Assembly: GCA_014871385.1 (NCBI GenBank)
Contig: CM026426.1
Location: forward strand, 105,435,281-105,499,280
DNA length: 64,000 nucleotides
DNA from: Ceratodon purpureus
Lineage: Eukaryota > Streptophyta > Bryopsida > Pseudoditrichales > Ditrichaceae
Direction of reading: 5' to 3'
Part shown: positions 1 to 64,000 of the stretch, in pieces
Numbering within the stretch: the stretch's first letter is position 1
Layout of the letters: each line of letters opens with the position of its first letter
The notes under the pieces: generated by a model
What the model saw: the letters and a program-made list of their open reading frames with translations, nothing else
What the model was told of the DNA's origin: nothing
The model's database searches: none
Made by a program: the position numbers and the translations under genes

Positions 1-1186
1 TGCTCGCCTCCAAGACAACGGCGCTCTTCGTTGCTTTGTTGTTCATCTCTACCTGCTCTCCTATTAAGCTACTAATTTCTGCTTTAGAGTCTCTGTAGTC
101 TCCAACTTTCACTGGATGATCATGTGTTCCTAGGTGAATACAAGCTCTAGTCTGATTTGGTTTGCCCACAACGTAATAAATCTTAGCCTCGCATGTAGCT
201 ACACATGATGGAGGTTCTTTACATACCTTGCACACCAGCGTGGATTCAGATGGAGGAGGCTGATCCATGAGAAAAGCTTGCATTGTACACCCATCGAACT
301 CATTCTCGTTAACATCGAAGATCTTGGGAACACGCTTCAGAAAGTCACACTCCTCGTTGGTGCAGCGCAGCCATCCGACGCAGGTGGAACTTCGAAAAGA
401 GAGTCCGAAGTCGTTCTTGATGTTTGTTGTGATGGTCTTGGTCCACACGTGTCCGTCGTATCGTTTGTCCATTCCCTGCATTGACTTGGCGGCGACCTTA
501 GAGGATCCTGCAGCAGCTGGGGGCAACTCAAAAAGAACCGGACCATCAAACTTCGCAGGCAAGTACTCAACTCTCTCGTGTCTAATAGTGGAATAGTCTA
601 TCTTCTTCAATATGTTTTTTGACCCACGCGTCTTAGCAATCTCTTTAAGGAGCGGAACAATGCTAACTGTGACCTGGGACAATGGAGGAGACACATTGGA
701 AGGACGAGCATCTGCGTCGACCTTAGGCACCAACTTGACGGGACTGACTTCGTCATCAGAGGAGAGAGAAATGACTGTCGGAGGGGGAGGTTTCTCTACG
801 TCTGAAGTTTCAGTACCAGGCTCGACTTTGACCTTGACATCACGAGGTAAGGGAGTCTGAATTGTGCAAGTAGAAGAGCGACGGAGGGTAAGGATCTCAG
901 TGGATGCAGCCATCAGAGAATCAGTAAGACCATAGACTCTATAGGATCCAGGGAGGAGTCTCCACTGCAAAATGTTATTCTCATCTCTCATGGAAGGTTG
1001 CCCGAGGGTGTGGGTAACCTCGGCAGTAACGTCATCAAGGATCTCCTCCTCTACACTGATAGAATCCTCACGGAAATGGAATCTGAGACTCAGGCGAAGA
1101 GAGAAGACTGTAGCTAGACCATCGTCATCTACGCGAAACCTAAGAGGGATGCCCATGCCTTGGGCGTACAGGCAGACCATTCCCAT
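1..1186 (-). CDS. partial protein with WRKY-GCM1/FLYWCH-like zinc finger, probably transposon-related
   Basis: Reading the minus strand from the ATG at 1186 gives about 395 uninterrupted codons that run off the left edge, so the C-terminus is missing. A TGA lies in frame upstream of this ATG. The first half has mixed charged and hydrophobic sequence followed by an acidic, proline-rich linker (runs such as SLSSDDE). The second half is rich in Cys and His: WLRCTNEECDF, then CKVCKEPPSC, then HLGTHDHPV. A pair of cysteines followed by an H-x-H is the ligand pattern of WRKY-GCM1/FLYWCH DNA-binding fingers, which are common in MULE-type transposases and related host proteins. The open frame is long and clean, so this is a real coding region. 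The link to a transposon is inference; the catalytic part, if present, lies outside the window. Confidence 0.6.
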   Translation of the reverse strand, partial: MGMVCLYAQGMGIPLRFRVDDDGLATVFSLRLSLRFHFREDSISVEEEILDDVTAEVTHTLGQPSMRDENNILQWRLLPGSYRVYGLTDSLMAASTEILTLRRSSTCTIQTPLPRDVKVKVEPGTETSDVEKPPPPTVISLSSDDEVSPVKLVPKVDADARPSNVSPPLSQVTVSIVPLLKEIAKTRGSKNILKKIDYSTIRHERVEYLPAKFDGPVLFELPPAAAGSSKVAAKSMQGMDKRYDGHVWTKTITTNIKNDFGLSFRSSTCVGWLRCTNEECDFLKRVPKIFDVNENEFDGCTMQAFLMDQPPPSESTLVCKVCKEPPSCVATCEAKIYYVVGKPNQTRACIHLGTHDHPVKVGDYRDSKAEISSLIGEQVEMNNKATKSAVVLEAS

Positions 1187-1809
1187 GTTTGCAGACGCAG
1201 AGACCAGAAGAGTGAGTGAACTAGCGAAGCGATATCGTGAGAGCAAAGTGAGAGGAATGATTCATTGCTGTTGATCATTTTATTCAGGTTGGAATGCCCA
1301 TGTTAACAGCTGGAGAATGATTCATTCTGTTACGTAACGAATGTACGATTTAAGAGAGACGGCGCTAACTAATTACAATGCCACTTTTTGCAGGTCTAAG
1401 TATATGAGGTAAGAATTTTAGAACTATACTTTAATAATTTGAATCCTGAAGAGGATTCTATTTGATATGATGTATTATAATAGTAGAATGAGCCGTCTTT
1501 TATATTCTACATTTAAGACAATGAATAAAAAAAGGAGCATGCATTGAAGTGCTTGATTCAAATCTTTTAATTTTTAGTGTGCTTGGATTTCTTCTTTGTA
1601 ATTAAAGGATGATATTTTAAATTGTACTTTAATTATAGAGTTGTTAATGGTACTCTTAATATAAAGACTGTAGAAAATGTTGAAGTGGTTAATATTTTAT
1701 ATGTATTTAGGGTTGTATTAAATTAGTTGTGCGATATAGGTATTTAAGCAGGTAGGAAGTTCTCCAGAGAGCCTTTTTTTTTGAGTGAATCATTCTTTTG
1801 GTTAGACAC
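1187..1809. other. intergenic AT-rich stretch, possible divergent promoter region
   Basis: This AT-rich spacer lies between the divergent zinc-finger gene (-) and gene A (+). I see no coding frame, RNA gene or repeat in it. Its position makes it the likely promoter region of both genes. Confidence 0.4.
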
Positions 1810-2256
1810 ATGAAGCAGAGTGGAGGTCCATCTCCCTCTACTTATGTCACTCCTAAACCTAGAAGAAAACCAGGTCGAACAGATTTTACGGATAGAAGAG
1901 CGAGGAAGAGGAGAGAGTCACGTAAGAAGGTATGTTTGAAAGTTGACCATTTGAATGCACCCGTTAAAAGGAGAGGAGCAGGACTGCCTGTAGCTTTGAA
2001 GTTCTCTAGCATTCGCAAAGTTATTCTAGACTCAATAGAGGAGGAGAAGGAACAATTCTTTGAGAGCACCGTAATCGGTAATCACGAGCAGGAACTGGAG
2101 GTACTTGTAAGTAGAGATGCACGTGAGGCCATGACGGAAGAATTAGTCTTTAATTGTAGTCAAAGAGTAGAGTCACCGCAACCTTCTATTACATTCAATG
2201 AATTTTCGACAGGGGAGCCGGATTCTCAATCAGATCTATATGTCAACTCCGAGCAG
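1810..2256 (+). CDS. gene A exon 1: basic N-terminal region
   Basis: This segment starts at an ATG 24 nt after an in-frame TGA and ends at GAGCAG followed by GTAAGC, a strong donor in phase 0. It encodes about 149 residues. The first third is very basic (KPRRKPGR, RRARKRRESRKK), resembling a nuclear-localisation or nucleic-acid-binding tail. The remainder is acidic and has no recognisable fold. Assignment to gene A rests on matching phase with the next exon. Confidence 0.5.
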
Positions 2257-5200
2257 GTAAGCTTTTCTACACCGACTTGACTGCAGTGCATTCGTTTAAT
2301 TAATTAAGTGTTCTAAAGAGTAGAAGCAATACTAATTACAAAATGTATATTAATTTTGGGAATGTACCGAATGATCTGCCTAATCTCACGTAAATGCCGC
2401 GGAACTAAAATGGTTGAAAATTTTTTAAAAATATTTGTAGAGTAACCAGAGGATAAGGGTGTTGGGAGAGTCGAGTAGAGGTTCAGTGGGTGGCGAGCTC
2501 GACCATCTGCTTGCGATTGCGAGGAGGGCGAGGAGTGACATACTGGGAGCAAGAGAAGGGGGCGAGGCTATGGCCGCGAGGGAGGAGCAAGTGAGGGACG
2601 GGCCGGTACAGCTCAACGGAGAGGAGGCCGCAAGGCAGGATCTTGAGATGGCGGCGGAGGAGGTCGGAGAAGAGATGGAGCAGCTCGGGCTTCCCATGGA
2701 CTCGAATGAGAAGCAGGAGAGGACGGACGGGGACGACGGGGAGGAAGACCGCGAGGAGGAGGTACGGAGCTTGTGACAGAACTTTTTGCACATCTTGGCT
2801 GTACGGATCTTGGGTTATGAGTTGAGGCTGTACGGATCTTGGGTTATGAGTTGAGGCTTTACGGATCTCGTTGTGCGGGTCGTTTTGGTTTGACTTGGAG
2901 TCAGTCCATGTTGATAGAATGCGTAATCAAGTGTTGGGTGATTATAAATTGGGGGTTTGCTTGTGTGTTGGTGTGCTTGCCTGCCCTCATGCATTTGGGC
3001 TTCCGATTGGTGGTTAGTCGTAGCATCACATTTGGGTTTGGAGTTGGGGGATTCCGAGGGTTGGGTATGTGGGCTGTAGCAGTCAGTTGGGTATTCGGGT
3101 TTTGGAGTCGTGGTTTGGGGTTACATTGACAAGCGGTATGAGCTTAAGGTGACATTGATAAGCTTAATCTCGAGCTGCTTGCAGCCGCGTGGAGAGCATG
3201 TTTGCCTGCTCTTGGAGTTCTTGAAGCTTTCTGTTTCGGATTTAAAACTGTTCCGCTCGTACTACAGCTGCTCAGGAGTGGGAATGGTCTTGTACCGATT
3301 CTGTAACAATTTGTCAGATTACAATGCTTCGGTTATCACTTAATATGAAAGAGGTTCGAAGGTGCTTGAGAGCTTTCGGGTTATTATTGTTATTTTTTTT
3401 TAATTTTCCAATTTTCAAATTCAAGCCCGCCTACTGTTGTGCACGACAGTAGGCCGCGACCTTGGGGTGTTGTTTGGGGATTGTGTTAATGTTAATTATT
3501 TTTTTTTATTTTGTGACAATTTGTTTGATTGCAATGCTTTGGTTATCACTTAATATGAAAGAGATTCGAAGCTGCTTGAGAGCTTTCGGGTTTTTATTTT
3601 TATTTTATTTTTATTTTCCAAATTTCAAATTCAAGCCCGCCTACTGTCGTGCACGACAGTAGGCCGCGACCTTGGGGTGTTGTTTGGGGATTGTGTTAAT
3701 GTTCAATTGTGTTTTTTATTTTGTGACAATTTGTCTGATTACAATGCTTCGGTTATCACTTAATATGAAAGAGATTCGAAGCTGCTTGAGAGCTTTCGGG
3801 TTTTTATTGTAATTTTTTTTTATTTTCCAATTTTCAAATTCTGGCCCACCTACTATCGTGCACGACAGTAGGCCGCGACCTTGGGGTGTTGTTTGGGGAT
3901 TGTGTTAATGTTCATTTTTTATTTTTTTATTTTGTGACAATTTGTTTGATTGCAATGCTTCGGTTATCACTTAATATGAAAGTGATTCGAAGCTGCTTGA
4001 GAGCTTTCGGGTTTTTATTGTAATTTTTTTTTTATTTTCCAATTTTCAAATTCTGGCCCGCCTACTGTCGTGCACGACAGTAGGCCGCGACCTTGGGGTG
4101 TTGTTTGGGGATTGTGTTAATGTTCATTTTTTATTTTTTTATTTTGTGACAATTTGTCTGATTACAATGCTTTGGTTATCACTTAATATGAAAGAGATTC
4201 GAAGCTGCTTGAGAGCTTTCGGGTTTTTATTGTAATTTTTTTTTTATTTTCCAATTTTCAAATTCTGGCCGGCCTACTGTCGTGCACGACAGTAGGCCGC
4301 GACCTTGGGGTGTTGTTTGGGGATTGTGTTAATGTTAATTATTTTTTTTTATTTTGTGACAATTTGTTTGATTGCAATGCTTTGGTTATTACTTAATATG
4401 AAAGAGATTCGAAGCTGCTTGAGAGTCTTGATGAAAATCGTATAAGTTCTTATGAGTTTTTAAGGTTGTTGTTTGATTCTTATAAATATCACTTTCCTTA
4501 GGACTCTGATGGAGATCATCTCGGGAGTGAACGTCAGGACCCGACGCCAGCAGAAACTGAGGTATTTCCTTCAATTTACAATTTAAATTATTTTCTTATG
4601 TTTATGAATTTGAGTTCTTTTTGCCGTGTACCCTTCATTGTTTCCTACTCTTTTTAAAATGGAAGTTAATCCTCACTCCATTTCTTCTCCTCTAGGTATC
4701 ATCTGATGCTCCAGAGATGTCCGCTACTTCCCCTATTTCTGTGATCAATGTTTCCGATCTTTCGGATTCATTTGATCAGTACTACTGTACCTGTGATGTA
4801 GCCAACCCTGTAGGTCTGGATAGTGGACCTCTCGAGGTCCACTCTCCACAGTACATGCCTACCTCGCCAGTGTACATGCCTACCTCTCCAGTGTACATGC
4901 CTACATCCCCGGTGTATGAGCCTACCTCCCCGGGCTATATGCCCACGTCTCCTCCACAGGGCTCTCCGCCGATGTCTCCACCCTCTCCTTCCTCACCGAT
5001 TAGAGTCAGGAGGCCAGCCCATGTCGTCTTTGCTCTGCCGGCAATTCTGCCGTGCCCTGTCCAACAGACCAGGCGATTTTGGAGGAGGCGTCGTCACTGG
5101 AACTGTAGACAGTCTAAGGAGTACTACAGTCGAGCATCACGTAGATAGTTTTCTTAATCACGATTGATGATTGAGTTGTTAAAAGAGAGATGACACTATG

Positions 5201-8200
5201 AAGAGATATTGTTACTTTCTTTTACATACTTGTCTACTTTGCATGACTTTCTTTGATTGTGCTTGTTCTCCTAATTTGCGCACCTTCTCGCAGGTTACGC
5301 AAACACAAGATATGTTGGTGAAACCATCTTGTCCAATAAACTTGAAGACTGCTAGGGAAGGGGAATTGGAACATCAAACCCAATTCAAGTTGGACTCCAA
5401 CGCCGTCATCAACAAGCTCAGGATCAAGCCATCGCAGAAGTCCCGAATGTCGGTGCCCTTGTGCAGGATGATCCCAATGGCAAAGATTAGACCAGTGGGC
5501 GAAGTGGGGGTACAGCATTTGGAGCGAGAGTTCGTTAAGGGCTATAGAGATGGCGACCGCGTCATGTACATCTCTATGTACAACAACAACGAGCAGACAA
5601 GAGATGTTACCGATGAGGTCATGGCTAGATGGAGCCCGTTATGGAGGGACGCGAATGATGCTTTTGAATTTGAACTTCAAAGAGACGAAGAGTGGTCGCA
5701 GTTCTCGGGGAAGATGTTCTTTGTCTGGGAAGGTAACCATCGCCTCTCAGCATGGCTTCGTCATATCAACAAGCACCATGCAGACGACCCATCGTGGCAC
5801 ATATCTGTGCACTGCATAGTACTCGACCCCCGTGGCCATGTTGGCAACCTTCTTCACGCAATGCATGACATCAACTAGTAAGTACTTGTTTCTTTTTACC
5901 TATTTTTCCATTTGTTATTTTATCTCATCTCTATTATTCATCATTTGTATTTTGGTTGATTTTCAGGTCCACTGAGAATGACTACGTGAAGAGTAATCTC
6001 CCCGCAAAACTATTTCGAATCCGCTCTTTCGGAATGATGAAGCTGGAGGAATTTAAAGACCTCCTCAGTCCTGAAGAATATGACGTTTGTTTGAAGAACA
6101 AGCCACCTAATCCCTCCTGGTTTCCGTTGACAACTAAAGTTTTCATCGCATTTTTGTACCGAGTAAGTCCTACCTCCTCTCTCAATTACCTTCTTATTAT
6201 TCAATACTCATAGAATTTCCTAAGGCTTAATTATCTTTCTACAGCGGGAACTCGCTGCGGCCTCCAATGAAGCAGCCACGGCCTACCGCAACAAGACCCC
6301 CGAGGAGGAGCAGTCTGCAAGTGCAGTTTGGGATGTCATGAATGAGGCATCAGATAGAATGGTCGAAGCCATCAAGAAGAAGGACTTTACCAAGTACTTG
6401 GCAATTGCAAATCCTAGGAATGGTGACGACTTCCTCAATGAGGTGCCTCACTGATCTTTGTTCAATTCACTGTTTCGTATGACTTCAATAATTTCTGTAT
6501 TAATCATTTTTAAAACTTCGGTGCTTCTTGCAGATCAATCGCCATTACAGTCTCAACAATAAGCCTGAGATGACGCTCGAAAAGCTTCAGAAGGTTGTTC
6601 CAGCGGCCGTTGAGGCCAAATACAAGGCTCGTTGGTTGAAGTGGTGGAACTCATCCCCGAGTGCTCGAATTTCTTACAGATTTCTGCCATCTGAATTCAA
6701 AGACACCGAATTCGACCCATGGTTGAACAAAGCTTCATTCTGGGCTTGGGTAAGTTTCGTAATTATACGTTTCTAATTCAAAACGGAGAACCTCGACATC
6801 AATTGGATGGCATTTCCTGATGTCCAACAGCCGGGCGATTTTGTCAAGAGTTCACGTATTCTGTTGTGGGACCAGGCCTTCCCTACGTTCATTGGAAAGA
6901 ATGCTGATAAGCCATTCGACAAGAAGTCCATTTTTGCTAAATTTCCTGGAACCGCTCAGGTTGTCAAGCGGGTTACTTATCGATACGATACATACCTTTT
7001 AATCAGATTCAAATTCCAGAATGAGGTCTCTTTATCTCTTTGATACTAACCTTCTACATATTGGTTTACTTAGGTACTTCAAGCGAGAGCTTGTTTTGAA
7101 GGGGGCCATCACGGTCCTGCAGCTCCCCAACTACTTCCTTGCTTGGACGTCGAAAACCTCGGACCAGTGTATCTATTCTCCCCAACAGTTGAAAAGGTAC
7201 AAAGCTCCTCACTTGCTTGAGGGATGCTGGTATCTTGATTGCTCTCGTGGTTTCACAATTGACTCAGAGGCAGACGTCAAGACTCTACACGATGGGGGTG
7301 AGGTCGTGGCGGAGGACTCTGTGGATGATGCAGAAGGTCGTGAAGGAGAGCAGGATCAGTCTTCTGCTCCACCACCGAAGAGAGGGAGAGGAAGGCGACT
7401 GAAATCTCTGCGTTCCCAGTCAGAGGCATCACAGCAAACTGGTGCGGAGTCTTCCGCGCCAACTGAGAAGGCACCAGAGCCCTCTCCGGGTATTGTCGTT
7501 ACGAACCCATCTCCAGCTTCTTCGCCGGCTCCTTCCTCGATCAGTGCTTCCGATGTCACCAGAGGGCTCCTCGAGCAGAGGAAGGCCAAACTATATCCCC
7601 AACCAACTTCTTGCGCTGGAGCTTCGATTTCCACACATGTTTCTGTTTTCAACTCATCTGTGGATTCCATGTTGCGGCGAAATAAGAGACAGGAGAGAAA
7701 AGGTGGCGACCCGGACTGGATCAAGACTCAAGACTTCATTCGCAAGGTATGTTCCGATATTTTGACATTTAATGGATTCTGCCACCTCTACTCGCTACAT
7801 AGTTACTAACTCTCCTTTCTTGTTTCCTCAAGTTTGGAGCAGGCCGCGAAAACAGAGTTCCGGACCGGTGCAAACAAGAGGACCATCTGGGAGTCGACTT
7901 GATCATTGCCGACATCCCTGAGAATCTTCCCGTCCCTTCCGTTTCCGTTCCCCCCACGAGTATTCCGCCTTGGAACTCTCGCGAGAAGGATTATGTGTAC
8001 GACATCTTCCATTTTGCAGATAAATACCTGCAGAAAGATGGTGCCATCTGCCTCATCTACAACACTGATAAGAAGCTGGCTAAGGATATCGAGGAAGAAG
8101 CTGCTGGTGGTGAGAACGTGCTTTTCAAGGACTGGTGGGGTGTCAATGTACTCGGCCTGACTTCTCCAACGAACCCCGAGAACTTGGTACTTTTCCTAAA

Positions 8201-9149
8201 CATACCCTTCTCTTTGCTTACTGATAACCCTTCCGCTTCATTTTACTCACTAGTTTTGCTTGACTGCAGACTATGCGGTTCTGGATTCGCGTCTACGTTC
8301 GTAGTGGCAGTACTTTCTCCTTCCAGACGAAGAAGGAAGAGCTGATACATGGGCTCCTCAACATTACCGAGAGTGATGCCATTTTCAACTTCACCGATGT
8401 GGATTCGCAGCTCATAAATGGGGAGGTGCCGTGGAGAGGCCCAAGGGAGAAATCCCCTGAGATGATGCAGGGCATACTTGAGGAGCTGTCAAAGCCGGGC
8501 AACATAGTTCTTGATTGGAATGCAGGGACAGGTAACTATTCATGCATATCTTTGCTGAATTATTCCTCCCGTTTTTACCACAGTTTCTCATTTCTTTATA
8601 TCTCTCCGAGTTTCAGGAGCCTCCATCAAGGCTGCCCAGGCTATTGGTCGCCACATTCTTGCTTTTGAGGAGGACGAAGCCATATTCAACGCCCTTCTCA
8701 AACCATCCGCCATGGGCCCTCCTAAACATCCAAGGCCGGCAGCAGCAGGCGAAGCGCCTCCAAAGAGACCAAGACCTGATAAGTGGTGTAAGTCTTCTAT
8801 TCTTTGTTCAAATTATCCATGCGTTACTTGTCTTTGCAGCTCTACGTACTCGATGTAACCACAGTCCGTTCTCTATTGCAGAGTAGTTTCAGCAACACCG
8901 CCACGTGGGCCAACATCAGTGTCCACTCCATCGTGGCGTCTTCATTCCAGCCCGATTCAGCCTTTCATACTTCCGGACTACACAGAGGACTTAGCACAGG
9001 CGTTTCAATCTGGAGCCCTTACATATGTTCCTAGTCGGCCAACTACTTTTGATCCCAGGGCCCTTCTATTCGTCGATGACGAGGCGGTAGAAGGAGATTC
9101 GGAGTCATCTAGTTCTGAGAGTGAAAGTAGCGACTGTAGCATGTTGTGA
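1810..9149 (+). CDS. gene A: ParB/sulfiredoxin-like domain plus beta-class DNA methyltransferase-like protein, about 14 exons
   Basis: A chain of open segments bounded by GT-AG sites forms one gene of roughly 1,300-1,400 codons. Proposed exons are 1810-2256, 2441-2761, 4502-4561, 4696-about 5100, 5294-5877, 5969-6162, 6245-6442, 6534-6749, 6831-7025, 7074-7746, 7833-8186, 8270-8531, 8617-about 8787 and 8882-9149. Most junctions are phase 0 and keep the frame open. Domain order is: basic then acidic N-terminus; CTD-like heptads; ParB/Srx-like domain (WEGNHRLSAW); helical middle; RG- and S/P-rich linker; methyltransferase-like core (LIIADIPEN, then VLDWNAGTG); acidic Ser-rich tail. ParB plus N6/N4-methylase pairings are known mainly from phages and bacterial mobile elements. 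Four junctions are unresolved: the end of exon 4, exon 5/6 (an apparent TAG), exon 9/10 (phase mismatch) and exon 13/14. The gene may be a host gene of mobile origin or cargo of an unrecognised element. Confidence 0.6.
2441..2761 (+). CDS. gene A exon 2: acidic, Glu-rich helical segment
   Basis: The acceptor TTTGTAG ends at 2440 and the donor GTACGG begins at 2762, leaving 107 codons in phase 0 at both ends. The peptide is rich in Glu, Ala and Arg and predicted helical, ending in an acidic run (DGDDGEEDREEE). It has no ATG of its own near its start, which supports its being an internal exon. The local sequence is markedly GC-richer than its surroundings. Confidence 0.5.
2798..2870. repeat. 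29-bp tandem repeat, about 2.5 copies
   Basis: The unit beginning GCTGTACGGATCTTGGG recurs at 2798, 2827 and 2856 with 29-bp spacing; the third copy is partial and diverged. It lies just inside the proposed second intron of gene A. Confidence 0.8.
3301..4425. repeat. 210-bp tandem repeat with an embedded perfect palindrome, about 5.3 copies
   Basis: The marker GGTTATCACTTAATATGAAA starts at 3331, 3541, 3751, 3962, 4174 and 4384, so the period is 210-212 bp. Each of the five complete units holds a GC-rich palindrome with core CTGTCGTGCACGACAG; the third and fourth complete copies have perfect arms of at least 24 bp, the copy near 4267 reaches 30 bp, and the others carry a mismatch. The rest of the unit is AT-rich with a T-run. 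The sixth, partial unit merges into unique sequence next to exon 3 of gene A, so the array sits inside a gene A intron and probably grew from its 3' end. Confidence 0.95.
4502..5148 (+). CDS. gene A exons 3-4: linker with RNA polymerase II CTD-like heptads
   Basis: Exon 3 (4502-4561, 20 codons) lies between CCTTAG and GTATTT; exon 4 starts at 4696 after CTCTAG, both in phase 0. Exon 4 encodes five tandem heptads at 4852-4956 with the pattern Y-[ME]-P-T-S-P-[VGP], followed by SP-rich sequence. RNA polymerase II CTD repeats are YSPTSPS, so this is a CTD-like low-complexity tail with Met replacing Ser2. It could be a phosphorylation or CTD-binding-protein target, or merely a Pro/Ser linker. The donor closing exon 4 is unclear; the frame stays open to 5148, but the last 30 residues are Arg-rich and may be intronic. 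Confidence 0.5.
5294..5877 (+). CDS. gene A exon 5: ParB/sulfiredoxin-like domain
   Basis: The acceptor TCGCAG ends at 5293 and the donor GTAAGT begins at 5878. The roughly 195 residues contain the landmarks of a ParB/Srx-like fold: an IP-x(3)-IRP strand (MIPMAKIRPV), a following helix with EFVKGYRDGDRV, and the signature MFFVWEGNHRLSAW, equivalent to the DGNHR-x-A box of ParB-N and sulfiredoxin. These domains bind nucleotide or act as DNA nucleases or DNA-binding modules. Gene B keeps the same residues (MFYVFNGNHRMRAW), so this is the most conserved part seen. Read straight, the exon ends at TAG 5876-5878; spliced at the GTAAGT it also forms a TAG with the next exon. Confidence 0.65.
5969..7025 (+). 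CDS. gene A exons 6-9: conserved helical middle region
   Basis: Four exons (5969-6162, 6245-6442, 6534-6749, 6831-7025) are separated by introns of about 80-90 bp. The first opens in the STENDYVK frame; the rest join in phase 0. Notable sequence includes LAIANPRNGDDFLNE, KARWLKWWNSSP and RILLWDQAFPTFIG. All four have recognisable counterparts in gene B, often with 30-50% identical residues by eye, which confirms the exon structure. I do not recognise the fold; it is helical and rich in Trp and Lys and may be a target-recognition or partner-binding region. Confidence 0.55.
7074..7746 (+). CDS. gene A exon 10: conserved segment plus RG- and S/P-rich linker
   Basis: After the acceptor TTACTTAG the frame reads RYFKREL, then LLEGCWYLDCSRGF, which matches gene B (RYVKREL and LIECSWYTECPRSF). 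It continues into a low-complexity linker (PPPKRGRGRR, then Ser/Pro/Ala-rich) and ends at ATTCGCAAG before GTATGT. The phase against exon 9 does not match cleanly, so one boundary is wrong or there is a small lesion. Confidence 0.5.
7833..9149 (+). CDS. gene A exons 11-14: beta-class amino-methyltransferase-like domain and acidic tail
   Basis: Exon 11 (7833-8186) has LIIADIPEN followed by a Pro-rich stretch and IFHFADKYLQKDGAICLIY. This has the layout of motif IV (DPPY) and the following strands of N4/N6 DNA methyltransferases, but reads DIPE instead of DPPY. Exon 12 (8270-8531) ends GNIVLDWNAGTG, and exon 13 (8617-8787) continues ASIKAAQAIGRHILAFEEDE, which corresponds to SAM-binding motif I and the acidic end of strand 2 (family pattern VLDPFAGSGT...G-x-E). 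Motif IV before motif I is the beta-class order. Exon 14 ends in an acidic Ser-rich tail and TGA at 9147. The altered DPPY makes catalysis doubtful; SAM binding remains plausible. Confidence 0.55.
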
Positions 9150-9663
9150 CTTTGAAGTAGGCTTCGGTCTATTGTTCATTTGATTTGATTTGATTTGATT
9201 TAATTGGAGTTCATTGGGTAATCCTTCGTCTACTCTACTACCCTAAACCTAAACTTGTTATGATTCTCATATCCAATTTGTCTCCGTGTTTGTAAAGGAT
9301 GAAATGTCACAACTATAATGCTCAAAATATAATATGAAGAATGAAATGTTACAAAAGAAATGCTCAAAAATAATATTGTGCTGTTATTTATATTTTACTC
9401 ATTCAAAATCCCACATTTGCATAACCATGTTACCTATTCTTGACTTGGTGTACATCTTGGTTTCTGCTACTCCATTATTGTACACGAACTCTGAAATATT
9501 CCACGAACTTTTAAGACCATTTCTTTTAGTTGGTTTCGAGTTCTCTTATTTCTAGAATCATCTATATTATCTAAAACCATCATGCTGGAATACTCGTATC
9601 TAGATCCAATAAAAGACCAAATCTTAAGGATTGTATTCGAACACCACGCTAGACTTCACAGTA
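9150..9663. other. intergenic, 3' flank of gene A
   Basis: AT-rich sequence with a short GATTT micro-repeat near 9180-9200. I see no gene. Confidence 0.4.
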
Positions 9664-10029
9664 CTAATCCTTTGGAGGATATACAGTCCAACTCTTGTCC
9701 ATATCAAACCAGCAAGTTTCGCCATCCGATATTATCACTTCGGGCAGCTGAACAACTGGATTCTCATCGACGTTTGAAAGCAAGGGATACGGGATTAGGG
9801 ACAACTCCATAATACGGAGAAGCTCATTGGTACAAAGCACTGTCCAACGCCATTCACCTTCACCAACATGGAGGCTTCCGATGTGCCTAAACGGTGGCAG
9901 GTCCATGCCTCGTTCCCTGGCGCGCTCCACCTCCAGCAGCCACGGCCGCAGCTCCTCATAACTCGCCGGTGCCTTTGGGGGCAAACCTACAGCCGCTCTC
10001 GTCCTCCTGGATCTCGCATTACACACCAA
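9664..10029 (-). CDS. hypothetical protein, 121 aa
   Basis: This uninterrupted minus-strand frame runs from ATG 10029 to a stop at 9664. The sequence is non-repetitive with normal composition: an Arg/Ala-rich start, then LRPWLLEVERARERGMDLPP, then a hydrophobic and acidic second half with several Trp. No family is recognised. It could be a single-exon gene or the tail of a longer spliced one. Confidence 0.35.
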   Translation of the reverse strand: MVCNARSRRTRAAVGLPPKAPASYEELRPWLLEVERARERGMDLPPFRHIGSLHVGEGEWRWTVLCTNELLRIMELSLIPYPLLSNVDENPVVQLPEVIISDGETCWFDMDKSWTVYPPKD

Positions 10030-10595
10030 GAGTGACCTCCTTCTCTGGAACCCAGCTTACCAAGTGTTGTTTCATGATGAAAATCTCCTACTTGTATCAC
10101 TCAAATGAAGATGCTTTGCTGCCTAGGAAGAGAGAGTAATCTTCGATGAAGACAAGGACTCTAACAAGGTATATTTTGGTTTCAGCAATTAAGATATTAT
10201 ACACGAATTTTGAAATATTCCAGGAAGTTTTCAAACCTTGCCTCCTTTACGTTCTTTCAAATTTGTTTTTTCCCTTGTGCATTTACATAATCCTATGAAA
10301 GAATTATTTGTTTGATCTAAAACTCAACTCCTGATCATTGTATCTTGCCTAAACCCATGACAAATCTAAAGGAATGTATGCATGACGTCATCATGACATC
10401 AGCCCTAATTTGTATCTTTGAGAACAAACGTAATAAATTCTTACCAGAGATAATCCTAAATTCCACGGTAATATACTCTTTTTCTAAAAAAAGTGTCAAA
10501 ATTAAGCCTTAATTTAGTAATTTTCCACGGTTATAGGGTCTAATTTGCTTTTGAAAATTTTCCTAATTGTCAATTCTGTGCTCTCCATTCTGCGC
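10030..10595. other. intergenic, no feature seen
   Basis: AT-rich sequence with no open frame. One end of the CACTA element should lie in or near this stretch, but I found no convincing CACTA terminus. Confidence 0.3.
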
Positions 10596-13130
10596 TCACC
10601 GCTCTCCGCTCACGTACGAACTTTCCCCCGCCATGAGGAACAGCATGATCGCCTGACAGCACCGGAGTATGGAGCGGTTTAGTTTGAATATTGATGACAT
10701 GTCCTGAGGGACATGATCTCCCCTGCATATTGTCAATTGAGAGCGGAGTGTATTGATTAGGGACTGTCCTTCATCCGAATCAGCCGCAGGAGATTTCAAT
10801 ATTTCTTCAATCTGTTTCTGTAGGAGAATAACAAGCGGATTTCCAGGAGAGTCAGCTATGGAACGGCCTCTCAGAGGTGCCTCATTCGGCTGCACTTGGA
10901 TCTCGGGAGCGGTATCATGTGACGATACGGAGACATTCAATGGGGCCGAATGTAGCTCTGTCGGTTGCGTTGGGACCGACTGATGGTCAGGTTCACTCAG
11001 TGATGCACCTTCGTCGCGATTCTGTAGTGTGCACGGTTCGGTGTGTCGAATTTTGCGACTTCGACCAGCAAATCCTTTGTCACGCTGCATCTCCTCATAG
11101 GCTTCGTCTGGGGCGGGTGAACGACCAAGTTTCTTCCACAGCCTCTCAGAGACTCCAACTTCGCCAATGGGGCCGGTGCGGCTGTAGCTTCTCCGGCAGG
11201 ACTGTGCATAGCGCATTGCGGCTGATTTCTGCTTGAACTTCTCTGAATTCTGCAGACTCACGAGCTTCTCCCATATGGACTCAGATACCCACGGCGGCCT
11301 TGACTCCTCGGCTGTTATCATCTTCATTAACTCGTGCCGGTACGAGCTGAGGGCATTCCCGACACGCGCACGCAGCCAAGATGAATTGAGTTTGTCGGTG
11401 TAGTCAAACTCTTCATGCAGGTGTTTGAACATTGTATCCATAAGGTGGCACGGTTGCTGCCTGATGTCAATGTACGACGGATCCAAACCCCTCACTACTT
11501 TCGCCAACACATCGTTCCAGACAGTTACTCCATAGCCGTATGGCTTCCCATCAACGCTGACGTTTATGAGATGTGGTTTTTTACCGCATGACTCACGGTA
11601 TTGTGCAATTGTTTCCCGCTCCAGCTCCTGTTCCCTCCTCTCTTGGCGAAGAACGCTCTTCCTGTTCACGGTTGAGGTGTGTGAAATACGAGAACTCTGC
11701 TTGTACGATTTTACACTGCTAGGCATATTCGGGTCAGCTGTTGTCCCGCTTTCCTTCTTCATGGGAACAGGTTCGCCTCTGGAGTTGTAGATCAATCCAG
11801 AGGATGCACTAGAACGCGTAGGGGGAGGTGTAACGGGAGACTTTGATTGGCGGCGTCTTCTGCTTGATTTGCCGGAGCCATGGAAATCCTTTCGAGATCT
11901 ACTGTACTCCCTTCTGTATGACATATCGTACTCATGATATCCTCGTCTATCAGTGCTGCGGGACCGCTTTCGACTCCGCGATCCAGGTTCACGCCGACGG
12001 CGATCGCTGTGGGGTGAATCCAATAGATAAGAGTGGCTTCGGGAACGACGCCGGCCTTCACGACAACCATACCTCCTCTGCAGAGAACAATCTCTGTTAG
12101 ACCAGCCCCGTGACAGTCTGCATGTACAAAATTGAGAGCGCTAAATGATCCGCCTGCAGCGGAGAAAGATCGCATGAAAAGAGTCAAAACGAACGAATAC
12201 TTGTAAAAAGATTCGAATGTAACTGACCTCCCGTGTATCATCAGAACTGCATGGGGACGGTGTGTCGTGATCGCGGCGCTTGCATCTCACTTGTTCCCCC
12301 CTGGAATTGTACCTCCTTCTGTCATCGTCGCTAGAGACGTCCACAAACTCTGCTTCGACTTCCCTGGGCCTTTGAGGTTGGCGTCTCAGTTCCGTGGATG
12401 CACCTGCAGGGGACGGTGAACGACTAATATTGACAGCTTCATGACCGCTCATTTCATTACCGGCCCGATCTTTCGGTTCTGTTCTCCATTTGTCCTGTAG
12501 GGGTCGGTGACTCGTTGCAGCATAGTTATCCACTGCACGACGAACCCCTCCAACACGTACACGTATAAATCCGCATGTAAATGGAAACACGACCATTGAC
12601 AGTACATTGCATGACAATTTCGCACGGTACCAGTACTTAAGAACTGCCGCATGGATCTTTCATGGGACGAGGTTATGCATTTTTTGATCTGCATTCATAT
12701 GACTCTCTACTCACTTAGATCCAAGGTGGGACCCCAACAGAAGCACAAGGAGGGGAATTAAAGGCTCCGTGCAGGGTGACATACCTTGTGACTCTATGTT
12801 CACTGTGGTATTCCGGGGACGGGCTGATGTGTCGCAATTCGCATGCGACGAGGACGAGCTCCTTCGCGATAATGTAGCATACTCCGCCAACACCTCGTCG
12901 CACGCGTCCACGGGAGGTAGAAATTTCTTCGAAGCACGTGCGGACGTGGATGGCGTTGACGCTTCACGGCGGCCTCCAGAACCGGCTTGAAGTTTGTCAG
13001 AAGCACCATGTGCAGGGGCTTCGCCGCCCTTCTCTACGGCATTAGACGCCCCGGAAGAATTGTGCTTTGCCTCTGTCCAGTGCTGGGGTCCTCTCTTGAT
13101 TCTCGCCAACGGAGCCATCTCCCGACTCAA
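10596..13130 (-). CDS. Ptta/En/Spm family transposon protein (Transposase_24-like), three exons
   Basis: Exons read on the minus strand are about 13130-12785, about 12535-12228 and 12076-10596. The N-terminal parts are Arg/Ser-rich (SRSRKRSRS, YSRSRKDF), like an SR protein, and contain the repeated motif YNSRGE. The C-terminal half has the conserved block of plant Ptta proteins: PPWVSESIWEKLV, a Lys/Ser-rich stretch with RYAQSCRRSYSRTGP, then SERLWKKLGRSP and EAYEEMQRDKG. These proteins are the second product of CACTA elements, partner of tnp2. All three exons are free of stops, unlike tnp2 in the same element. Confidence 0.75.
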
Positions 13131-14175
13131 GCGTCGGAGACGGAAGGGTTCAACCCCGTCTTACTGACCTACCGCATGAAAACAGAAGCACAATAGCATG
13201 GTCTGTATCTGACCTACATAACTAGAGCGCACGGAACACAGGATACCATGCGAGGTACGTGAAGGCAAACCTAGACAGAATGGACTCGTAACAGATCGGC
13301 AAAATCAGCGTATTGACATAGAGCAATGTAGGGCACTTATGACGCTAACCTCTTCATCTGACTCAACGAATAGCGCTATGGGATACCCGAAATTAATTCC
13401 AAGGACGATTATCGTCTAAAGCAAAACCAAGAAAGAGCGAGCATGATTACTAGCTTTGAGTTTCAAAGGAAGAAAAACGGCGCAGCCTGCTGAGATGTTC
13501 AGGGTACGCACTCCCGTGGCTCGGTGTGCAAGGGTTCGAGGTGGGTATGAGTTTGAGACGTGAGGATCGGACTGCCTTCGGGAGGAGATGACGGAGCGGA
13601 ACTAAGAAAAAACAATCTAATCAAGTTTGTCCTGAAGGTGACGATCGTCTGAGGAACTGCAAGGGAAAACACATCGGGTGAGCCTCATGGGGACTCAGAG
13701 GAGCAGCCACCAATCCCTAAATTCCGCTGGATCTGGGCCATATAGGGTATTGTTTCTCCAACCAGTGATGCGTTCCCCATCCTCTATGAATCTCCTACTC
13801 ATCCTCCTTTCAGTTCCTGTTTCTCGTTATGAGCTATGTTCCATGATGCTTGCTCCTTAAGGAAACTGGTTAGAGGTATTAATTACATTTTAAAGGAGCA
13901 TTAACTCTGCTGTCGAAGGGTTCGTGTAATGAGCAGTACCATGCAGAGTTTAGTCTACAGTTGACCTGGGTTTGGCGGCTTCTGACACCTCCCGGGGCGG
14001 ACTTAGGGATCCACAACCAAACACTCGTGGTGACTGGGGCTACCACCGGATTTAGCCAAGCAGTTGTGCGCGTCAGACCAGAACCAAGTCGCTGTTTCTC
14101 CTCCTTCTAACATCCTTGTCTCCGAGGGTTTACGCTCTCGATCTTGCGTATCTTCACAGACTCCGTCCAAGGAAC
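13131..14175. other. spacer between the divergent CACTA genes
   Basis: No convincing reading frame. As the region between the Ptta gene (-) and the BRCT and tnp2 genes (+), it probably contains their promoters. Confidence 0.35.
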
Positions 14176-15060
14176 ATGGCACGTTTTGAGACTCCGTCCA
14201 AGGCGCAGCTTCTTCTGGAGCTTGCCGAAAGCTTAGACGAAGAGCTACCAGTAGAGGCTCAATGCCGGAAACGGAAGCGGAAGGGTGGGAGACGACGACG
14301 GAGTAAGCCACGTTGGACTGATGCAATGGCGGAGGAATTGTGCTCGGAACTTGACGACTTAATCCAGGACATGGCGCGTTGGCATCGGGAGAAATACTGT
14401 TGGTTCGCAGACGTTGTCCTTTTCTTGGCGCGGCCTATCCATTCAACGTGAGTATTTTCTGCATGACCTGGTTCTTGTCGTCGGCGTCAGGTGCCGTAGA
14501 ATCTGTATGTTGTGAATCGTTCAGGGTTTGGGTGCAGTTGTTTTCTAAAATAAGTGTTGTTCAATTACTCGTCGTAGGAACCCAGACTCCCAGACAATTG
14601 CTGAATTGACTCTCTGCCGACTCGCCCTTGAGGCTGGGATGGTCGGCGCAAAGTTGAGCACAGTCCTCGACGACAGTGTGACACATGTCCTGACGTTCCA
14701 CAAACCCGGCCAAGTACTGCCACCAGATTGGGTACTGAGGAGGTATTTTTTCTTTCGAATCCTGAATACCCAATTTCCAAGCTTTTTAATTATGTTTCGC
14801 TCCACGTTTGATATCGTTCAGTTCTGAGGAGAAGGAAAGCTCAGGGACCACAAATTGTCTGATTAATAATTAATTGTTTCCCCCTTCTGTTCGCAGCCTC
14901 GGGGGCGAGAAGGAACAGCAGCTAGTTCTTTACGGAATTCCTTTGCCACCCCCATGGACAGTATATCAACGTGGTCTACCAAGACTGGGTAGTGGAGTCG
15001 CTAGCGAAGGGCTACGTTCTCTGTGAGATGAATTTCATGGCTGTACCACACCAGCTTTAG
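14176..15060 (+). CDS. BRCT-domain protein (DNA ligase IV C-terminus-like), possible CACTA cargo
   Basis: Exon 1 (14176-14447) encodes a basic segment (KRKRKGGRRRR) followed by WFADVVLFLARP. It joins in frame to exon 2 (14578-14731), which has LEAGMVGAKLSTVLDDSVTH and ends PPDW. The last exon (from about 14898) contains VVYQDWVVESLAKGYVL and stops at 15058-15060. A hydrophobic strand, a Gly-rich turn, DDSVTHV, and a distal W-V-x-x-S are the BRCT landmarks; the layout resembles ligase IV-type BRCTs, which bind phosphoproteins in DNA repair. The third exon needs a one-base shift to stay in frame, so the gene may be damaged. It lies between the two CACTA genes, which suggests capture. Confidence 0.5.
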
Positions 15061-15511
15061 TACAGAAATCAGTAGGTGCGTGTTTGTTTAAGACCAAGGG
15101 AGTGCCAATTTTCAGAACATGGCAAACCCAAGGTGCCCATGATCATTAAAGTGGTGTTCGAGCCTCATTTCTAAACATAAGTCGGGCGTATGTGACTCAA
15201 CACGACTGGTTTGGCTGTATAACATTGTGATAATCCCGTTCTCCTTCAACGTTTGCATTGCATAACTTTGAATTCTGCAAGAGCCCATGTACAGCTCAAT
15301 TGACAGACATGTACACGTCATTGGTAAGCCGTGCATATTTAATGCCACGGTGATTCCTGTTATCATTGAATCAATCAGTGAAATTAATGAGGGAGGGAAT
15401 TCAGGACAATAAGAACGCGTGATTGTTCCCGTTGGAGTCTATGGCACATTTATTACATGTAATTTACACGTTTGCACAGCTAATCTTAATATGCCCTAAG
15501 CATTCTGCTGC
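15061..15511. other. no feature seen
   Basis: AT-rich spacer without a supported gene, possibly an intron between the BRCT exons and the following frame. Confidence 0.3.
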
Positions 15512-15520
15512 AGGTGCACC

Positions 15521-15862
15521 GTGTCTTGGCAGTACGCAAAGAAGGCAAACTCTTCACTTGGCGCCAAAAAATACCCGCACCAAGGACTTTCTCATGTCCA
15601 CGGAGAAATGGCCATCGCGGGGAGTGTCTCCATTGAGGAGGTCTGGAGCATTGGGCAACTGGTCTGTCTGGTTTTTTTAGAGCACGTTCGAGAGTCCACC
15701 TTGTCGCGCGAGGTTGATTTCGGAGAGAGGACAGATGAGATACTGGCATACGGCAAAATTGGTTGCACATGTCGAGGGTTCAGGCCATTTATAAACGACG
15801 CCGCCGTCATCAACAAATTTCACTACGACATTGAGGCGATGCTGCACGAACTCAACCCATGA
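15521..15862 (+). CDS. hypothetical open frame between BRCT and tnp2 genes
   Basis: An open stretch of about 110 codons follows a possible acceptor (GCTGCAG near 15513) and ends LHELNP at a stop at 15860. The composition is protein-like in its second half (EVDFGERTDEILAYGKIG), but no family is recognised. It may be the last exon of the BRCT gene or the start of the transposase gene. Confidence 0.3.
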   Translation: MSWQYAKKANSSLGAKKYPHQGLSHVHGEMAIAGSVSIEEVWSIGQLVCLVFLEHVRESTLSREVDFGERTDEILAYGKIGCTCRGFRPFINDAAVINKFHYDIEAMLHELNP

Positions 15863-16087
15863 GGGAGAATTCAAGCGGATTGAACCTCATCTGACGCCGA
15901 ATGCTAGGTAAGACAACAGATCGGGCTTCTGCGGCCATGGCTACTTTTTCATGCGGGATACTTGTGAGCACGATTCCTGTTCTTACTTTCGTTGTGCTCT
16001 TCATCACGTATGCTGAGCAGGTTAGAAATAGGTTACATCACTTGTGGAATACGCTCGAGGGACGTGTGATTCACCACCAAATGTACA

Positions 16088-17146
16088 ATGATTCTAAGAC
16101 GGTTATGCGCAGCATTCTATATAGAGCGGAGTATTGCTTCGCGCATGGGACTCCCGGAGTACCCATGTGCGTGCCGGCAGTGCAGGGGTGCTCGGGTGAG
16201 GATGCCTTCGACAATCTACCGTCACCACCGACGCCACGGCCGCGACAATTTTCTGCCGCATCCTACACTGGTAAGTGTATTTTCATAAACAATGTAATCT
16301 TTCTTTCAGGCAGTTTGAGTAACCCTAAGTGCGTATGTATTTTCCAAACTTGGATCAGTCTTTAACTTAATCGGACTACAATGTTAGCATTAGAATTGTG
16401 TACCAGGAGCTGTTTACTTCTGAGGACGTAGTGGACAATTATTCCTCACATGTTTATAAGTACCCGGTTGTTATGTTATAGACGGTTGATGGTCGACCTC
16501 TTCGGGGTCCGGTCAGGAATCCTGATCGCGCTGCCAGCGACCGTGAGAGTGAATCCACCGAAGAAAGCGAAGGTCGCGATTACGGATCCGAAGAAGAGGC
16601 GGTCAGGGTGAGAGACATGGCCTACGATGCTTATGGCAGAGCGGACTCGTTGGAACGGGAAGCGGCGAATCACAACTTCCAAGACCCTGAATTCGTTCCT
16701 GAAGGAGATAATCAGCCAGGGGACCTCGACGTGGATTTTGAAAACGTCATGCAGGAGTGCATGGAGCCGCTGTTCGCGGGTTTGACTGAGACGAGAATGC
16801 AAAGCGGCATAGTCCTTATGACACTGGCTACCGTCTTTGGAGTCTCTGATACGTTTCTCTCGGCTCTTCTCACTTATCTCTCAGGCACTTTACTGCCACG
16901 CAGCAATAGCATGCCTAGGACAACCTATGAGTTGAAGACAATGATTCTAAGACTGGGTCTAGAACATTCCCGAATCGACTCATGCCCGAATGGTCATGTT
17001 TTATACGAAGGTGAAGAGAATGGACAGCTCTCTCAATGCCCACGGTGCCAGCATCCAAGATTCGTATCGGGTTCAACAACAATTCCCTGCGCTGTAACCA
17101 GGTACTTTCCAATTATACCGAAACTGCTGAGGCTGTACAAGTGTCC
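16088..17146 (+). CDS. CACTA transposase tnp2, N-terminal part with TNP-associated zinc finger
   Basis: A first exon (about 16100-16270) contains YPCACRQCRG, then IYRHHRRHGRD and PHPTL, the Cys/His pattern of the transposase-associated domain. It splices in phase 0 to an exon starting at 16482. That exon has an acidic linker and then the tnp2 start: LLTYLSGTLLPRSN, CPNGHVLYEGEE and CPRCQHPRFVSG (two CxxC knuckles), and RYFPIIPKLLRLY. The frame then breaks near 17140-17150 and the protein continues one frame over. Confidence 0.8.
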
Positions 17147-17939
17147 CAGGTCGCGGACCTTCTGAAGCATTTTGAAGGAGCAAATGCGGATTCGAACATT
17201 ATGAGGTCGATTGCAGATTCTTTTCAATGGAAAGAGGTTTCGCGTATGTACCCTGACTTTCGCGACGTTGGTAAAAGTCTCCGCCTCGGTTTGGTAGCGG
17301 ATGGTGTATGCCCGCACGGCAATCAGAGCTCCAAACACTCAACTTGGATCATCCTTCTGCCTATTTACAACTTCCCTGGATGGCTGTCTACAAAGAAATT
17401 CTTCTTGAACTTGACACTGCTCATTCCAGGGCCGAAGGCTCCAACCAGCGAAACGATAGATGTGTTCCTGAAGTCCCTCGTTAGAGACTTGTTGACTTTG
17501 TGGGATGGTGTTCCGGCCGTCAACATGGGCAATCCACCGGGACATCGTGCCTTCACACTGCGAGCTATGCTCCTGTGGACGGTTCACGACTTCCCGGCAT
17601 TTGGCCTTATTGGAGGTCACGTTGTGAAGGGCTATGCAGCCTGTCCCGTCTGCGGAGGAGACACGTATGCTGAGCACTCGTCTTGTCTGAAGAAGATGGT
17701 GTACTTGGGCCACCGTCGCTTTTTACCTGCGGACCATAGCTTCCGCAGAGCAAGACAGGCATTCAATAATCAGCCGGAGTAAGAATCTCACCCACCAAGA
17801 AGAGACGGAACGCAGATATATAACCAAGGACGAGAGAGGTCTCAGTGGATACGTAACGGCGGTGCCGAAGACACAGAGGACGACCCCGTGAAACTCCATG
17901 GAGTGAAACGCGCATGTATCCTGTATGCCTTACCTTACT
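17147..17939 (+). pseudogene. CACTA transposase tnp2 core, frameshifted and with an in-frame stop
   Basis: This continues the tnp2 domain: LRLGLVADGVCPHGNQSS, LLIPGPKAP, VHDFPAFG, CPVCGGDTY and YLGHRRFLP are all signature blocks of plant CACTA transposases. It begins with a frameshift relative to the upstream part. A TAA at 17780-17782 falls where Gln is expected, after which the frame stays open to PYW before GTGGTGAGT. The break pattern shows inactivation of this copy. Confidence 0.85.
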
Positions 17940-18482
17940 GGGTGGTGAGTCTGAATTCTTTCTCTGCCAGCACTGTCATCTTTTATATTGTACGAGAATT
18001 GTCGTTTCATTACCCGATGGTACTTTACATTGTAAGAGAGAACTGACGTTTCATTACCGATTCCTTCTGATTTCACTGTCGTGAAACCGGTCGTTACATC
18101 TGTGGGCAATGTTTCATAGAATGTGCAACTGTATGAAGTCCCGTCGTTAGTCTCGCTCCGTCTTAGCACTTCGGTGAATTTCCATTCGCACGCTCATTTT
18201 CTGGTCGTGCCCTGACAATCTGTTATCGTCCCCATTTTTTAAGGCCATGTGGGCTGTTGAGATAGAATGCAGCTGCTTTTAATGGGGGAGGTCTGCCGGG
18301 AGTACGTCTCGATGTCTACACTGTACCATATTCACACAGACCTCGAACCCGAAATTGATGCACAGGTCTTTGGAATAATGGGCAACTGCGACTGGCAAGC
18401 CTCATTTTGACTTCGTTAACATTTCAGATCAGAATCACTCATTTTAATTCTAACCTATTCTGAAATCCTGTATCCCATGCAG

Positions 18483-19381
18483 GACTTACCCATCCGCAAT
18501 CTTCTGGACGTCATGCACGTCGAGAAGAATGTCGCCGAGAATTTGTTGAAGACTCTGTTTGGGGAAAAAGATGGTCCAAATGTGCGCCAAGATATGCAAC
18601 GTCGTGGAATACGTCCCCACCTGTGGATCCGGGAAGTTCCAGGGCAGGTGCGAAGAGCTTTCATTCCAGACGCCCCTTACGTCCTTTCGAAAACACAGAG
18701 GGAGCAATTTCTGCACACTCTGAAATCTATAAAGCTGCCTTCGCATTATTCGGGGAGCCTTTGCACTAAAATCTCTAAGGGAAAGTTATCTGGCCTGAAA
18801 TCGCATGATTTCCATGTTCTTTTACAAGATCTGTTACCAATCTGCATGAGGTCAACAGGATGCCGGAACATGACTTCTGTAGTTATACGGGTAAGTAGAC
18901 TCTTCAAAAAAATTTGCTCGAAAACAGTGGACATGCAGGAGAGAGAGACTATGTTCATCGAATGTGCAGAGACCCTCTGTCTCCTGGAGAAGGAGCTCCC
19001 GCCATCGTTTTTCGATATTATGATTCACCTTTGTATCCACCTTGTCGAAGAACTCGTCATTTGCGGTCCCGTTCACGTTCGATGGATGTACCCATTCGAA
19101 CGGTACTACAAGACTCTGAAGGGGATGGTGCGAAATCATGCCAAGCCTGAAGGATGTATGGCTAAGGGATATCAGCTGGAGGAGGCATGCGGATTTGCGT
19201 CAGAATACTTATCTCACGGGCAGTCCTTCGTGAAGCGAGTATGGGAACATGAGGAAGATTCTGTCATGTCAGACGTGTCCGTGGAGGGTAATGGGAAGGT
19301 CCGGGAGCTCGATGCAACACTCCAGGAGCACATGCATGGGTTTGTGCTTGACAACGTGGACATCATCGAGCCTCATAGAGG
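18483..19381 (+). CDS. CACTA transposase continuation with DUF4218
   Basis: The exon opens after CCATGCAG with DLPIRNLLDVMHVEKNVAEN, the invariant block that follows PYW in tnp2 proteins. It continues into DUF4218: LLPICMRSTGCR, CLLEKELPPSFFDIMIHL, VHVRWMYPFERYYKTLK and AKPEGCMAKGY. It is open throughout and ends at a GTGAGT donor at 19382. Confidence 0.85.
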
Positions 19382-19645
19382 GTGAGTTCGGCTTCTCTGT
19401 TTCTTTGTTAAATCTGCCTTTCCCGTAGATTTCATGCCGCATGTCTAAATGTTCACCCTAAACCAGAAGTTCAGTTCATCTTCTCATTCCCCACGGTCAC
19501 TAACCCTTCAACGGCACAGGGTTTTTAATTTCCCATCCCTTCTTTGTTTCTGGTGATCCATGTTTATGAGTCATAGTTGTCCAAAATCCCCATATACCTT
19601 CTTACCACTAATACAAGAAACTCATGTGATCTTTTTCTGAAACAG

Positions 19646-20522
19646 AATGTACCAACCGATAGTCGAAAGCAGGAGGTCAGAGCGAGCCAGATGGCGTTCC
19701 CGTCACCACGGCCAAGAGGGAGCACGTCGTCCGAATTTCCCCATTGAACTGGCGGAGATTCCTTTATTCGGCGAATGGCTCCGAGACAAAATTACATATG
19801 AACTGGATAATGGTATGGATGTTCATCCTACAGTGGAGGCACTGTCTAAATATCCTTCAAGGTCAGCGAAGAAATACAGAAGCCTCTATGCCAACGGCTA
19901 TCATTACAGAGTACAGAGTGCGGAATTGAGCCTGAAGACCCGCGACTCTGGCATTGCTGCTACTTTTGAACGAGAGTGTCGATTCGGACTTAGAAATCCC
20001 AACCCGGTAGTGGCTACTGTTGAGTACGTAGGTCATCTCGAGGAGATTATTGAACTAAATTACGGTGTTGTCAAGCAAGTGGTCCTTATGGGCACATGGG
20101 TTAAGGCAAACTACAGGGGTGCGTCTGCGACAGTTAAACGGGATGAGTGGGGGTTTACCATTGCCAACTTCTCTCGAATGATACCCTTCGGCCGTGACTC
20201 GTTTGCAATGCCTTCTCAGGTACAGCAGGGTTTTTATGCAGATTGTTTGGATGTCCCAGGATGGAAAATAGTAATTAGGACAGATCCTCGTGGTAAAAGA
20301 GTGGTCGCCACTGACGACGAAGCTGTTGATGGTCAACTTCTTGCTCATGGACGTGACAACGAGTTCCCTGGGCTTCAAGCATCTGCTGTCCTAAGCGAGG
20401 CACCGCAGACTCGTACACGGGAAGGACGAGTCATAAGACTGAATGACGTGTTGCAGCAGGATACACCTGACGTCAACGAAACTTTCGACGCGGACTTAGG
20501 CCTGTCTTCGGAGGAGGAGTGA
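19646..20522 (+). CDS. CACTA transposase C-terminal exon with DUF4216
   Basis: Joined in phase 2 to the previous exon (codon split as GG and A). It contains the DUF4216 hallmarks: EIIELNYGVVKQVVLMGTWV, then DEWGFTIANFSR, then FAMPSQVQQGFYADC and PGWKIVIRTDPRG. It ends in an acidic tail and TGA at 20520. The exon is intact. Confidence 0.85.
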
Positions 20523-22573
20523 TGCAAAGGACAATCCCAGGTCCGTTTTCCACTTCCCGTGGCCCATGCTGACTTTCTTGCACAATTCGCTTTCAATATT
20601 TCAGTATTTAGTTGTTCGTATACAGAGTTCCTATGGAGTCTCATGAAGTCTGAGTGTTGCTTTGCCCAAAAAAAAAATAAAAAAATCCTATTTTATGCCG
20701 AGCACCGGAGCATGGAACTCCAGACTGACTCTCTGCCATGCGGTGTCCAGACTACGGATGTTTCGCGGTGTACCATGTCGACAGCCATGCTCATTCTCCG
20801 GCGGTTTAGTTTTGTAGTTATTCATATGTCCTCTTAGCACTTTGGTTATATCTCATGCTGAGCATGTCGTCACACTTGTTCTCAAATTGGACTCGGTCTG
20901 GTAGGCATGTAACTCTTCTCTCCGGTTTTCTCTGTATTTTCCTCTGTCAGTTGTCCTGTATTCCTCACTTCAGCTTCCACTAAATGCGTGGTTATTCACG
21001 AAATTACAACCCCTTCTTTATTCCTGGTTTAATTTCCGAACTTGCATATTGTGGTTTAAAGACTTCGTTTTGCTCGGACCCTTTAGTGACACTTGTAAGT
21101 GCCGTTCAGCGTCTTCTCTACGCTCTAACCGAAACAGGAGCAGATGTTCATCTTACTATGTCTTAGACTCCCATGTTACCTTTGGATATTTCAAGAAATT
21201 CTTTGGAATTCGTATGTCTTCTTACGTCGTTGGTTGGATCCTCTGCTGATTTTTTCCCTCTCACCGTGGCCCCTACTCTGCATAATTCGAATTTTGGTAA
21301 ACTGCTTTTTGATATCGCGTGGTCTCTAATTACCTCATTGGCGACCAGTGTCTACAGAGGTACGTACTGAGCATCTCCCTTCTCCATGTAAATTGAAATA
21401 TCTTGTAATTGCTAAAACACATCAGTTCAATGTTGCTAGTTTTATATGAGCCCGTCTGTATTTATTTAATGCCATTTGCCGTTCTTTTTTTCTATACTTC
21501 CTTGTTCACTACTCCTGTCCAGACCATGCATGCATTCTTATATTGACTGGCTTAGACTGTGGACTGCATAAAATTATTTCCAGAAGTGAGTGTCATTTTT
21601 TAATTAAACTCGAGGGATGTACTCCGATTCGAGGTTTATTTTATTTCAATTGATACACGGGTGTATATGATGTTTGAAATAGTGCAGATTTTAATTCGGA
21701 CAGCCTTTCACTCTGAATTCAGAAAATCCAGCGATGGCCAATCTCCATAGGTACGTTCCCCACTAGCTCAGAAGACGCATTTTCTGTAACCAGCTGCTCA
21801 GTAAGCCATGTTCAGAGCCATCTTCGCCCCCCCCCCCCCCCCTTCCTCCGTAAAGAGCCCTTGACACAGTTCAAATTAAATAAGTTAGATCCGTGTGCTT
21901 CATCCTAGTCCCTATAATTTAGTGTTTTCTGCCAATTAGTATCGTTTATAAAAAGACAAGTACACCTTTTGAAAGTCATAAATATCACTTGTGAATGAAA
22001 GGAATCTCATAATGTATGTACCGCAGATATCTGTATGTTGTGAATCATGAGATTCTGATCCCAGGAGCATTACGTCACGCCACATAATTGTAATTAACGA
22101 GTATGTGATCATCATACTTCCCCTGTAATCATGCCTCTCAAAGTCCTCACAGCCTGATTAGAAAGACTACACCTACAAAAAATCTCCTACATGTGGCACT
22201 AATAACCTCGATCAAATTTTCAATTGTGTGATTAATGATGTTCTGTGATTGCTGATCATATCAGGTACTCCTGGCGATGCTAGACCTAGGATGGAGCTTC
22301 GTAGGGATCCGATGACGCTACTTGTCACTCCAATCTGTGCAGCCTCAGGGGTTCTAAGCAGCTCTGGGATTCACTACATAATGTGAGTTCTCCTCACGTT
22401 TCAGCACCACCTCTGGTTCTCTCTGGCTACTCTTCGGTGTCTTGCATTTCCACTTCACTCTACTCCACTGTAGTCTGCAGTCCGCATGTCATTAGGAGTT
22501 GCTCACCCACTGTCTCTCTTGCTCCTTCTTCTTTGAACTCTACATTGTGTTTGCCGTCTCTCTCATCTGCACC
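20523..22573. other. intergenic; includes a C-run near 21829-21842
   Basis: T-rich sequence with no credible long frame. The right end of the CACTA element should lie here, but I found no clear TAGTG terminus paired with a left end. Confidence 0.35.
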
Positions 22574-23083
22574 ATGGCATCTTGGGAGATTGTGATCAGG
22601 GACGGGGTTCTGGGGAATCTGTTACAGCAGATGGTAAACAGCCACACCCCGTGGATGCTAGACCCCGCGCATGAGTGGAACCGGGGGGATTATGTTGTCT
22701 GCACTATTGCGGACATTGAGAACGTGCGCCTGGCAAGCCCCATGTGGCGCCAAGTCGTTGACAGTAGTCCGGAGTGGGCTGCGTTACGGCTCGCGCGCTG
22801 GGACTATGCCAACGAGGTTGGTGTTCCGTGGGAGCCTTTCGAAGTCTACGAGGTCTCACGCATGCATCAGAACTGGGAGATCTTCGGCACGACTTGGCAC
22901 ATGGCGACTCCAATTGCCTCACGTCGCCTCCGTCTTGCTCCTGTGGGATCTCTTTCCAACTCAGAGCTGGACCAGCTGCGCACTCTCCTGTGGGACCCCG
23001 ATAACTATACCGTGTACGTGGAGGACGGGTGCGTTATGGAGCCCGATCCGGATATGTGGATTGCAAACCATCACCGAGCCTAA
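22574..23083 (+). CDS. F-box-like protein, single exon, 169 aa
   Basis: The frame begins at an ATG in good context (ACCATGG) and is intact to TAA at 23081. The first half has WEIVIRDGVLGNLLQQMV, then NVRLASPMWRQVVDSSPEW, which follows the layout of an F-box (a leading helix, then a 'VSRRWRxLVDSSPxW'-like segment). F-box proteins recruit substrates to SCF ubiquitin ligases. The second half is Trp-rich and acidic, with no recognised repeat. The F-box call is by eye and tentative. Confidence 0.5.
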   Translation: MASWEIVIRDGVLGNLLQQMVNSHTPWMLDPAHEWNRGDYVVCTIADIENVRLASPMWRQVVDSSPEWAALRLARWDYANEVGVPWEPFEVYEVSRMHQNWEIFGTTWHMATPIASRRLRLAPVGSLSNSELDQLRTLLWDPDNYTVYVEDGCVMEPDPDMWIANHHRA

Positions 23084-24815
23084 GGTAAGTGGGCATTCTC
23101 CTGCACTGTTACTTTGGTCCGAGCTTCTCCTGCTTCCTCGAGTTTTGTTTTGCCGTAATTGAAGCTCATCATTTAATTGCTTTGATCTCCTTTCAGTCTC
23201 CATATACAGTCTGCATGTTTTTGTAATATTCGATGGCAGTGTTTGTTTTTCCGCTCTTGGCGCCTCTGAAATATTAATTTGTTTCCTTACATTTGGTTTG
23301 TTTATATTCAAATTCGCTATCCACGCATTGCCCACGGTTAGAGTTCTCTTCCATTTTATTGTGCAGTAAAGGATTTAATTTTCTTGATGTAAGGTAGTTC
23401 GCTGTGTTGTATTGGACGAAGTGAGATCAGTGAGGTCTTGGTTCGCCTTGATTCAATTATTTTATAATTTATGTTTCGGGAATTTGTGTAGGTGTGTTTG
23501 GGTATTTTGATCGAGCTGCGTTGACGCTTCCTCACAGAACTTATGCACATGTCATTGCACTCTGTTGAGTCTGTTCTTAGATGCTTCGTTCCATGATAGA
23601 ATTTTAGATAGCCGTCGGCAGTTGAGTTTTTCTGTTTTTCTTCTTGTGGTCAGCAATTGTGTTAGAAGATTTCGGGATCTTTGTGTTGTGCAGTGTTGCT
23701 TTATGAAGGAAGCCACTTGATGCAATTTAGAATATCTTTCTGCCGATCGCCGATGAGAACCTTTCCGACCTGAATTTACACTCTGTTCTCGTACAGATTA
23801 CTTCCATTTTCTGATCTGTACCTCCTACGTTGACCTTTTGCAGAGCATACGGAGCTTGTACGCCATGGACTTCCGCACGATGGCGTCTACACACGACAGT
23901 TCAGTCAACTCCAAAGGTTCCCCTCGCATGGAGTTCACGCACTCCATAATTTTCCGGAAGGAACAGGTTTCCACCGCTGTCAATCGTAGTCTAAGTACTT
24001 TGTGGAAATTAGCTGCATTTTCTACAATACTGTGCAGCTCACTCTAGCCATTTCGATATCATGGCCTGGCGATGCTTCGTAGTTTGTACCCAGGCTAGAT
24101 CACAGCCACATTTTGTACCGGGATAGTGAAGGAAAACTATAGCTCGAATAGGAATGCCATACTGCATGCATAGGAAGTTGTTTATATTTTGCCGTTTCGG
24201 ACATTCACTGTTCAGCTTTTTTATGTAAATAAATAAATTGCGTTATTGTACATTTCGGTGAATCTCTATTCATTCACGTGACGCCTAAATACTCTAAACC
24301 CCCAAATCCCCCCTCACTCAATGACACTCTGTTTTCTGTCCGGACTTCGTTACGCCACGTCCTCCATCTGAGTCGCCACGCTGGCATGCCATGATTCAGA
24401 CTTCTGTTAATCCGAACAAATTTCTGCTGTTTGCTCGCGACCCGGCCATGTCCAGTTCGGTCCGAGTCCGAAACAACTAAGCCGCCTCTCTGCTCTTGCA
24501 CCCAACATATTTTAGCTGTTCCTTAGTTGTTCAACTTCGTTTTTTCTAGTAGTGTGTGTCCGAGTCCTTCTTGACCTTCACTGTTTTCACATCTGATTTC
24601 TTGGTTTTTCCTCCAAACCCCTTGTGCCGGTTCATTTCGAGGTCAATTTCCTCTGGATCAGGAGACCGCTTCTATTGCTGCCGGAGTTTTTCTCTCACCC
24701 CATTTAGCCCTGCAGCACCGGTCCTTCCGTATGACCTTCGGCAGGCATTCGCATATCTTCCCTGCTCCGATTTGTCTCTGCGTTGCTTACTGTCTGCCAA
24801 CTTCACCAACCGCTT
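23084..24815. other. intergenic, no gene supported
   Basis: T-rich sequence with only short frames of low-complexity composition. The right part may still belong to the decayed Ptta-like gene that follows. Confidence 0.35.
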
Positions 24816-25480
24816 TCAAACTTCATGATCAATGTGCAATGGCTCTTCTTCCCCCTTTTTGATCAAAGATATTGATTTTGTCCGTTTCTTGGTGACTGCC
24901 TTGCCCATCATAGATCGCAGGTAATCGTCATTCAAGGGTCCAGAGTACTCGAAGCTATCATTCAGTCTAGCTTTGAGGGTAGTGACAGCATCAAACATTG
25001 TCTTGATATGTGCGTGCATGACGGATCTAAACCTGATGCTAACTTCCCTATTTGAGTTACCTAAGCTGGTTGTCCCATGCCATACGGTTTCCCCTCTGAG
25101 TCTGAGGTGAGATAGAAGGCTTTCTTCCCATCGCGTTGTCTTCGTGCCATACTCTCTTCACAAGCAGCTTGTTTCTAACAACGGGCCTTTCGATCTTCAG
25201 ACGCATCCATTGCTGGGGTGTGATCGGGTTGCGCCGTAGAATCTCTCTTGGACTGTGGCTGTTGCCCTTCACCCCGTCCAATCCTTGGCGTTGAAGCGGG
25301 TGGTGAGAGTGATTGTGACTCTGCAGACTGCCGTGGATAATTCAGCCTTCTGCAATTCGGTGATGGAGACCGGCTGTCCCTCCTACATGCATTCTCGGAA
25401 ACTGACCTCTTCTGTCAATGCTGTGGTGACTTTGATGGAGACCTCCTGTGATATCTTGATCCTGCCATAATTGCGTCACC
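24816..25480 (-). pseudogene. second Ptta/En/Spm-like gene fragment, decayed
   Basis: Read on the minus strand, an Arg/Ser-rich part (SRYHRRSPSKSP, DSRSPSPNCRR) leads into EGKPYGMG, then TMFDAVTT and FEYSGPLNDDYLRSMMGKA. These align with GKPYGYG, TMFKHLHEEF and FDYTDKLNSSWLRARVGNA of the intact Ptta gene at 10.6-13.1 kb, which also has the SR-rich start. Several in-frame stops and frame changes show it is broken. The copia element begins 250 bp to the right. Confidence 0.6.
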
Positions 25481-25734
25481 AAGTCAAATATCTAAACCAA
25501 AGTATACAGACTTCTTTCGTAGTGGAAAATCTGCTTCCCAAACCAGCTTTCAGAAATCAATGCCAATTCAGAAGGACAGGAATCAAACTTCTGAAGCTGT
25601 CATTAATTACATAGCTAGAATATCAAAGTCTGATTACAATTCCGATAAAGACTCACATCCTGACCTCACAACATTGTTCCTACACCACCTTAAAGAAACT
25701 TGAAGTAATCCAGTCAATCAAAACACATGGTTAC

Positions 25735-26295
25735 TGCGGAAGATCTAACGCACAACTTTGGACAGATGAAAAACAGATAGATTAAAATACGAGACTTACA
25801 GGTATATGTATTGTCATGGCCAAACGGCCCACTACCTGCTGTTACGCAGTTGCTTAACAAACTGCTCAGTGCTAATGAAGTGCCACTAAGGTGAAACCAC
25901 CTATAAGCGGGCATTTAAGGATTATGTAAGGAATCTATATTCTTGGGTGATGAAATGAGTGGGTTACTATTTTTCAGGGATAAGGAATAGGAAAAGACAA
26001 GTTTTCCCTATTTTTTTGATATTTTAAAGCACACACATAATTAAGTACAAATTTTCAAAGCCGTAAGAAGTGGTAACCTATAAGCGGGCACCCTGTTTAT
26101 GTGCGCATGAGGTACATGCAAGGGAGGTTATATCTTTATAAAGGCAAGAATCTTAGGGCACGCCCATGGGGTGGTGCCCGCTTATAGTTGGTTTCACCTT
26201 ACTCGCACTTAAGACAAACTCGTACTGTTACTCTTGCTGGAGCCTACTTGTGAAGTACGTGGCAGGGTGTACCAGGAGCGGCAGTAGCCACAACA
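25735..26295 (-). repeat. 3' LTR of the copia element, interrupted by a MITE
   Basis: Matches 30820-31075 with a few substitutions once the 310-bp insertion and its TA duplication are removed (about 249 versus 256 bp). It ends in CCACAACA next to the purine tract. Confidence 0.9.
25890..26199. mobile_element. 310-bp MITE with TA target duplication (Tc1/mariner-like)
   Basis: Terminal inverted repeats of 25 bp with one mismatch start AGGTGAAACCA and end TGGTTTCACCT. TA flanks both sides (25888-25889 and 26200-26201). The other LTR of the host copia element has the uninterrupted sequence near 30974, giving an empty site. The motif CTATAAGCGGGCA also recurs once inside, near 26080. TA duplication is typical of Tc1/mariner MITEs. 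No coding capacity. Confidence 0.92.
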
Positions 26296-26310
26296 CCCTC
26301 CCTTGCTCAG
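26296..26310 (-). other. polypurine tract of the copia element
   Basis: On the minus strand, AGCAAGGGAGGG directly precedes the 3' LTR start TGTTGTGG. This is the expected plus-strand priming site. Confidence 0.75.
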
Positions 26311-27070
26311 GACTGGGCAGCATGAGCTAGGCGCTTGATTAGGTCAAGGATGGCGATCCTGGTGGAGAGGTCGACAAGAAAATTGCTTATAGGGTTTGTT
26401 GGTGAAATGACAATCTAGCAAATCGTGTTGCTTGTTTTTTGGACGCTGAGCCATACATTGCATTGCCTTGTAAGGACGATGGCGAAATTCTTTGAGCAGC
26501 GTTTCTTGGGTGCAATGGGGGAAGACCAAATTTCATCAGCTGCTTCCGACACCCTCGATGCAGAGAACTCGGACATGGACGAAGACTTAGCTACCGGGGG
26601 TTACTTGTTGCCGACTGATTCGATCGTTGTTGACGATGATATAGCTCGCCTGTGCCTCCCTGGTGGGATCAGGACTGTGCATACCACGGTGATCGATACA
26701 GGGTTGGGGAGGCAAATCTTAGCTTCTAGAACTAGGGTTTAGAGAATACAGCAAATATCTATGGACGAAAGTCCGGGTTACTACGAGCTTCGGCTTGCTT
26801 TGAATGAAAACTATTCTATCTCGAGACTTTCTTTATTGGACTGCCTGTTGGGATTTTGAGTTGCTAAACACACTCTCGGACTATTGAGAGAGTTATTGTG
26901 GATCAATTCAAACTAACCCTAATGGGCTCTCAGGTTCTCGAAAATCGTTCTGCCTATTGGTTTGGTTATATGTCGGCAATCTGCTTTGTCGTGAGCACGT
27001 AATCAAGGCAGGTCTCACGAGACAGAATCTTTTCACGCACAAAGTGATGTCTCACCTCGATGTGCTTCGT

Positions 27071-28704
27071 TCACCCATGGTAGATTGGGTTATGAGCGCG
27101 GTTCAGGCTCCGCTGATTGTTGCCAAAGATGGTCGTAAGAGTGTGAGCATCCTGTATCTTGAGGTCGTAGAGTAGACGCCGCAGCCAAACAACCTCCTTG
27201 GCACCTTCTGTGAGCGCCATATACTCCGATTCGGTCGAGGAGAGGGCCACAATTGGTTGCTTCCGGCTATTCCAAGTAACAGGCGTGCTCTCCAAGAAGA
27301 AGACGAAACCCATGGTGGATTTCCTGTTGTGTGCATCAGCGGCCCAGTCCGTGTCTATGAACCCAGCAGGTTATTCTCCTCCCCCTTTCGATACGCCAAG
27401 GCAAGATTGGTTGTTCCTTGCAAGTATCGATAGAGATGCTTGACTGCTTGGGCATGGGGAAGCTGAGGGTGTGCCATGAACTTGCTAATCACACTAATTG
27501 CGTACGCTATGTCAGGACGCGTGTGAGTAAGGAAAATCAGTTTCCCCACCATGCGCTGGTAGAGGCTGGAATCTGCAGCACGAACCTGCATGTTAAGAAC
27601 CAACTTCAGCTTCTCCATCATCGACGTCGTCGTTGGCTTACATTGGTCTAGGTCAAATTCTTTCAAAGTCTCCCGGATGTATTGCCGTTGCGTGAAGAAG
27701 ATGCCGTGTGGGCGGGAGAGAAATTCGATGCCAAGGGAGTATGAGAGCAACCTCAAATCTGTCATATCGAAAGCTTGCTAGATATCAGATTGGAGAAGTG
27801 CGTTGTGTGGTGTGTTGCCCTTGTTGATGTAGACATCATCTACATACAGTAGAAGCAAGGTAATCTTGTCCACCTCCTTGTAGTAATAAAGATTAGAATC
27901 TGCAGATGATTTGCGCAAGCCTTGACTGGACAAGCAAGTGTCCATCTTCGTATACTAGCATCTAGAAGCCTATTTAAGCCCATATAAGGCTTTCTTGAGT
28001 TTGCACACAAGAGTAGAGCGAGGGGAAGTAAAACTTGGAGGTGGCTCAACATAGATATCTTTAGTGATAGTGCCGTTGAGGAAAACGGTTTTGACGTCAA
28101 GGTGGTAGATGTCTTAGCCATGGTGACCGGCGAGAGCTACAATGCTCATGAGGGTGTTGTATTTCATCACCGGCACTAAAGTTTCCGTGTAGTCCATGCC
28201 TTCTTTCTGCTGAACCCCCGGGCCACTAGTCTCGCTTTCAACTTGGCAAGTGAGCCATCAGAGTTTGTCTTTACGCGAGACACCCACATGGTGGAAATTG
28301 ATTAGATGGTAAGGGCACCATGTCCCATGTGTCATTTTTGTAAATGGATTATAGCTCACATTCCATGGCAGCTTTCCATCTAGGGTGAAGTAGAGCAGCA
28401 ACAACAAAGTCAAGAAGGCTTGCCGTAGGCACAGTTTCCGTGAGATGCATGTGGTAATCAGTGAGACGAGTCGGTGGACGAGCAGCGCGACCACTCCTGG
28501 TAGTGATGAGGAAAGGAACTGGTGGAACACCAAATGCAGAAGCAGAGACAAAGTCCGGGGGACGATGATACATTCGGAGTGGTGGCGATGATCTGCTGCT
28601 CGGTGGCAATGAGTCACTGCTCTTAGTGGTAACACCAGTACCTGCTGGATGAGATACCTTAGAGGGAACGAGAACCGGTGAGGCGCCAGAGTCGAGAGGA
28701 TCAC
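27071..28704 (-). pseudogene. copia reverse transcriptase and RNase H
   Basis: RNase H shows STESEYMALTEGAKEVVWLR (27071-27313). The reverse transcriptase C-terminus shows SLGIEFLS, then HTRPDIAYAISVISKFMAHP (27355-27765). Upstream RT sequence continues to about 28.7 kb, including DTWDMVPLP. A stop occurs where Gln is expected at the start of the RT, and the frame changes several times, so no functional polyprotein is encoded. Confidence 0.85.
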
Positions 28705-28710
28705 CAGGAG

Positions 28711-30217
28711 TCAGAGTAACGGAAGCTTGATTTGCCGGAACTGAAGCTTCAAGTTGGCTAACTTCCAAACTGCTGAGAAGTGGAAATGCAGAGGTGTTCC
28801 TTGATGGTAAGAAAACGAGTTGCTGACCGGAGTGGGATGATGAGCCATGATGGGCAACTCCCAGTCCTGAGACGTCAAGGTCGGGGAATAAGAAGTAGAA
28901 GGAGTGGCGCACTGAAAACTTTGTTCGTCGAAACGAACATCTTTGGACACCAGAATGCGTCGAGTACCTCGGTTGAAGTGTTGATGGCCACGGGAGGTTG
29001 AGTCGTAACTCACATGAAGATGCATTCGTGAGCTCTCCGAGCCCAGTTCTTCAAATGAGGTGTAGTATCCAAGACATAACTCTTGCACCCAAGAATCTGA
29101 GATGGTCAATGCGTGGAGGCTTACCTGTGAAGCATTCGAAAGGAGTAGTGCCACTATTGGCACGAGTCGACGTTCGATTTGTCACATAATTCGTAGTGGC
29201 AACGGCTTCGGTTGAGAGGTAAGGACGGATCTTACTCGCAAATGCTATACAACGTGCCTTGTCAAGAAGTGTCCGGTTCTTTCTTTCTGCCACACCGTTC
29301 TGGTGAGGGGTATAGGTCTGCGTAAGCTGGCGAGTAATTCCAGAGTTATGGCAGAAAATCACAAACTCATGGGAGATGTATTCTCCGCCGTTGTCTCATC
29401 GAATTGCCTTGACACGGTAAGGACTTTGGAGCTCAATCATAGTCTTAAACTGCTTGATTTTGGTCAAGGTTTCAGATTTTTGTTGGAGAAAGAAAATCCA
29501 CATAAATCTGCTAAAGTCGTCAATGACTGAGAGTATGTACCTAGAACCAGATGGTGATTTTGTTGCTAGTGGACCGCTGACGTCTCAGTGTAGAACCTCA
29601 AGAGGAGTTGAGGTTCAACTGGAGCATGTGCCGCTATTATGGGAGGCCATGCCGCTCTGAGGAGAGCCTGGGTTGCTGGCAGAACTTCGAGCACTCTGTT
29701 TTGAAACACGTGCTTGCTTGCGGGCACAACATGCTGCACAAAATGGAGTTTTGTAGCTAAGGGTGGGTAGTCCTTCCACCTTTGTTGTTGCTGCCATGTA
29801 GGTAAGCACTTTTGGGCTAACATGACAGAAGTGAGAATGCCAGAGTGAACCGAGACCATCCTTCGATGAAACCTTCACACTGTTAATCAAGAGGTGACTC
29901 CTAGAGTAGTTCAGCTGATAAGGTGGCCGAAACTTATACAAGCTGTTCTTTTGGTCCTTTATTCCAACTGAAATAATTTGATGGTCTTCAGGAGTTGAAC
30001 AGTTTCGGATTATGCACACATGGTTTGAATCGAAAAGTATTTTTGGTTTGCTTCTTCCGTCAGCAATAGCACCTACAGATAGCAAGTTTTTCGTAATGCC
30101 AGGCATATAGAGAACATTGTCAAATTGTATTCCTCCTGATCCAGTGGAGAAATCCACCTTTCCTTTGCCTGCCACATTGAGGGTGTCACCTCCGGCGTGC
30201 TTACTTTTGATCGACAA
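28711..30217 (-). pseudogene. copia integrase and GAG-pre-integrase region
   Basis: Integrase core: QTYTPHQNGVAERKNRTLLD and TPFECFTGKPP (29051-29362). The GAG-pre-integrase part has VLYMPGITKNLLSVGAIAD and LWHSHFCHVSPKVL (29615-30217). The segment 28711-29163 is the usual Ser/Pro-rich linker before RT. Internal frame breaks are present. Confidence 0.85.
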
Positions 30218-30780
30218 CCCTCTCTAACTCGCTTAACATGATCTTGAGTCCTGTGACATGCTTAGATGATCCGCTATCTACGTACCAGACTTCTTTCTTG
30301 CTAAACTTGTTGCTGTCCCTTCCTCCATCTTGAAGGGGTGGTCAGCTTACGTCGGAGAAGCAGCTTGCGGGAGTATGTGTCTCCTGCATATAAACCCTTC
30401 AAAACAGTCCAGCACTGGGCAGGATCAGTAATGCCTGCAATGTGTGGGATTACGTTATCTCTCACAAATAACGCAATGATGGAAAGCGTGCGAACTTCAA
30501 CGTCTGCAGCGCGTCCAGCTCCGCTTGTGTTGTGGGTGCCACTGTTCATGCTAGCGGATCAACGATCTTCAGTGTTGGGGCTCAAAACTCCAGACGGAGT
30601 AGTTGCGTATTCCTTTGAGCTTGGAGGCTTCGTGCATGACGGCGTTGCTGGCGGCCATGATGCTATCACTACACTGATTTGCTACAATGATTGCTACACT
30701 GATCTGATCACTTTCAAGAAAGCTGAACTTCTTGCTACGGTGTTTGCCTGCGAAACACACCTCTCAAGCGAAGACTAGTC
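30218..30780 (-). pseudogene. copia gag remnant
   Basis: The frames at 30301-30549 and 30569-30760 match the start of copia gag: KLKGIRNYSVWSF and then ITDPAQCWTVLKGLY. The frame is interrupted and no zinc knuckle is visible. Confidence 0.65.
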
Positions 30781-30807
30781 AGCTGCTTCTGTTGCTATCG
30801 ACCAGGC

Positions 30808-30819
30808 TCTGATACCACG
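30808..30819 (-). other. primer-binding site for initiator tRNA-Met
   Basis: The minus strand reads TGGTATCAGAGC, the standard plant copia PBS, two bases inside the LTR end (30820). Confidence 0.9.
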
Positions 30820-31075
30820 TGGAAGATCTAGCGCACAACTTTGGATAGATGAAAATAGATAGATTAAAATTTGAGACTTACACGTATATGTATTGTCATG
30901 GCCAAACGGCCCACTACAAGTGCTGTTATGTAGTTGCTTAACAAACTGCTTAGTGCTAATGAAGTGCCACTACTTGCACCTAAGGCTAACTCGTACTGTT
31001 ACTGTTACTGAAGCGTACTCGTGAAGTATGTGGCAGGGTGTACCACCAGGAGTGGGAGCGGCAATTGCCACAACA
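30820..31075 (-). repeat. 5' LTR of the copia element
   Basis: 256 bp, TG...CA ends, uninterrupted. It provides the empty-site comparison for the MITE in the other LTR. Confidence 0.9.
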
Positions 31076-31370
31076 ATTACAGCCTCAATAATAGTCGCCA
31101 CAATAATTACCACATCTGCAACTACATAAAGTATGTAATCCTTTTAAACACAAAAGGAGTACAATGCCAACTCTATTGATCCAATGCTAAAGGAACTTGT
31201 GATTTACATCCTAAAACCAATGGATGCTCATTATGGTGAACGAATCATCTGATTACTACAATCCAATATAAGTCACCGAGGCAGGTAGGACATCCAATTC
31301 TTTACAGATTCAAAACAACAAAAAGGATAAAGATTTGTCATAGTGAAGTCTTCAGATTAGATGAACTTAC

Positions 31371-31617
31371 CCCGATCATTTCTTCCATACTCTTCTCTGT
31401 AGTGATGAGATTGTGTAAACACTTGCTTGCCCCCTCAATATCTTGGACTCCTTGAACGTCTGTAACCTGGGCTGATTGATTCACATCTTTCACTGTAGCT
31501 GAACCGATGAGGGCGTGGGCTACATTATCTAGGGTTGTACGACCTCTCCCGACGTCCTCTATGTCTATCTCTTGAGGAGTCGCTATAAATTGCCCGTCGT
31601 AGAGAGTGCTGCCAATA
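31371..31617 (-). CDS. orphan internal exon of an unidentified gene
   Basis: An 82-codon open segment on the minus strand lies between a CTCAG acceptor and a GTAAGTTC donor. The composition is clearly protein-like (QEIDIEDVGRGRTTLDNVAH and KCLHNLITTEKSMEEMIG). It could be an upstream exon of the Ptta-like gene at 24.8-25.5 kb, with the copia element inserted in the intron between them; same strand and order support this but do not prove it. Confidence 0.4.
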
Positions 31618-31914
31618 CTGAGGAAGACAACGACTCAGAGCTTAAACCATACTTTCAATTCCAAACAAAGCATTATATTGTAGAAAACTCTAAGTCTTTA
31701 TAAGACTGATTCAATAAAAAGAAAACTGAATACATTGAAGGAACGAAGTGTCAACTAAATACTAACTAAACTGTGGGTTCTCACTAATCAACTGACTAAC
31801 TAACTGAGAGTAGAAACTAATTACAGTGTGACATGTGTAAGTGATCACACGGTCTAAGTTCGGTGGAACTTAGGTTATCTGTAGCTTCTAGAATGGACTA
31901 GGTATATTCCAACA
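31618..31914 (-). repeat. probable 3' LTR of the truncated copia element
   Basis: The plus strand ends in TATATTCCAACA followed by CCCTCCCTCG. On the minus strand this reads as a purine tract followed by TGTTGGAATATA, the common start of copia LTRs. The outer LTR boundary is not determined. Confidence 0.5.
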
Positions 31915-33571
31915 CCCTCCCTCGTTCCGAGAAGCAATTGTGTTTTTGTTTTTTGAGATGAATGCACAGGAATTAGATTGGGCGATCCAGAGACTAACAT
32001 CGGTGAATGAAAGATTTTTTGATGTTTGTATTCCTTGGCTTGTGTTGATTTGGAGAAGCTTGCTGATGTAGTGCAGTGTCGTGCAGGTAGAGCTGTTGAA
32101 GCTATCACTGTTGTCGGCGGTGGTGTTTGTAAGTAGACTCTTCCAAACTTGGTGTGGAAGAATCGATCAAGCGTTAAGCCGAAGATTAGGAAGCCAACTC
32201 TGAGGATCAGGTAAGAAGGATTTGCGTAAGAAACCTTCCCTTAACCCTAATTTCTTAAGTCAATTGAGAACTAACCAAAAATTTGTGGGTTTTCTAGGTG
32301 GGATTGGAGAAAGAAGGAATGGAGAAGTTTTACGGCGGTCAAAGGTTCTTGGTGCTGCCGTGGAGAGAATTGTGTCAGTGGTGAAGGGAGAAGAGAATGG
32401 TGCCTGCGTTCAAGATACGTACAGGTTACGGTGTTCAGCATCAACACATAGACTTTCGGAAAAGAGTTGCATTCTAGTCCCTGAGTCTATCAGTTTTGAA
32501 TCATGTGAGGAAATGTCTCGCAGTGATTCAGTAGAGGTATGTAAAGAGAGTTTGAGATGTATTCTATGTCCTAGGGTGTGTATCTGCCCTTCTTACTATG
32601 CTGCCTTTAGTGTGAGCGACCGAGCTAGAAGAGATAGAAGGTAGAGTAAGAACTTTTGTAATGCCAATGGTTCCTCTGTGAAATTCGAAAATGTTTCTAT
32701 CCAGTGACTTCGTCAAAATATCTGCAGGTTGTTGTGATGTGGGTATGTAGTGTAGGTTGATTTTCCCCTCTAAAACTCGTTCTCTAATGAAATGGTGGTG
32801 TAACTCGATGTGTTTTGTCCTAGCGTGGAACACAGGGTTCCGGGCGAGTTTCAAAGCACCCTGATTGTCACAACTCATATCAATAGAGGATGGTAGCGCT
32901 CCAATAATGTGAGGGTCGTCGCAGTGAAGGAAGATCGCAAGACCGGACAGGAAGCCAATCTCAAGGAGAAGGCGACGGATCCACACTCCTTCCTGTGTGT
33001 CGTCGGAGAGAGCACGGTACTCGCTTTCGCTCAAGGAGCGGCTCACAGTAGGCTGGCGTTTACTAGACCATGAAATGGGTCCACCGGCCATGGTGAAAAG
33101 ATATCCCCCAGTGCTGCAGCGCGTCTCCTCGCAAGTGCCCCAATCAGCATCCGTATATCCTTGTAGTTTGTAATTTTGTACTGTTTGATATAGGATGCCA
33201 AAGTTGAGAGTATGTTTGATGTAGCGCAAGATGTGCAAGCAGGCATCAAGGTGGGCTTGTTGTGGTGCGACCATAAACCGGCTAACGAGGCCAATAGCAA
33301 ACTACAGATCTGCTCGAGTGATTGTATAATAAAGAAGGCAGCCGACTAACTCACAATAGTGGGTTGAGTCTATGGCCGGGGTATAGGTTTCGGTAACAAG
33401 TTTGATGCCTTCGTGAAGAAGGGTCTGTGCAGGCTTACAGTCCAACATGTTGAACCGTTCCAACATTTGGTGGGCATAAGCACGCCGATGAAGAAAAATC
33501 CCCTCAGGAGAATGGGAAAATTGGACCCCTAAATATTTCTCGACTACACCAAGATCGACTATCTTAAACAA
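31915..33571 (-). mobile_element. 5'-truncated Ty1/copia remnant (RT C-terminus and RNase H)
   Basis: 33302-33571 encodes the end of the reverse transcriptase (YLGVQFSHSPEGIFLHRRAY). 32564-33274 encodes RNase H (GYTDADWGTCEETRCSTGGY, SLSESEYRAL, ARTKHIELHHHFIRE, PADILTKSL). The two are one frame broken by a TAG at the RT-RNase H boundary where Gln is expected. Gag, integrase and most of RT are missing to the right of 33571. Confidence 0.85.
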
Positions 33572-34902
33572 TTGTTTAAGAAGATTTCTCGGATACTAAC
33601 TTGCGCTGTGAATGTCCTCCTTGTATCATTTGTAAAACTCCGTCCTAGTATAATATAGTAATGTCCATTTGTCATCGATGTTTCCTCTCCAGTTGCGCGA
33701 GGCATATGAATGTGACGAAAGTTCTAGAGAAGGATTAAGTTCTGGCCCCACGCAACCTCAGAGCGGTTGGTTGGACGTTGTCCTTGACCTCAATGGAATA
33801 CTTTACTTGAGTACTCCTAAGTGGCCTAGAAAATCATTCATTAGCCATGACCTTAATATCCACTCAGCGTCTAAGCCAGCGTTCGTCGGCCCCAAGCTTG
33901 TTTGTATGAGGCCCAATTGTGTTATGATTATCTGTTCGGTCTGATTTGTCTTATTGCTCCGATAAGAATTCAAGGCAAGAGGACTGTCAGAGAGTTCCTA
34001 TGGGCGTAGATTTGGAAGGTCGCCGGGTATTTATGAAGGAACCCGGGACTCAAAAGGAGATCTTCCTTAAGCCGATGTCTGATCGTCTCTTTTGAAATTT
34101 TGATGGCCTATATTCCAATGCCAACACCATTTTTATCCACGACAATCCGATCAAGCATTGTCAAAATGATTCTCATAATGTCTTTTTACTCTCCACGTGG
34201 AACTACCAAGACCCCAAAGCCGCAGATGATCGCATATTGTTGTCAAGACTTTTGCCATATCTTTTAGACCTCCACAACTTCTTAGGGACACTTGCAAGAT
34301 ATCGGGCTGAACGTCCGATCAGGCAAAAAACATACTATGATGACACTTCCACTTGTAAACACTACGTTAAGATAAACGAGACTATTAGCCGTAGAGATTA
34401 ACTAGGCATGTCTTGGCTCTCTTGTCGGCTATAGGACATATTTGAACTGGCGTGAAGCTATCAGTATACACTACATCGTAAGTAAGTAGTTAATCATTGT
34501 ATCATGAGTACTGGTTTTCTAATATGACGTATGTTATTCTTTTTGATCCATTATGTTCCTTGCGTCGACCTGTATGGACAAACCATTGCTGTGTCATTAT
34601 GGATATATGTTTTGATTTCAATTTATGTATTTGCAGGTGAATGCATGACGAGCTTCAACAGATTCTTTCAGGGATGCATATGACTGCGCGCCTTTGCTGT
34701 GAAGTAGTAGGCTACTGTTGCAATCGGTTGCAAGAACGCAGTCCACAATGGACTATTCATCTGTGGCTGTCGATGAAGGAGTTGTGGACAGCCCTATTAC
34801 CATGTCCATTCCCAAGACCATGAAATCCCCTTCTCCTATATGGCCACGGACCGTATTGCAAGTGTTATCTCCGAAACGACAAGGTTGTACATCTACAAAG
34901 CG

Positions 34903-35287
34903 TGTCAGGGACACAAGAAGACAAGCTACAAGAAAGACTCAAACTAGAAGAGGAAATCTGGATATAGCTTGAACAATACTCAGATTAACTAAAAAGAGTA
35001 CACAACAACACCAAGAGGTGTGAGCTAGAGCTCCAAGAGATGCGTTGTCGAGACTGAGGTTGCCCTCAGCCTCGACTCCTATTTATACTAGCTCAAAAGA
35101 AGGTTCTCTAGAACCTTCCACAACTTAAGACCTTCTAAGACCTTCTATGAACTTCTAGGAGCTTCGAGGAACTTCCAGGAGCTTCCGGAAGCTTCTAGAA
35201 ACTTCTAGAAACTTCGAGGAGTTTCTAGGAACTTTTAGATCCTTCCAGAGTCTTCCTAAGTTCTTTCCTGAGTACGTGGCCGTGACA
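34903..35287 (-). repeat. 3' LTR of the gypsy element
   Basis: 385 bp. Next to it on the inner side is the purine tract AAAGGGGGAGGTGA (minus strand). It carries a short tandem CTTCTAGGA-type micro-repeat, about 20 bp longer than in the other LTR. Confidence 0.93.
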
Positions 35288-35815
35288 TCACCTCCCCCTT
35301 TAGCTTTGAGGTCTCCGAGAAGCTTAGAACACGATCACCTTCAAAATCGCAAGAAATCAAACACTTGGCGCATAGTCTCTGCAATGTATTCCAACTGTCT
35401 TGCTCGCGGTAGATGACTCATGGGTCCATGCAGCCATCAATAGTGCCCAACGCCTTCAACTTGTGACCATGCTTGAACCTCCATAGCTTTGTTGATTAAA
35501 ACTTCCTGCAAATACGCCCTCAAGACGGCCTTCTCCTGCACGTTCAACTTCTAACACCAATACAAATGATCTGCTATTTGGTATCCTTTGACGCCTTCTG
35601 GGTTCGGTTGGTTCTTCATCTCGAGGACGCCGATGTGATCTGCTAGGCTGAGAAAGTACAGTTAATGTAGTATCTACTTCTTTGCTATCCATGTCTAGAA
35701 GTACTCGTAAATTTGATATGGTTACAGGAAATCAAACAAACAGCACATGTAGTTGTGTTTTCGCATACTAAAAGTCTATCTTTTATACCTATACAAGAAG
35801 CATTGTCGTGAAGTT

Positions 35816-36412
35816 TCATCCACAATGTGGTTTTGGCTTTTCATGATATCGTTGATGAAATTCCTGTACCTTTAGCGGCGCATTTGCCAAGTTTGCGGCT
35901 GGCTCCCACGTTCGTTCACTAATGTCATATCCTCTCCAATGGATAAGATATTGTAACTTTCCCCTTCTCCTCCGCAAATCAAGGACCTCCTCCACTTCAT
36001 ATTCTTCATGATTTTCTACTTCAACAGAGGGCAAAGATGGTTGTCATCGTCCCAAGATAGTAGACTCTTTACATGATTCTAGAAGAGAGACATGGAAAAC
36101 TAGATGTACCTTTATGGAAGCAGGTAACTCCAACCTATACGCAACTGGGTTGATTTTCTTTTGAATACAGAATGGACCAAGTCGCCTATAGTCCAATTTG
36201 TCGCAGGGCCAACGAGTCTTGATGTTTCGCCGAAGAAGCCACTCCTTATCACCAACATGAAAAACAGGAGATTCCTTTCGAAGCCGGTCTGCAGAAGTCT
36301 TATACAAATCTTGGGCTTGTTGTAACTGCATCTTCAGAATAGCTTGAATTTCTGTTAAATGTTTGGCAAGATTTTCAGCTGCTGGATTCTTGTCACCGGT
36401 GGACGCCAACAT
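35816..36412 (-). CDS. gypsy integrase C-terminus and chromodomain
   Basis: 35816-36034 encodes a chromodomain: YEVEEVLDLRRRRGKLQYLI, HWRGYDISERTWEPAANL, with the aromatic residues used to bind methylated histone tails. 36044-36412 is the integrase C-terminal part (QDLYKTSADRLRKESPVF, VGDKEWLLRRNIKTRWP). The chromodomain marks a chromovirus and suggests heterochromatin targeting. Confidence 0.88.
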
Positions 36413-36586
36413 ATCAAGTTTTGGATGATAACCATAATTGGCATAGAACGGATTTTGCTGAGTTGACGCGTGAATAGAATTGTTGTAAGCAAACTCCGCC
36501 AGTGATAAATACGATGTCCAGTGGTCTTGCTGATAATTGATTGTACATCGTAGATATTACTCCAACACTTAATTAACGCGTTCCGT

Positions 36587-38290
36587 CTAGCCATCAGTTT
36601 GAGGATGAAAAGCACAAGAGAACTTGATGTTGACCTTCAATATCTCAAATAGCGATCTCCAAAATCTAGATATAAATTGGGGTCCCCGATCAGAAATAAT
36701 ATCATCCGGCAAGCCATGATACTGATATATGTTGTCAAGAAAGAGTTTTGCAGTCTCTTTACCAGAAATAGACTTTCTACATGGAATAAAGTGCGCCATC
36801 TTTGTCAACTGGTCTACCACAACACAAATGGCGTCAAAAGTAGCTGATGGCGGCAGATCTGTGATGAAGTCCATCGAACAGATGACCACTGCCGTTGGGG
36901 AATCGGCAATGGTTGCAAGAGTCCATAAGGTCGATGCCGAAGATTCTTTGACCATGAATATGTATCGCAAGATAATACAAAGTCTTTGACGGCCTTCCAC
37001 ATTTGTGGCCACCAAAAATCTTGAGAAACAAGCTCCAATGTCTTGTTAAAGCCAAAATGTCCCGCTGCAGGAAAGTCGTGGCAAGACTGAAGCACGCGGA
37101 GTCGGAGTGACCCTTCCGGAATATACACACGATCTTCAAAGTACAACAAGTTATCTTGAATCTTGAACTTGTCGTTGTCAGGGTGTTGTTTTTTTCTACA
37201 AAACAAGGGGTCTTGGCTAGATGCAATCTGAATATCACAACAGAAGTCGGCATCAATTGGTAATGCCATTGACATCGCATTGAGGCAAAATCGTTCAGGT
37301 TGCAACAATGTTATGCATTGTTGATCAAACGCCGAGTCTCCTGCCTTTGGTGCAAGATACGCCCTTCTTGATAATGCATCGGACAGTCCCTGTTGCTTCC
37401 CTGGCGGATATGTGATAGTAAAATCAAACCGGGATAAGGACATATTCCAACGAGCTTGGCGACGATTTAAAACCTGAGCGGATGTAAAGTACTCTAGATT
37501 TTTGTGGTCGGTATACACAACAACCGGATGAGCAGCTCTTTCTAACAAATGACGCCATTCTTGGAAGGAATCAACTATAACAAGAAGTTCTTTATCATGA
37601 ATCTCGTAGTTGATTTCGGCCACCGAAAATTTCCTTGAATAAAATACAATAGGATGAAGTTTTCCATCTTCTCCCATCTGCGGGAGCACTGCTCCTAGTG
37701 CAAAATCAAAGGCGTCCATCTCCATATAAAATGCCTTTGTGAAGTCAAGATGTACTAAGATTGGAGCTGTAGTAAACGCAACCTTCAAATCTTTAAATGC
37801 CTTCTGTGCAGCAGGTGTCCACTCCAACTTGTCCTTACATGTCAACCGGGTCAAAGGGGCCGCAACTTTTGAATAATTCTTGATGAATACCCGATAAAAG
37901 TTAGCAAAACCAAGGAAACATTGCACATCGCATACTGTTTTTAGTGATGCCCAGTCTGTCATTGCTTGAACTTTCTTCGGATCCATCATAAGGCCTTTGC
38001 TAGATATGATATATCCAAGAAATTCAACCTTAGGTAGGTGGAATGCGCATTTCTCTGCCTTGGCATATAAGCCCTTTTCTCGCAGCCTTTGTAATACCAG
38101 CTTTACGTGCTCTTCATGTTCTTCGACGTCCTTGGAGTAGATCAGAATGTCGTCTAAATAGCAAACGACGAATCTATCAAGATATTCTCAAAAAACATCA
38201 TTCATTAAATGCTGGAAGATGGCCGGCGCATTGGTCAATCCAAATGGCATGACATTATACTCAAAATGCCCATACCTTGTGCGAAATGCA
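36587..38290 (-). pseudogene. gypsy RT C-terminus, RNase H and integrase core
   Basis: 36814-37989 is open from MMDPKKVQAMTDW (RT end) through ETDAFDFALGAVL-like RNase H sequence (here MEMDAFDFALGAVL), YEIHDKELLVIV and YTDHKNLEYF, to the integrase zinc finger (HDFPAAGHFGFNKT). 36587-37015 continues the integrase core (FITDLPPSATFDAICVVVDQ, DRGPQFISRFWR) in another frame. 37990-38290 holds the YLDDILIYS catalytic block with one stop where Arg is expected. Confidence 0.88.
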
Positions 38291-38922
38291 GTCCTTCACT
38301 CGTCTCCTTCTTTAATCCGCACAAGATTATAGGTTCCACGGAGATCTATCTTTGTATAGATCTTGGCTTGGCCGAGCTGGTCCAAAAGTCCCGATATTAG
38401 TGGCAACGGATAACGATTCTTCACGGTGACCTTGTTCAGACCTCGATAATCTACACACAATTGTAACGAGCCATCCTTCTTCTTTACAAAGAGTATAGGT
38501 GCCCCTGCTGGAGACTTGGAATGTTGAATAAAATTCTTCGCAAGATTCTCGTCAATATACTCTCTCAAAGTCGTCAGCTCGTTCTGTGACAAGTTGTATA
38601 TTGGGCCGAAAGGTGGTTGTGCTCCATCTTGACGATCTATGGCGCAATCATACGGTCTATGCTCCGGTAATATGTCCGCATTCTTCTTTTCAAATACATT
38701 TTGAAATTGCTTGTATCGCTCCGGAATAGTTGTAGGCGGTGTTTCATTTTGAATAGGTGTTGCGTAGATAATAAACGGTGTATCCTCCTTCGCCATCTTC
38801 ATGAAGGCCTTTGCTCCAACAAGCAAAGGTTTACTACTCATAGTCCTTTGGCATTCCTCCGGCTCCTGAGGTTTTCTCGAGAATGATATAGTACGAAATA
38901 ACCAATCTATGTCCGGGTTATA
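38291..38922 (-). pseudogene. gypsy reverse transcriptase N-terminal half
   Basis: Contains [56 protein letters not shown] and [14 protein letters not shown]. It stops at a TGA (38298-38296) where the family has Trp, one of several G-to-A or C-to-T type lesions. Confidence 0.88.
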
Positions 38923-38926
38923 CGTC

Positions 38927-39665
38927 GGGGAGGAGCACAATAAAGTGGACCACAAAGTGCAAAATGTGACCACTAACAAGTGAATATGAAGTGTGCTGTT
39001 TTTGAAGGCTCAAAGCTGATTTTGAGGATTTTGGTGTAGTTTTTGAGCATTTTAGTCACTTTTTAAGGTGTCATAAGGTATCTTACACTCACCTTCATGA
39101 AAAGAACATGCTGAATTGAAACTAAATTCGACCTCTAGTTCTAAATCATGAAAATTAACTTTTCCAAAGTCTTGATTTCTTCATTTTGGGCCCTCTATTG
39201 TCTTTAGATGATGTTTTTTACAATTTAAAAAACAATGTTCGGTGAAAAAGAGGTGAAAAAAAGTATCGCGGAAAAGACCCTCTTAAAAAGCATCCTTGCG
39301 ATACTTTGGGAACCCTAAAACAATCAATGAGTATATGAATTGATTATTTAAGAATACCTTTTAAACATACGGAGGGCCCCGCGAAATTAAAAGTGATTTC
39401 GGACAAAACCCTAAACCATTTTGTTCACTTTTCCAAATGAGTCCATTCACTTTGCCCGAGTTCAACGTCTCCGTTTTCCATTGTAAACTCAATGTCCTCT
39501 CTCGCAACTTTGGGAAGTTGAAGAAGATTAAGTCTACTTTCCGTATCCCAAACTCAATCTTGCATCGACATAACATAGATCCCACTTTCCCTAGTGTTTA
39601 CAGAAGGGGCTGAAATTGGTGAAAAGATAAGCACTTTTTTGGTTCACTTTATTGTGCTTCCCCCC
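38927..39665. mobile_element. 739-bp nested inverted-repeat element with 4-bp target duplication
   Basis: It interrupts the gypsy protease-RT linker: WLET lies on one side and YNPDIDW on the other, and removing the insert restores a continuous frame. The ends are inverted repeats of about 34 bp (GGGGAGGAGCACAATAAAGT against GGGGGGAAGCACAATAAAGT) with a few mismatches. CGTC flanks both sides (38923-38926, 39666-39669). The interior is AT-rich and non-coding. A 4-bp duplication is unusual; Sola-type elements are one known group with it. Confidence 0.8.
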
Positions 39666-40231
39666 CGTCTCCAGCCAAGATTTCCCAAAAACAACAAGAT
39701 GGGAGGGACTATTGATTATGTTAAACATAATCCTACTACTATGACCCTCCATTGCTACGTCTAAAGGTATAGTCTCATAAGCGACAACTATAGGTCGTCC
39801 GTCTATCACCTCTGCTTGTACACGGTTAGGCTTTTGCTGAAGCGTGATCTTCTGAAGTTTTTCAAAAGCCATATCCATGAAACAAGCAGATGCTCGAGAG
39901 TCCAATAAACTAATAGTCTTTATGTTTTCACGTCTGACAGAAATAGGTATTGTAAAAGATCAAGAAGGTTGGGAAGAGAGGTAAGGACCTTGATGTTTTG
40001 GTGGTGTTGAGAGGTTCAGCCGCACGGCCCCTACTCTGACTGGCCGTCCTTGTTTTCCAAAATTGTGGCGCTTCTAATCTTTGTCACGGGTAATTTCCGC
40101 TTCTTTGGATAGCTGCCGGCTTTATGTCCAGGTTCTCCACAATACAGACACAGATTCTCTTCATACCTTTGTTTCTTCTCTTCATGTGTCAATGGCTTGA
40201 AGCGTGTCGCGTCAATCTGCATATCTTCCAC
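39666..40231 (-). pseudogene. gypsy protease and zinc knuckle
   Basis: The protease is at about 39670-39905 (LDSRASACFMD where DSGA is usual, then HLVVFGKSWLET). 40031-40231 has a CCHC-like knuckle CLYCGEPGHKAGSY in which the last Cys is replaced by Tyr. The altered active-site Gly and the lost Cys both suggest inactivity. Confidence 0.75.
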
Positions 40232-40299
40232 GCCTTGATATGAATTATGAACCTTTGTTAAGGCAGTATGTGCGCTTTGTCTTGAGGAACTTGAAGAAC

Positions 40300-41168
40300 G
40301 CCGATCTTGATATCGCTGAAAGAGCCGATTATCACATTTTACGGCCTATCTGATAGCTTCATCAAGCGTGCAAGGATCTGGAAAATTTAAGCAACTAGTC
40401 CTTCACGTCATCCCTCAAACCTCGATAAAACTGGTCCATTCTTGCTTGTTCGGCCCAGTTGATATCTGCAGCGAGTTGTCTGTATTCAGAAGCATATACA
40501 GATATAGAGCGCGACCGTTGTTGTAAGGCGTAGATCTTGTTTAACGCCACTCAAGCCTTGTCATGTTCTCCAAACGCCTCTGTTAATGCCGCAATAAATG
40601 TCTCAAAATTGGTCAAAATAAGTGATCTTTGTTGAAAATGAAGAGCAAACCAAGAAAGAGCTGATCCTGTCAGCAAGGTTCCAACTAATCCAACTATTTA
40701 TTCTTCGGTGGGATATCTCTCCGGTTGCAGCATCGCTATGAGTTGGACTTGATTGATGAATCCTCTAAACTTGGATCGCGTTCCATCAAACTTCTCCGGC
40801 ATGCTAACTCGAGGCTCCTTACGTTGTTGAATGTGTAGAGTGTCTTGCCGAATAACAGGTGGAACAACCTCCTCTGGTCCAGACGTAAATGGGTGATGAG
40901 CTCTAGTCGACATTGCTCCAAAGCTTGAGTTGTTGTGAGCAACGCCTTCTATGTCCGTGAGTCTCGTGGATAGCACGTTTATAGCGTTCATAAGGGCGTC
41001 AAACCTAATTTCAAAAGACTCGATCATACCAATATCTTGACCTCCAGTCATTGCTATGTAGATAAGACAATTCAAGCAAATAACTAGGTCGAGCCCCAAA
41101 TTAGAAGTGGGTAATCCACGCCCTCTAAAAAAGCTTTGAATTCTCCAAGATTGGGGTAATCTGCACAC
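40300..41168 (-). pseudogene. gypsy gag region
   Basis: 40698-41168 begins near MTGGQDIGM and includes a coiled-coil-like segment (RFDALMNAINVLSTRLTDIE) and SMPEKFDGTRSKFRGFINQV, typical of gypsy gag. Downstream frames to about 40.3 kb continue the capsid but are broken. Confidence 0.7.
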
Positions 41169-41324
41169 TTACAAGAAGATTCAAAGCTAAACAAAATATC
41201 AGCTTGAGAGAGGGTAATCCGCAACTCTCAAGACGCCAACAGTCCTTCAAGCAAGAGGGGTAATCCACGCTCTAGCAAGAAAGCCTTAGCTCTAATATTT
41301 GCAAGTAAGGCAGTCTCGACAAAC

Positions 41325-41689
41325 TGTCAGGGACACGAGAAGACAAGCTACAAGAAAGACTCGAACTAGAAGAGGAACTCTGGATATAGCTTGAACAATA
41401 CTCAGATTAACTAAAAAGAGTACACAACAACACCAAGAGGTGTGAGCTAGAGCTCCAAGAGATGCGTTGTCGAGACTAAGGTTGCCCTCAGCCTCGACTC
41501 CTATTTATACTAGCTCAAAAGAAGGTTCTCTAGAACCTTCCACAACTTAAGACCTTCTAAGACCTTCGAGGAACTTCCAGGAGCTTCCGGAAGCTTCTAG
41601 AAACGTCTAGAAACTTCCAGGAGTTTCTAGGAACTTCTAGATCCTTCCAGAGTCTTCCTAAGTTGTTTCCTGAGTACGTGGCCGTGACA
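41325..41689 (-). repeat. 5' LTR of the gypsy element
   Basis: 365 bp, TGTCAG...GTGACA. The sequence just inside (minus strand GTTTGTCGAGACTGCC) is where the primer-binding site should be; it does not match the initiator tRNA-Met pattern. Confidence 0.93.
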
Positions 41690-42261
41690 AAGCGTGCTCT
41701 TTATAACAATGTGGAAGACATGTCGTCCTCTCCTCCGTCAAAGGTTTGTATTCGTTCTTTACTATCACCTTTCATTGCTTTGTTTTGTTTATGTAAGTGG
41801 GTTAAGTGATGGTACTAGCTCGCATCTCTTCTTGCTTCCTATATGTCCTTAGTTTAGCTTGAGGCCACCTAAAATGATTGATCTTATTCTACTTTCATCT
41901 AGGTCTGTACGAGCTTATGTAGGCTTCTTTGTTCAAGGTCCGTTCAAACTAAACAGATGCACTCATCAGTTAGGTCGATCCGACCTAAACCAAAATTTCT
42001 CCCCAATGCTAATTTGTCCCCCTTGTACTTGCCTTGCAGATGCCGAGGCTAAGATCAACAAATACAGGATCCAGGGCAAGAAAGTCCGGCGACTCCCATC
42101 GTCCTCCATTTAGTTCCCATCGCCAGTCTCTTCTTGAGACAAGCATTGATAATAGACATAGACAAAAGTTGCAACATCTTTTTGATAGTCCATTGCTGCA
42201 AATGGAGGGAATGTCGTTGAAACGTCATCATCAATGGGAATTCGTCAAGTCAAGAATTTAG

Positions 42262-43534
42262 GCATACGGGGTGACTCCATAACCATATAGTGTTTAGTAT
42301 GTACTGTATAGCAATGGCGCAGGCAATGAAAAGACGATTATAAGAATCTTCTATGTTATTTCAATGTAATTATGTTTCGAATAAAACAATTGTTCTGTTC
42401 GTCGAATTTTCTCGTCTGCATTTGATGCCTAAATTTCATGCAGTGTTTTCGTGTTCTATAAGATCACAAATCTATTTATTCTGATTGTACATCGCGTTTT
42501 AGAGCTACCATGTTCAGAATGGTAACGAATAGTTCCTACAATGAATACAAATATGTGGTTTACTCTTCTTTCTTGTTTTTAATTGCGTTTAGGTCTGGTC
42601 GACCTAAATGACATAGTCATCATTCTACTTTTAATATGTTTTTAATGAATCATTGTACATTATTAAATTCTTTCCTGTATGTTAGGTATTTAGGTCTAGT
42701 CAACCTAAAGGAGAGAGTCATCAATCTACCATTAGCATGTTTTAAATGAATCAATAATGATTTTAGGTGAGGTCTAGGTAAATGGGAAGGCATTAATGTG
42801 GCCATTTCTCTGCACGCCGATTTGCCAAATTCAAGAATATCTCCCAAAATAACAAATATGGTGTTAAGTTGGTGCAGTCATCATTGTAGTTTACTGTAGA
42901 AAATGATGGTTGTTGCGGTTAGGGTAGAGTGGGGGGCGCCGCGAGCAAGAAGTGTGGCTTTGAAGCTACCCATGCCAAGGGAGTGAGCACGCATAAATTG
43001 ACAGACATGGAGCCTTTTTCTTCATTTTAGGCAGGTTTGTGGTGTTAGAGGTGAGAGTTGCAAGGAAAGGGTTGGGGATGAGGTTCTTGGCGTTCTCTTG
43101 AGTTGCTCGGGGGTACGGTGAATTGGTGTAAGTGGAGGGACTGGAAGGGGTGGCTTTAGAGAACATCTCTATTTGGTTTGGCGTTGCAAGGTATAGGTGG
43201 ATAGTAAAGAGGTCTGCATGTTCGAGGCCAAAAAGGGTTTCATTCGATTAACTTTTGTAGGCATCACGCGCGGCATTTTTGGAGAGCATTTATCATTGCA
43301 AGTGATACAAGAACTAAAGGATTGCAATACAACACGCATTACAAGTGTAAGAGTTGCTTAGGGTATCGGATGACTATTTAGGGTTTTGAGTGTTATGCTT
43401 CTCTTTCAAGCTTATAAAATGTGTTCTCAAACACGACCTTCCCCTTGACGTGCATATGTCGTGCCTTTTCCATGTAGGGCGCGTAGAGCACTTCTTACAA
43501 TATAATAGACGCGGGTACAAAGGCAGTTAAGAGC
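42262..43534. other. intergenic AT-rich stretch with a diverged local duplication
   Basis: A segment near 42590-42655 (AGGTCTGGTCGACCTAAATG ... ATGAATCA) recurs near 42685-42750 with about 80% identity by eye. No gene is supported. Confidence 0.5.
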
Positions 43535-45225
43535 GTGCTAGTCGATATTCCAAAAGGTAATTGCTTGGACGAAGAGATGGGTAGTTCACAACCTCCAATC
43601 CGTGTAGATAGAGCCACTTCTGAGGTGAACATCATGGGCTCCTTGCACAAAGAGGAGGATGAAGAGGGCGAGGCGGGGGACTCGGGTGATTTGCAGGAGG
43701 AGGTTTTCGGAGACTGTGGCCAACAAGATCACAGCAAGGATGTAGACAATGAGACTGAGGATCAGACCCAAGTTCGTGATGGCGAGGCCAACGCTGATAC
43801 TCTCTTGAGCCTTGGTGGGTAGGAACAAGAAGTTGAACCTCCTTGGAAGCGTGTGAATGTTTGGGAAGCTTTCCGCAATTCCGGGTGGAGTTGAAACCGA
43901 ATCCATACGATGCATTACTCAGGATGCGCCGGGAACCTCACCAGTTTTCATTGATCAAGATACCTTATGCTGGTTAATTCCATGTGATTTCATGCGTTTT
44001 GCAATGTAGAGTGATGTTCAAAAGTTGCAAGCTGAGTTCTTCAAAGGCATTAGACCCGGGTATGGGGCATTTTATGTTGCTGATATATCGCGTTTGGGTG
44101 ACGTTGCAACTGTTACCGAGGAGATGAAGTCGGGATGGTGTAACGCTTAGGAGGTGTTGAACGCTACGTTTGAAGATGAGATCTCAAAGCAGAGGGAGAC
44201 ACAAGATCTTGCTAATAAGATGTTTTATGTCTTCAACGGTAACCACCGCATGAGGGCATGGAGGGAGTTCATTGAAGTGGAATACTCAGGTGATCTCGAA
44301 TAGGCTTCTGCAAACAGAAAGCCCAACTATATTTTGATTGATGTAAAGGGGAGCCGTGAGGCTCTAGTGACAGCAATGCATGCATGCAATCAATTAGTAA
44401 CACCATATTTGTTAATTGAGACTTTTCATAGTCTCAATTTAATGCTTGACTTTAGATTTTTCATCAATTTCTTGATTGATTCTATATTTATCACAAACTT
44501 TCTGACTAAATATGGGAAGATTATCATCGACTTGAGAATAATTTATAATTAGAAAGTAAAAAAAAAGTTCAAATTGTCTCAAAACAATTGCTGAAATTGT
44601 AAACAAAAAGTCTCAAAGTCTCAAAATAACGAATATGGTCATTAGTGAGTCATAAGCGGACTACTGTTGTCTATTCTCCGATGTTGATATTGATTCAAGT
44701 GACATAAAGATTTAGCATTCTTGGTTTTAAAAATTTGTTGTGGTATTTGAATCAGGGCCAATGACAATGCTTATGTGAAAGAGAGTGTGCCTCACACGCT
44801 ACATAGGATACAGACGTACGGGACAATGACCGTGGACAAGTTGGAAAGGAGTGGAATTTTAGGGCCGGATCTTTTGGCGCGCACAAAGAATTCGACGAAG
44901 AAGTCGTGGCACACAATGCCTCAAAAAGTATTTGTGATGTTTTTACACAGCGTAAGTATTCTCAAAAATCACTAATGTCAACTTGTAATTGGATGATTCA
45001 AGTCCTCAAAGGTCAATGACACGTGGACTGCAACAGGCTTCATTAGCCCAGGTCGCAAGGGAGGCTTCTCAGATTTCGATCAACGAGCACCCAAGTGATG
45101 ACTTCGAGCACGAGATGAGGATGACAATGGACAAGGTTGTGAAGGAGGCCAAGGACAAGCTGCAGACAAAGTTCAACAAGGAGCAGGCCGTCGCCAATCC
45201 AATTGATGGCCGTGCATTTCAATAG
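43535..45225 (+). pseudogene. gene B 5' part: acidic region and ParB-like domain
   Basis: 43535-43822 is acidic (HKEEDEEGEAGD). After a TAG the ParB-like part follows to about 44396: LCWLIPCDFMR, then MFYVFNGNHRMRAW, then NYILIDVKGSREALVTAMH, each aligned to gene A (LCRMIPMAKIR, MFFVWEGNHRLSAW, HCIVLDPRGHVGNLLHAMH). Exon 6 (44756-44951) reads NDNAYVKESVP and is intact. Exon 7 (about 44990-45225) ends VANPIDGRAF before TAG. Three TAGs interrupt the ParB exon. An ATGC tetranucleotide expansion near 44380 also shifts the frame. Confidence 0.75.
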
Positions 45226-45611
45226 GAGCTAAATGATTTTTTATTGGATCTTGACACCGGGCTGTGCATAACATCATGTGCTAGATCCCACAATTTGTGA
45301 TTTAAAGTGCATTTATCATAGGTCTCTGAAACTTGTTGTGTCATGTGTTTAAAGAATCAAGGATATGTGCAAATAATACAAGTAGAATTTGTAAGTAAAA
45401 TCCGACAGATTGTTTATAAATTGGAGCTTTGCATGGTCATGTAAACACCTTGATGAGGAAGAAATCGACTATCAGATCCTAGGACAGAATGTTTTATGTT
45501 CACGTTTGATGGCTATGTGAAAATGCTTGATCCAATTTGCAGGGCCAGTGCCAAATTGTTGAAGAAGGTAGCGATTGTCGAATATTTTGGTTGATATGTT
45601 AACGTATAACT
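45226..45611. other. gene B intron sequence left of the hAT
   Basis: AT-rich. Its last part (ACGTATAACTTCTGAGGG) matches the unit of the minisatellite on the right of the hAT, which shows that the hAT inserted at the left edge of that array. Confidence 0.7.
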
Positions 45612-45759
45612 TCTGAGGGCATGGTTGTCATAATGGACCGACCGTCCGTAAGTCCGTTAGTCCATCATGGTGACAAGACAGACCCCCGTGTCCGTCACGT
45701 AAGGGCGTTGACCAGTTGACTCACGGTAAGGGTAAAACGAATTTTCCTAGCGCTGAATT

Positions 45760-46065
45760 AGTGCGGGCGCGAGCGCGATTACGGGCGCGAGCGGGTGGGC
45801 GCCAGCAGGACGACGGGCGCGAGCATCCGCGCGAACGCGATGTCACGGGCGCGCGCAGGAGTGCGGGAGAGCGAGGGCGCGTGCGTCGTTTCGGCCGCGC
45901 GTGTGCGCGTGCAAACGAGCGCGAGCGTCGCTGCGGGCGCGATCCAGTTGACGGTCGCGAGCACACTTATCGGGCGCGGTCATGTGGGCGCGAGCCTGGA
46001 TCGGGCGCGTGCGTTCAGGCGAGAGCGCTCCATCGGGCGCCGGCGGTCGGACGCGAGCGCTGCAG
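45760..46065. repeat. GC-rich GGGCGCGAGC-type array, block 1 (left subterminal)
   Basis: Irregular repeats of GGGCGCGAGC and variants every 10-20 bp on the plus strand, extremely rich in CpG. It lies just inside the left end of the hAT and downstream of the kinase gene. Confidence 0.9.
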
Positions 46066-46251
46066 GTTAGTAGGGAAAGAGCGACATCGGGCAAAATGAC
46101 AAGAGAGGGCATGTATTTCAGAAGAGGGCAATTGGGAAGTGCAATGTTTATTGAAAAGTATTGCAAAATTGTGGCAGTAAACCACTTACAAAAAATGTCC
46201 GCTCTTAGAGAGAACTGAGAATATCACATTGTTGTCACTACTTGCCTACTT

Positions 46252-47820
46252 CTAAGTATGTTTGCGATAACAACACTCTGGGATCTGGAAATTGTAGGGA
46301 GGGGCTGTTAGAGTAGCGTGGACCAACTGCAAGGTGGAGCGGTTCTTGGGATCGGGATTTGTGAGCTCCTTCAACGCCACCGCAAATCTAGCCTTCCCCG
46401 CTGCATCCTTGAAAAGGTCGAAGTTGTCCTCGTCCTTCCAAATCATATTTGCTACCACTCCAACCGAGTACGCATCGGCAGCCTGCGTATATAGATGCCT
46501 CCTCCTTAGAGTTTCATATGAGGTCTCCGAAATTGGCTTACCATAAGTGTACCACAACTCCGGAGCGACAAAAGTATAACATTCCTTGAAGGCAGCCGTA
46601 CGCGCCTCAGCAGTTGGGTAACGGTACCTTGAAGGAGTTGTCTCACACACCCGACTTGCAAGGCCCCAATCGCATACTCCAATGTAAACTTCGCTCACTT
46701 TATCCTCTGGGAAGTGAAGCAAGACATTTCCCGGGGAGATGTCATTATGCTGCAAATACCCCTTATGGATCCGGTCCATAATACAGATCAGTGCCCAAGC
46801 TTGCTTGGCCCTATGGGTGCGGAAGGCCTTAACACGGTCACGTGTTTCCATGGGCATATCCGCCTGCTTGTGGATGTTACGGTTCTGAGTGCCCTCACCG
46901 ATATTTGAATTGAACTTGTTCAGAAAATTCTGCAGGCAATCCCCATTCCACCAAAGCGTGCAGGCTTCCATCGTCGAGTCATTGACCGCAAAAAACTTAA
47001 TAACGCCGGGATGGTCAATCCTGCAAACCATGGCTTCTATTGATGTCTCGTACCGCTTCTGGGTCTCGTCAGGAGCCTTGGACATCTTCCCCGCAAAGAC
47101 ACAAGTCTCAGGTATGGTTTCCATGCCAACAATACGTAATTTTCGGACTTTACCATAACCGCCTTCCTTTGTGCCTGACAGCGGAACCAACTTGACCCCT
47201 CTTGGAACTCCAACCACTGCTCCCCACAAGTACTTCTCCATTGCGCTTTTTAGTCCAGCTTCAAGCCATGGCCTCAACCTCGTCCTATTACTCGAGAATC
47301 TCGTGCACGAATCTTTGACATATTTGAGCTTCTCTATCTCCTCCTTCTGCGCCTGCGAATAGCCCTCCGTTGGCTTCTTGTTGACACACTCAAACCCATG
47401 CACAATGTTCGTAGTGTTTGTTGTTATTTGTTGCTCCATCCACTTAGGGAAATGAAAGTAATGAATACAATCATTATATCTCTCGGAACTGTCCAGCCTT
47501 TTCCACAAATACTCTTCCAACTGGGTCTTCAAGTTCTTAATTCCGGTCTCCCCCTTGTCAACGTATGTACGGGTAATCATCTCCCGTTTCCGACATCTGT
47601 ACCACTCCAAAGTTAGCTCTTGAACGAAGTCCTGGTACCGCTGAGGTGGGTAGTCCGGGTCCTTGTCATTTGCCCGTTTTCGGTTCTTCTTTCCCGATGA
47701 GCTCGATGACGGGTTTGAGCCTGTATGAGATGGTGCTGTGGAGGTTGCCACCACCTCATCTACAGGAGCATCAAGATCTAAGTAGGCGGGACGTTTCCCG
47801 GATCCACGAGAGACCGACAT
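46252..47820 (-). CDS. protein kinase-like protein, intact, hAT cargo
   Basis: About 522 codons from ATG 47820 (MSVSRGSGKRP); the frame is open upstream to 47916, but that part resembles the non-coding leader of the transposase gene. N-terminal 200 residues: Ser-rich then helical, no recognised domain. Kinase domain: GTKEGGYGKV (Gly-rich loop), FAGKMSKA (Lys of VAIK), QHNDISPGNVLL (catalytic loop, Asp and Asn present, HRD as HND), CDWGLAS (DFG as DWG), YTFVAPELW (APE) and ADAYSVGVV (subdomain IX). All key residues are retained, so activity is plausible. This and the small gene at the right end are the only intact genes of the element. Possible roles are regulation of transposition or of the host; both are inference. 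Confidence 0.8.
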   Translation of the reverse strand: MSVSRGSGKRPAYLDLDAPVDEVVATSTAPSHTGSNPSSSSSGKKNRKRANDKDPDYPPQRYQDFVQELTLEWYRCRKREMITRTYVDKGETGIKNLKTQLEEYLWKRLDSSERYNDCIHYFHFPKWMEQQITTNTTNIVHGFECVNKKPTEGYSQAQKEEIEKLKYVKDSCTRFSSNRTRLRPWLEAGLKSAMEKYLWGAVVGVPRGVKLVPLSGTKEGGYGKVRKLRIVGMETIPETCVFAGKMSKAPDETQKRYETSIEAMVCRIDHPGVIKFFAVNDSTMEACTLWWNGDCLQNFLNKFNSNIGEGTQNRNIHKQADMPMETRDRVKAFRTHRAKQAWALICIMDRIHKGYLQHNDISPGNVLLHFPEDKVSEVYIGVCDWGLASRVCETTPSRYRYPTAEARTAAFKECYTFVAPELWYTYGKPISETSYETLRRRHLYTQAADAYSVGVVANMIWKDEDNFDLFKDAAGKARFAVALKELTNPDPKNRSTLQLVHATLTAPPYNFQIPECCYRKHT

Positions 47821-47994
47821 AGTTGGAATAATAAACTGGACACACAATAAAAAAAAACAAAAGTTCCCCCCCACCCAATCTGATTGCTCCCACTTCTGCA
47901 GTTCCAAGCAGAGCACCTGGAGTCACGAGCTAGGACAAGGAGCCACCTGGAAGAGGAGACTTTGAAAAGTAGAAAATAAGGATTAAGGGGCGCC

Positions 47995-48000
47995 TTTTAT
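47995..48000 (-). promoter_or_regulatory. TATA-like box of the kinase gene
   Basis: ATAAAA on the minus strand, about 175 bp upstream of ATG 47820 and directly next to array block 2. The same arrangement precedes the three other hAT genes. Confidence 0.55.
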
Positions 48001-48007
48001 GCTCCCC

Positions 48008-48360
48008 TCGGATGATCGCGCCAGTAAGTGCGTACACGCGCGCGTACAGGGCCTCCACACGCGCCCGTCCGCATGCGCCCATCCGCACGCGCCCGTCCAC
48101 CGCATTCGCACGGGGGACTACCCGCGCCCGTGCCCGCGTGTGCGCGCCCGTCAGCCCACATCGAACGCGCCCGTCGCCGCAGGCGCCCGTGCCCGCGTGC
48201 TCGCGCCCGTAACCCTGCGCGCGCCGGTTATCTGTACGCGCGAGCACGCTTCACGCGCCCGTTACCGTGCACGTGCCTGTCTCCGCGCACGCGTTCGACT
48301 CCATCCACTCGTCCGCCTTCCTGTACGCGCCCGTCCTTGTGCACGCGCCCGGATATGCAG
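48008..48360. repeat. GC-rich array, block 2 (inverted relative to the other blocks)
   Basis: CGCGCCCGT-type repeats on the plus strand, so GGGCGCG reads on the minus strand, opposite to blocks 1 and 3-6. It lies directly upstream of the kinase gene. Confidence 0.9.
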
Positions 48361-48690
48361 CGTTACATACACTGTACAGGTTTGGTTACGGTATACTCGT
48401 ATATTGAACAGAGTACAAAAAAAAATAACTGCAAAATTACTCAATGGAAATATATTAACCGCATTTAGCGCTCAAAAATAATATAGAGCACAACCATACA
48501 ATTCCTTCGAGTTTGAGATAATGAACTAGGTTGACTCTAAGTAACAGTATAAGTCTACGTAATAAGAAGGTGCTACCAAAAAAAAAAAAAAAAAAAAACA
48601 TTAAGAATAACATAGTATTTTTTTTGGATTTTTAGCCGGTAGATTTTATCGTTAGATTTACTGCTACTTCATGCGCTAAAAAAGTGACCA
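48361..48690. other. AT-rich spacer with an A-run
   Basis: Holds an A-run near 48579-48598; no gene seen. It separates block 2 from the 3' end of the transposase gene. Confidence 0.4.
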
Positions 48691-48694
48691 CAGT

Positions 48695-51600
48695 CTAGAC
48701 TCTCCTTGCTTTGCGGGGCTTCTTCTTGCGTGAAGATTGTCTTTTCCGAGCCAAAGTGGGCCCCAATTCGTGCCGGATTATCACATCTTCGTCATCTGGC
48801 GCCTCATCGCAATCCGGGTCTTCCTCCTCTGAGTGCTCGTTGTCACCTTCATCCTCAGGATCACCGACCACTGGAGCTCAAACCTCTCCTTCCACCTCCA
48901 ATATAAGATTGCGCACTTGAGTGGAAATTTCCCCCGTATCGCCATCTCTAGCACTTACCAAGTGCTTCATAGGCCTCTCCTTCCCTCCATTACCAATGGC
49001 TGTGATGCCGTCCACATTGATTCCGCGTGAGCGAACAACCCCAGTTCCAGAAGATGGCCCAGCTTCAGTGTACCCTGTATAGAATGGGAGGGGATCAGGT
49101 CCGATTCTTTTGCTTGACTTTCGTGTTCTTCCACGGGGTTCTTGTGATGGTGGTTTCCTAACAACCTTGTCTCTGGACTTCTTCGCACCACGTTGGGCCA
49201 CATTCTGTACGGCGTCGTCTATAGCTGGCGCCACGGCGACTTGGTTGATGGTGGAGGCACCACGCCGACTACCACCAGCTCGATTGAGTGGAGGCCTTGC
49301 CGCTACAGATGATCTAAGGAGTCGAGCTATTTTTGCGCCCATTGAACTCGTGAGCCTCCGAGCCAGGCTTCCATCCACGATTGTATATGGTTCGTTACCC
49401 CCCATACTTGTGGGTTGAGATGGAGGCACAGTCCTTGCGGGGATTGCGTGAACTGTCCTTCTCTCCTCAACAGGAGGAATCTCTTGAAGCAAGCTTGAGT
49501 CTCCTTGTGCCGGAACGGTTCCCAGTTGCCCTCCCCACTAACGAGGCCGGTCCAATGAGGTCCATCTGCAGCCCGTCCATGACTTCCATCACCCCCTTCG
49601 TCATTGTCCTCGTCATCATCGCCAGCATGGATATCGTTCCCAAGATGGTCCTCGTTGGACGAATCATCTGCAACCCCGTCATTTTTTTCGGGATTGATAT
49701 GGACTGGAATAGCATCTTCTTGGTCACGTGTGTCTCTTCCTTCTGCATTAGCCGCTTCATCAAATACCGGGAGTGTGGGTAATTCGTCTCCATAGATGTT
49801 CATGTCCGGGTTTCCCTGGTTATATTTTGGTTCATTGTTGAAGTCGTACGCATCACCGTTATCATCGTGGTTGTTGCGGTCACGAGGATTGTTGCGGTTA
49901 GTGTCATCGCGCCCGTTGCCATTACCGTCGTTGTGCCCATTCGTGTTAACGTCATCGTGATCATGTCCGCAGACATCATCATCCTCACCGTCTGCGTGGT
50001 CATCCGGTATGTAATGATCGTCGTCATCTCCGTCCTCTTCGCTTGGATCTCTCTCCGGATCTGACTCCTTTGACCATGCATTGTTCTCGTACCATCTGAG
50101 GGGGTTGGGCTTTGGGCGTTCACGGAGGAGTCTGCTGTTCGTATAAATGTACACCAAGGCCTCAGACTTCTCCAACCCCAGGCGGTTGCGTACCTTGTTG
50201 TGGACAAACAAATACATGCTCCAATTCCGTTCACACGATGAGGCGGAGCAGACTCGAGATAAAATGCGCTTCGCTATGATTGCCAAGGGCCCCCCTCCAA
50301 TCCTCTGCCACCATTGATGGGGTTCCAGATTTAAACCTTTGATATCGATGGTCACTTCGGGGCTGTAAGGGCCACGTTACTCGTCGAAGTCGATCATCTC
50401 TATCATAAGAACAGCAAATAGAATTCCCATTTGGCCACCCACGTGACGAAACACCCGATTGAGAGCCGCCTTTGCTTCTCCTATGGCTTCTAGGGCACGA
50501 TGCCCTTTGGTCCAAGGGTTCAAGAGCGCCGCGGCATAATGAAGATCGGTGTGCATCATGTCCCATCTACGGTCGAATCGCCTCTCCAGCCTTGTTGCCA
50601 TGTTTGGTGGGAAAAAGCAAGGGTCTCCTCGGAGACTGTACACGTGATCCTTTAGGTTGCTCATTGTAATCCATGCCTTGCCCATTGCGGGCTGGTTTCC
50701 ATTGAACGTTCTGAGAGCTACCAGGGCTGGTTTTACCAGGTGCTTGAAGTTGTCACACTGATGCCAGAATCCATCATCACGAATTGTTTGACGTACTAGG
50801 CTTGCGCGTCGATGATTACGCACCCCCTCGGTTTGGTTGAATAAACCGTCGACATAATCGCACCACTCCGCTGCCATGACCACTTGCTCCAAAGCAAATT
50901 TAACCTCCATAAGGCGCGCTATCATCAGATAGTTACAAGCAAATCTGGTTTCAGCGGGAACCACAAAAGACAACTTCGGTTCAAATTTGCGGAAAAGGGC
51001 CATGGGAACATGATGTCTCCGCATGTAATGACACACGTGTTTGGCCATGGCGACCAAATCCTTCACAAAGAGTTCCGTGCCCCAGTCCTCCATAAGAAGA
51101 TCTAGAATATGGGCACAACAGCCCTGCTTGTACATGTGACGATACTCCTCTAGGATATTATCTATGGCGCCAAGCATCATTAGGAGAAAAATCAGGTCAC
51201 AAAAAGGCCGTGTAAGCATCATTAGGAGAAAAAAACGGGCGCTGCCCGCGTACTTTTTGACATGGCACTGGCTGTGCCACCTTGCTGCTAGCAACCGCCA
51301 CGGGGGCTCGAACCAATGACCTCCGAGGGAGGCGTGTGGAGGGCACATCTACAGTGTCGGGCTGACACAACTTGCCCACTTGGGACCAAAGCCCGAGCTG
51401 AGGCATTCATGTCTCACCTAATATTCCGAGGACCTTTGTTGTGAGTGCGCCACGCAGTTCTGTGCGGGCAGCAACTCAGGCATCCGCTGCCAGCGGCAGA
51501 GGTGCCCAAAGTAGGGAGTTCACCTAGAAAGGGCAGGCTTACACGGCCTTATTTTGAGCTCATTTTTCTCCTAATGATTGGCTGCATTGTCCGTACAAAT

Positions 51601-52539
51601 TTGGACAACATTCTGAGGGCCAATTTCTCGAATATATTTCTTCATCTGTCCTGCAATGCATCCCTTTGACTACTTCTCGCCAGTCGTATCAACAGAGCCA
51701 CCAAATACATCGCTTGCCGGACATACTAGCATGACATTCATCAACGGTCGGCGATTCACATTATCCCAACCATCAGAGCAAATGGTAGCCCCGTATAACT
51801 CGGTCGACGTTTTCGTACGTTCATCAATCTTTGCCTTGATTTGCTTCTTTTTTTCCTTGATGTGCGTTGTTCGCATCGCGTTATAGGAAGGGGGATTGTA
51901 GTCAAATCCGGCAGCCGCCGTTGTACTCACCGCTTTAATAAATGTTGGGTGCTTGGCCACGTTGAATGCGACGTTGGCTTCGTAAAAGAAGGATGACCAC
52001 AACATGTCCAACTCCTTTCGCTTGGAGATCTGGAGTGCTTCGCTCATGTCCTGTTGCCGCAAGCTCCTAGTGGTATTCGAACCGGCCCTACTAGGTGCAG
52101 CACTGGAGACATTTCGGTCCTCTTCGGTATCATTGTACGAGGGATCGGATCCACCGTACAGAGTGTCGTGTGTGGAAGCACTGGAACACGGACGTTGAAC
52201 TGACGCGGGGTACGTTGGCCTCATACCATCCATCTCCTCCTGTGTCAAAGGGTCGGGAATCTTCCCAGCGCAAAACTGAAACTTCCTCTTCACTACGGTA
52301 GGTGCCTTTTGGCAAACCCTCGAGAGATTGGACTGGTCCCAACCATAATGCTGAAAGCACCTAGACTTCACGTACGAAAACTTGGTCCTGCAATACACAC
52401 ATTGGGCTACCTTATGTGACAGTGACCCTTCCTGGAGCTTGACCGTAAACCATGATGCCCACTCTCTCGTACCGAGTCTCGGAATGGCTCTAGCCGGAGC
52501 AACCACTTCAACCGGTTCAACCGCTTCAACCGGTTCCAT
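48695..52539 (-). pseudogene. hAT transposase with BED zinc finger, decayed
   Basis: From ATG 52539: a short Glu/Val/Pro-repeat start, then a BED-type finger (WFTVKLQEG, CVYCRTKFSYV, FQHYGWDQSN). Next come the DUF659-like catalytic part (YGATICSDGWDNVNRRPLMN and QICTDNAAN) and, after an insertion, GCCAHILDLLMED. The C-terminal hAT dimerisation block is WWQRIGGGPLAIIAKRILS, SASSCERNWS. After it come a long Asp/Asn/His-rich low-complexity region and a basic tail ending at 48695. Lesions: TAG at 51672-51670, the inserted element at about 51178-51562, TAA at 50379-50377, a frameshift near 49490 and TGA at 48880-48878. It is non-functional as read. Confidence 0.85.
51178..51562. mobile_element. 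foldback/SINE-like insertion in the hAT transposase
   Basis: The ends are inverted copies of about 40 bp (CATTAGGAGAAAAAT ... GGCCGTGTAAGC on the left, its reverse complement on the right). They lie between TDNAAN and LGAIDN of the transposase. The interior contains, on the minus strand, GGTTCGAGCCCC, close to a tRNA B box, so it may include a tRNA-derived SINE or tRNA-like segment. The left end of the inverted repeat is itself partly duplicated (TCATTAGGAGAAAAA occurs twice). The target duplication is not resolved. Confidence 0.55.
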
Positions 52540-52782
52540 AGTGAATGATTAGGGAAGTATCGAGACTAATAGGACCAGTAGTACCAAAAGATTATTATCT
52601 GATATAACTTAGTGTGTCTGAAAAGTGCTTGACACATTGATTTATGGAGAGAAGAATTTTTACATTCCCCCCACCCAAACCAAGTGTCTCCCCAAGCTAA
52701 CAGTTTCAAGCAAGGAGCCCTCAAGGAGACCCAGGACATGAAACACGCAAGGAGGTAAGGTGGATGTCAAATCAAGGGGGCA

Positions 52783-52790
52783 TTTTATAT
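52783..52790 (-). promoter_or_regulatory. TATA box of the hAT transposase gene
   Basis: ATATAAAA on the minus strand, about 245 bp upstream of ATG 52539, adjacent to array block 3. The leader between resembles the kinase gene's leader (CCCCACCCAA, then a Cys/purine-rich stretch). Confidence 0.6.
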
Positions 52791-52799
52791 ACCGCCGCC

Positions 52800-53110
52800 C
52801 TCGATCGGGCGAGTACTGTCCGGACGGGCGCGATCGAACGGGCGCGCGCGCACCTGGAGATCGGGCGCGCTCCGACGCAAACGGGCGGGCGCAGGTGGGT
52901 GCGCGCGATTGCAGGCGCGCGTGGCCGGTTGGGCGCGAGCAGGGCGCGCGCAGTTGGGCGCGCACACGTACTTGCGGGCGCGGGCACGCGTGTGCGCGCA
53001 CGTGTGCGCGCGCGCGTGGGCAGGTTCAATGGGACGACCGCGGACGCGATCGCGCGGGCGTCTGCAGGCGCAGACGGTCGGGCGCGATCAAACAGGCGCG
53101 CGCAGTGAAG
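52800..53110. repeat. GC-rich array, block 3
   Basis: GGGCGCG-type repeats on the plus strand with long CG-alternating runs, directly upstream of the transposase gene. Confidence 0.9.
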
Positions 53111-53217
53111 TTTAAAAGTCGGAAGTTCCAAAAAAATAAAAATAAGAAAAGTTAAGGAAGAGAATCGATTACACAGAAATATAATACATTAGTATGGGAG
53201 ATTGGAATAACCAAAAG

Positions 53218-53262
<45 letters not shown>
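53218..53262. repeat. A-run of about 45 bp
   Basis: Uninterrupted adenines. A nearby 26-bp G-run lies at 53530-53555. Both lie between array blocks 3 and 4. No target duplication or retroelement was recognised beside the A-run. Confidence 0.95.
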
Positions 53263-53264
<2 letters not shown>

Positions 53265-53699
53265 AACGAATAGGCATTCGAATTATAAAATAAAGTTAAC
53301 CACGGAGAAAAAAAATCTTAAGGCGAACATTGATAACCACCTTGTCAAATTAGCGGCTGGAGGTGCACTTATAGAAAGCGAAATGATAGCTGCATTTTTG
53401 TTCACATCTACCTTAGTTGCAAGGTTTGGGTGGTGGGGTCACCATGATGGGGTGTTCACATCCTTCTGAGGTGATATGTTGGGTTTTGGCGCACGGGCAG
53501 GATGTGGGGGTTAACGAGCAGGTTGGGGAGGGGGGGGGGGGGGGGGGGGGGGGGGCCAGTGCTACCTCACAATGCACATGCAGCCGTCTCTCTCCTTCAT
53601 TTCTTCATGTTCACCGTGTGCATAGAGCTCCGCTTAGATGCGAGGTTCGGCGAAGGGAATTTGTCTCTGCCGTACCATTTACAACGAACGTCTTCTCCA

Positions 53700-53798
53700 C
53701 CGATGGCCATGTCTTCTGCTACATTTGAAACAATGGATATTGACGAATCATCAGCTAAAGTCAAGCGCTTAGAGGATCTTCAGGTGACTCTGGGTTGA
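53700..53798 (+). CDS. possible short first exon
   Basis: ATGGCCATG opens a 28-codon acidic frame (SSATFETMDIDESSAKVKRL) ending CTTCAG before GTGACT, a possible donor. It is the only plus-strand coding hint inside the hAT. No continuation was found, so support is weak. Confidence 0.2.
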   Translation, partial: PMAMSSATFETMDIDESSAKVKRLEDLQVTLG

Positions 53799-53821
53799 CC
53801 TGAAGATTTACTAGCTTTAGT

Positions 53822-54262
53822 ATATTATAAAAATGAACGGCCGAAATGAGAGAAGGAATTAAATGAAAGCGTAGTGTTCAAAGAAGGGGAAAAAAAAATA
53901 AAAACAATTAAAGAGTGTAGGAATATTAAATAAAAACAAGGGGATAGGATGGGGGAGTGGTGGAATTATAAAAATGAAGAGACGAAATGAGAGAAGGAAT
54001 TAAATGAAAGCGTAGTGTTCAAAGAAGGGGAAAAAAAAATAAAAACAATTAAAGAGTGTAGGAATATTAAATAAAAACAAGGGGATAGGATGGGGGAGTG
54101 GTGGAATTATAAAAATGAAGAGACGAAATGAGAGAAGGAATTAAATGAAAGCGTAGTGTTCAAAGAAGGGTGAAAAAAAATAAAAAACAAATAAAAGAGT
54201 GTAGGAATATTAAATAAAAACAAGGGGATAGGATGGGAGAGTGGTGGAATTATAAAAATTAT
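53822..54262. repeat. 141-bp tandem repeat, about 3.1 copies
   Basis: The marker GAGAAGGAATTAAATGAAAG starts at 53850, 53991 and 54132, a period of 141 bp. Copies are nearly identical, so the expansion is recent. Purine-rich plus strand. Confidence 0.95.
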
Positions 54263-54282
54263 TTGAGTGATGTTGTTGGAGT

Positions 54283-54650
54283 GCTCGAGCGCGTGCAAAA
54301 CGGGCGCGAGCACTGATGGGCGCGAGCGCGTGCGGGCGCGTGCAAATGGAAAGAGGGAGTTTGGGGGGAGAAATTAGTTCCATGATACGGTTGAAGTGCT
54401 CGCGCGCGAGTATTGACGTGCGCGAGCAGTCGGGCGCGTGCGAAATCGGCGCGAGCGGAACGAGGGAGACACCGTCGGGTGTTCCACATTTCGGTATCCG
54501 TTCGCGCGCTGTTGGTGCGACAAGCGCGAGCAGTTCGCGCACGCGCGTACAGGCGCAATCCTAGGTTTACTCTCGCTGGAGGCAGGTTTGCGCGCGCGCG
54601 GGTACGCACACTACGGGCGCGCGCAAATGCGCGCGTGCATGCGGGCAGGT
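54283..54650. repeat. GC-rich array, block 4
   Basis: GGGCGCGAGC-type repeats on the plus strand, more loosely spaced than the others. It lies downstream of the RING gene and has no gene directly under its control that I can see. Confidence 0.85.
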
Positions 54651-55065
54651 TCTGAGTTCAAATCCACGTAACATAAAATTCAGTCCATAAGTTAAATACA
54701 CTTACAATAACTTAAGTTTTCTTACCGTGACTTAAATCCACTGACCATATTAAACATTTTGGTGTGCAACAGAGATATTTATACACTTATCATACGATGG
54801 TAGGAGGAGAGACAACGGGCGGAATGAATAACATGATTGGCAATCAAAAAAAGGGAGGCAAATGTATTATGTAGGGAGAATAAAAGCGTCTTGGGAACCA
54901 CGCAAAGATTTCGGAAAGAAAATTATCATCCATTGTATGAGTTTAACAAACATTAAACATGTGAATGTAATCCTAAACCTATCCAATTCCCTATGCCTTC
55001 TACATGTATTTGTATTCCGATATCTTTTTACAAAACGTGGTCTTCACTCATGGATCTCCACGACG
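54651..55065. other. AT-rich spacer, no gene seen
   Basis: 3' flank of the RING-type gene; nothing supported. Confidence 0.35.
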
Positions 55066-57628
55066 TCACATGCCCGGTGCAGAGGAACTTGATTTACCCT
55101 CATCGTGTCGTGCACGAGAGCTACCGGTTGCACTACTTTCTGCCCCATCGTTGGCGATGAGTTTCCGCTTCGCAGAACGGGTTCTCTTCGCTATGCTATC
55201 TCCTCCAAGCATTGCTTCCATGAAGTTGTTGTTGCGCATCCGACGGAGCACTGTTAGGGTCTCCGGAGTATGTTGCACACATAGGAAATCCACGGCTTGA
55301 GTCTTGAGCAATATATCCCATTCAGATTCCGCGGTTTGTAACTCATTAGCGATCTGGAGATCATGTTCAGTCATGTCGTGCAACTCTTTGCGCTGATCCG
55401 CAACCAACTTCCCTTTGGAATTCCACTTAAATCCAAGAGGATGGGGGCCGTACTGGAATGTACGAGTTTCAATATCCCAGTGCCCATGTAGCACTTGGTA
55501 GAAGAAATTCCTCCTTCCCTCGAGTTCGTCCTCCGTCCCGCCCCTGATGAGTTCGTGGCAGATCCTTACAATCTCCGCGAGATCCTGGTCCCACCTCCAC
55601 TGATCGCTCATTTCTTTAACATAGGACTGGTGCATTCCCATAAGCCAATTCCAAATCAAGTCCTTACCCCACTTGTCCGGAAAGTCAGGAGTATTTTCCT
55701 TATTTTGCTCCCAATGCGGTGGCATCCAGGTCGCTAAGCCGAACTGCTCATAAAAAACGCTTGTGTAAGGGGGCCTTACATACTGCACACCGCCGACGTA
55801 TCAAGGCATGGGAAATCAAGCATTGTGGATGATACATGTAGTGACAGGATCCCAATGACCAGGCCCCCTCTGGCTTAAATGGATTGTAACAAACGGGACA
55901 CTTGGTTCCATCCAACACATACTTCTGTGGATTGGGCCAGAGCAATCTTGGCTGGGCAGTACTATTCTCAGGGATCTTCTCATTGGATCTGGCGGTCTTA
56001 TACTCCCACTCCAACTGCGTCCAATCTATTTCCTTACCAATCATCGGTATGTCGTCAGGGAACATTTCATCTGGATCTGCCCACGAGGTAAGTCCGAAAT
56101 CTCTCTTGGAGTTAAGCTTGAGGTAGTCGTGGTCAATCCTCATAAACCCACTATACATCTATCTGTGACGGTCGACGTTCATGATGCAGGCAATCTTCCA
56201 TTGGTAGTACTGTCTGCTCATCTGGATCAGATACTTTCTGAGCATCCCGTTGGTAGCTTGCAATTCGGAGACAGTGGGTACCGATGGCTGTTGAAATCGC
56301 AAAGAGTCCTCCGACTCTTGAGAATCCACGAACATGATTTGCCGTTGGAGGGGGTGCATCACTTGACTTGATGATGCGAATGGGATGATTGGCTTACAAG
56401 GAACTCGGATCGGGGTATCTTCCAGGAGACCGTGCGTGGCCGATTCAATCATGGCATTCACGTCTTCCTCGTTCATTCTAGGGCTACCAGGGATTGGAGC
56501 TTGGCTTGCCTCGGGTACGTAAGTCAGAGTCCTCGGAGATTGAAGTTGCGAAAACTCTTCATTCTGCTTCCGTATAATCTCATTCATCCTATCAGCTTCT
56601 TCGTACAAGTTCTGGATAGTCTTCTCCATCTCAGAAATTATTGCATTTTTTCCTTCCAGCTCCTTCTGCAATGCATTGCCTTGCGGGCTCTGGGCATCAG
56701 CGGCGGCTATTGTAGCCTCCAACTCATCTGCAAACCCAGTGTCATCATCTTCCATTACATTGCTCGGGCCTGCAATCTGTGGATTCAGTACATGAGGAGC
56801 TACATCAACATTGCTCGGGCCCGCAATCTGTGGAACTAATATAGGAGGAGCAACATCAACATTGCCCGGGCCCCCGACAATTGCTGGAGGAGCCTGATGA
56901 GGAATACCTGGTCCAGCAGGATTTGCAGGCGGTGCACGATTCCTCGTCGACAAACAAGCAGCTAGCTCAGGATCCTTCTTTTTTAACCGTGTGATTCTAG
57001 CACTAGTCGCTGCTCTTGTTTGTGACTGAGGGGGACGGTCTATCGTACCATCAGAATCATTATCCGAACTCGATCCACTCCAATCAACAGGCGCATGATC
57101 CTCAGGATCATCCAAGTTTTTCCTGTCCACATTTGGAAATTTTAGGATCCCTGTAGGTATCACCATCTCTCGTGGACGCTGCTGGACGCTAGGAGTCAAC
57201 CGTATGGTCCTCCAATCCACCTGCCTATGAAGCATTACCTCGGCATATACCATTCTACAAATAAAGAGTGGAACCTCGTTTCTATCGTTCATCGCTCGGT
57301 TGTATAGAACCTGCCACACCTCCAAACACCGCCTCCCGAACTGACGGTTCTTGCACCATTTCATGTTCGCCTTGTTTGAAGTACGATTTTTATTATGGCG
57401 GTGCAACGGGAATAACTTCCCAATGTGGCACCATTCAATGAATTGTTCACACGTTGCTAGACTCCACGGTTGCGGTGCAGCTTCCCACCCTCTGAATGCC
57501 AGCTTTGCAGGATTCATTAAGACGTGCACCCTCTTATGTTGGAGGCTTCCATGCCTGACCCGTCCTGCATCCTTCTGCTTTTTCCTCTGCTCTGCCGCCG
57601 TGGGCTGATTTGGTCCTCGCCGTTCCAT
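55066..57628 (-). pseudogene. RING-type zinc-finger protein, hAT cargo, two small lesions
   Basis: Read from ATG 57628 (MERRGPNQPTAAEQRKKQ). The first 500 residues have a basic conserved-looking N-terminus (AFRGWEAAPQPWSLATCEQF), a linker with repeats of PQIAGPSNV, and a coiled coil (KELEGKNAIISEMEKTIQNL). The frame continues through a TAG at 56161-56159 into a RING-like finger: CPVCYNPF, SCHYMYHPQC, RRRCAVCKAPLH, with eight Cys/His ligands. A T-run (six Ts near 55752) then shifts the frame by one, after which the C-terminal part continues (YEQFGLATWMPPHWEQNKEN) to 55066. The full product would be about 850 residues. RING fingers usually act as ubiquitin E3 ligases; the partner is unknown. 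Confidence 0.65.
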
Positions 57629-57901
57629 AGCTGCTCGAGGTAGACCGTTCTTCGAAGTCTTCCAAAAGTGCAAAATTAAAAGCCTACGACTACCCCAAAA
57701 CCTCAATCACATTTACATATTATAAACATTTACAAAATTCTCAAATGTACCACACAAACACCATATGGTTCTGGAGAACTAAAGCAAAGACACGTGTCAG
57801 AGTGCTGGGACCCACCAGAGTACCACGCAATCAGCTACCCGGGGGCTGTTGAAGGCAAGGTGCTCAAAGGGGGGAAGTGCAAAATGAGGGGGCAAATCGC
57901 C

Positions 57902-57910
57902 CTTTTATAG
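57902..57910 (-). promoter_or_regulatory. TATA box of the RING-type gene
   Basis: CTATAAAAG on the minus strand, about 275 bp upstream of ATG 57628, directly next to array block 5. Confidence 0.6.
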
Positions 57911-57913
57911 TCA

Positions 57914-58275
57914 CGGGCGCCAGGGAACGGGCGCGAACATCCTGCTACGGGCGCGAGCAGAAACCCCACGGGCGCGCGCGGGCACCGACGGCGGGGTTTC
58001 GACCGTGTATACCTCCGCGCCCGCGCGGGTATCAACGAGCGCGAGCGGTTCCATGGCGGGTATATGACGGGCGCGAGCGGGTTTTACCGCGCGCGAGCGG
58101 GTAGCGACCCGGTCTTCGTCGGGCGCGCGCGGGCGTCGTCCGGGTACCAAATGGGCGCGCGCGCCGACGTCGATGCGGGCGCGCGGATATTATTCGGGCG
58201 CGATCCGAATTGCACGGGCGCGACCGTCGGGCGTGAACGCTGGATGGACGGGCGCGACCACTGGTCGAGGACGGG
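57914..58275. repeat. GC-rich array, block 5
   Basis: ACGGGCGCGAGC-type repeats on the plus strand, directly upstream of the RING-type gene. Confidence 0.9.
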
Positions 58276-58394
58276 CGTCACCACAAACTAGAACACTGTT
58301 AAAAATCAGAGTAACCAAAGAGAACTTGCAAATTTAGAGTTAAAAAAAAATACTTTATTTATTTTGAATATTTATCACTTCATTGTAATGTCAA

Positions 58395-58799
58395 TTACAA
58401 TGCCATGCACTCTAGGTACCGGTCCTCTAGGCCTTTCAAGTGTGTCTCGAAATGGTTCGTTTGAGCACTAAAGACAATATTGGGGACATAAAGTATTGCC
58501 ATCTCCTTCTTCAGTTCTTTGATGAGATCGCCGATCTCACAGTCAAGTTCTTCGACAATCGCTTGGGTTGCTAATTGCTCTTTAGTGGTTGGATGCAGAG
58601 GGCGTCCATTCTCTGCGTAGGCCACCAATTTGTCACGGCGAGAGATCCAATCCTCGAAGAACTCAATCAGTTGACGGAGTCGCTCCAGCATTGACCAAAT
58701 AACTGTGTCCGTTCGCTGTGCAGTGCCCAATGGGGTGGCACCATTCGTTACACTCATGTACGACTTGATTTGTTGGCAATTGCAGGCGTAGGAATTCAT
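58395..58799 (-). CDS. small helical protein, 134 aa, hAT cargo
   Basis: An intact frame from ATG 58799 (MNSYACNCQQIKSYM; the frame is also open to an ATG at 58847) to a stop at 58395. It is predicted helical, with two amphipathic stretches (LERLRQLIEFFEDWISRRDK and CEIGDLIKELKKEM). No family is recognised. Its leader is nearly the same as that of the RING-type gene, so the two should be expressed together. A coiled-coil partner or regulator role is possible but unproven. Confidence 0.55.
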   Translation of the reverse strand: MNSYACNCQQIKSYMSVTNGATPLGTAQRTDTVIWSMLERLRQLIEFFEDWISRRDKLVAYAENGRPLHPTTKEQLATQAIVEELDCEIGDLIKELKKEMAILYVPNIVFSAQTNHFETHLKGLEDRYLECMAL

Positions 58800-58920
58800 G
58801 TTGGACGGTACAGCGATTGTTGAGAAACCCACCGTAACATTAAGCAATCAGCTACCCTCGGGCTGTTGAAGGCAAAATGCACAAAGTGGGGGGGGTGCGA
58901 ATCAGTTGAGGAGGGTGGCA

Positions 58921-58928
58921 ATTTATAC
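58921..58928 (-). promoter_or_regulatory. TATA-like box of the small hAT gene
   Basis: GTATAAAT on the minus strand, about 120 bp upstream of ATG 58799, adjacent to array block 6. Confidence 0.55.
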
Positions 58929-58934
58929 TCACGG

Positions 58935-59255
58935 GGCCGACAGTGTGGGCGCGAGCAGGTTGGGCGCGCGCAGGCTGGTACAGGCGCGAGCACGTTCATC
59001 CTAAGCTACGGGCGCGCGCGACCCTGATCGGGCGAGGGTAATCGGGCGCGATCACTATGCGCGCGCGAGACAGACGACGGGCGCGATCACTGCGAGCGCG
59101 CGAGACAGGCGACGGGCGCGGGCGACCCTGATCGGGCGAGGGTAATCGGGCGCGATCACCGCGCGCGCGCGAGACTGACGACGGGCGCGATCAACCACAT
59201 ATGACAGGCGCAAGCAGGCGCAAAGACGCGCGCGGACACGACGACGAGCGCCACC
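58935..59255. repeat. GC-rich array, block 6 (right subterminal)
   Basis: GGGCGCGAGC/GATC-type repeats on the plus strand, including a partly duplicated segment (GACCCTGATCGGGCGAGGGT occurs twice, near 59020 and 59130). It lies just inside the right end of the hAT. Confidence 0.9.
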
Positions 59256-59412
59256 CATAGTAAACAGTAGTAAACTGTCAGGACAGTAATTTTGCTCGCG
59301 GTCGGGAGCCCGTCCGATAACCGTCCGTCCGATAACCGTCCGTCACGTTCGTCACGTGACTACACGACAATTTTATGGCCCGTCCGTCCATTATGACAAC
59401 CCTGTCCGAGGG

Positions 59413-62060
59413 AATGTGCAAATGTTGTGAGAAGAAATCATCTATCGGATTTTGTTTATGGTTTTTTAACGGATATCTTCTGAAGGAATGTGCAAATGTT
59501 GTGAGAAGAAATCATCTGTCAGATTTTTTCCATGATTTTACAAAGTTCAATTTCCAAGGGGATGTGCGAATACTCCTCAAGGAAATCAACTATCAAATTT
59601 TTTCAAGGATTTTTCAAGGAGATGTGGAAATATTGCTTGCAGAAATCATCTGTCGGACTTTTTCATGATTTTTAAATGGATAATTTCTGAGGGGATGTGC
59701 AGATATTGAGAAAGGAAATCATCTGTCGGATTATTCTTGATTTTCCAACGTTTATTTCCAAGGAGAGGTTCAAATATAGTGAGAGGAAATGTTCTGTCGG
59801 TTTCTTTTCATGATTTTCGGACATTCAATTTCCAAGGGGATGTGAAATATTGCTCGAGGAAATCAACTCTTGAATTTTTTAGAGGGTTTTCCGACGACCA
59901 ATTTCCGAGAGGGTGTACAAATATTGCTTGCGGAAATCATCTGTGTGTTTTTTCTGATGATTTTGAAATAGATAATTTCCAAGGGTATGTGCAAATATTG
60001 CGAAAGAAAATCATTTGTCGGATTTTTTCCAGGATTTTCCGACGTTCAATTTTTGAGGGCATGTGCAATTATTGCTTGAGGAAATCAACTATTGAGTTTT
60101 TATGAGGATTTCTTGACGTCCAATATCCGCGGAGAAGTTTAAATATTGTTTGTGAAAATCATCTGTCAGATTTTTTTGATGATTTTAAATGTATAATTTC
60201 TGAGGAGATGTAGAAATGTGGGGGGAAATCATTTGGCGGATTTTTATGATAATTTTGAAACTTATAATTCTCAAGGGGATGTGCAAATATTGCTCGAGGA
60301 AATCAACTGTTGATTTTTTCTAAGGATTTTCCGATGTTCAATTTCCAAGGGGATGAACAAATATTGCTCAAGGAAATCAACTGTTGAATTTTTTTGAGGA
60401 TTTTCCGACCTTCGAATTTTGAGGGGATGTGCAGATACTGCTTGTAAAAATCATCAGTAAAATTCTTCTAAGGATTTAGAAACATATAATTTTTTGTGGG
60501 ATGTACAAACATTGTGAGAGGAAATCATCTGTTTGATTGTTTTCAGGATTTCAATATCCAAGGAAATGTGCAAAAATTGCTCGCAGAAATCATCTGATGG
60601 ATTTTTTTTGATGGTTTTTAAATGTATAATTTCTGAGGATATGTAGAAATGTTGTGAGAGGAAATCATTTGGCGGATTTTTATGATGATTTTGAAATGTA
60701 TAATTCACGAGGGGATGTGCAAATTTTGTGAGAGGAAATCACTTGTCAGATTCTTTTTATGATTTTCCGAAGTTCAATTTCTGAGGAAATGTGCAAATAT
60801 TGCTCAAGGAAATTATTTGTTGAATTGTTTTGAGGATTTTCTGACATTCAATTTCAGACGGGATGTGCAAATACTGCTTGCAAAAATCATTGTCGGGTTT
60901 TTTGAGGATTCTGAAACGTAGAGTTTCTGTGAAGATGTGGATATATTGTGAGAGGAAATCATTTGTTGGATTCTTTCTTGATTTTCCGACGTTCAATATC
61001 TAAGAGGATGTGCAAATATTGCTCGCAGAATTCATCTGTTGGATTTTTTTGATGATTTTGAAACGTTTAATTCCCGAGGGGATGTGCAAATGTTGTGAGA
61101 GGAAATCACTTGTCAGATTTTTTTCATGATTTTCCAACCTTCAATTTTTGAGGAAATGTGCAAATAATGCTCAAGGAAATTATTTGTTGAATTTTTCTAA
61201 GGATTTTCTGACGTTCAGTTTCCAATGGCATGAGCAAAAATTGCTTGTGGAAATCATTTGACCAGTTTTTTTGATGATTTGGAAACATACAATTCCGGAG
61301 ATGATGTGCAAATATCGCTCGAGGAAATCAAACATCAAATTTTTCCGAGGATATTCCAATGTTCAATTTTACGAGGGGATGTGCAAGTGTTGTTTGCAAA
61401 AATTATCTAACGATTTTTTTTTGATGATTTTGAAACGCAAAATTTCCGAGGGGATGTACAAATATTGCTCAAGAAAATCAACTGTTTAATTTTGCTAAGG
61501 ATTATTCGACGTTCAATTTCCAAGGGGATGTGAAAATATTGCTAGCGGAAATCATCTCTCGGATTTTAATGATGATTTTGAAACATATAATTTCTGAAGG
61601 GATGTTCAAATATTGCTCAAGGAAATCAACTATTGAATTTTGCTAAGGATTTACCGACATTCAATTTGCAAGGGGATGTGCAAATATTCCTTGCGGAAAT
61701 CATCCGTCGGATTTTAATGATGATTTTTAAACATTTAATTTCTAAGGGGATCTATAAATATTCCTCGAGGAAATCAACCGTTGAATTTTTCTAAGGATTT
61801 TTGGATGTTCAATTTCTGAGGGGATGTGCAAATATTGCTTGAAGAAATCATCAGTCAAATTTTTCTGAAGATTTTTGGACGTTCAATTTCTGAGTGTATG
61901 TGCAAATGTTCAAAGAGGGACTCGTCTGTTGGTTTTATTATGTTTTTTGAACGTTCCATTTCCAAGGAGATGTGAATTTAATTGTTCTTCAAATCATTTG
62001 TCGGATTTGACAGATCCATTTCAATCTCTCATGAAAGCGAGGTACCTCGTCATTTCAACA
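59413..62060. repeat. minisatellite array 1, about 70-75-bp degenerate units
   Basis: About 2.65 kb of diverged units. Each has a GAGGGGATGTGCAAATATTG block, then GAAATCATCTGTCGGATTTT or a variant with GAAATCAACTGTTGAATTTT. The two variants often alternate, suggesting a higher-order dimer of about 145 bp. One unit also lies left of the hAT. The array is inside the gene B intron. Confidence 0.9.
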
Positions 62061-62159
62061 TACACTTAGCTGATTTGCATCAAAAATATGCTAAAAGATG
62101 TGTTTTTTGGCATATTTAACAGGAAATGTGTTAAATTTTTTGCTTTTTGGCATATTCAG

Positions 62160-62770
62160 ATGGTTTTCACATGTGATTTACGAAGGTACCGTGGAAAGTT
62201 GGAGATGAGAAATTATCTCTGAAATCCAACAGATGATTTTCGGTGGTCAATTTACCAAGGTACCGTGGAAACATGGAGATGAGAAATCATCTCTAAGATC
62301 CAACAAATCATTTTTATCTATCAATTTTACCAAGGTACTGTGGAAATTTGGAGATGAGAAATCATCTCCGAAATCCGACAGATGATTTTTGGTGGTCAAT
62401 TTACCAAGGTACCGTGGAAACATGGAGATGAGAAATCATCTCTAGGATCCAACAAATAATTTTTATCTATCAATTTTACCAAGGTACCATGGAAACTTGG
62501 ACATGAGAAATCATCTCTAGGATCCGACACATGATTTTTATATGTCCATTTACCACAGTATTGTGAAAAGTTGGAGCTGAAAAATCATCTCTAAGATCCG
62601 GCAGATGAATTCCATCAATCAATTTAACACGATACAGTATATATATTAGATGAGAAATCATCTCTAAGATCCGACAGATGAATTCTATACCGTCATCTTG
62701 ACGTGGTACTGTGTAGCATTTTGGATTATAAATCATCTCTCGAGTCCGACAGTTGTTTTCTAACACTCCA
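62160..62770. repeat. minisatellite array 2, about 72-bp units with a hairpin
   Basis: About eight units of the type CAAGGTACCGTGGAAA, GAGATGAGAAATCATCTC, then AAATCCGACAGATGATTTTT. Each unit carries a 7-bp-arm hairpin (GAGATGA-GAAA-TCATCTC). The last motif is the reverse complement of the conserved block of array 1. Confidence 0.9.
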
Positions 62771-62936
62771 TTCATCCACGAAGTTGTGGAAATTTATGCG
62801 ATTTTACATGAATAATATTGCTTGGTGGTGTGGAAAATTGGAATTTGGTGCATTGATGTCTTTCAGATCTTGGAGTTTTTGAGCCTGACTACTTGAAAAA
62901 CGCGTTTGTATGACCATGAATGCTGTTGAATTTTAG

Positions 62937-64000
62937 ATCAAGAAACATTATGATTGACACCAAATCAAGGTCGAGATGGTCATCGATAAGCTCCAGTCGG
63001 TTGCAGCAGCTGAGGTTTTGGCAAGAGTTAAAGCAAAATGACTGAGGTGGTGGAATGGTTTGGCGAGTTCAAGGAAAACATTGAAGTTTCCTTCATCGCC
63101 TTGCTCGGTTGTTTCCATGTACAGCGCCTTTCCTTTCATTTTCACCATCCATTAAAAATTGTTGGCATTTTTTCAGCTGGAAGAAGAAACCTAGAAAGAG
63201 TTCGTCAATTGGCTGGAAAATACCTGGGAAGCAGAGGACAAAGCCAAAGCAATAGCTGCCGACGGTACAGGCTTGGCCGTTACCTCGAGACCAAAGCGCA
63301 TTCCCGTGGATGAGTACATCGAAAAGTGGCGTGTGCTTCTATGGGAGAAAGCATTCTTGTCTTTCTTTGTTGGACCGCATGTGCATTCTAAATCGCAGCC
63401 ATTCAATTCCTAAGTTGGGACTAATATGGCTTGGAAGCAATGTCTGTATCGATACGTTAAGAGGGAGCTCATCCCGGCTAGTGTAATAAAAGAGTATTTC
63501 CGGTTGCGTGGTTCAGCTGGACTGAGACACAGAATTCGGAGTTCATATTCACAACCAACCAGCGGAAGCTGTTCAATCTGAACCACCTGATAGAGTGCTC
63601 CTGGTATACTGAGTGCCCGAGGTCTTTTGTCTTTATTGGGAGAAGGCTATAATAGAGATGCATACTAAGAAGAAAGATGGAGATGACGAGGCCCTTGATC
63701 TTTGAGAGGACACTCTCCCTCCTCAAGAAGCTGAGGCAGAACAAGAGACACAAGTTGTTTTGACATCCACCGGTGCCGGGGATGCCAGTACAAAGAAATG
63801 GAAGAGGGGGGCGAAGTCTGCATCCAAAGAGACCATCCAGGAACGAGTTAAAAAGAAGAGTAGAGCAAAGAAGTTAGACCCCTTGACGGTTGAGCCCAAT
63901 AGATTAGAGAACGTACTTTTCTCCTCCAAGATTGGGCATGCCCAAGAAGCCAGACGTCAGCGCATCTCAAGCAAGATGATCGGTGCATGAGTTGATTCTA
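62937..64000 (+). pseudogene. gene B 3' part: exons equivalent to gene A exons 8-10
   Basis: From 62937 the frame reads IKKHYD, then DKLQSVAAAEVLARVKAK and LRWWNG, aligning with INRHYS, EKLQKVVPAAVEAKYKARW and LKWWNS of gene A. TGAs replace two residues, one of them Trp (63039). The next exon (63177) has KWRVLLWEKAFLSFFVG and LYRYVKRELIP (gene A: RILLWDQAFPTFIG, RYFKREL). After a one-base frameshift near 63505 it continues AWFSWTETQNSEF and LIECSWYTECPRSF. The end is a basic linker (KKKSRAKK), as in gene A exon 10. Confidence 0.75.

Follow-up and report, generated by a model that had tools for sequence, protein, structure and literature searches.

The window, the whole 64,000-nucleotide stretch of Ceratodon purpureus DNA that was analysed, probably sits on the 110-Mb sex chromosome of the 362-Mb moss genome and contains at positions 45620–59404 a 13.8-kb element with hAT ends, an 8-bp target duplication and an empty site that could be rebuilt. 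The left terminal inverted repeat CATGGTTGTCATAATGGAC (45620–45638, + strand) is a 19-mer, and the right repeat CAGGGTTGTCATAATGGAC (59386–59404, − strand) is read on the minus strand starting at 59404. A 16-mer common to both ends had exactly two matches in the window at up to 3 mismatches, both exact; in shuffled sequence the mean was 0.48 matches, and two such matches were reached in 8 of 100 shuffles. The target-site duplications TCTGAGGG (45612–45619) and TCCGAGGG (59405–59412) agreed at 7/8 letters when the flanks were compared, and the joined flanks fitted one unit of the 74-bp satellite that surrounds the insertion. The rebuilt empty site supports a past insertion of the window element, with cut-and-paste activity as the presumed route. 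The canonical hAT ends and 8-bp duplication named in the initial annotation were borne out.

The hAT transposase gene (48698–52539, − strand; 1148 aa in young copies) was recognised by DUF659 and Dimer_Tnp_hAT, which in an intact copy were matched at 2.8e-34 and 2.3e-05, respectively, both above the Pfam cut-off. The sequences CSDGWD, CTDNA and CERNW were taken by eye to be hAT motif residues, the protein presumably bears a BED-like finger, and approximately 480 extra residues including a long acidic tail follow the dimerisation domain. The element accordingly carries the features of the hAT superfamily, namely an 8-bp duplication, CAGGG-like short terminal repeats and a transposase with both domains. 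The gene was present as initially annotated, and its window copy is dead: codon 321 is followed by a 399-base interruption (51178–51576), the frame breaks near codon 860–873, and there are three in-frame stops.

The protein kinase-like gene (46252–47820, − strand), annotated at the outset as intact, indeed holds a frame of 522 aa from ATG that is open in the window, and was matched by Pkinase narrowly above the Pfam cut-off in the window copy (9.5e-08) and narrowly below it in another, young copy (2.4e-07). Residues K245, D360, N365, D384 and A419-P420-E421 were unchanged in 7/7 aligned copies (Lys, HxDxxxxN and DWG kept) and are assumed here to be the catalytic Lys, HxD..N, DxG and APE of active kinases. 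The domain features of active kinases were found, and the protein is a putative active kinase. A profile search of the PDB returned weak kinase matches only, the best being LIM kinase 2 at 0.0015; a PDB search with the single kinase sequence gave no match, and a search of IMG/VR gave no relatives. A relationship to crinklers may be considered, as a lead only. A stop was present in 2/5 young copies read, so that not every copy requires the kinase in cis.

The RING-protein gene (55072–57628, − strand) was intact in one young copy, where it encodes 850 aa laid out as an N-terminal domain common with a second family described below, a coiled-coil-like stretch and a weak RING. Matches to zf-RING_2 were weak (1.1e-4 and 8.7e-4, below the Pfam cut-off), and the predicted structure (pLDDT 32.8) was too poor for the fold to be judged. 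Codon 489 of the window copy is a stop, the frame breaks near codon 615–622, and a 515-aa ORF belongs to the same 850-aa gene; the RING-type gene annotated before was thus present, in a longer and locally damaged form. The small helical protein gene (58398–58799, − strand) matched its earlier description, with a 134-aa frame open in the window and three long and two short helices in the predicted structure (pLDDT 70.6), which was compared with the PDB and gave no match at E ≤ 0.001. Searches of NCBIfam gave only matches far below cut-offs.

Each gene is preceded by a CG-rich array (CGGGCGCGAGC), and arrays also lie at the two element ends; within a block the motifs mostly share one orientation. 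Counting of the motif GGGCGCG located nine copies in the left subterminal array (45765–46009, all +), nine upstream of the kinase gene (48060–48350, all −), eight upstream of the transposase gene (52826–53086, all +), five in a central array (54302–54621, all +), eleven upstream of the RING gene (57929–58256, 10 + and 1 −) and eight in the right subterminal array upstream of the small gene (58947–59189, all +). Four blocks are thus all +, one is 10 + / 1 − and one is all −. These six non-coding blocks hold 50/51 of the motifs in the element versus 4.75 expected, and 51/52 of the motifs in the window lie inside the element. The element also has a variable non-coding centre (53213–54259) consisting of a poly-A run and a 141-bp tandem repeat present three times.

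The window element belongs, as a decayed copy, to a family of giant hAT DNA transposons (13–16 kb) that is present in high copy number, with the four-gene unit in every copy read. The 19-mer end, searched through 362 Mb with 0–2 mismatches, gave 481 + 481 genome matches versus 24 + 25 for the control. Among 100 exact ends listed there were 36 neighbouring pairs, 25 below 20 kb and 11 longer; the 25 pairs below 20 kb were examined, and all 25 span 13.07–16.43 kb. Twelve copies were read, ten of them picked for two exact ends 13–15.2 kb apart, and 12/12 carry the same four collinear genes (transposase, kinase, RING protein and helical protein) in the same order and strand. All twelve, ten having been picked by their ends, begin with CATGG or CAGGG on either side, a single mismatch being present at one left end. 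Target duplications differ between copies and are 8/8 in ten of the twelve and 7/8 in two. In the range with listed exact ends, 21/22 listed kinase matches have an exact outward end at a distance of 620–696 bp and the remaining one has an end with one mismatch, and 36/43 small-gene matches lie 400–695 bp from an exact end. Young copies are near-identical (0.4–1.3% apart), three old–young pairs compared in 500-bp bins were 87–97% identical outside the variable centre, and reading frames are still open in many of the copies listed. The question raised initially, whether the extra genes travel with other copies, was thereby answered positively for the copies read, and in the part of the family that was checked neither copies lacking them nor nested insertions were seen, the genes being collinear and the window free of inner end copies.

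Pairwise dN/dS mixes functional and dead branches, and parsimony counts on inner branches were therefore used, with single-change codons, stops left out, and the element's own intergenic changes as the neutral expectation. Inner-branch ω was 0.56 (0.36–0.88) for the kinase, 0.49 (0.36–0.66) for the transposase and 0.62 (0.45–0.86) for the RING gene. Purifying selection, which had been proposed as a check, was thus supported for these three (ω below 1); the range for the small gene was 0.24–2.18, and the test was without power there. With an assumed transition weight, the inner-old kinase ω had come out at 0.74 in an earlier count, and a codon model over the whole tree gave 0.60 for the kinase. 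On old terminal branches ω was 0.65–0.73, with upper bounds below 1 for the transposase and RING genes; as these branches are not at 1, functional branches stand out only weakly from dead ones, and the selection test is taken as supportive, not clean. The copies sampled contain 25 stop codons, none common to two copies. Along the sampled tree the extra genes descended together with the transposase, and all three remained open on inner branches.

A second giant hAT family is present in the same genome (loci L061/L062), with a 1095-aa transposase and several genes on one strand. The transposases of both families are 40% identical over 681 columns, and their RING-N proteins are 32% identical over 111 aa, a comparison that covers the N-terminal domain. 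Of the top 76 DUF659 rows, 51 have a RING-N match 6.5–10 kb downstream, compared with 0/24 rows of a third family (1032-aa transposase) and 0/76 upstream; some of the 25 rows without a match at this distance are the first family or others. The two families are alike in the acidic tail, the hAT transposase, the RING-N protein at a near-fixed distance and several genes on one strand, and differ in gene order and in the accessory proteins, which in the second are 218 aa and approximately 300 aa long (the 218-aa protein in 25/25, a 313-aa frame in 20/25). The RING-N protein of the second family lies in a 1130-aa frame in many copies, versus 850 aa in the first. Counterparts of the kinase and small genes were absent from the 18 kb of the second family that were read, and comparison of the small proteins of the two families gave no homology. 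A 535-aa ORF adjoining the second family (L061:2528–4132) was rejected as cargo, full identity being confined to the locus read among the 82 matches listed. Since a RING relative is kept at a near-fixed distance by this distant family, the extra genes look, at sequence level, like vertically inherited accessory genes and not like passing cargo or nested insertions.

The observation of a multi-gene hAT made in the initial annotation was confirmed as a whole, and more strongly than the letters alone could show. It is probably best explained by a giant hAT unit of four genes, the extra ones vertically inherited, in which the arrays would be sites of an element protein and the RING protein and kinase would aid movement, the latter parts being inferred. 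The 1148-aa transposase would cut and paste the element via its terminal repeats. The CG-rich arrays may be bound by an element protein, through either the BED-like finger of the transposase or the N-terminal domain of the RING protein, and could place the ends and all four promoters under common regulation, in the manner of VANC targets in VANDAL elements. The kinase and the RING protein, a putative ubiquitin ligase, might target the transposase or host proteins of silencing or repair, and this action might allow a very large element to move; the roles first suggested for them, in transposition control, protein turnover or host signalling, are inferences of the same kind. A further reading, tentative and with the balance of probability against it, is that of a giant plant hAT lineage with its own post-translational and chromatin programme, in which an element protein would bind the arrays in all promoters and ends, and host silencing or repair would be disabled or redirected by the element's RING ligase and kinase, and of which at least two families sharing the RING-protein module would exist in one moss genome. 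If so, 14-kb elements would escape the size limit of cut-and-paste transposition and reach hundreds of copies.

An ancestral element might instead have captured host genes on a single occasion, which have since been carried as passengers useless to the element (Pack-type). The broken kinase in two of five young copies, the old terminal branches that do not reach ω of 1 and the missing kinase and small-gene counterparts in the second-family part read all fit such capture, and the kinase and RING matches in the element's ORFs resemble common host domains, which kinase and RING are. We nevertheless regard capture as unlikely: inner-branch ω is below 1 for kinase and RING as for the transposase, none of the 25 stops is common, and the RING-N relative (32%) is kept by a family with a transposase only 40% identical. 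Captured host fragments of the Pack type vary by copy and are unselected, whereas here the same four genes recur in 12/12 copies with inner ω below 1. Open frames in many listed copies would also suit cargo that serves the host, as in the fungal Starships, the kinase and RING protein giving the moss a trait and spreading by it; the family has many copies, some decayed, and its gene set is fixed and not variable in the copies read, which makes this very improbable.

A composite origin, with each extra gene in its own small transposon within a hAT, could draw on the CG-rich blocks between genes, which might mimic sub-element ends. These blocks lie upstream of each gene and mostly in one orientation, not as flanking inverted pairs, the window has no inner end copies, the genes are collinear in the pairs binned, and order and strand are the same in 12/12 copies with different target duplications; nested insertions were rejected and are given next to no credence. 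Just as improbable is a relative of a DNA virus or virophage using a hAT integrase. In its size and in having several genes it resembles small integrated elements, and genes for kinases and RING proteins are also present in large DNA viruses. Among the ORFs tested, however, none matched a capsid, polymerase or packaging family above the Pfam cut-off, IMG/VR held no relatives of the kinase or of a transposase exon, and a virus origin was rejected.

Textbook hATs are small one-gene transposons, usually of a few kb, and VANDAL elements are Mutator-like, not hAT. The family shares with the hAT superfamily (Ac, Tam3 and hobo type) terminal repeats starting with CA[T/G]GG, 8-bp duplications and DUF659 + Dimer_Tnp_hAT, and differs in its 13–16 kb, its three further conserved genes and its 1148-aa transposase. 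How a large DNA transposon keeps its mobility in a plant could be tested on this high-copy hAT family, which is about three times the usual size and whose kinase-like, RING-like and helical genes form a constant set in the copies read. No description of it was found in open-licence full-text literature. Giant eukaryotic transposons likewise exceed the usual element size and bear accessory or cargo genes, and the word ‘hAT’ has 0 occurrences in the main text of a review of them (PMC6431247). Fungal TET+ hAT7 elements are hATs with an accessory TET/JBP dioxygenase gene beside the transposase, and are similar in carrying an accessory gene; according to the main text of that study, from which ‘protein kinase’ and ‘RING finger’ are absent, they differ in their 7-bp duplications and in that the TET/JBP gene is common to several transposon superfamilies (PMC12730594).

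The motif arrays recall the anti-silencing targets of VANDAL elements. VANC motifs form dense same-orientation arrays in non-coding element regions (PMC5735166), and dense arrays of this kind were found here too. In both systems a plant DNA transposon that is autonomous encodes accessory proteins and contains arrays of a short motif in the same orientation; the VANC21 motif is YAGTATTAY (PMC5735166) versus CG-rich here, and the likeness is one of arrays. If the arrays are binding sites, sequence-specific self-regulation of the VANC type would have a further, independent example in another superfamily.

The element at 45620-59404 is a hAT transposon by every feature tested. It is closed by terminal repeats starting CATGG and CAGGG with 16 identical inner bases, as expected from the initial annotation, and the 8-bp duplication claimed there is present in this copy as flanking 8-mers agreeing in 7 of 8 letters. 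Once joined, the flanks fit one unit of the surrounding 74-bp satellite. All four genes are carried on the minus strand. The kinase gene, annotated as intact, is open, and so is the small gene. The transposase contains 3 stops, a frame break and a 399-base interruption at 51178-51576, located between the arms of a 42-nt inverted repeat (90% complementary); the segment with its borders (51176-51578) resembles the insertion of a small MITE-like element with inverted repeats. The RING-type gene was not retained as a unit of its own, as it joins a neighbouring 515-aa ORF in one 850-aa gene, which is broken here by one stop and one frame break.

Twelve copies were read: the window copy, ten picked for exact ends 13.1-15.2 kb apart and one from the kinase matches. 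Gene order and strand of the four genes are constant in all 12, and in the copies read the extra genes travel with the same ends, the check proposed initially; the RING gene is short of 17 and 99 codons in two copies (C6:2564k and C6:9500k, named by contig and approximate position in kb). Target duplications agree in 8/8 letters in ten copies and in 7/8 in two. The element was mobile in the past as one unit and its four genes were inherited together; we regard this structural claim as practically certain. Five copies, 0.4-1.3% apart, form a young group, in which all four genes are unbroken in C2:676k and C2:1813k, different kinase stops are found in C2:1417k and C2:9686k, and the transposase frame of C3:19703k has 1042 residues only. 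Old copies differ from this group by 5-8%. In three old-young pairs compared in 500-bp bins, identity was 87-97% outside 7.0-9.5 kb, and the non-coding centre (7.0-9.5 kb) was poorly conserved in most bins.

The 19-base end was searched in the assembly (362,488,568 bases, 151 contigs) with up to 2 mismatches, giving 481 occurrences per strand, compared with 24 and 25 for the reversed control. Exact ends were listed in contig order, and the 100 listed from C1 to C6:15.34 Mb were taken as complete over that range. They form 36 neighbouring +/- pairs, of which 25 are closer than 20 kb, all at 13,072-16,433 bp, and 11 are 26.5 kb or more apart; short derivatives were absent among these 100 exact ends. 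Protein searches of the genome gave at least 78 kinase, 150 small-protein, 124 transposase-exon and 84 RING-protein matches. Among the matches listed within the range of the listed ends, an exact end lies 620-696 bp outward of 21 of 22 kinase matches (the end of the 22nd has one mismatch) and 400-695 bp outward of 36 of 43 small-gene matches; the other seven small-gene matches have no listed exact end within 9 kb.

The transposase matched DUF659 (2.8e-34) and Dimer_Tnp_hAT (2.3e-05), followed by an acidic and basic tail of about 480 residues. The kinase matched Pkinase at 9.5e-08 in the window copy and 2.4e-07 in a young copy, just above and just below the Pfam cut-off, respectively, and its catalytic residues were unchanged in all seven aligned copies. 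A PDB search with a single kinase sequence gave no match, and one with a kinase profile gave weak kinase matches. The RING match of the RING protein was weak and below the Pfam cut-off. The small protein was helical, as annotated, in a predicted model (pLDDT 70.6) without significant fold matches.

The neutral N:S ratio used to estimate selection was derived from 2,895 intergenic columns with 602 changes. On inner branches the transposase had an omega of 0.49 (0.36-0.66), the kinase one of 0.56 (0.36-0.88) and the RING gene one of 0.62 (0.45-0.86); since these values are alike, constraint on the kinase and RING gene is about equal to that on the transposase. Purifying selection, proposed initially as a test of the extra genes, is supported for these two, and the interval of the small gene (0.71, 0.24-2.18) spans 1. 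Old terminal branches, dead time included, gave 0.65-0.73, and their contrast with the inner branches is not clean. Evidence independent of such ratios comes from in-frame stops, of which the 12 copies contain 25 (4 in the kinase, 10 in the transposase, 11 in the RING gene, 0 in the small gene), none common to two copies. About 30 would be expected on the inner branches under the same neutral model (our own arithmetic, multiplying neutral stop/N and N/S by inner synonymous counts), and therefore the source copies of this sample kept their frames open. In a longer kinase listing, many other copies among the matches listed have one or more stops.

DUF659 searches (150 rows listed) gave 25 rows at 133.3 bits (E 1.3e-36), 17 of them in 1095-aa frames, representing a second giant hAT family. 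One copy was read over 18 kb, ending inside a RING-like gene. Its transposase, also with a long acidic tail, is 40% identical to that of the window family over 681 columns, and the gene start at the end of the read shares the N-terminal domain of the RING protein, with 32% identity across 111 aa (E 1e-17, single comparison). In many copies this gene has an open frame of about 1130 aa. Of the 76 top DUF659 rows, 51 have a same-strand match to the domain at 6.5-10 kb downstream, three more have it at 5.4, 11.8 and 13.5 kb, and 22 lack it within 20 kb, at least one of which is from the window element's family; none of the 76 had one 6.5-10 kb upstream. In every one of the 25 rows at 133.3 bits, this match lies at 8.35-9.61 kb and a 218-aa gene or a piece of it at 6.05-7.37 kb; in 20 of them a 313-aa frame is located 3.4-3.9 kb upstream. 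The second family therefore has at least three accessory frames, one of common ancestry with the window family's. The window family's kinase and small protein had no match in the 18 kb read. A 535-aa frame in that read (L061:2528-4132) was rejected as cargo, since among the genome matches listed (at least 82, most at 33-41% identity) full identity is confined to the locus read; it belongs to a separate, diverse repeated gene family. A third multi-copy DUF659 family (25 rows at 128.1 bits, 16 in 1032-aa frames, e.g. C2:22436388) is unlinked to the RING-like gene, with no domain match 6.5-10 kb downstream in 24 rows. Frames of 795-809 aa matching the domain at 33-34% (C7:9095497, C1:5264652, C2:25551602 and C6:19061387) are located away from the listed places of both giant families and are perhaps a further one.

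The motif GGGCGCG occurs 52 times in the window, 51 of them within the element. Six non-coding blocks, with borders drawn from the motif itself, contain 50, compared with 4.75 (largest 10) in 200 first-order simulations of the same blocks. The blocks are at the left end, upstream of every gene and at one central position, that of the small gene also being the right end's; within a block almost all motifs have the same orientation. Three other copies tested had a similar layout of six or seven clusters. CpG observed/expected was 1.43-1.50 in blocks and 0.80-0.89 elsewhere in the element in all 12 copies, as expected from choosing blocks by a CG-rich motif, and was about as high in old copies as in young. 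Arabidopsis VANC21 is described as lowering methylation and as binding short motifs that form dense, same-orientation arrays in the non-coding regions of VANDAL21 (PMC5735166), and the array architecture here is alike. The transposase would act at the element ends, an element protein may bind the CG-rich arrays, and the kinase and RING protein might act on the transposase or host factors. A regulatory or anti-silencing role is proposed tentatively, and we lean somewhat against it.

Accessory genes on hATs are already known, as fungal hAT7 elements are reported to carry TET/JBP genes (PMC12730594), resembling the window family in having an accessory gene. A review devoted to giant eukaryotic transposons (PMC6431247) does not use the word hAT in its main text. 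No description of a giant kinase/RING hAT family in mosses, or of this multi-gene hAT form, was found in searches of the open-licence literature.

The window lies on C6 (105435281-105499280), a contig of 110.5 Mb, compared with 25-29 Mb for C1-C3. Among the 78 kinase matches listed, 15 had the young-group score of 1152.4, and 14 of them lie outside C6. C6, with 30% of the assembly, contains 44 of the remaining 63 (tallied by eye in a listing ordered by similarity to a C6 copy). The U and V sex chromosomes of Ceratodon purpureus are given as >100 Mb each, or roughly 30% of a 360-Mb genome (PMC8000587), and from this similar share we infer that C6 is a sex chromosome. Old copies seem to accumulate on this non-recombining chromosome.

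A degenerate 74-bp tandem satellite, the insertion target of the element, is located at 59405-61974 and 62176-62688, and a satellite-like stretch lies directly left of 45620. Elsewhere in the window (16482-20522 and 28349-39009), a region resembling a CACTA transposase and putative remnants of copia/gypsy-like polyproteins were recognised by eye from motifs characteristic of these groups.
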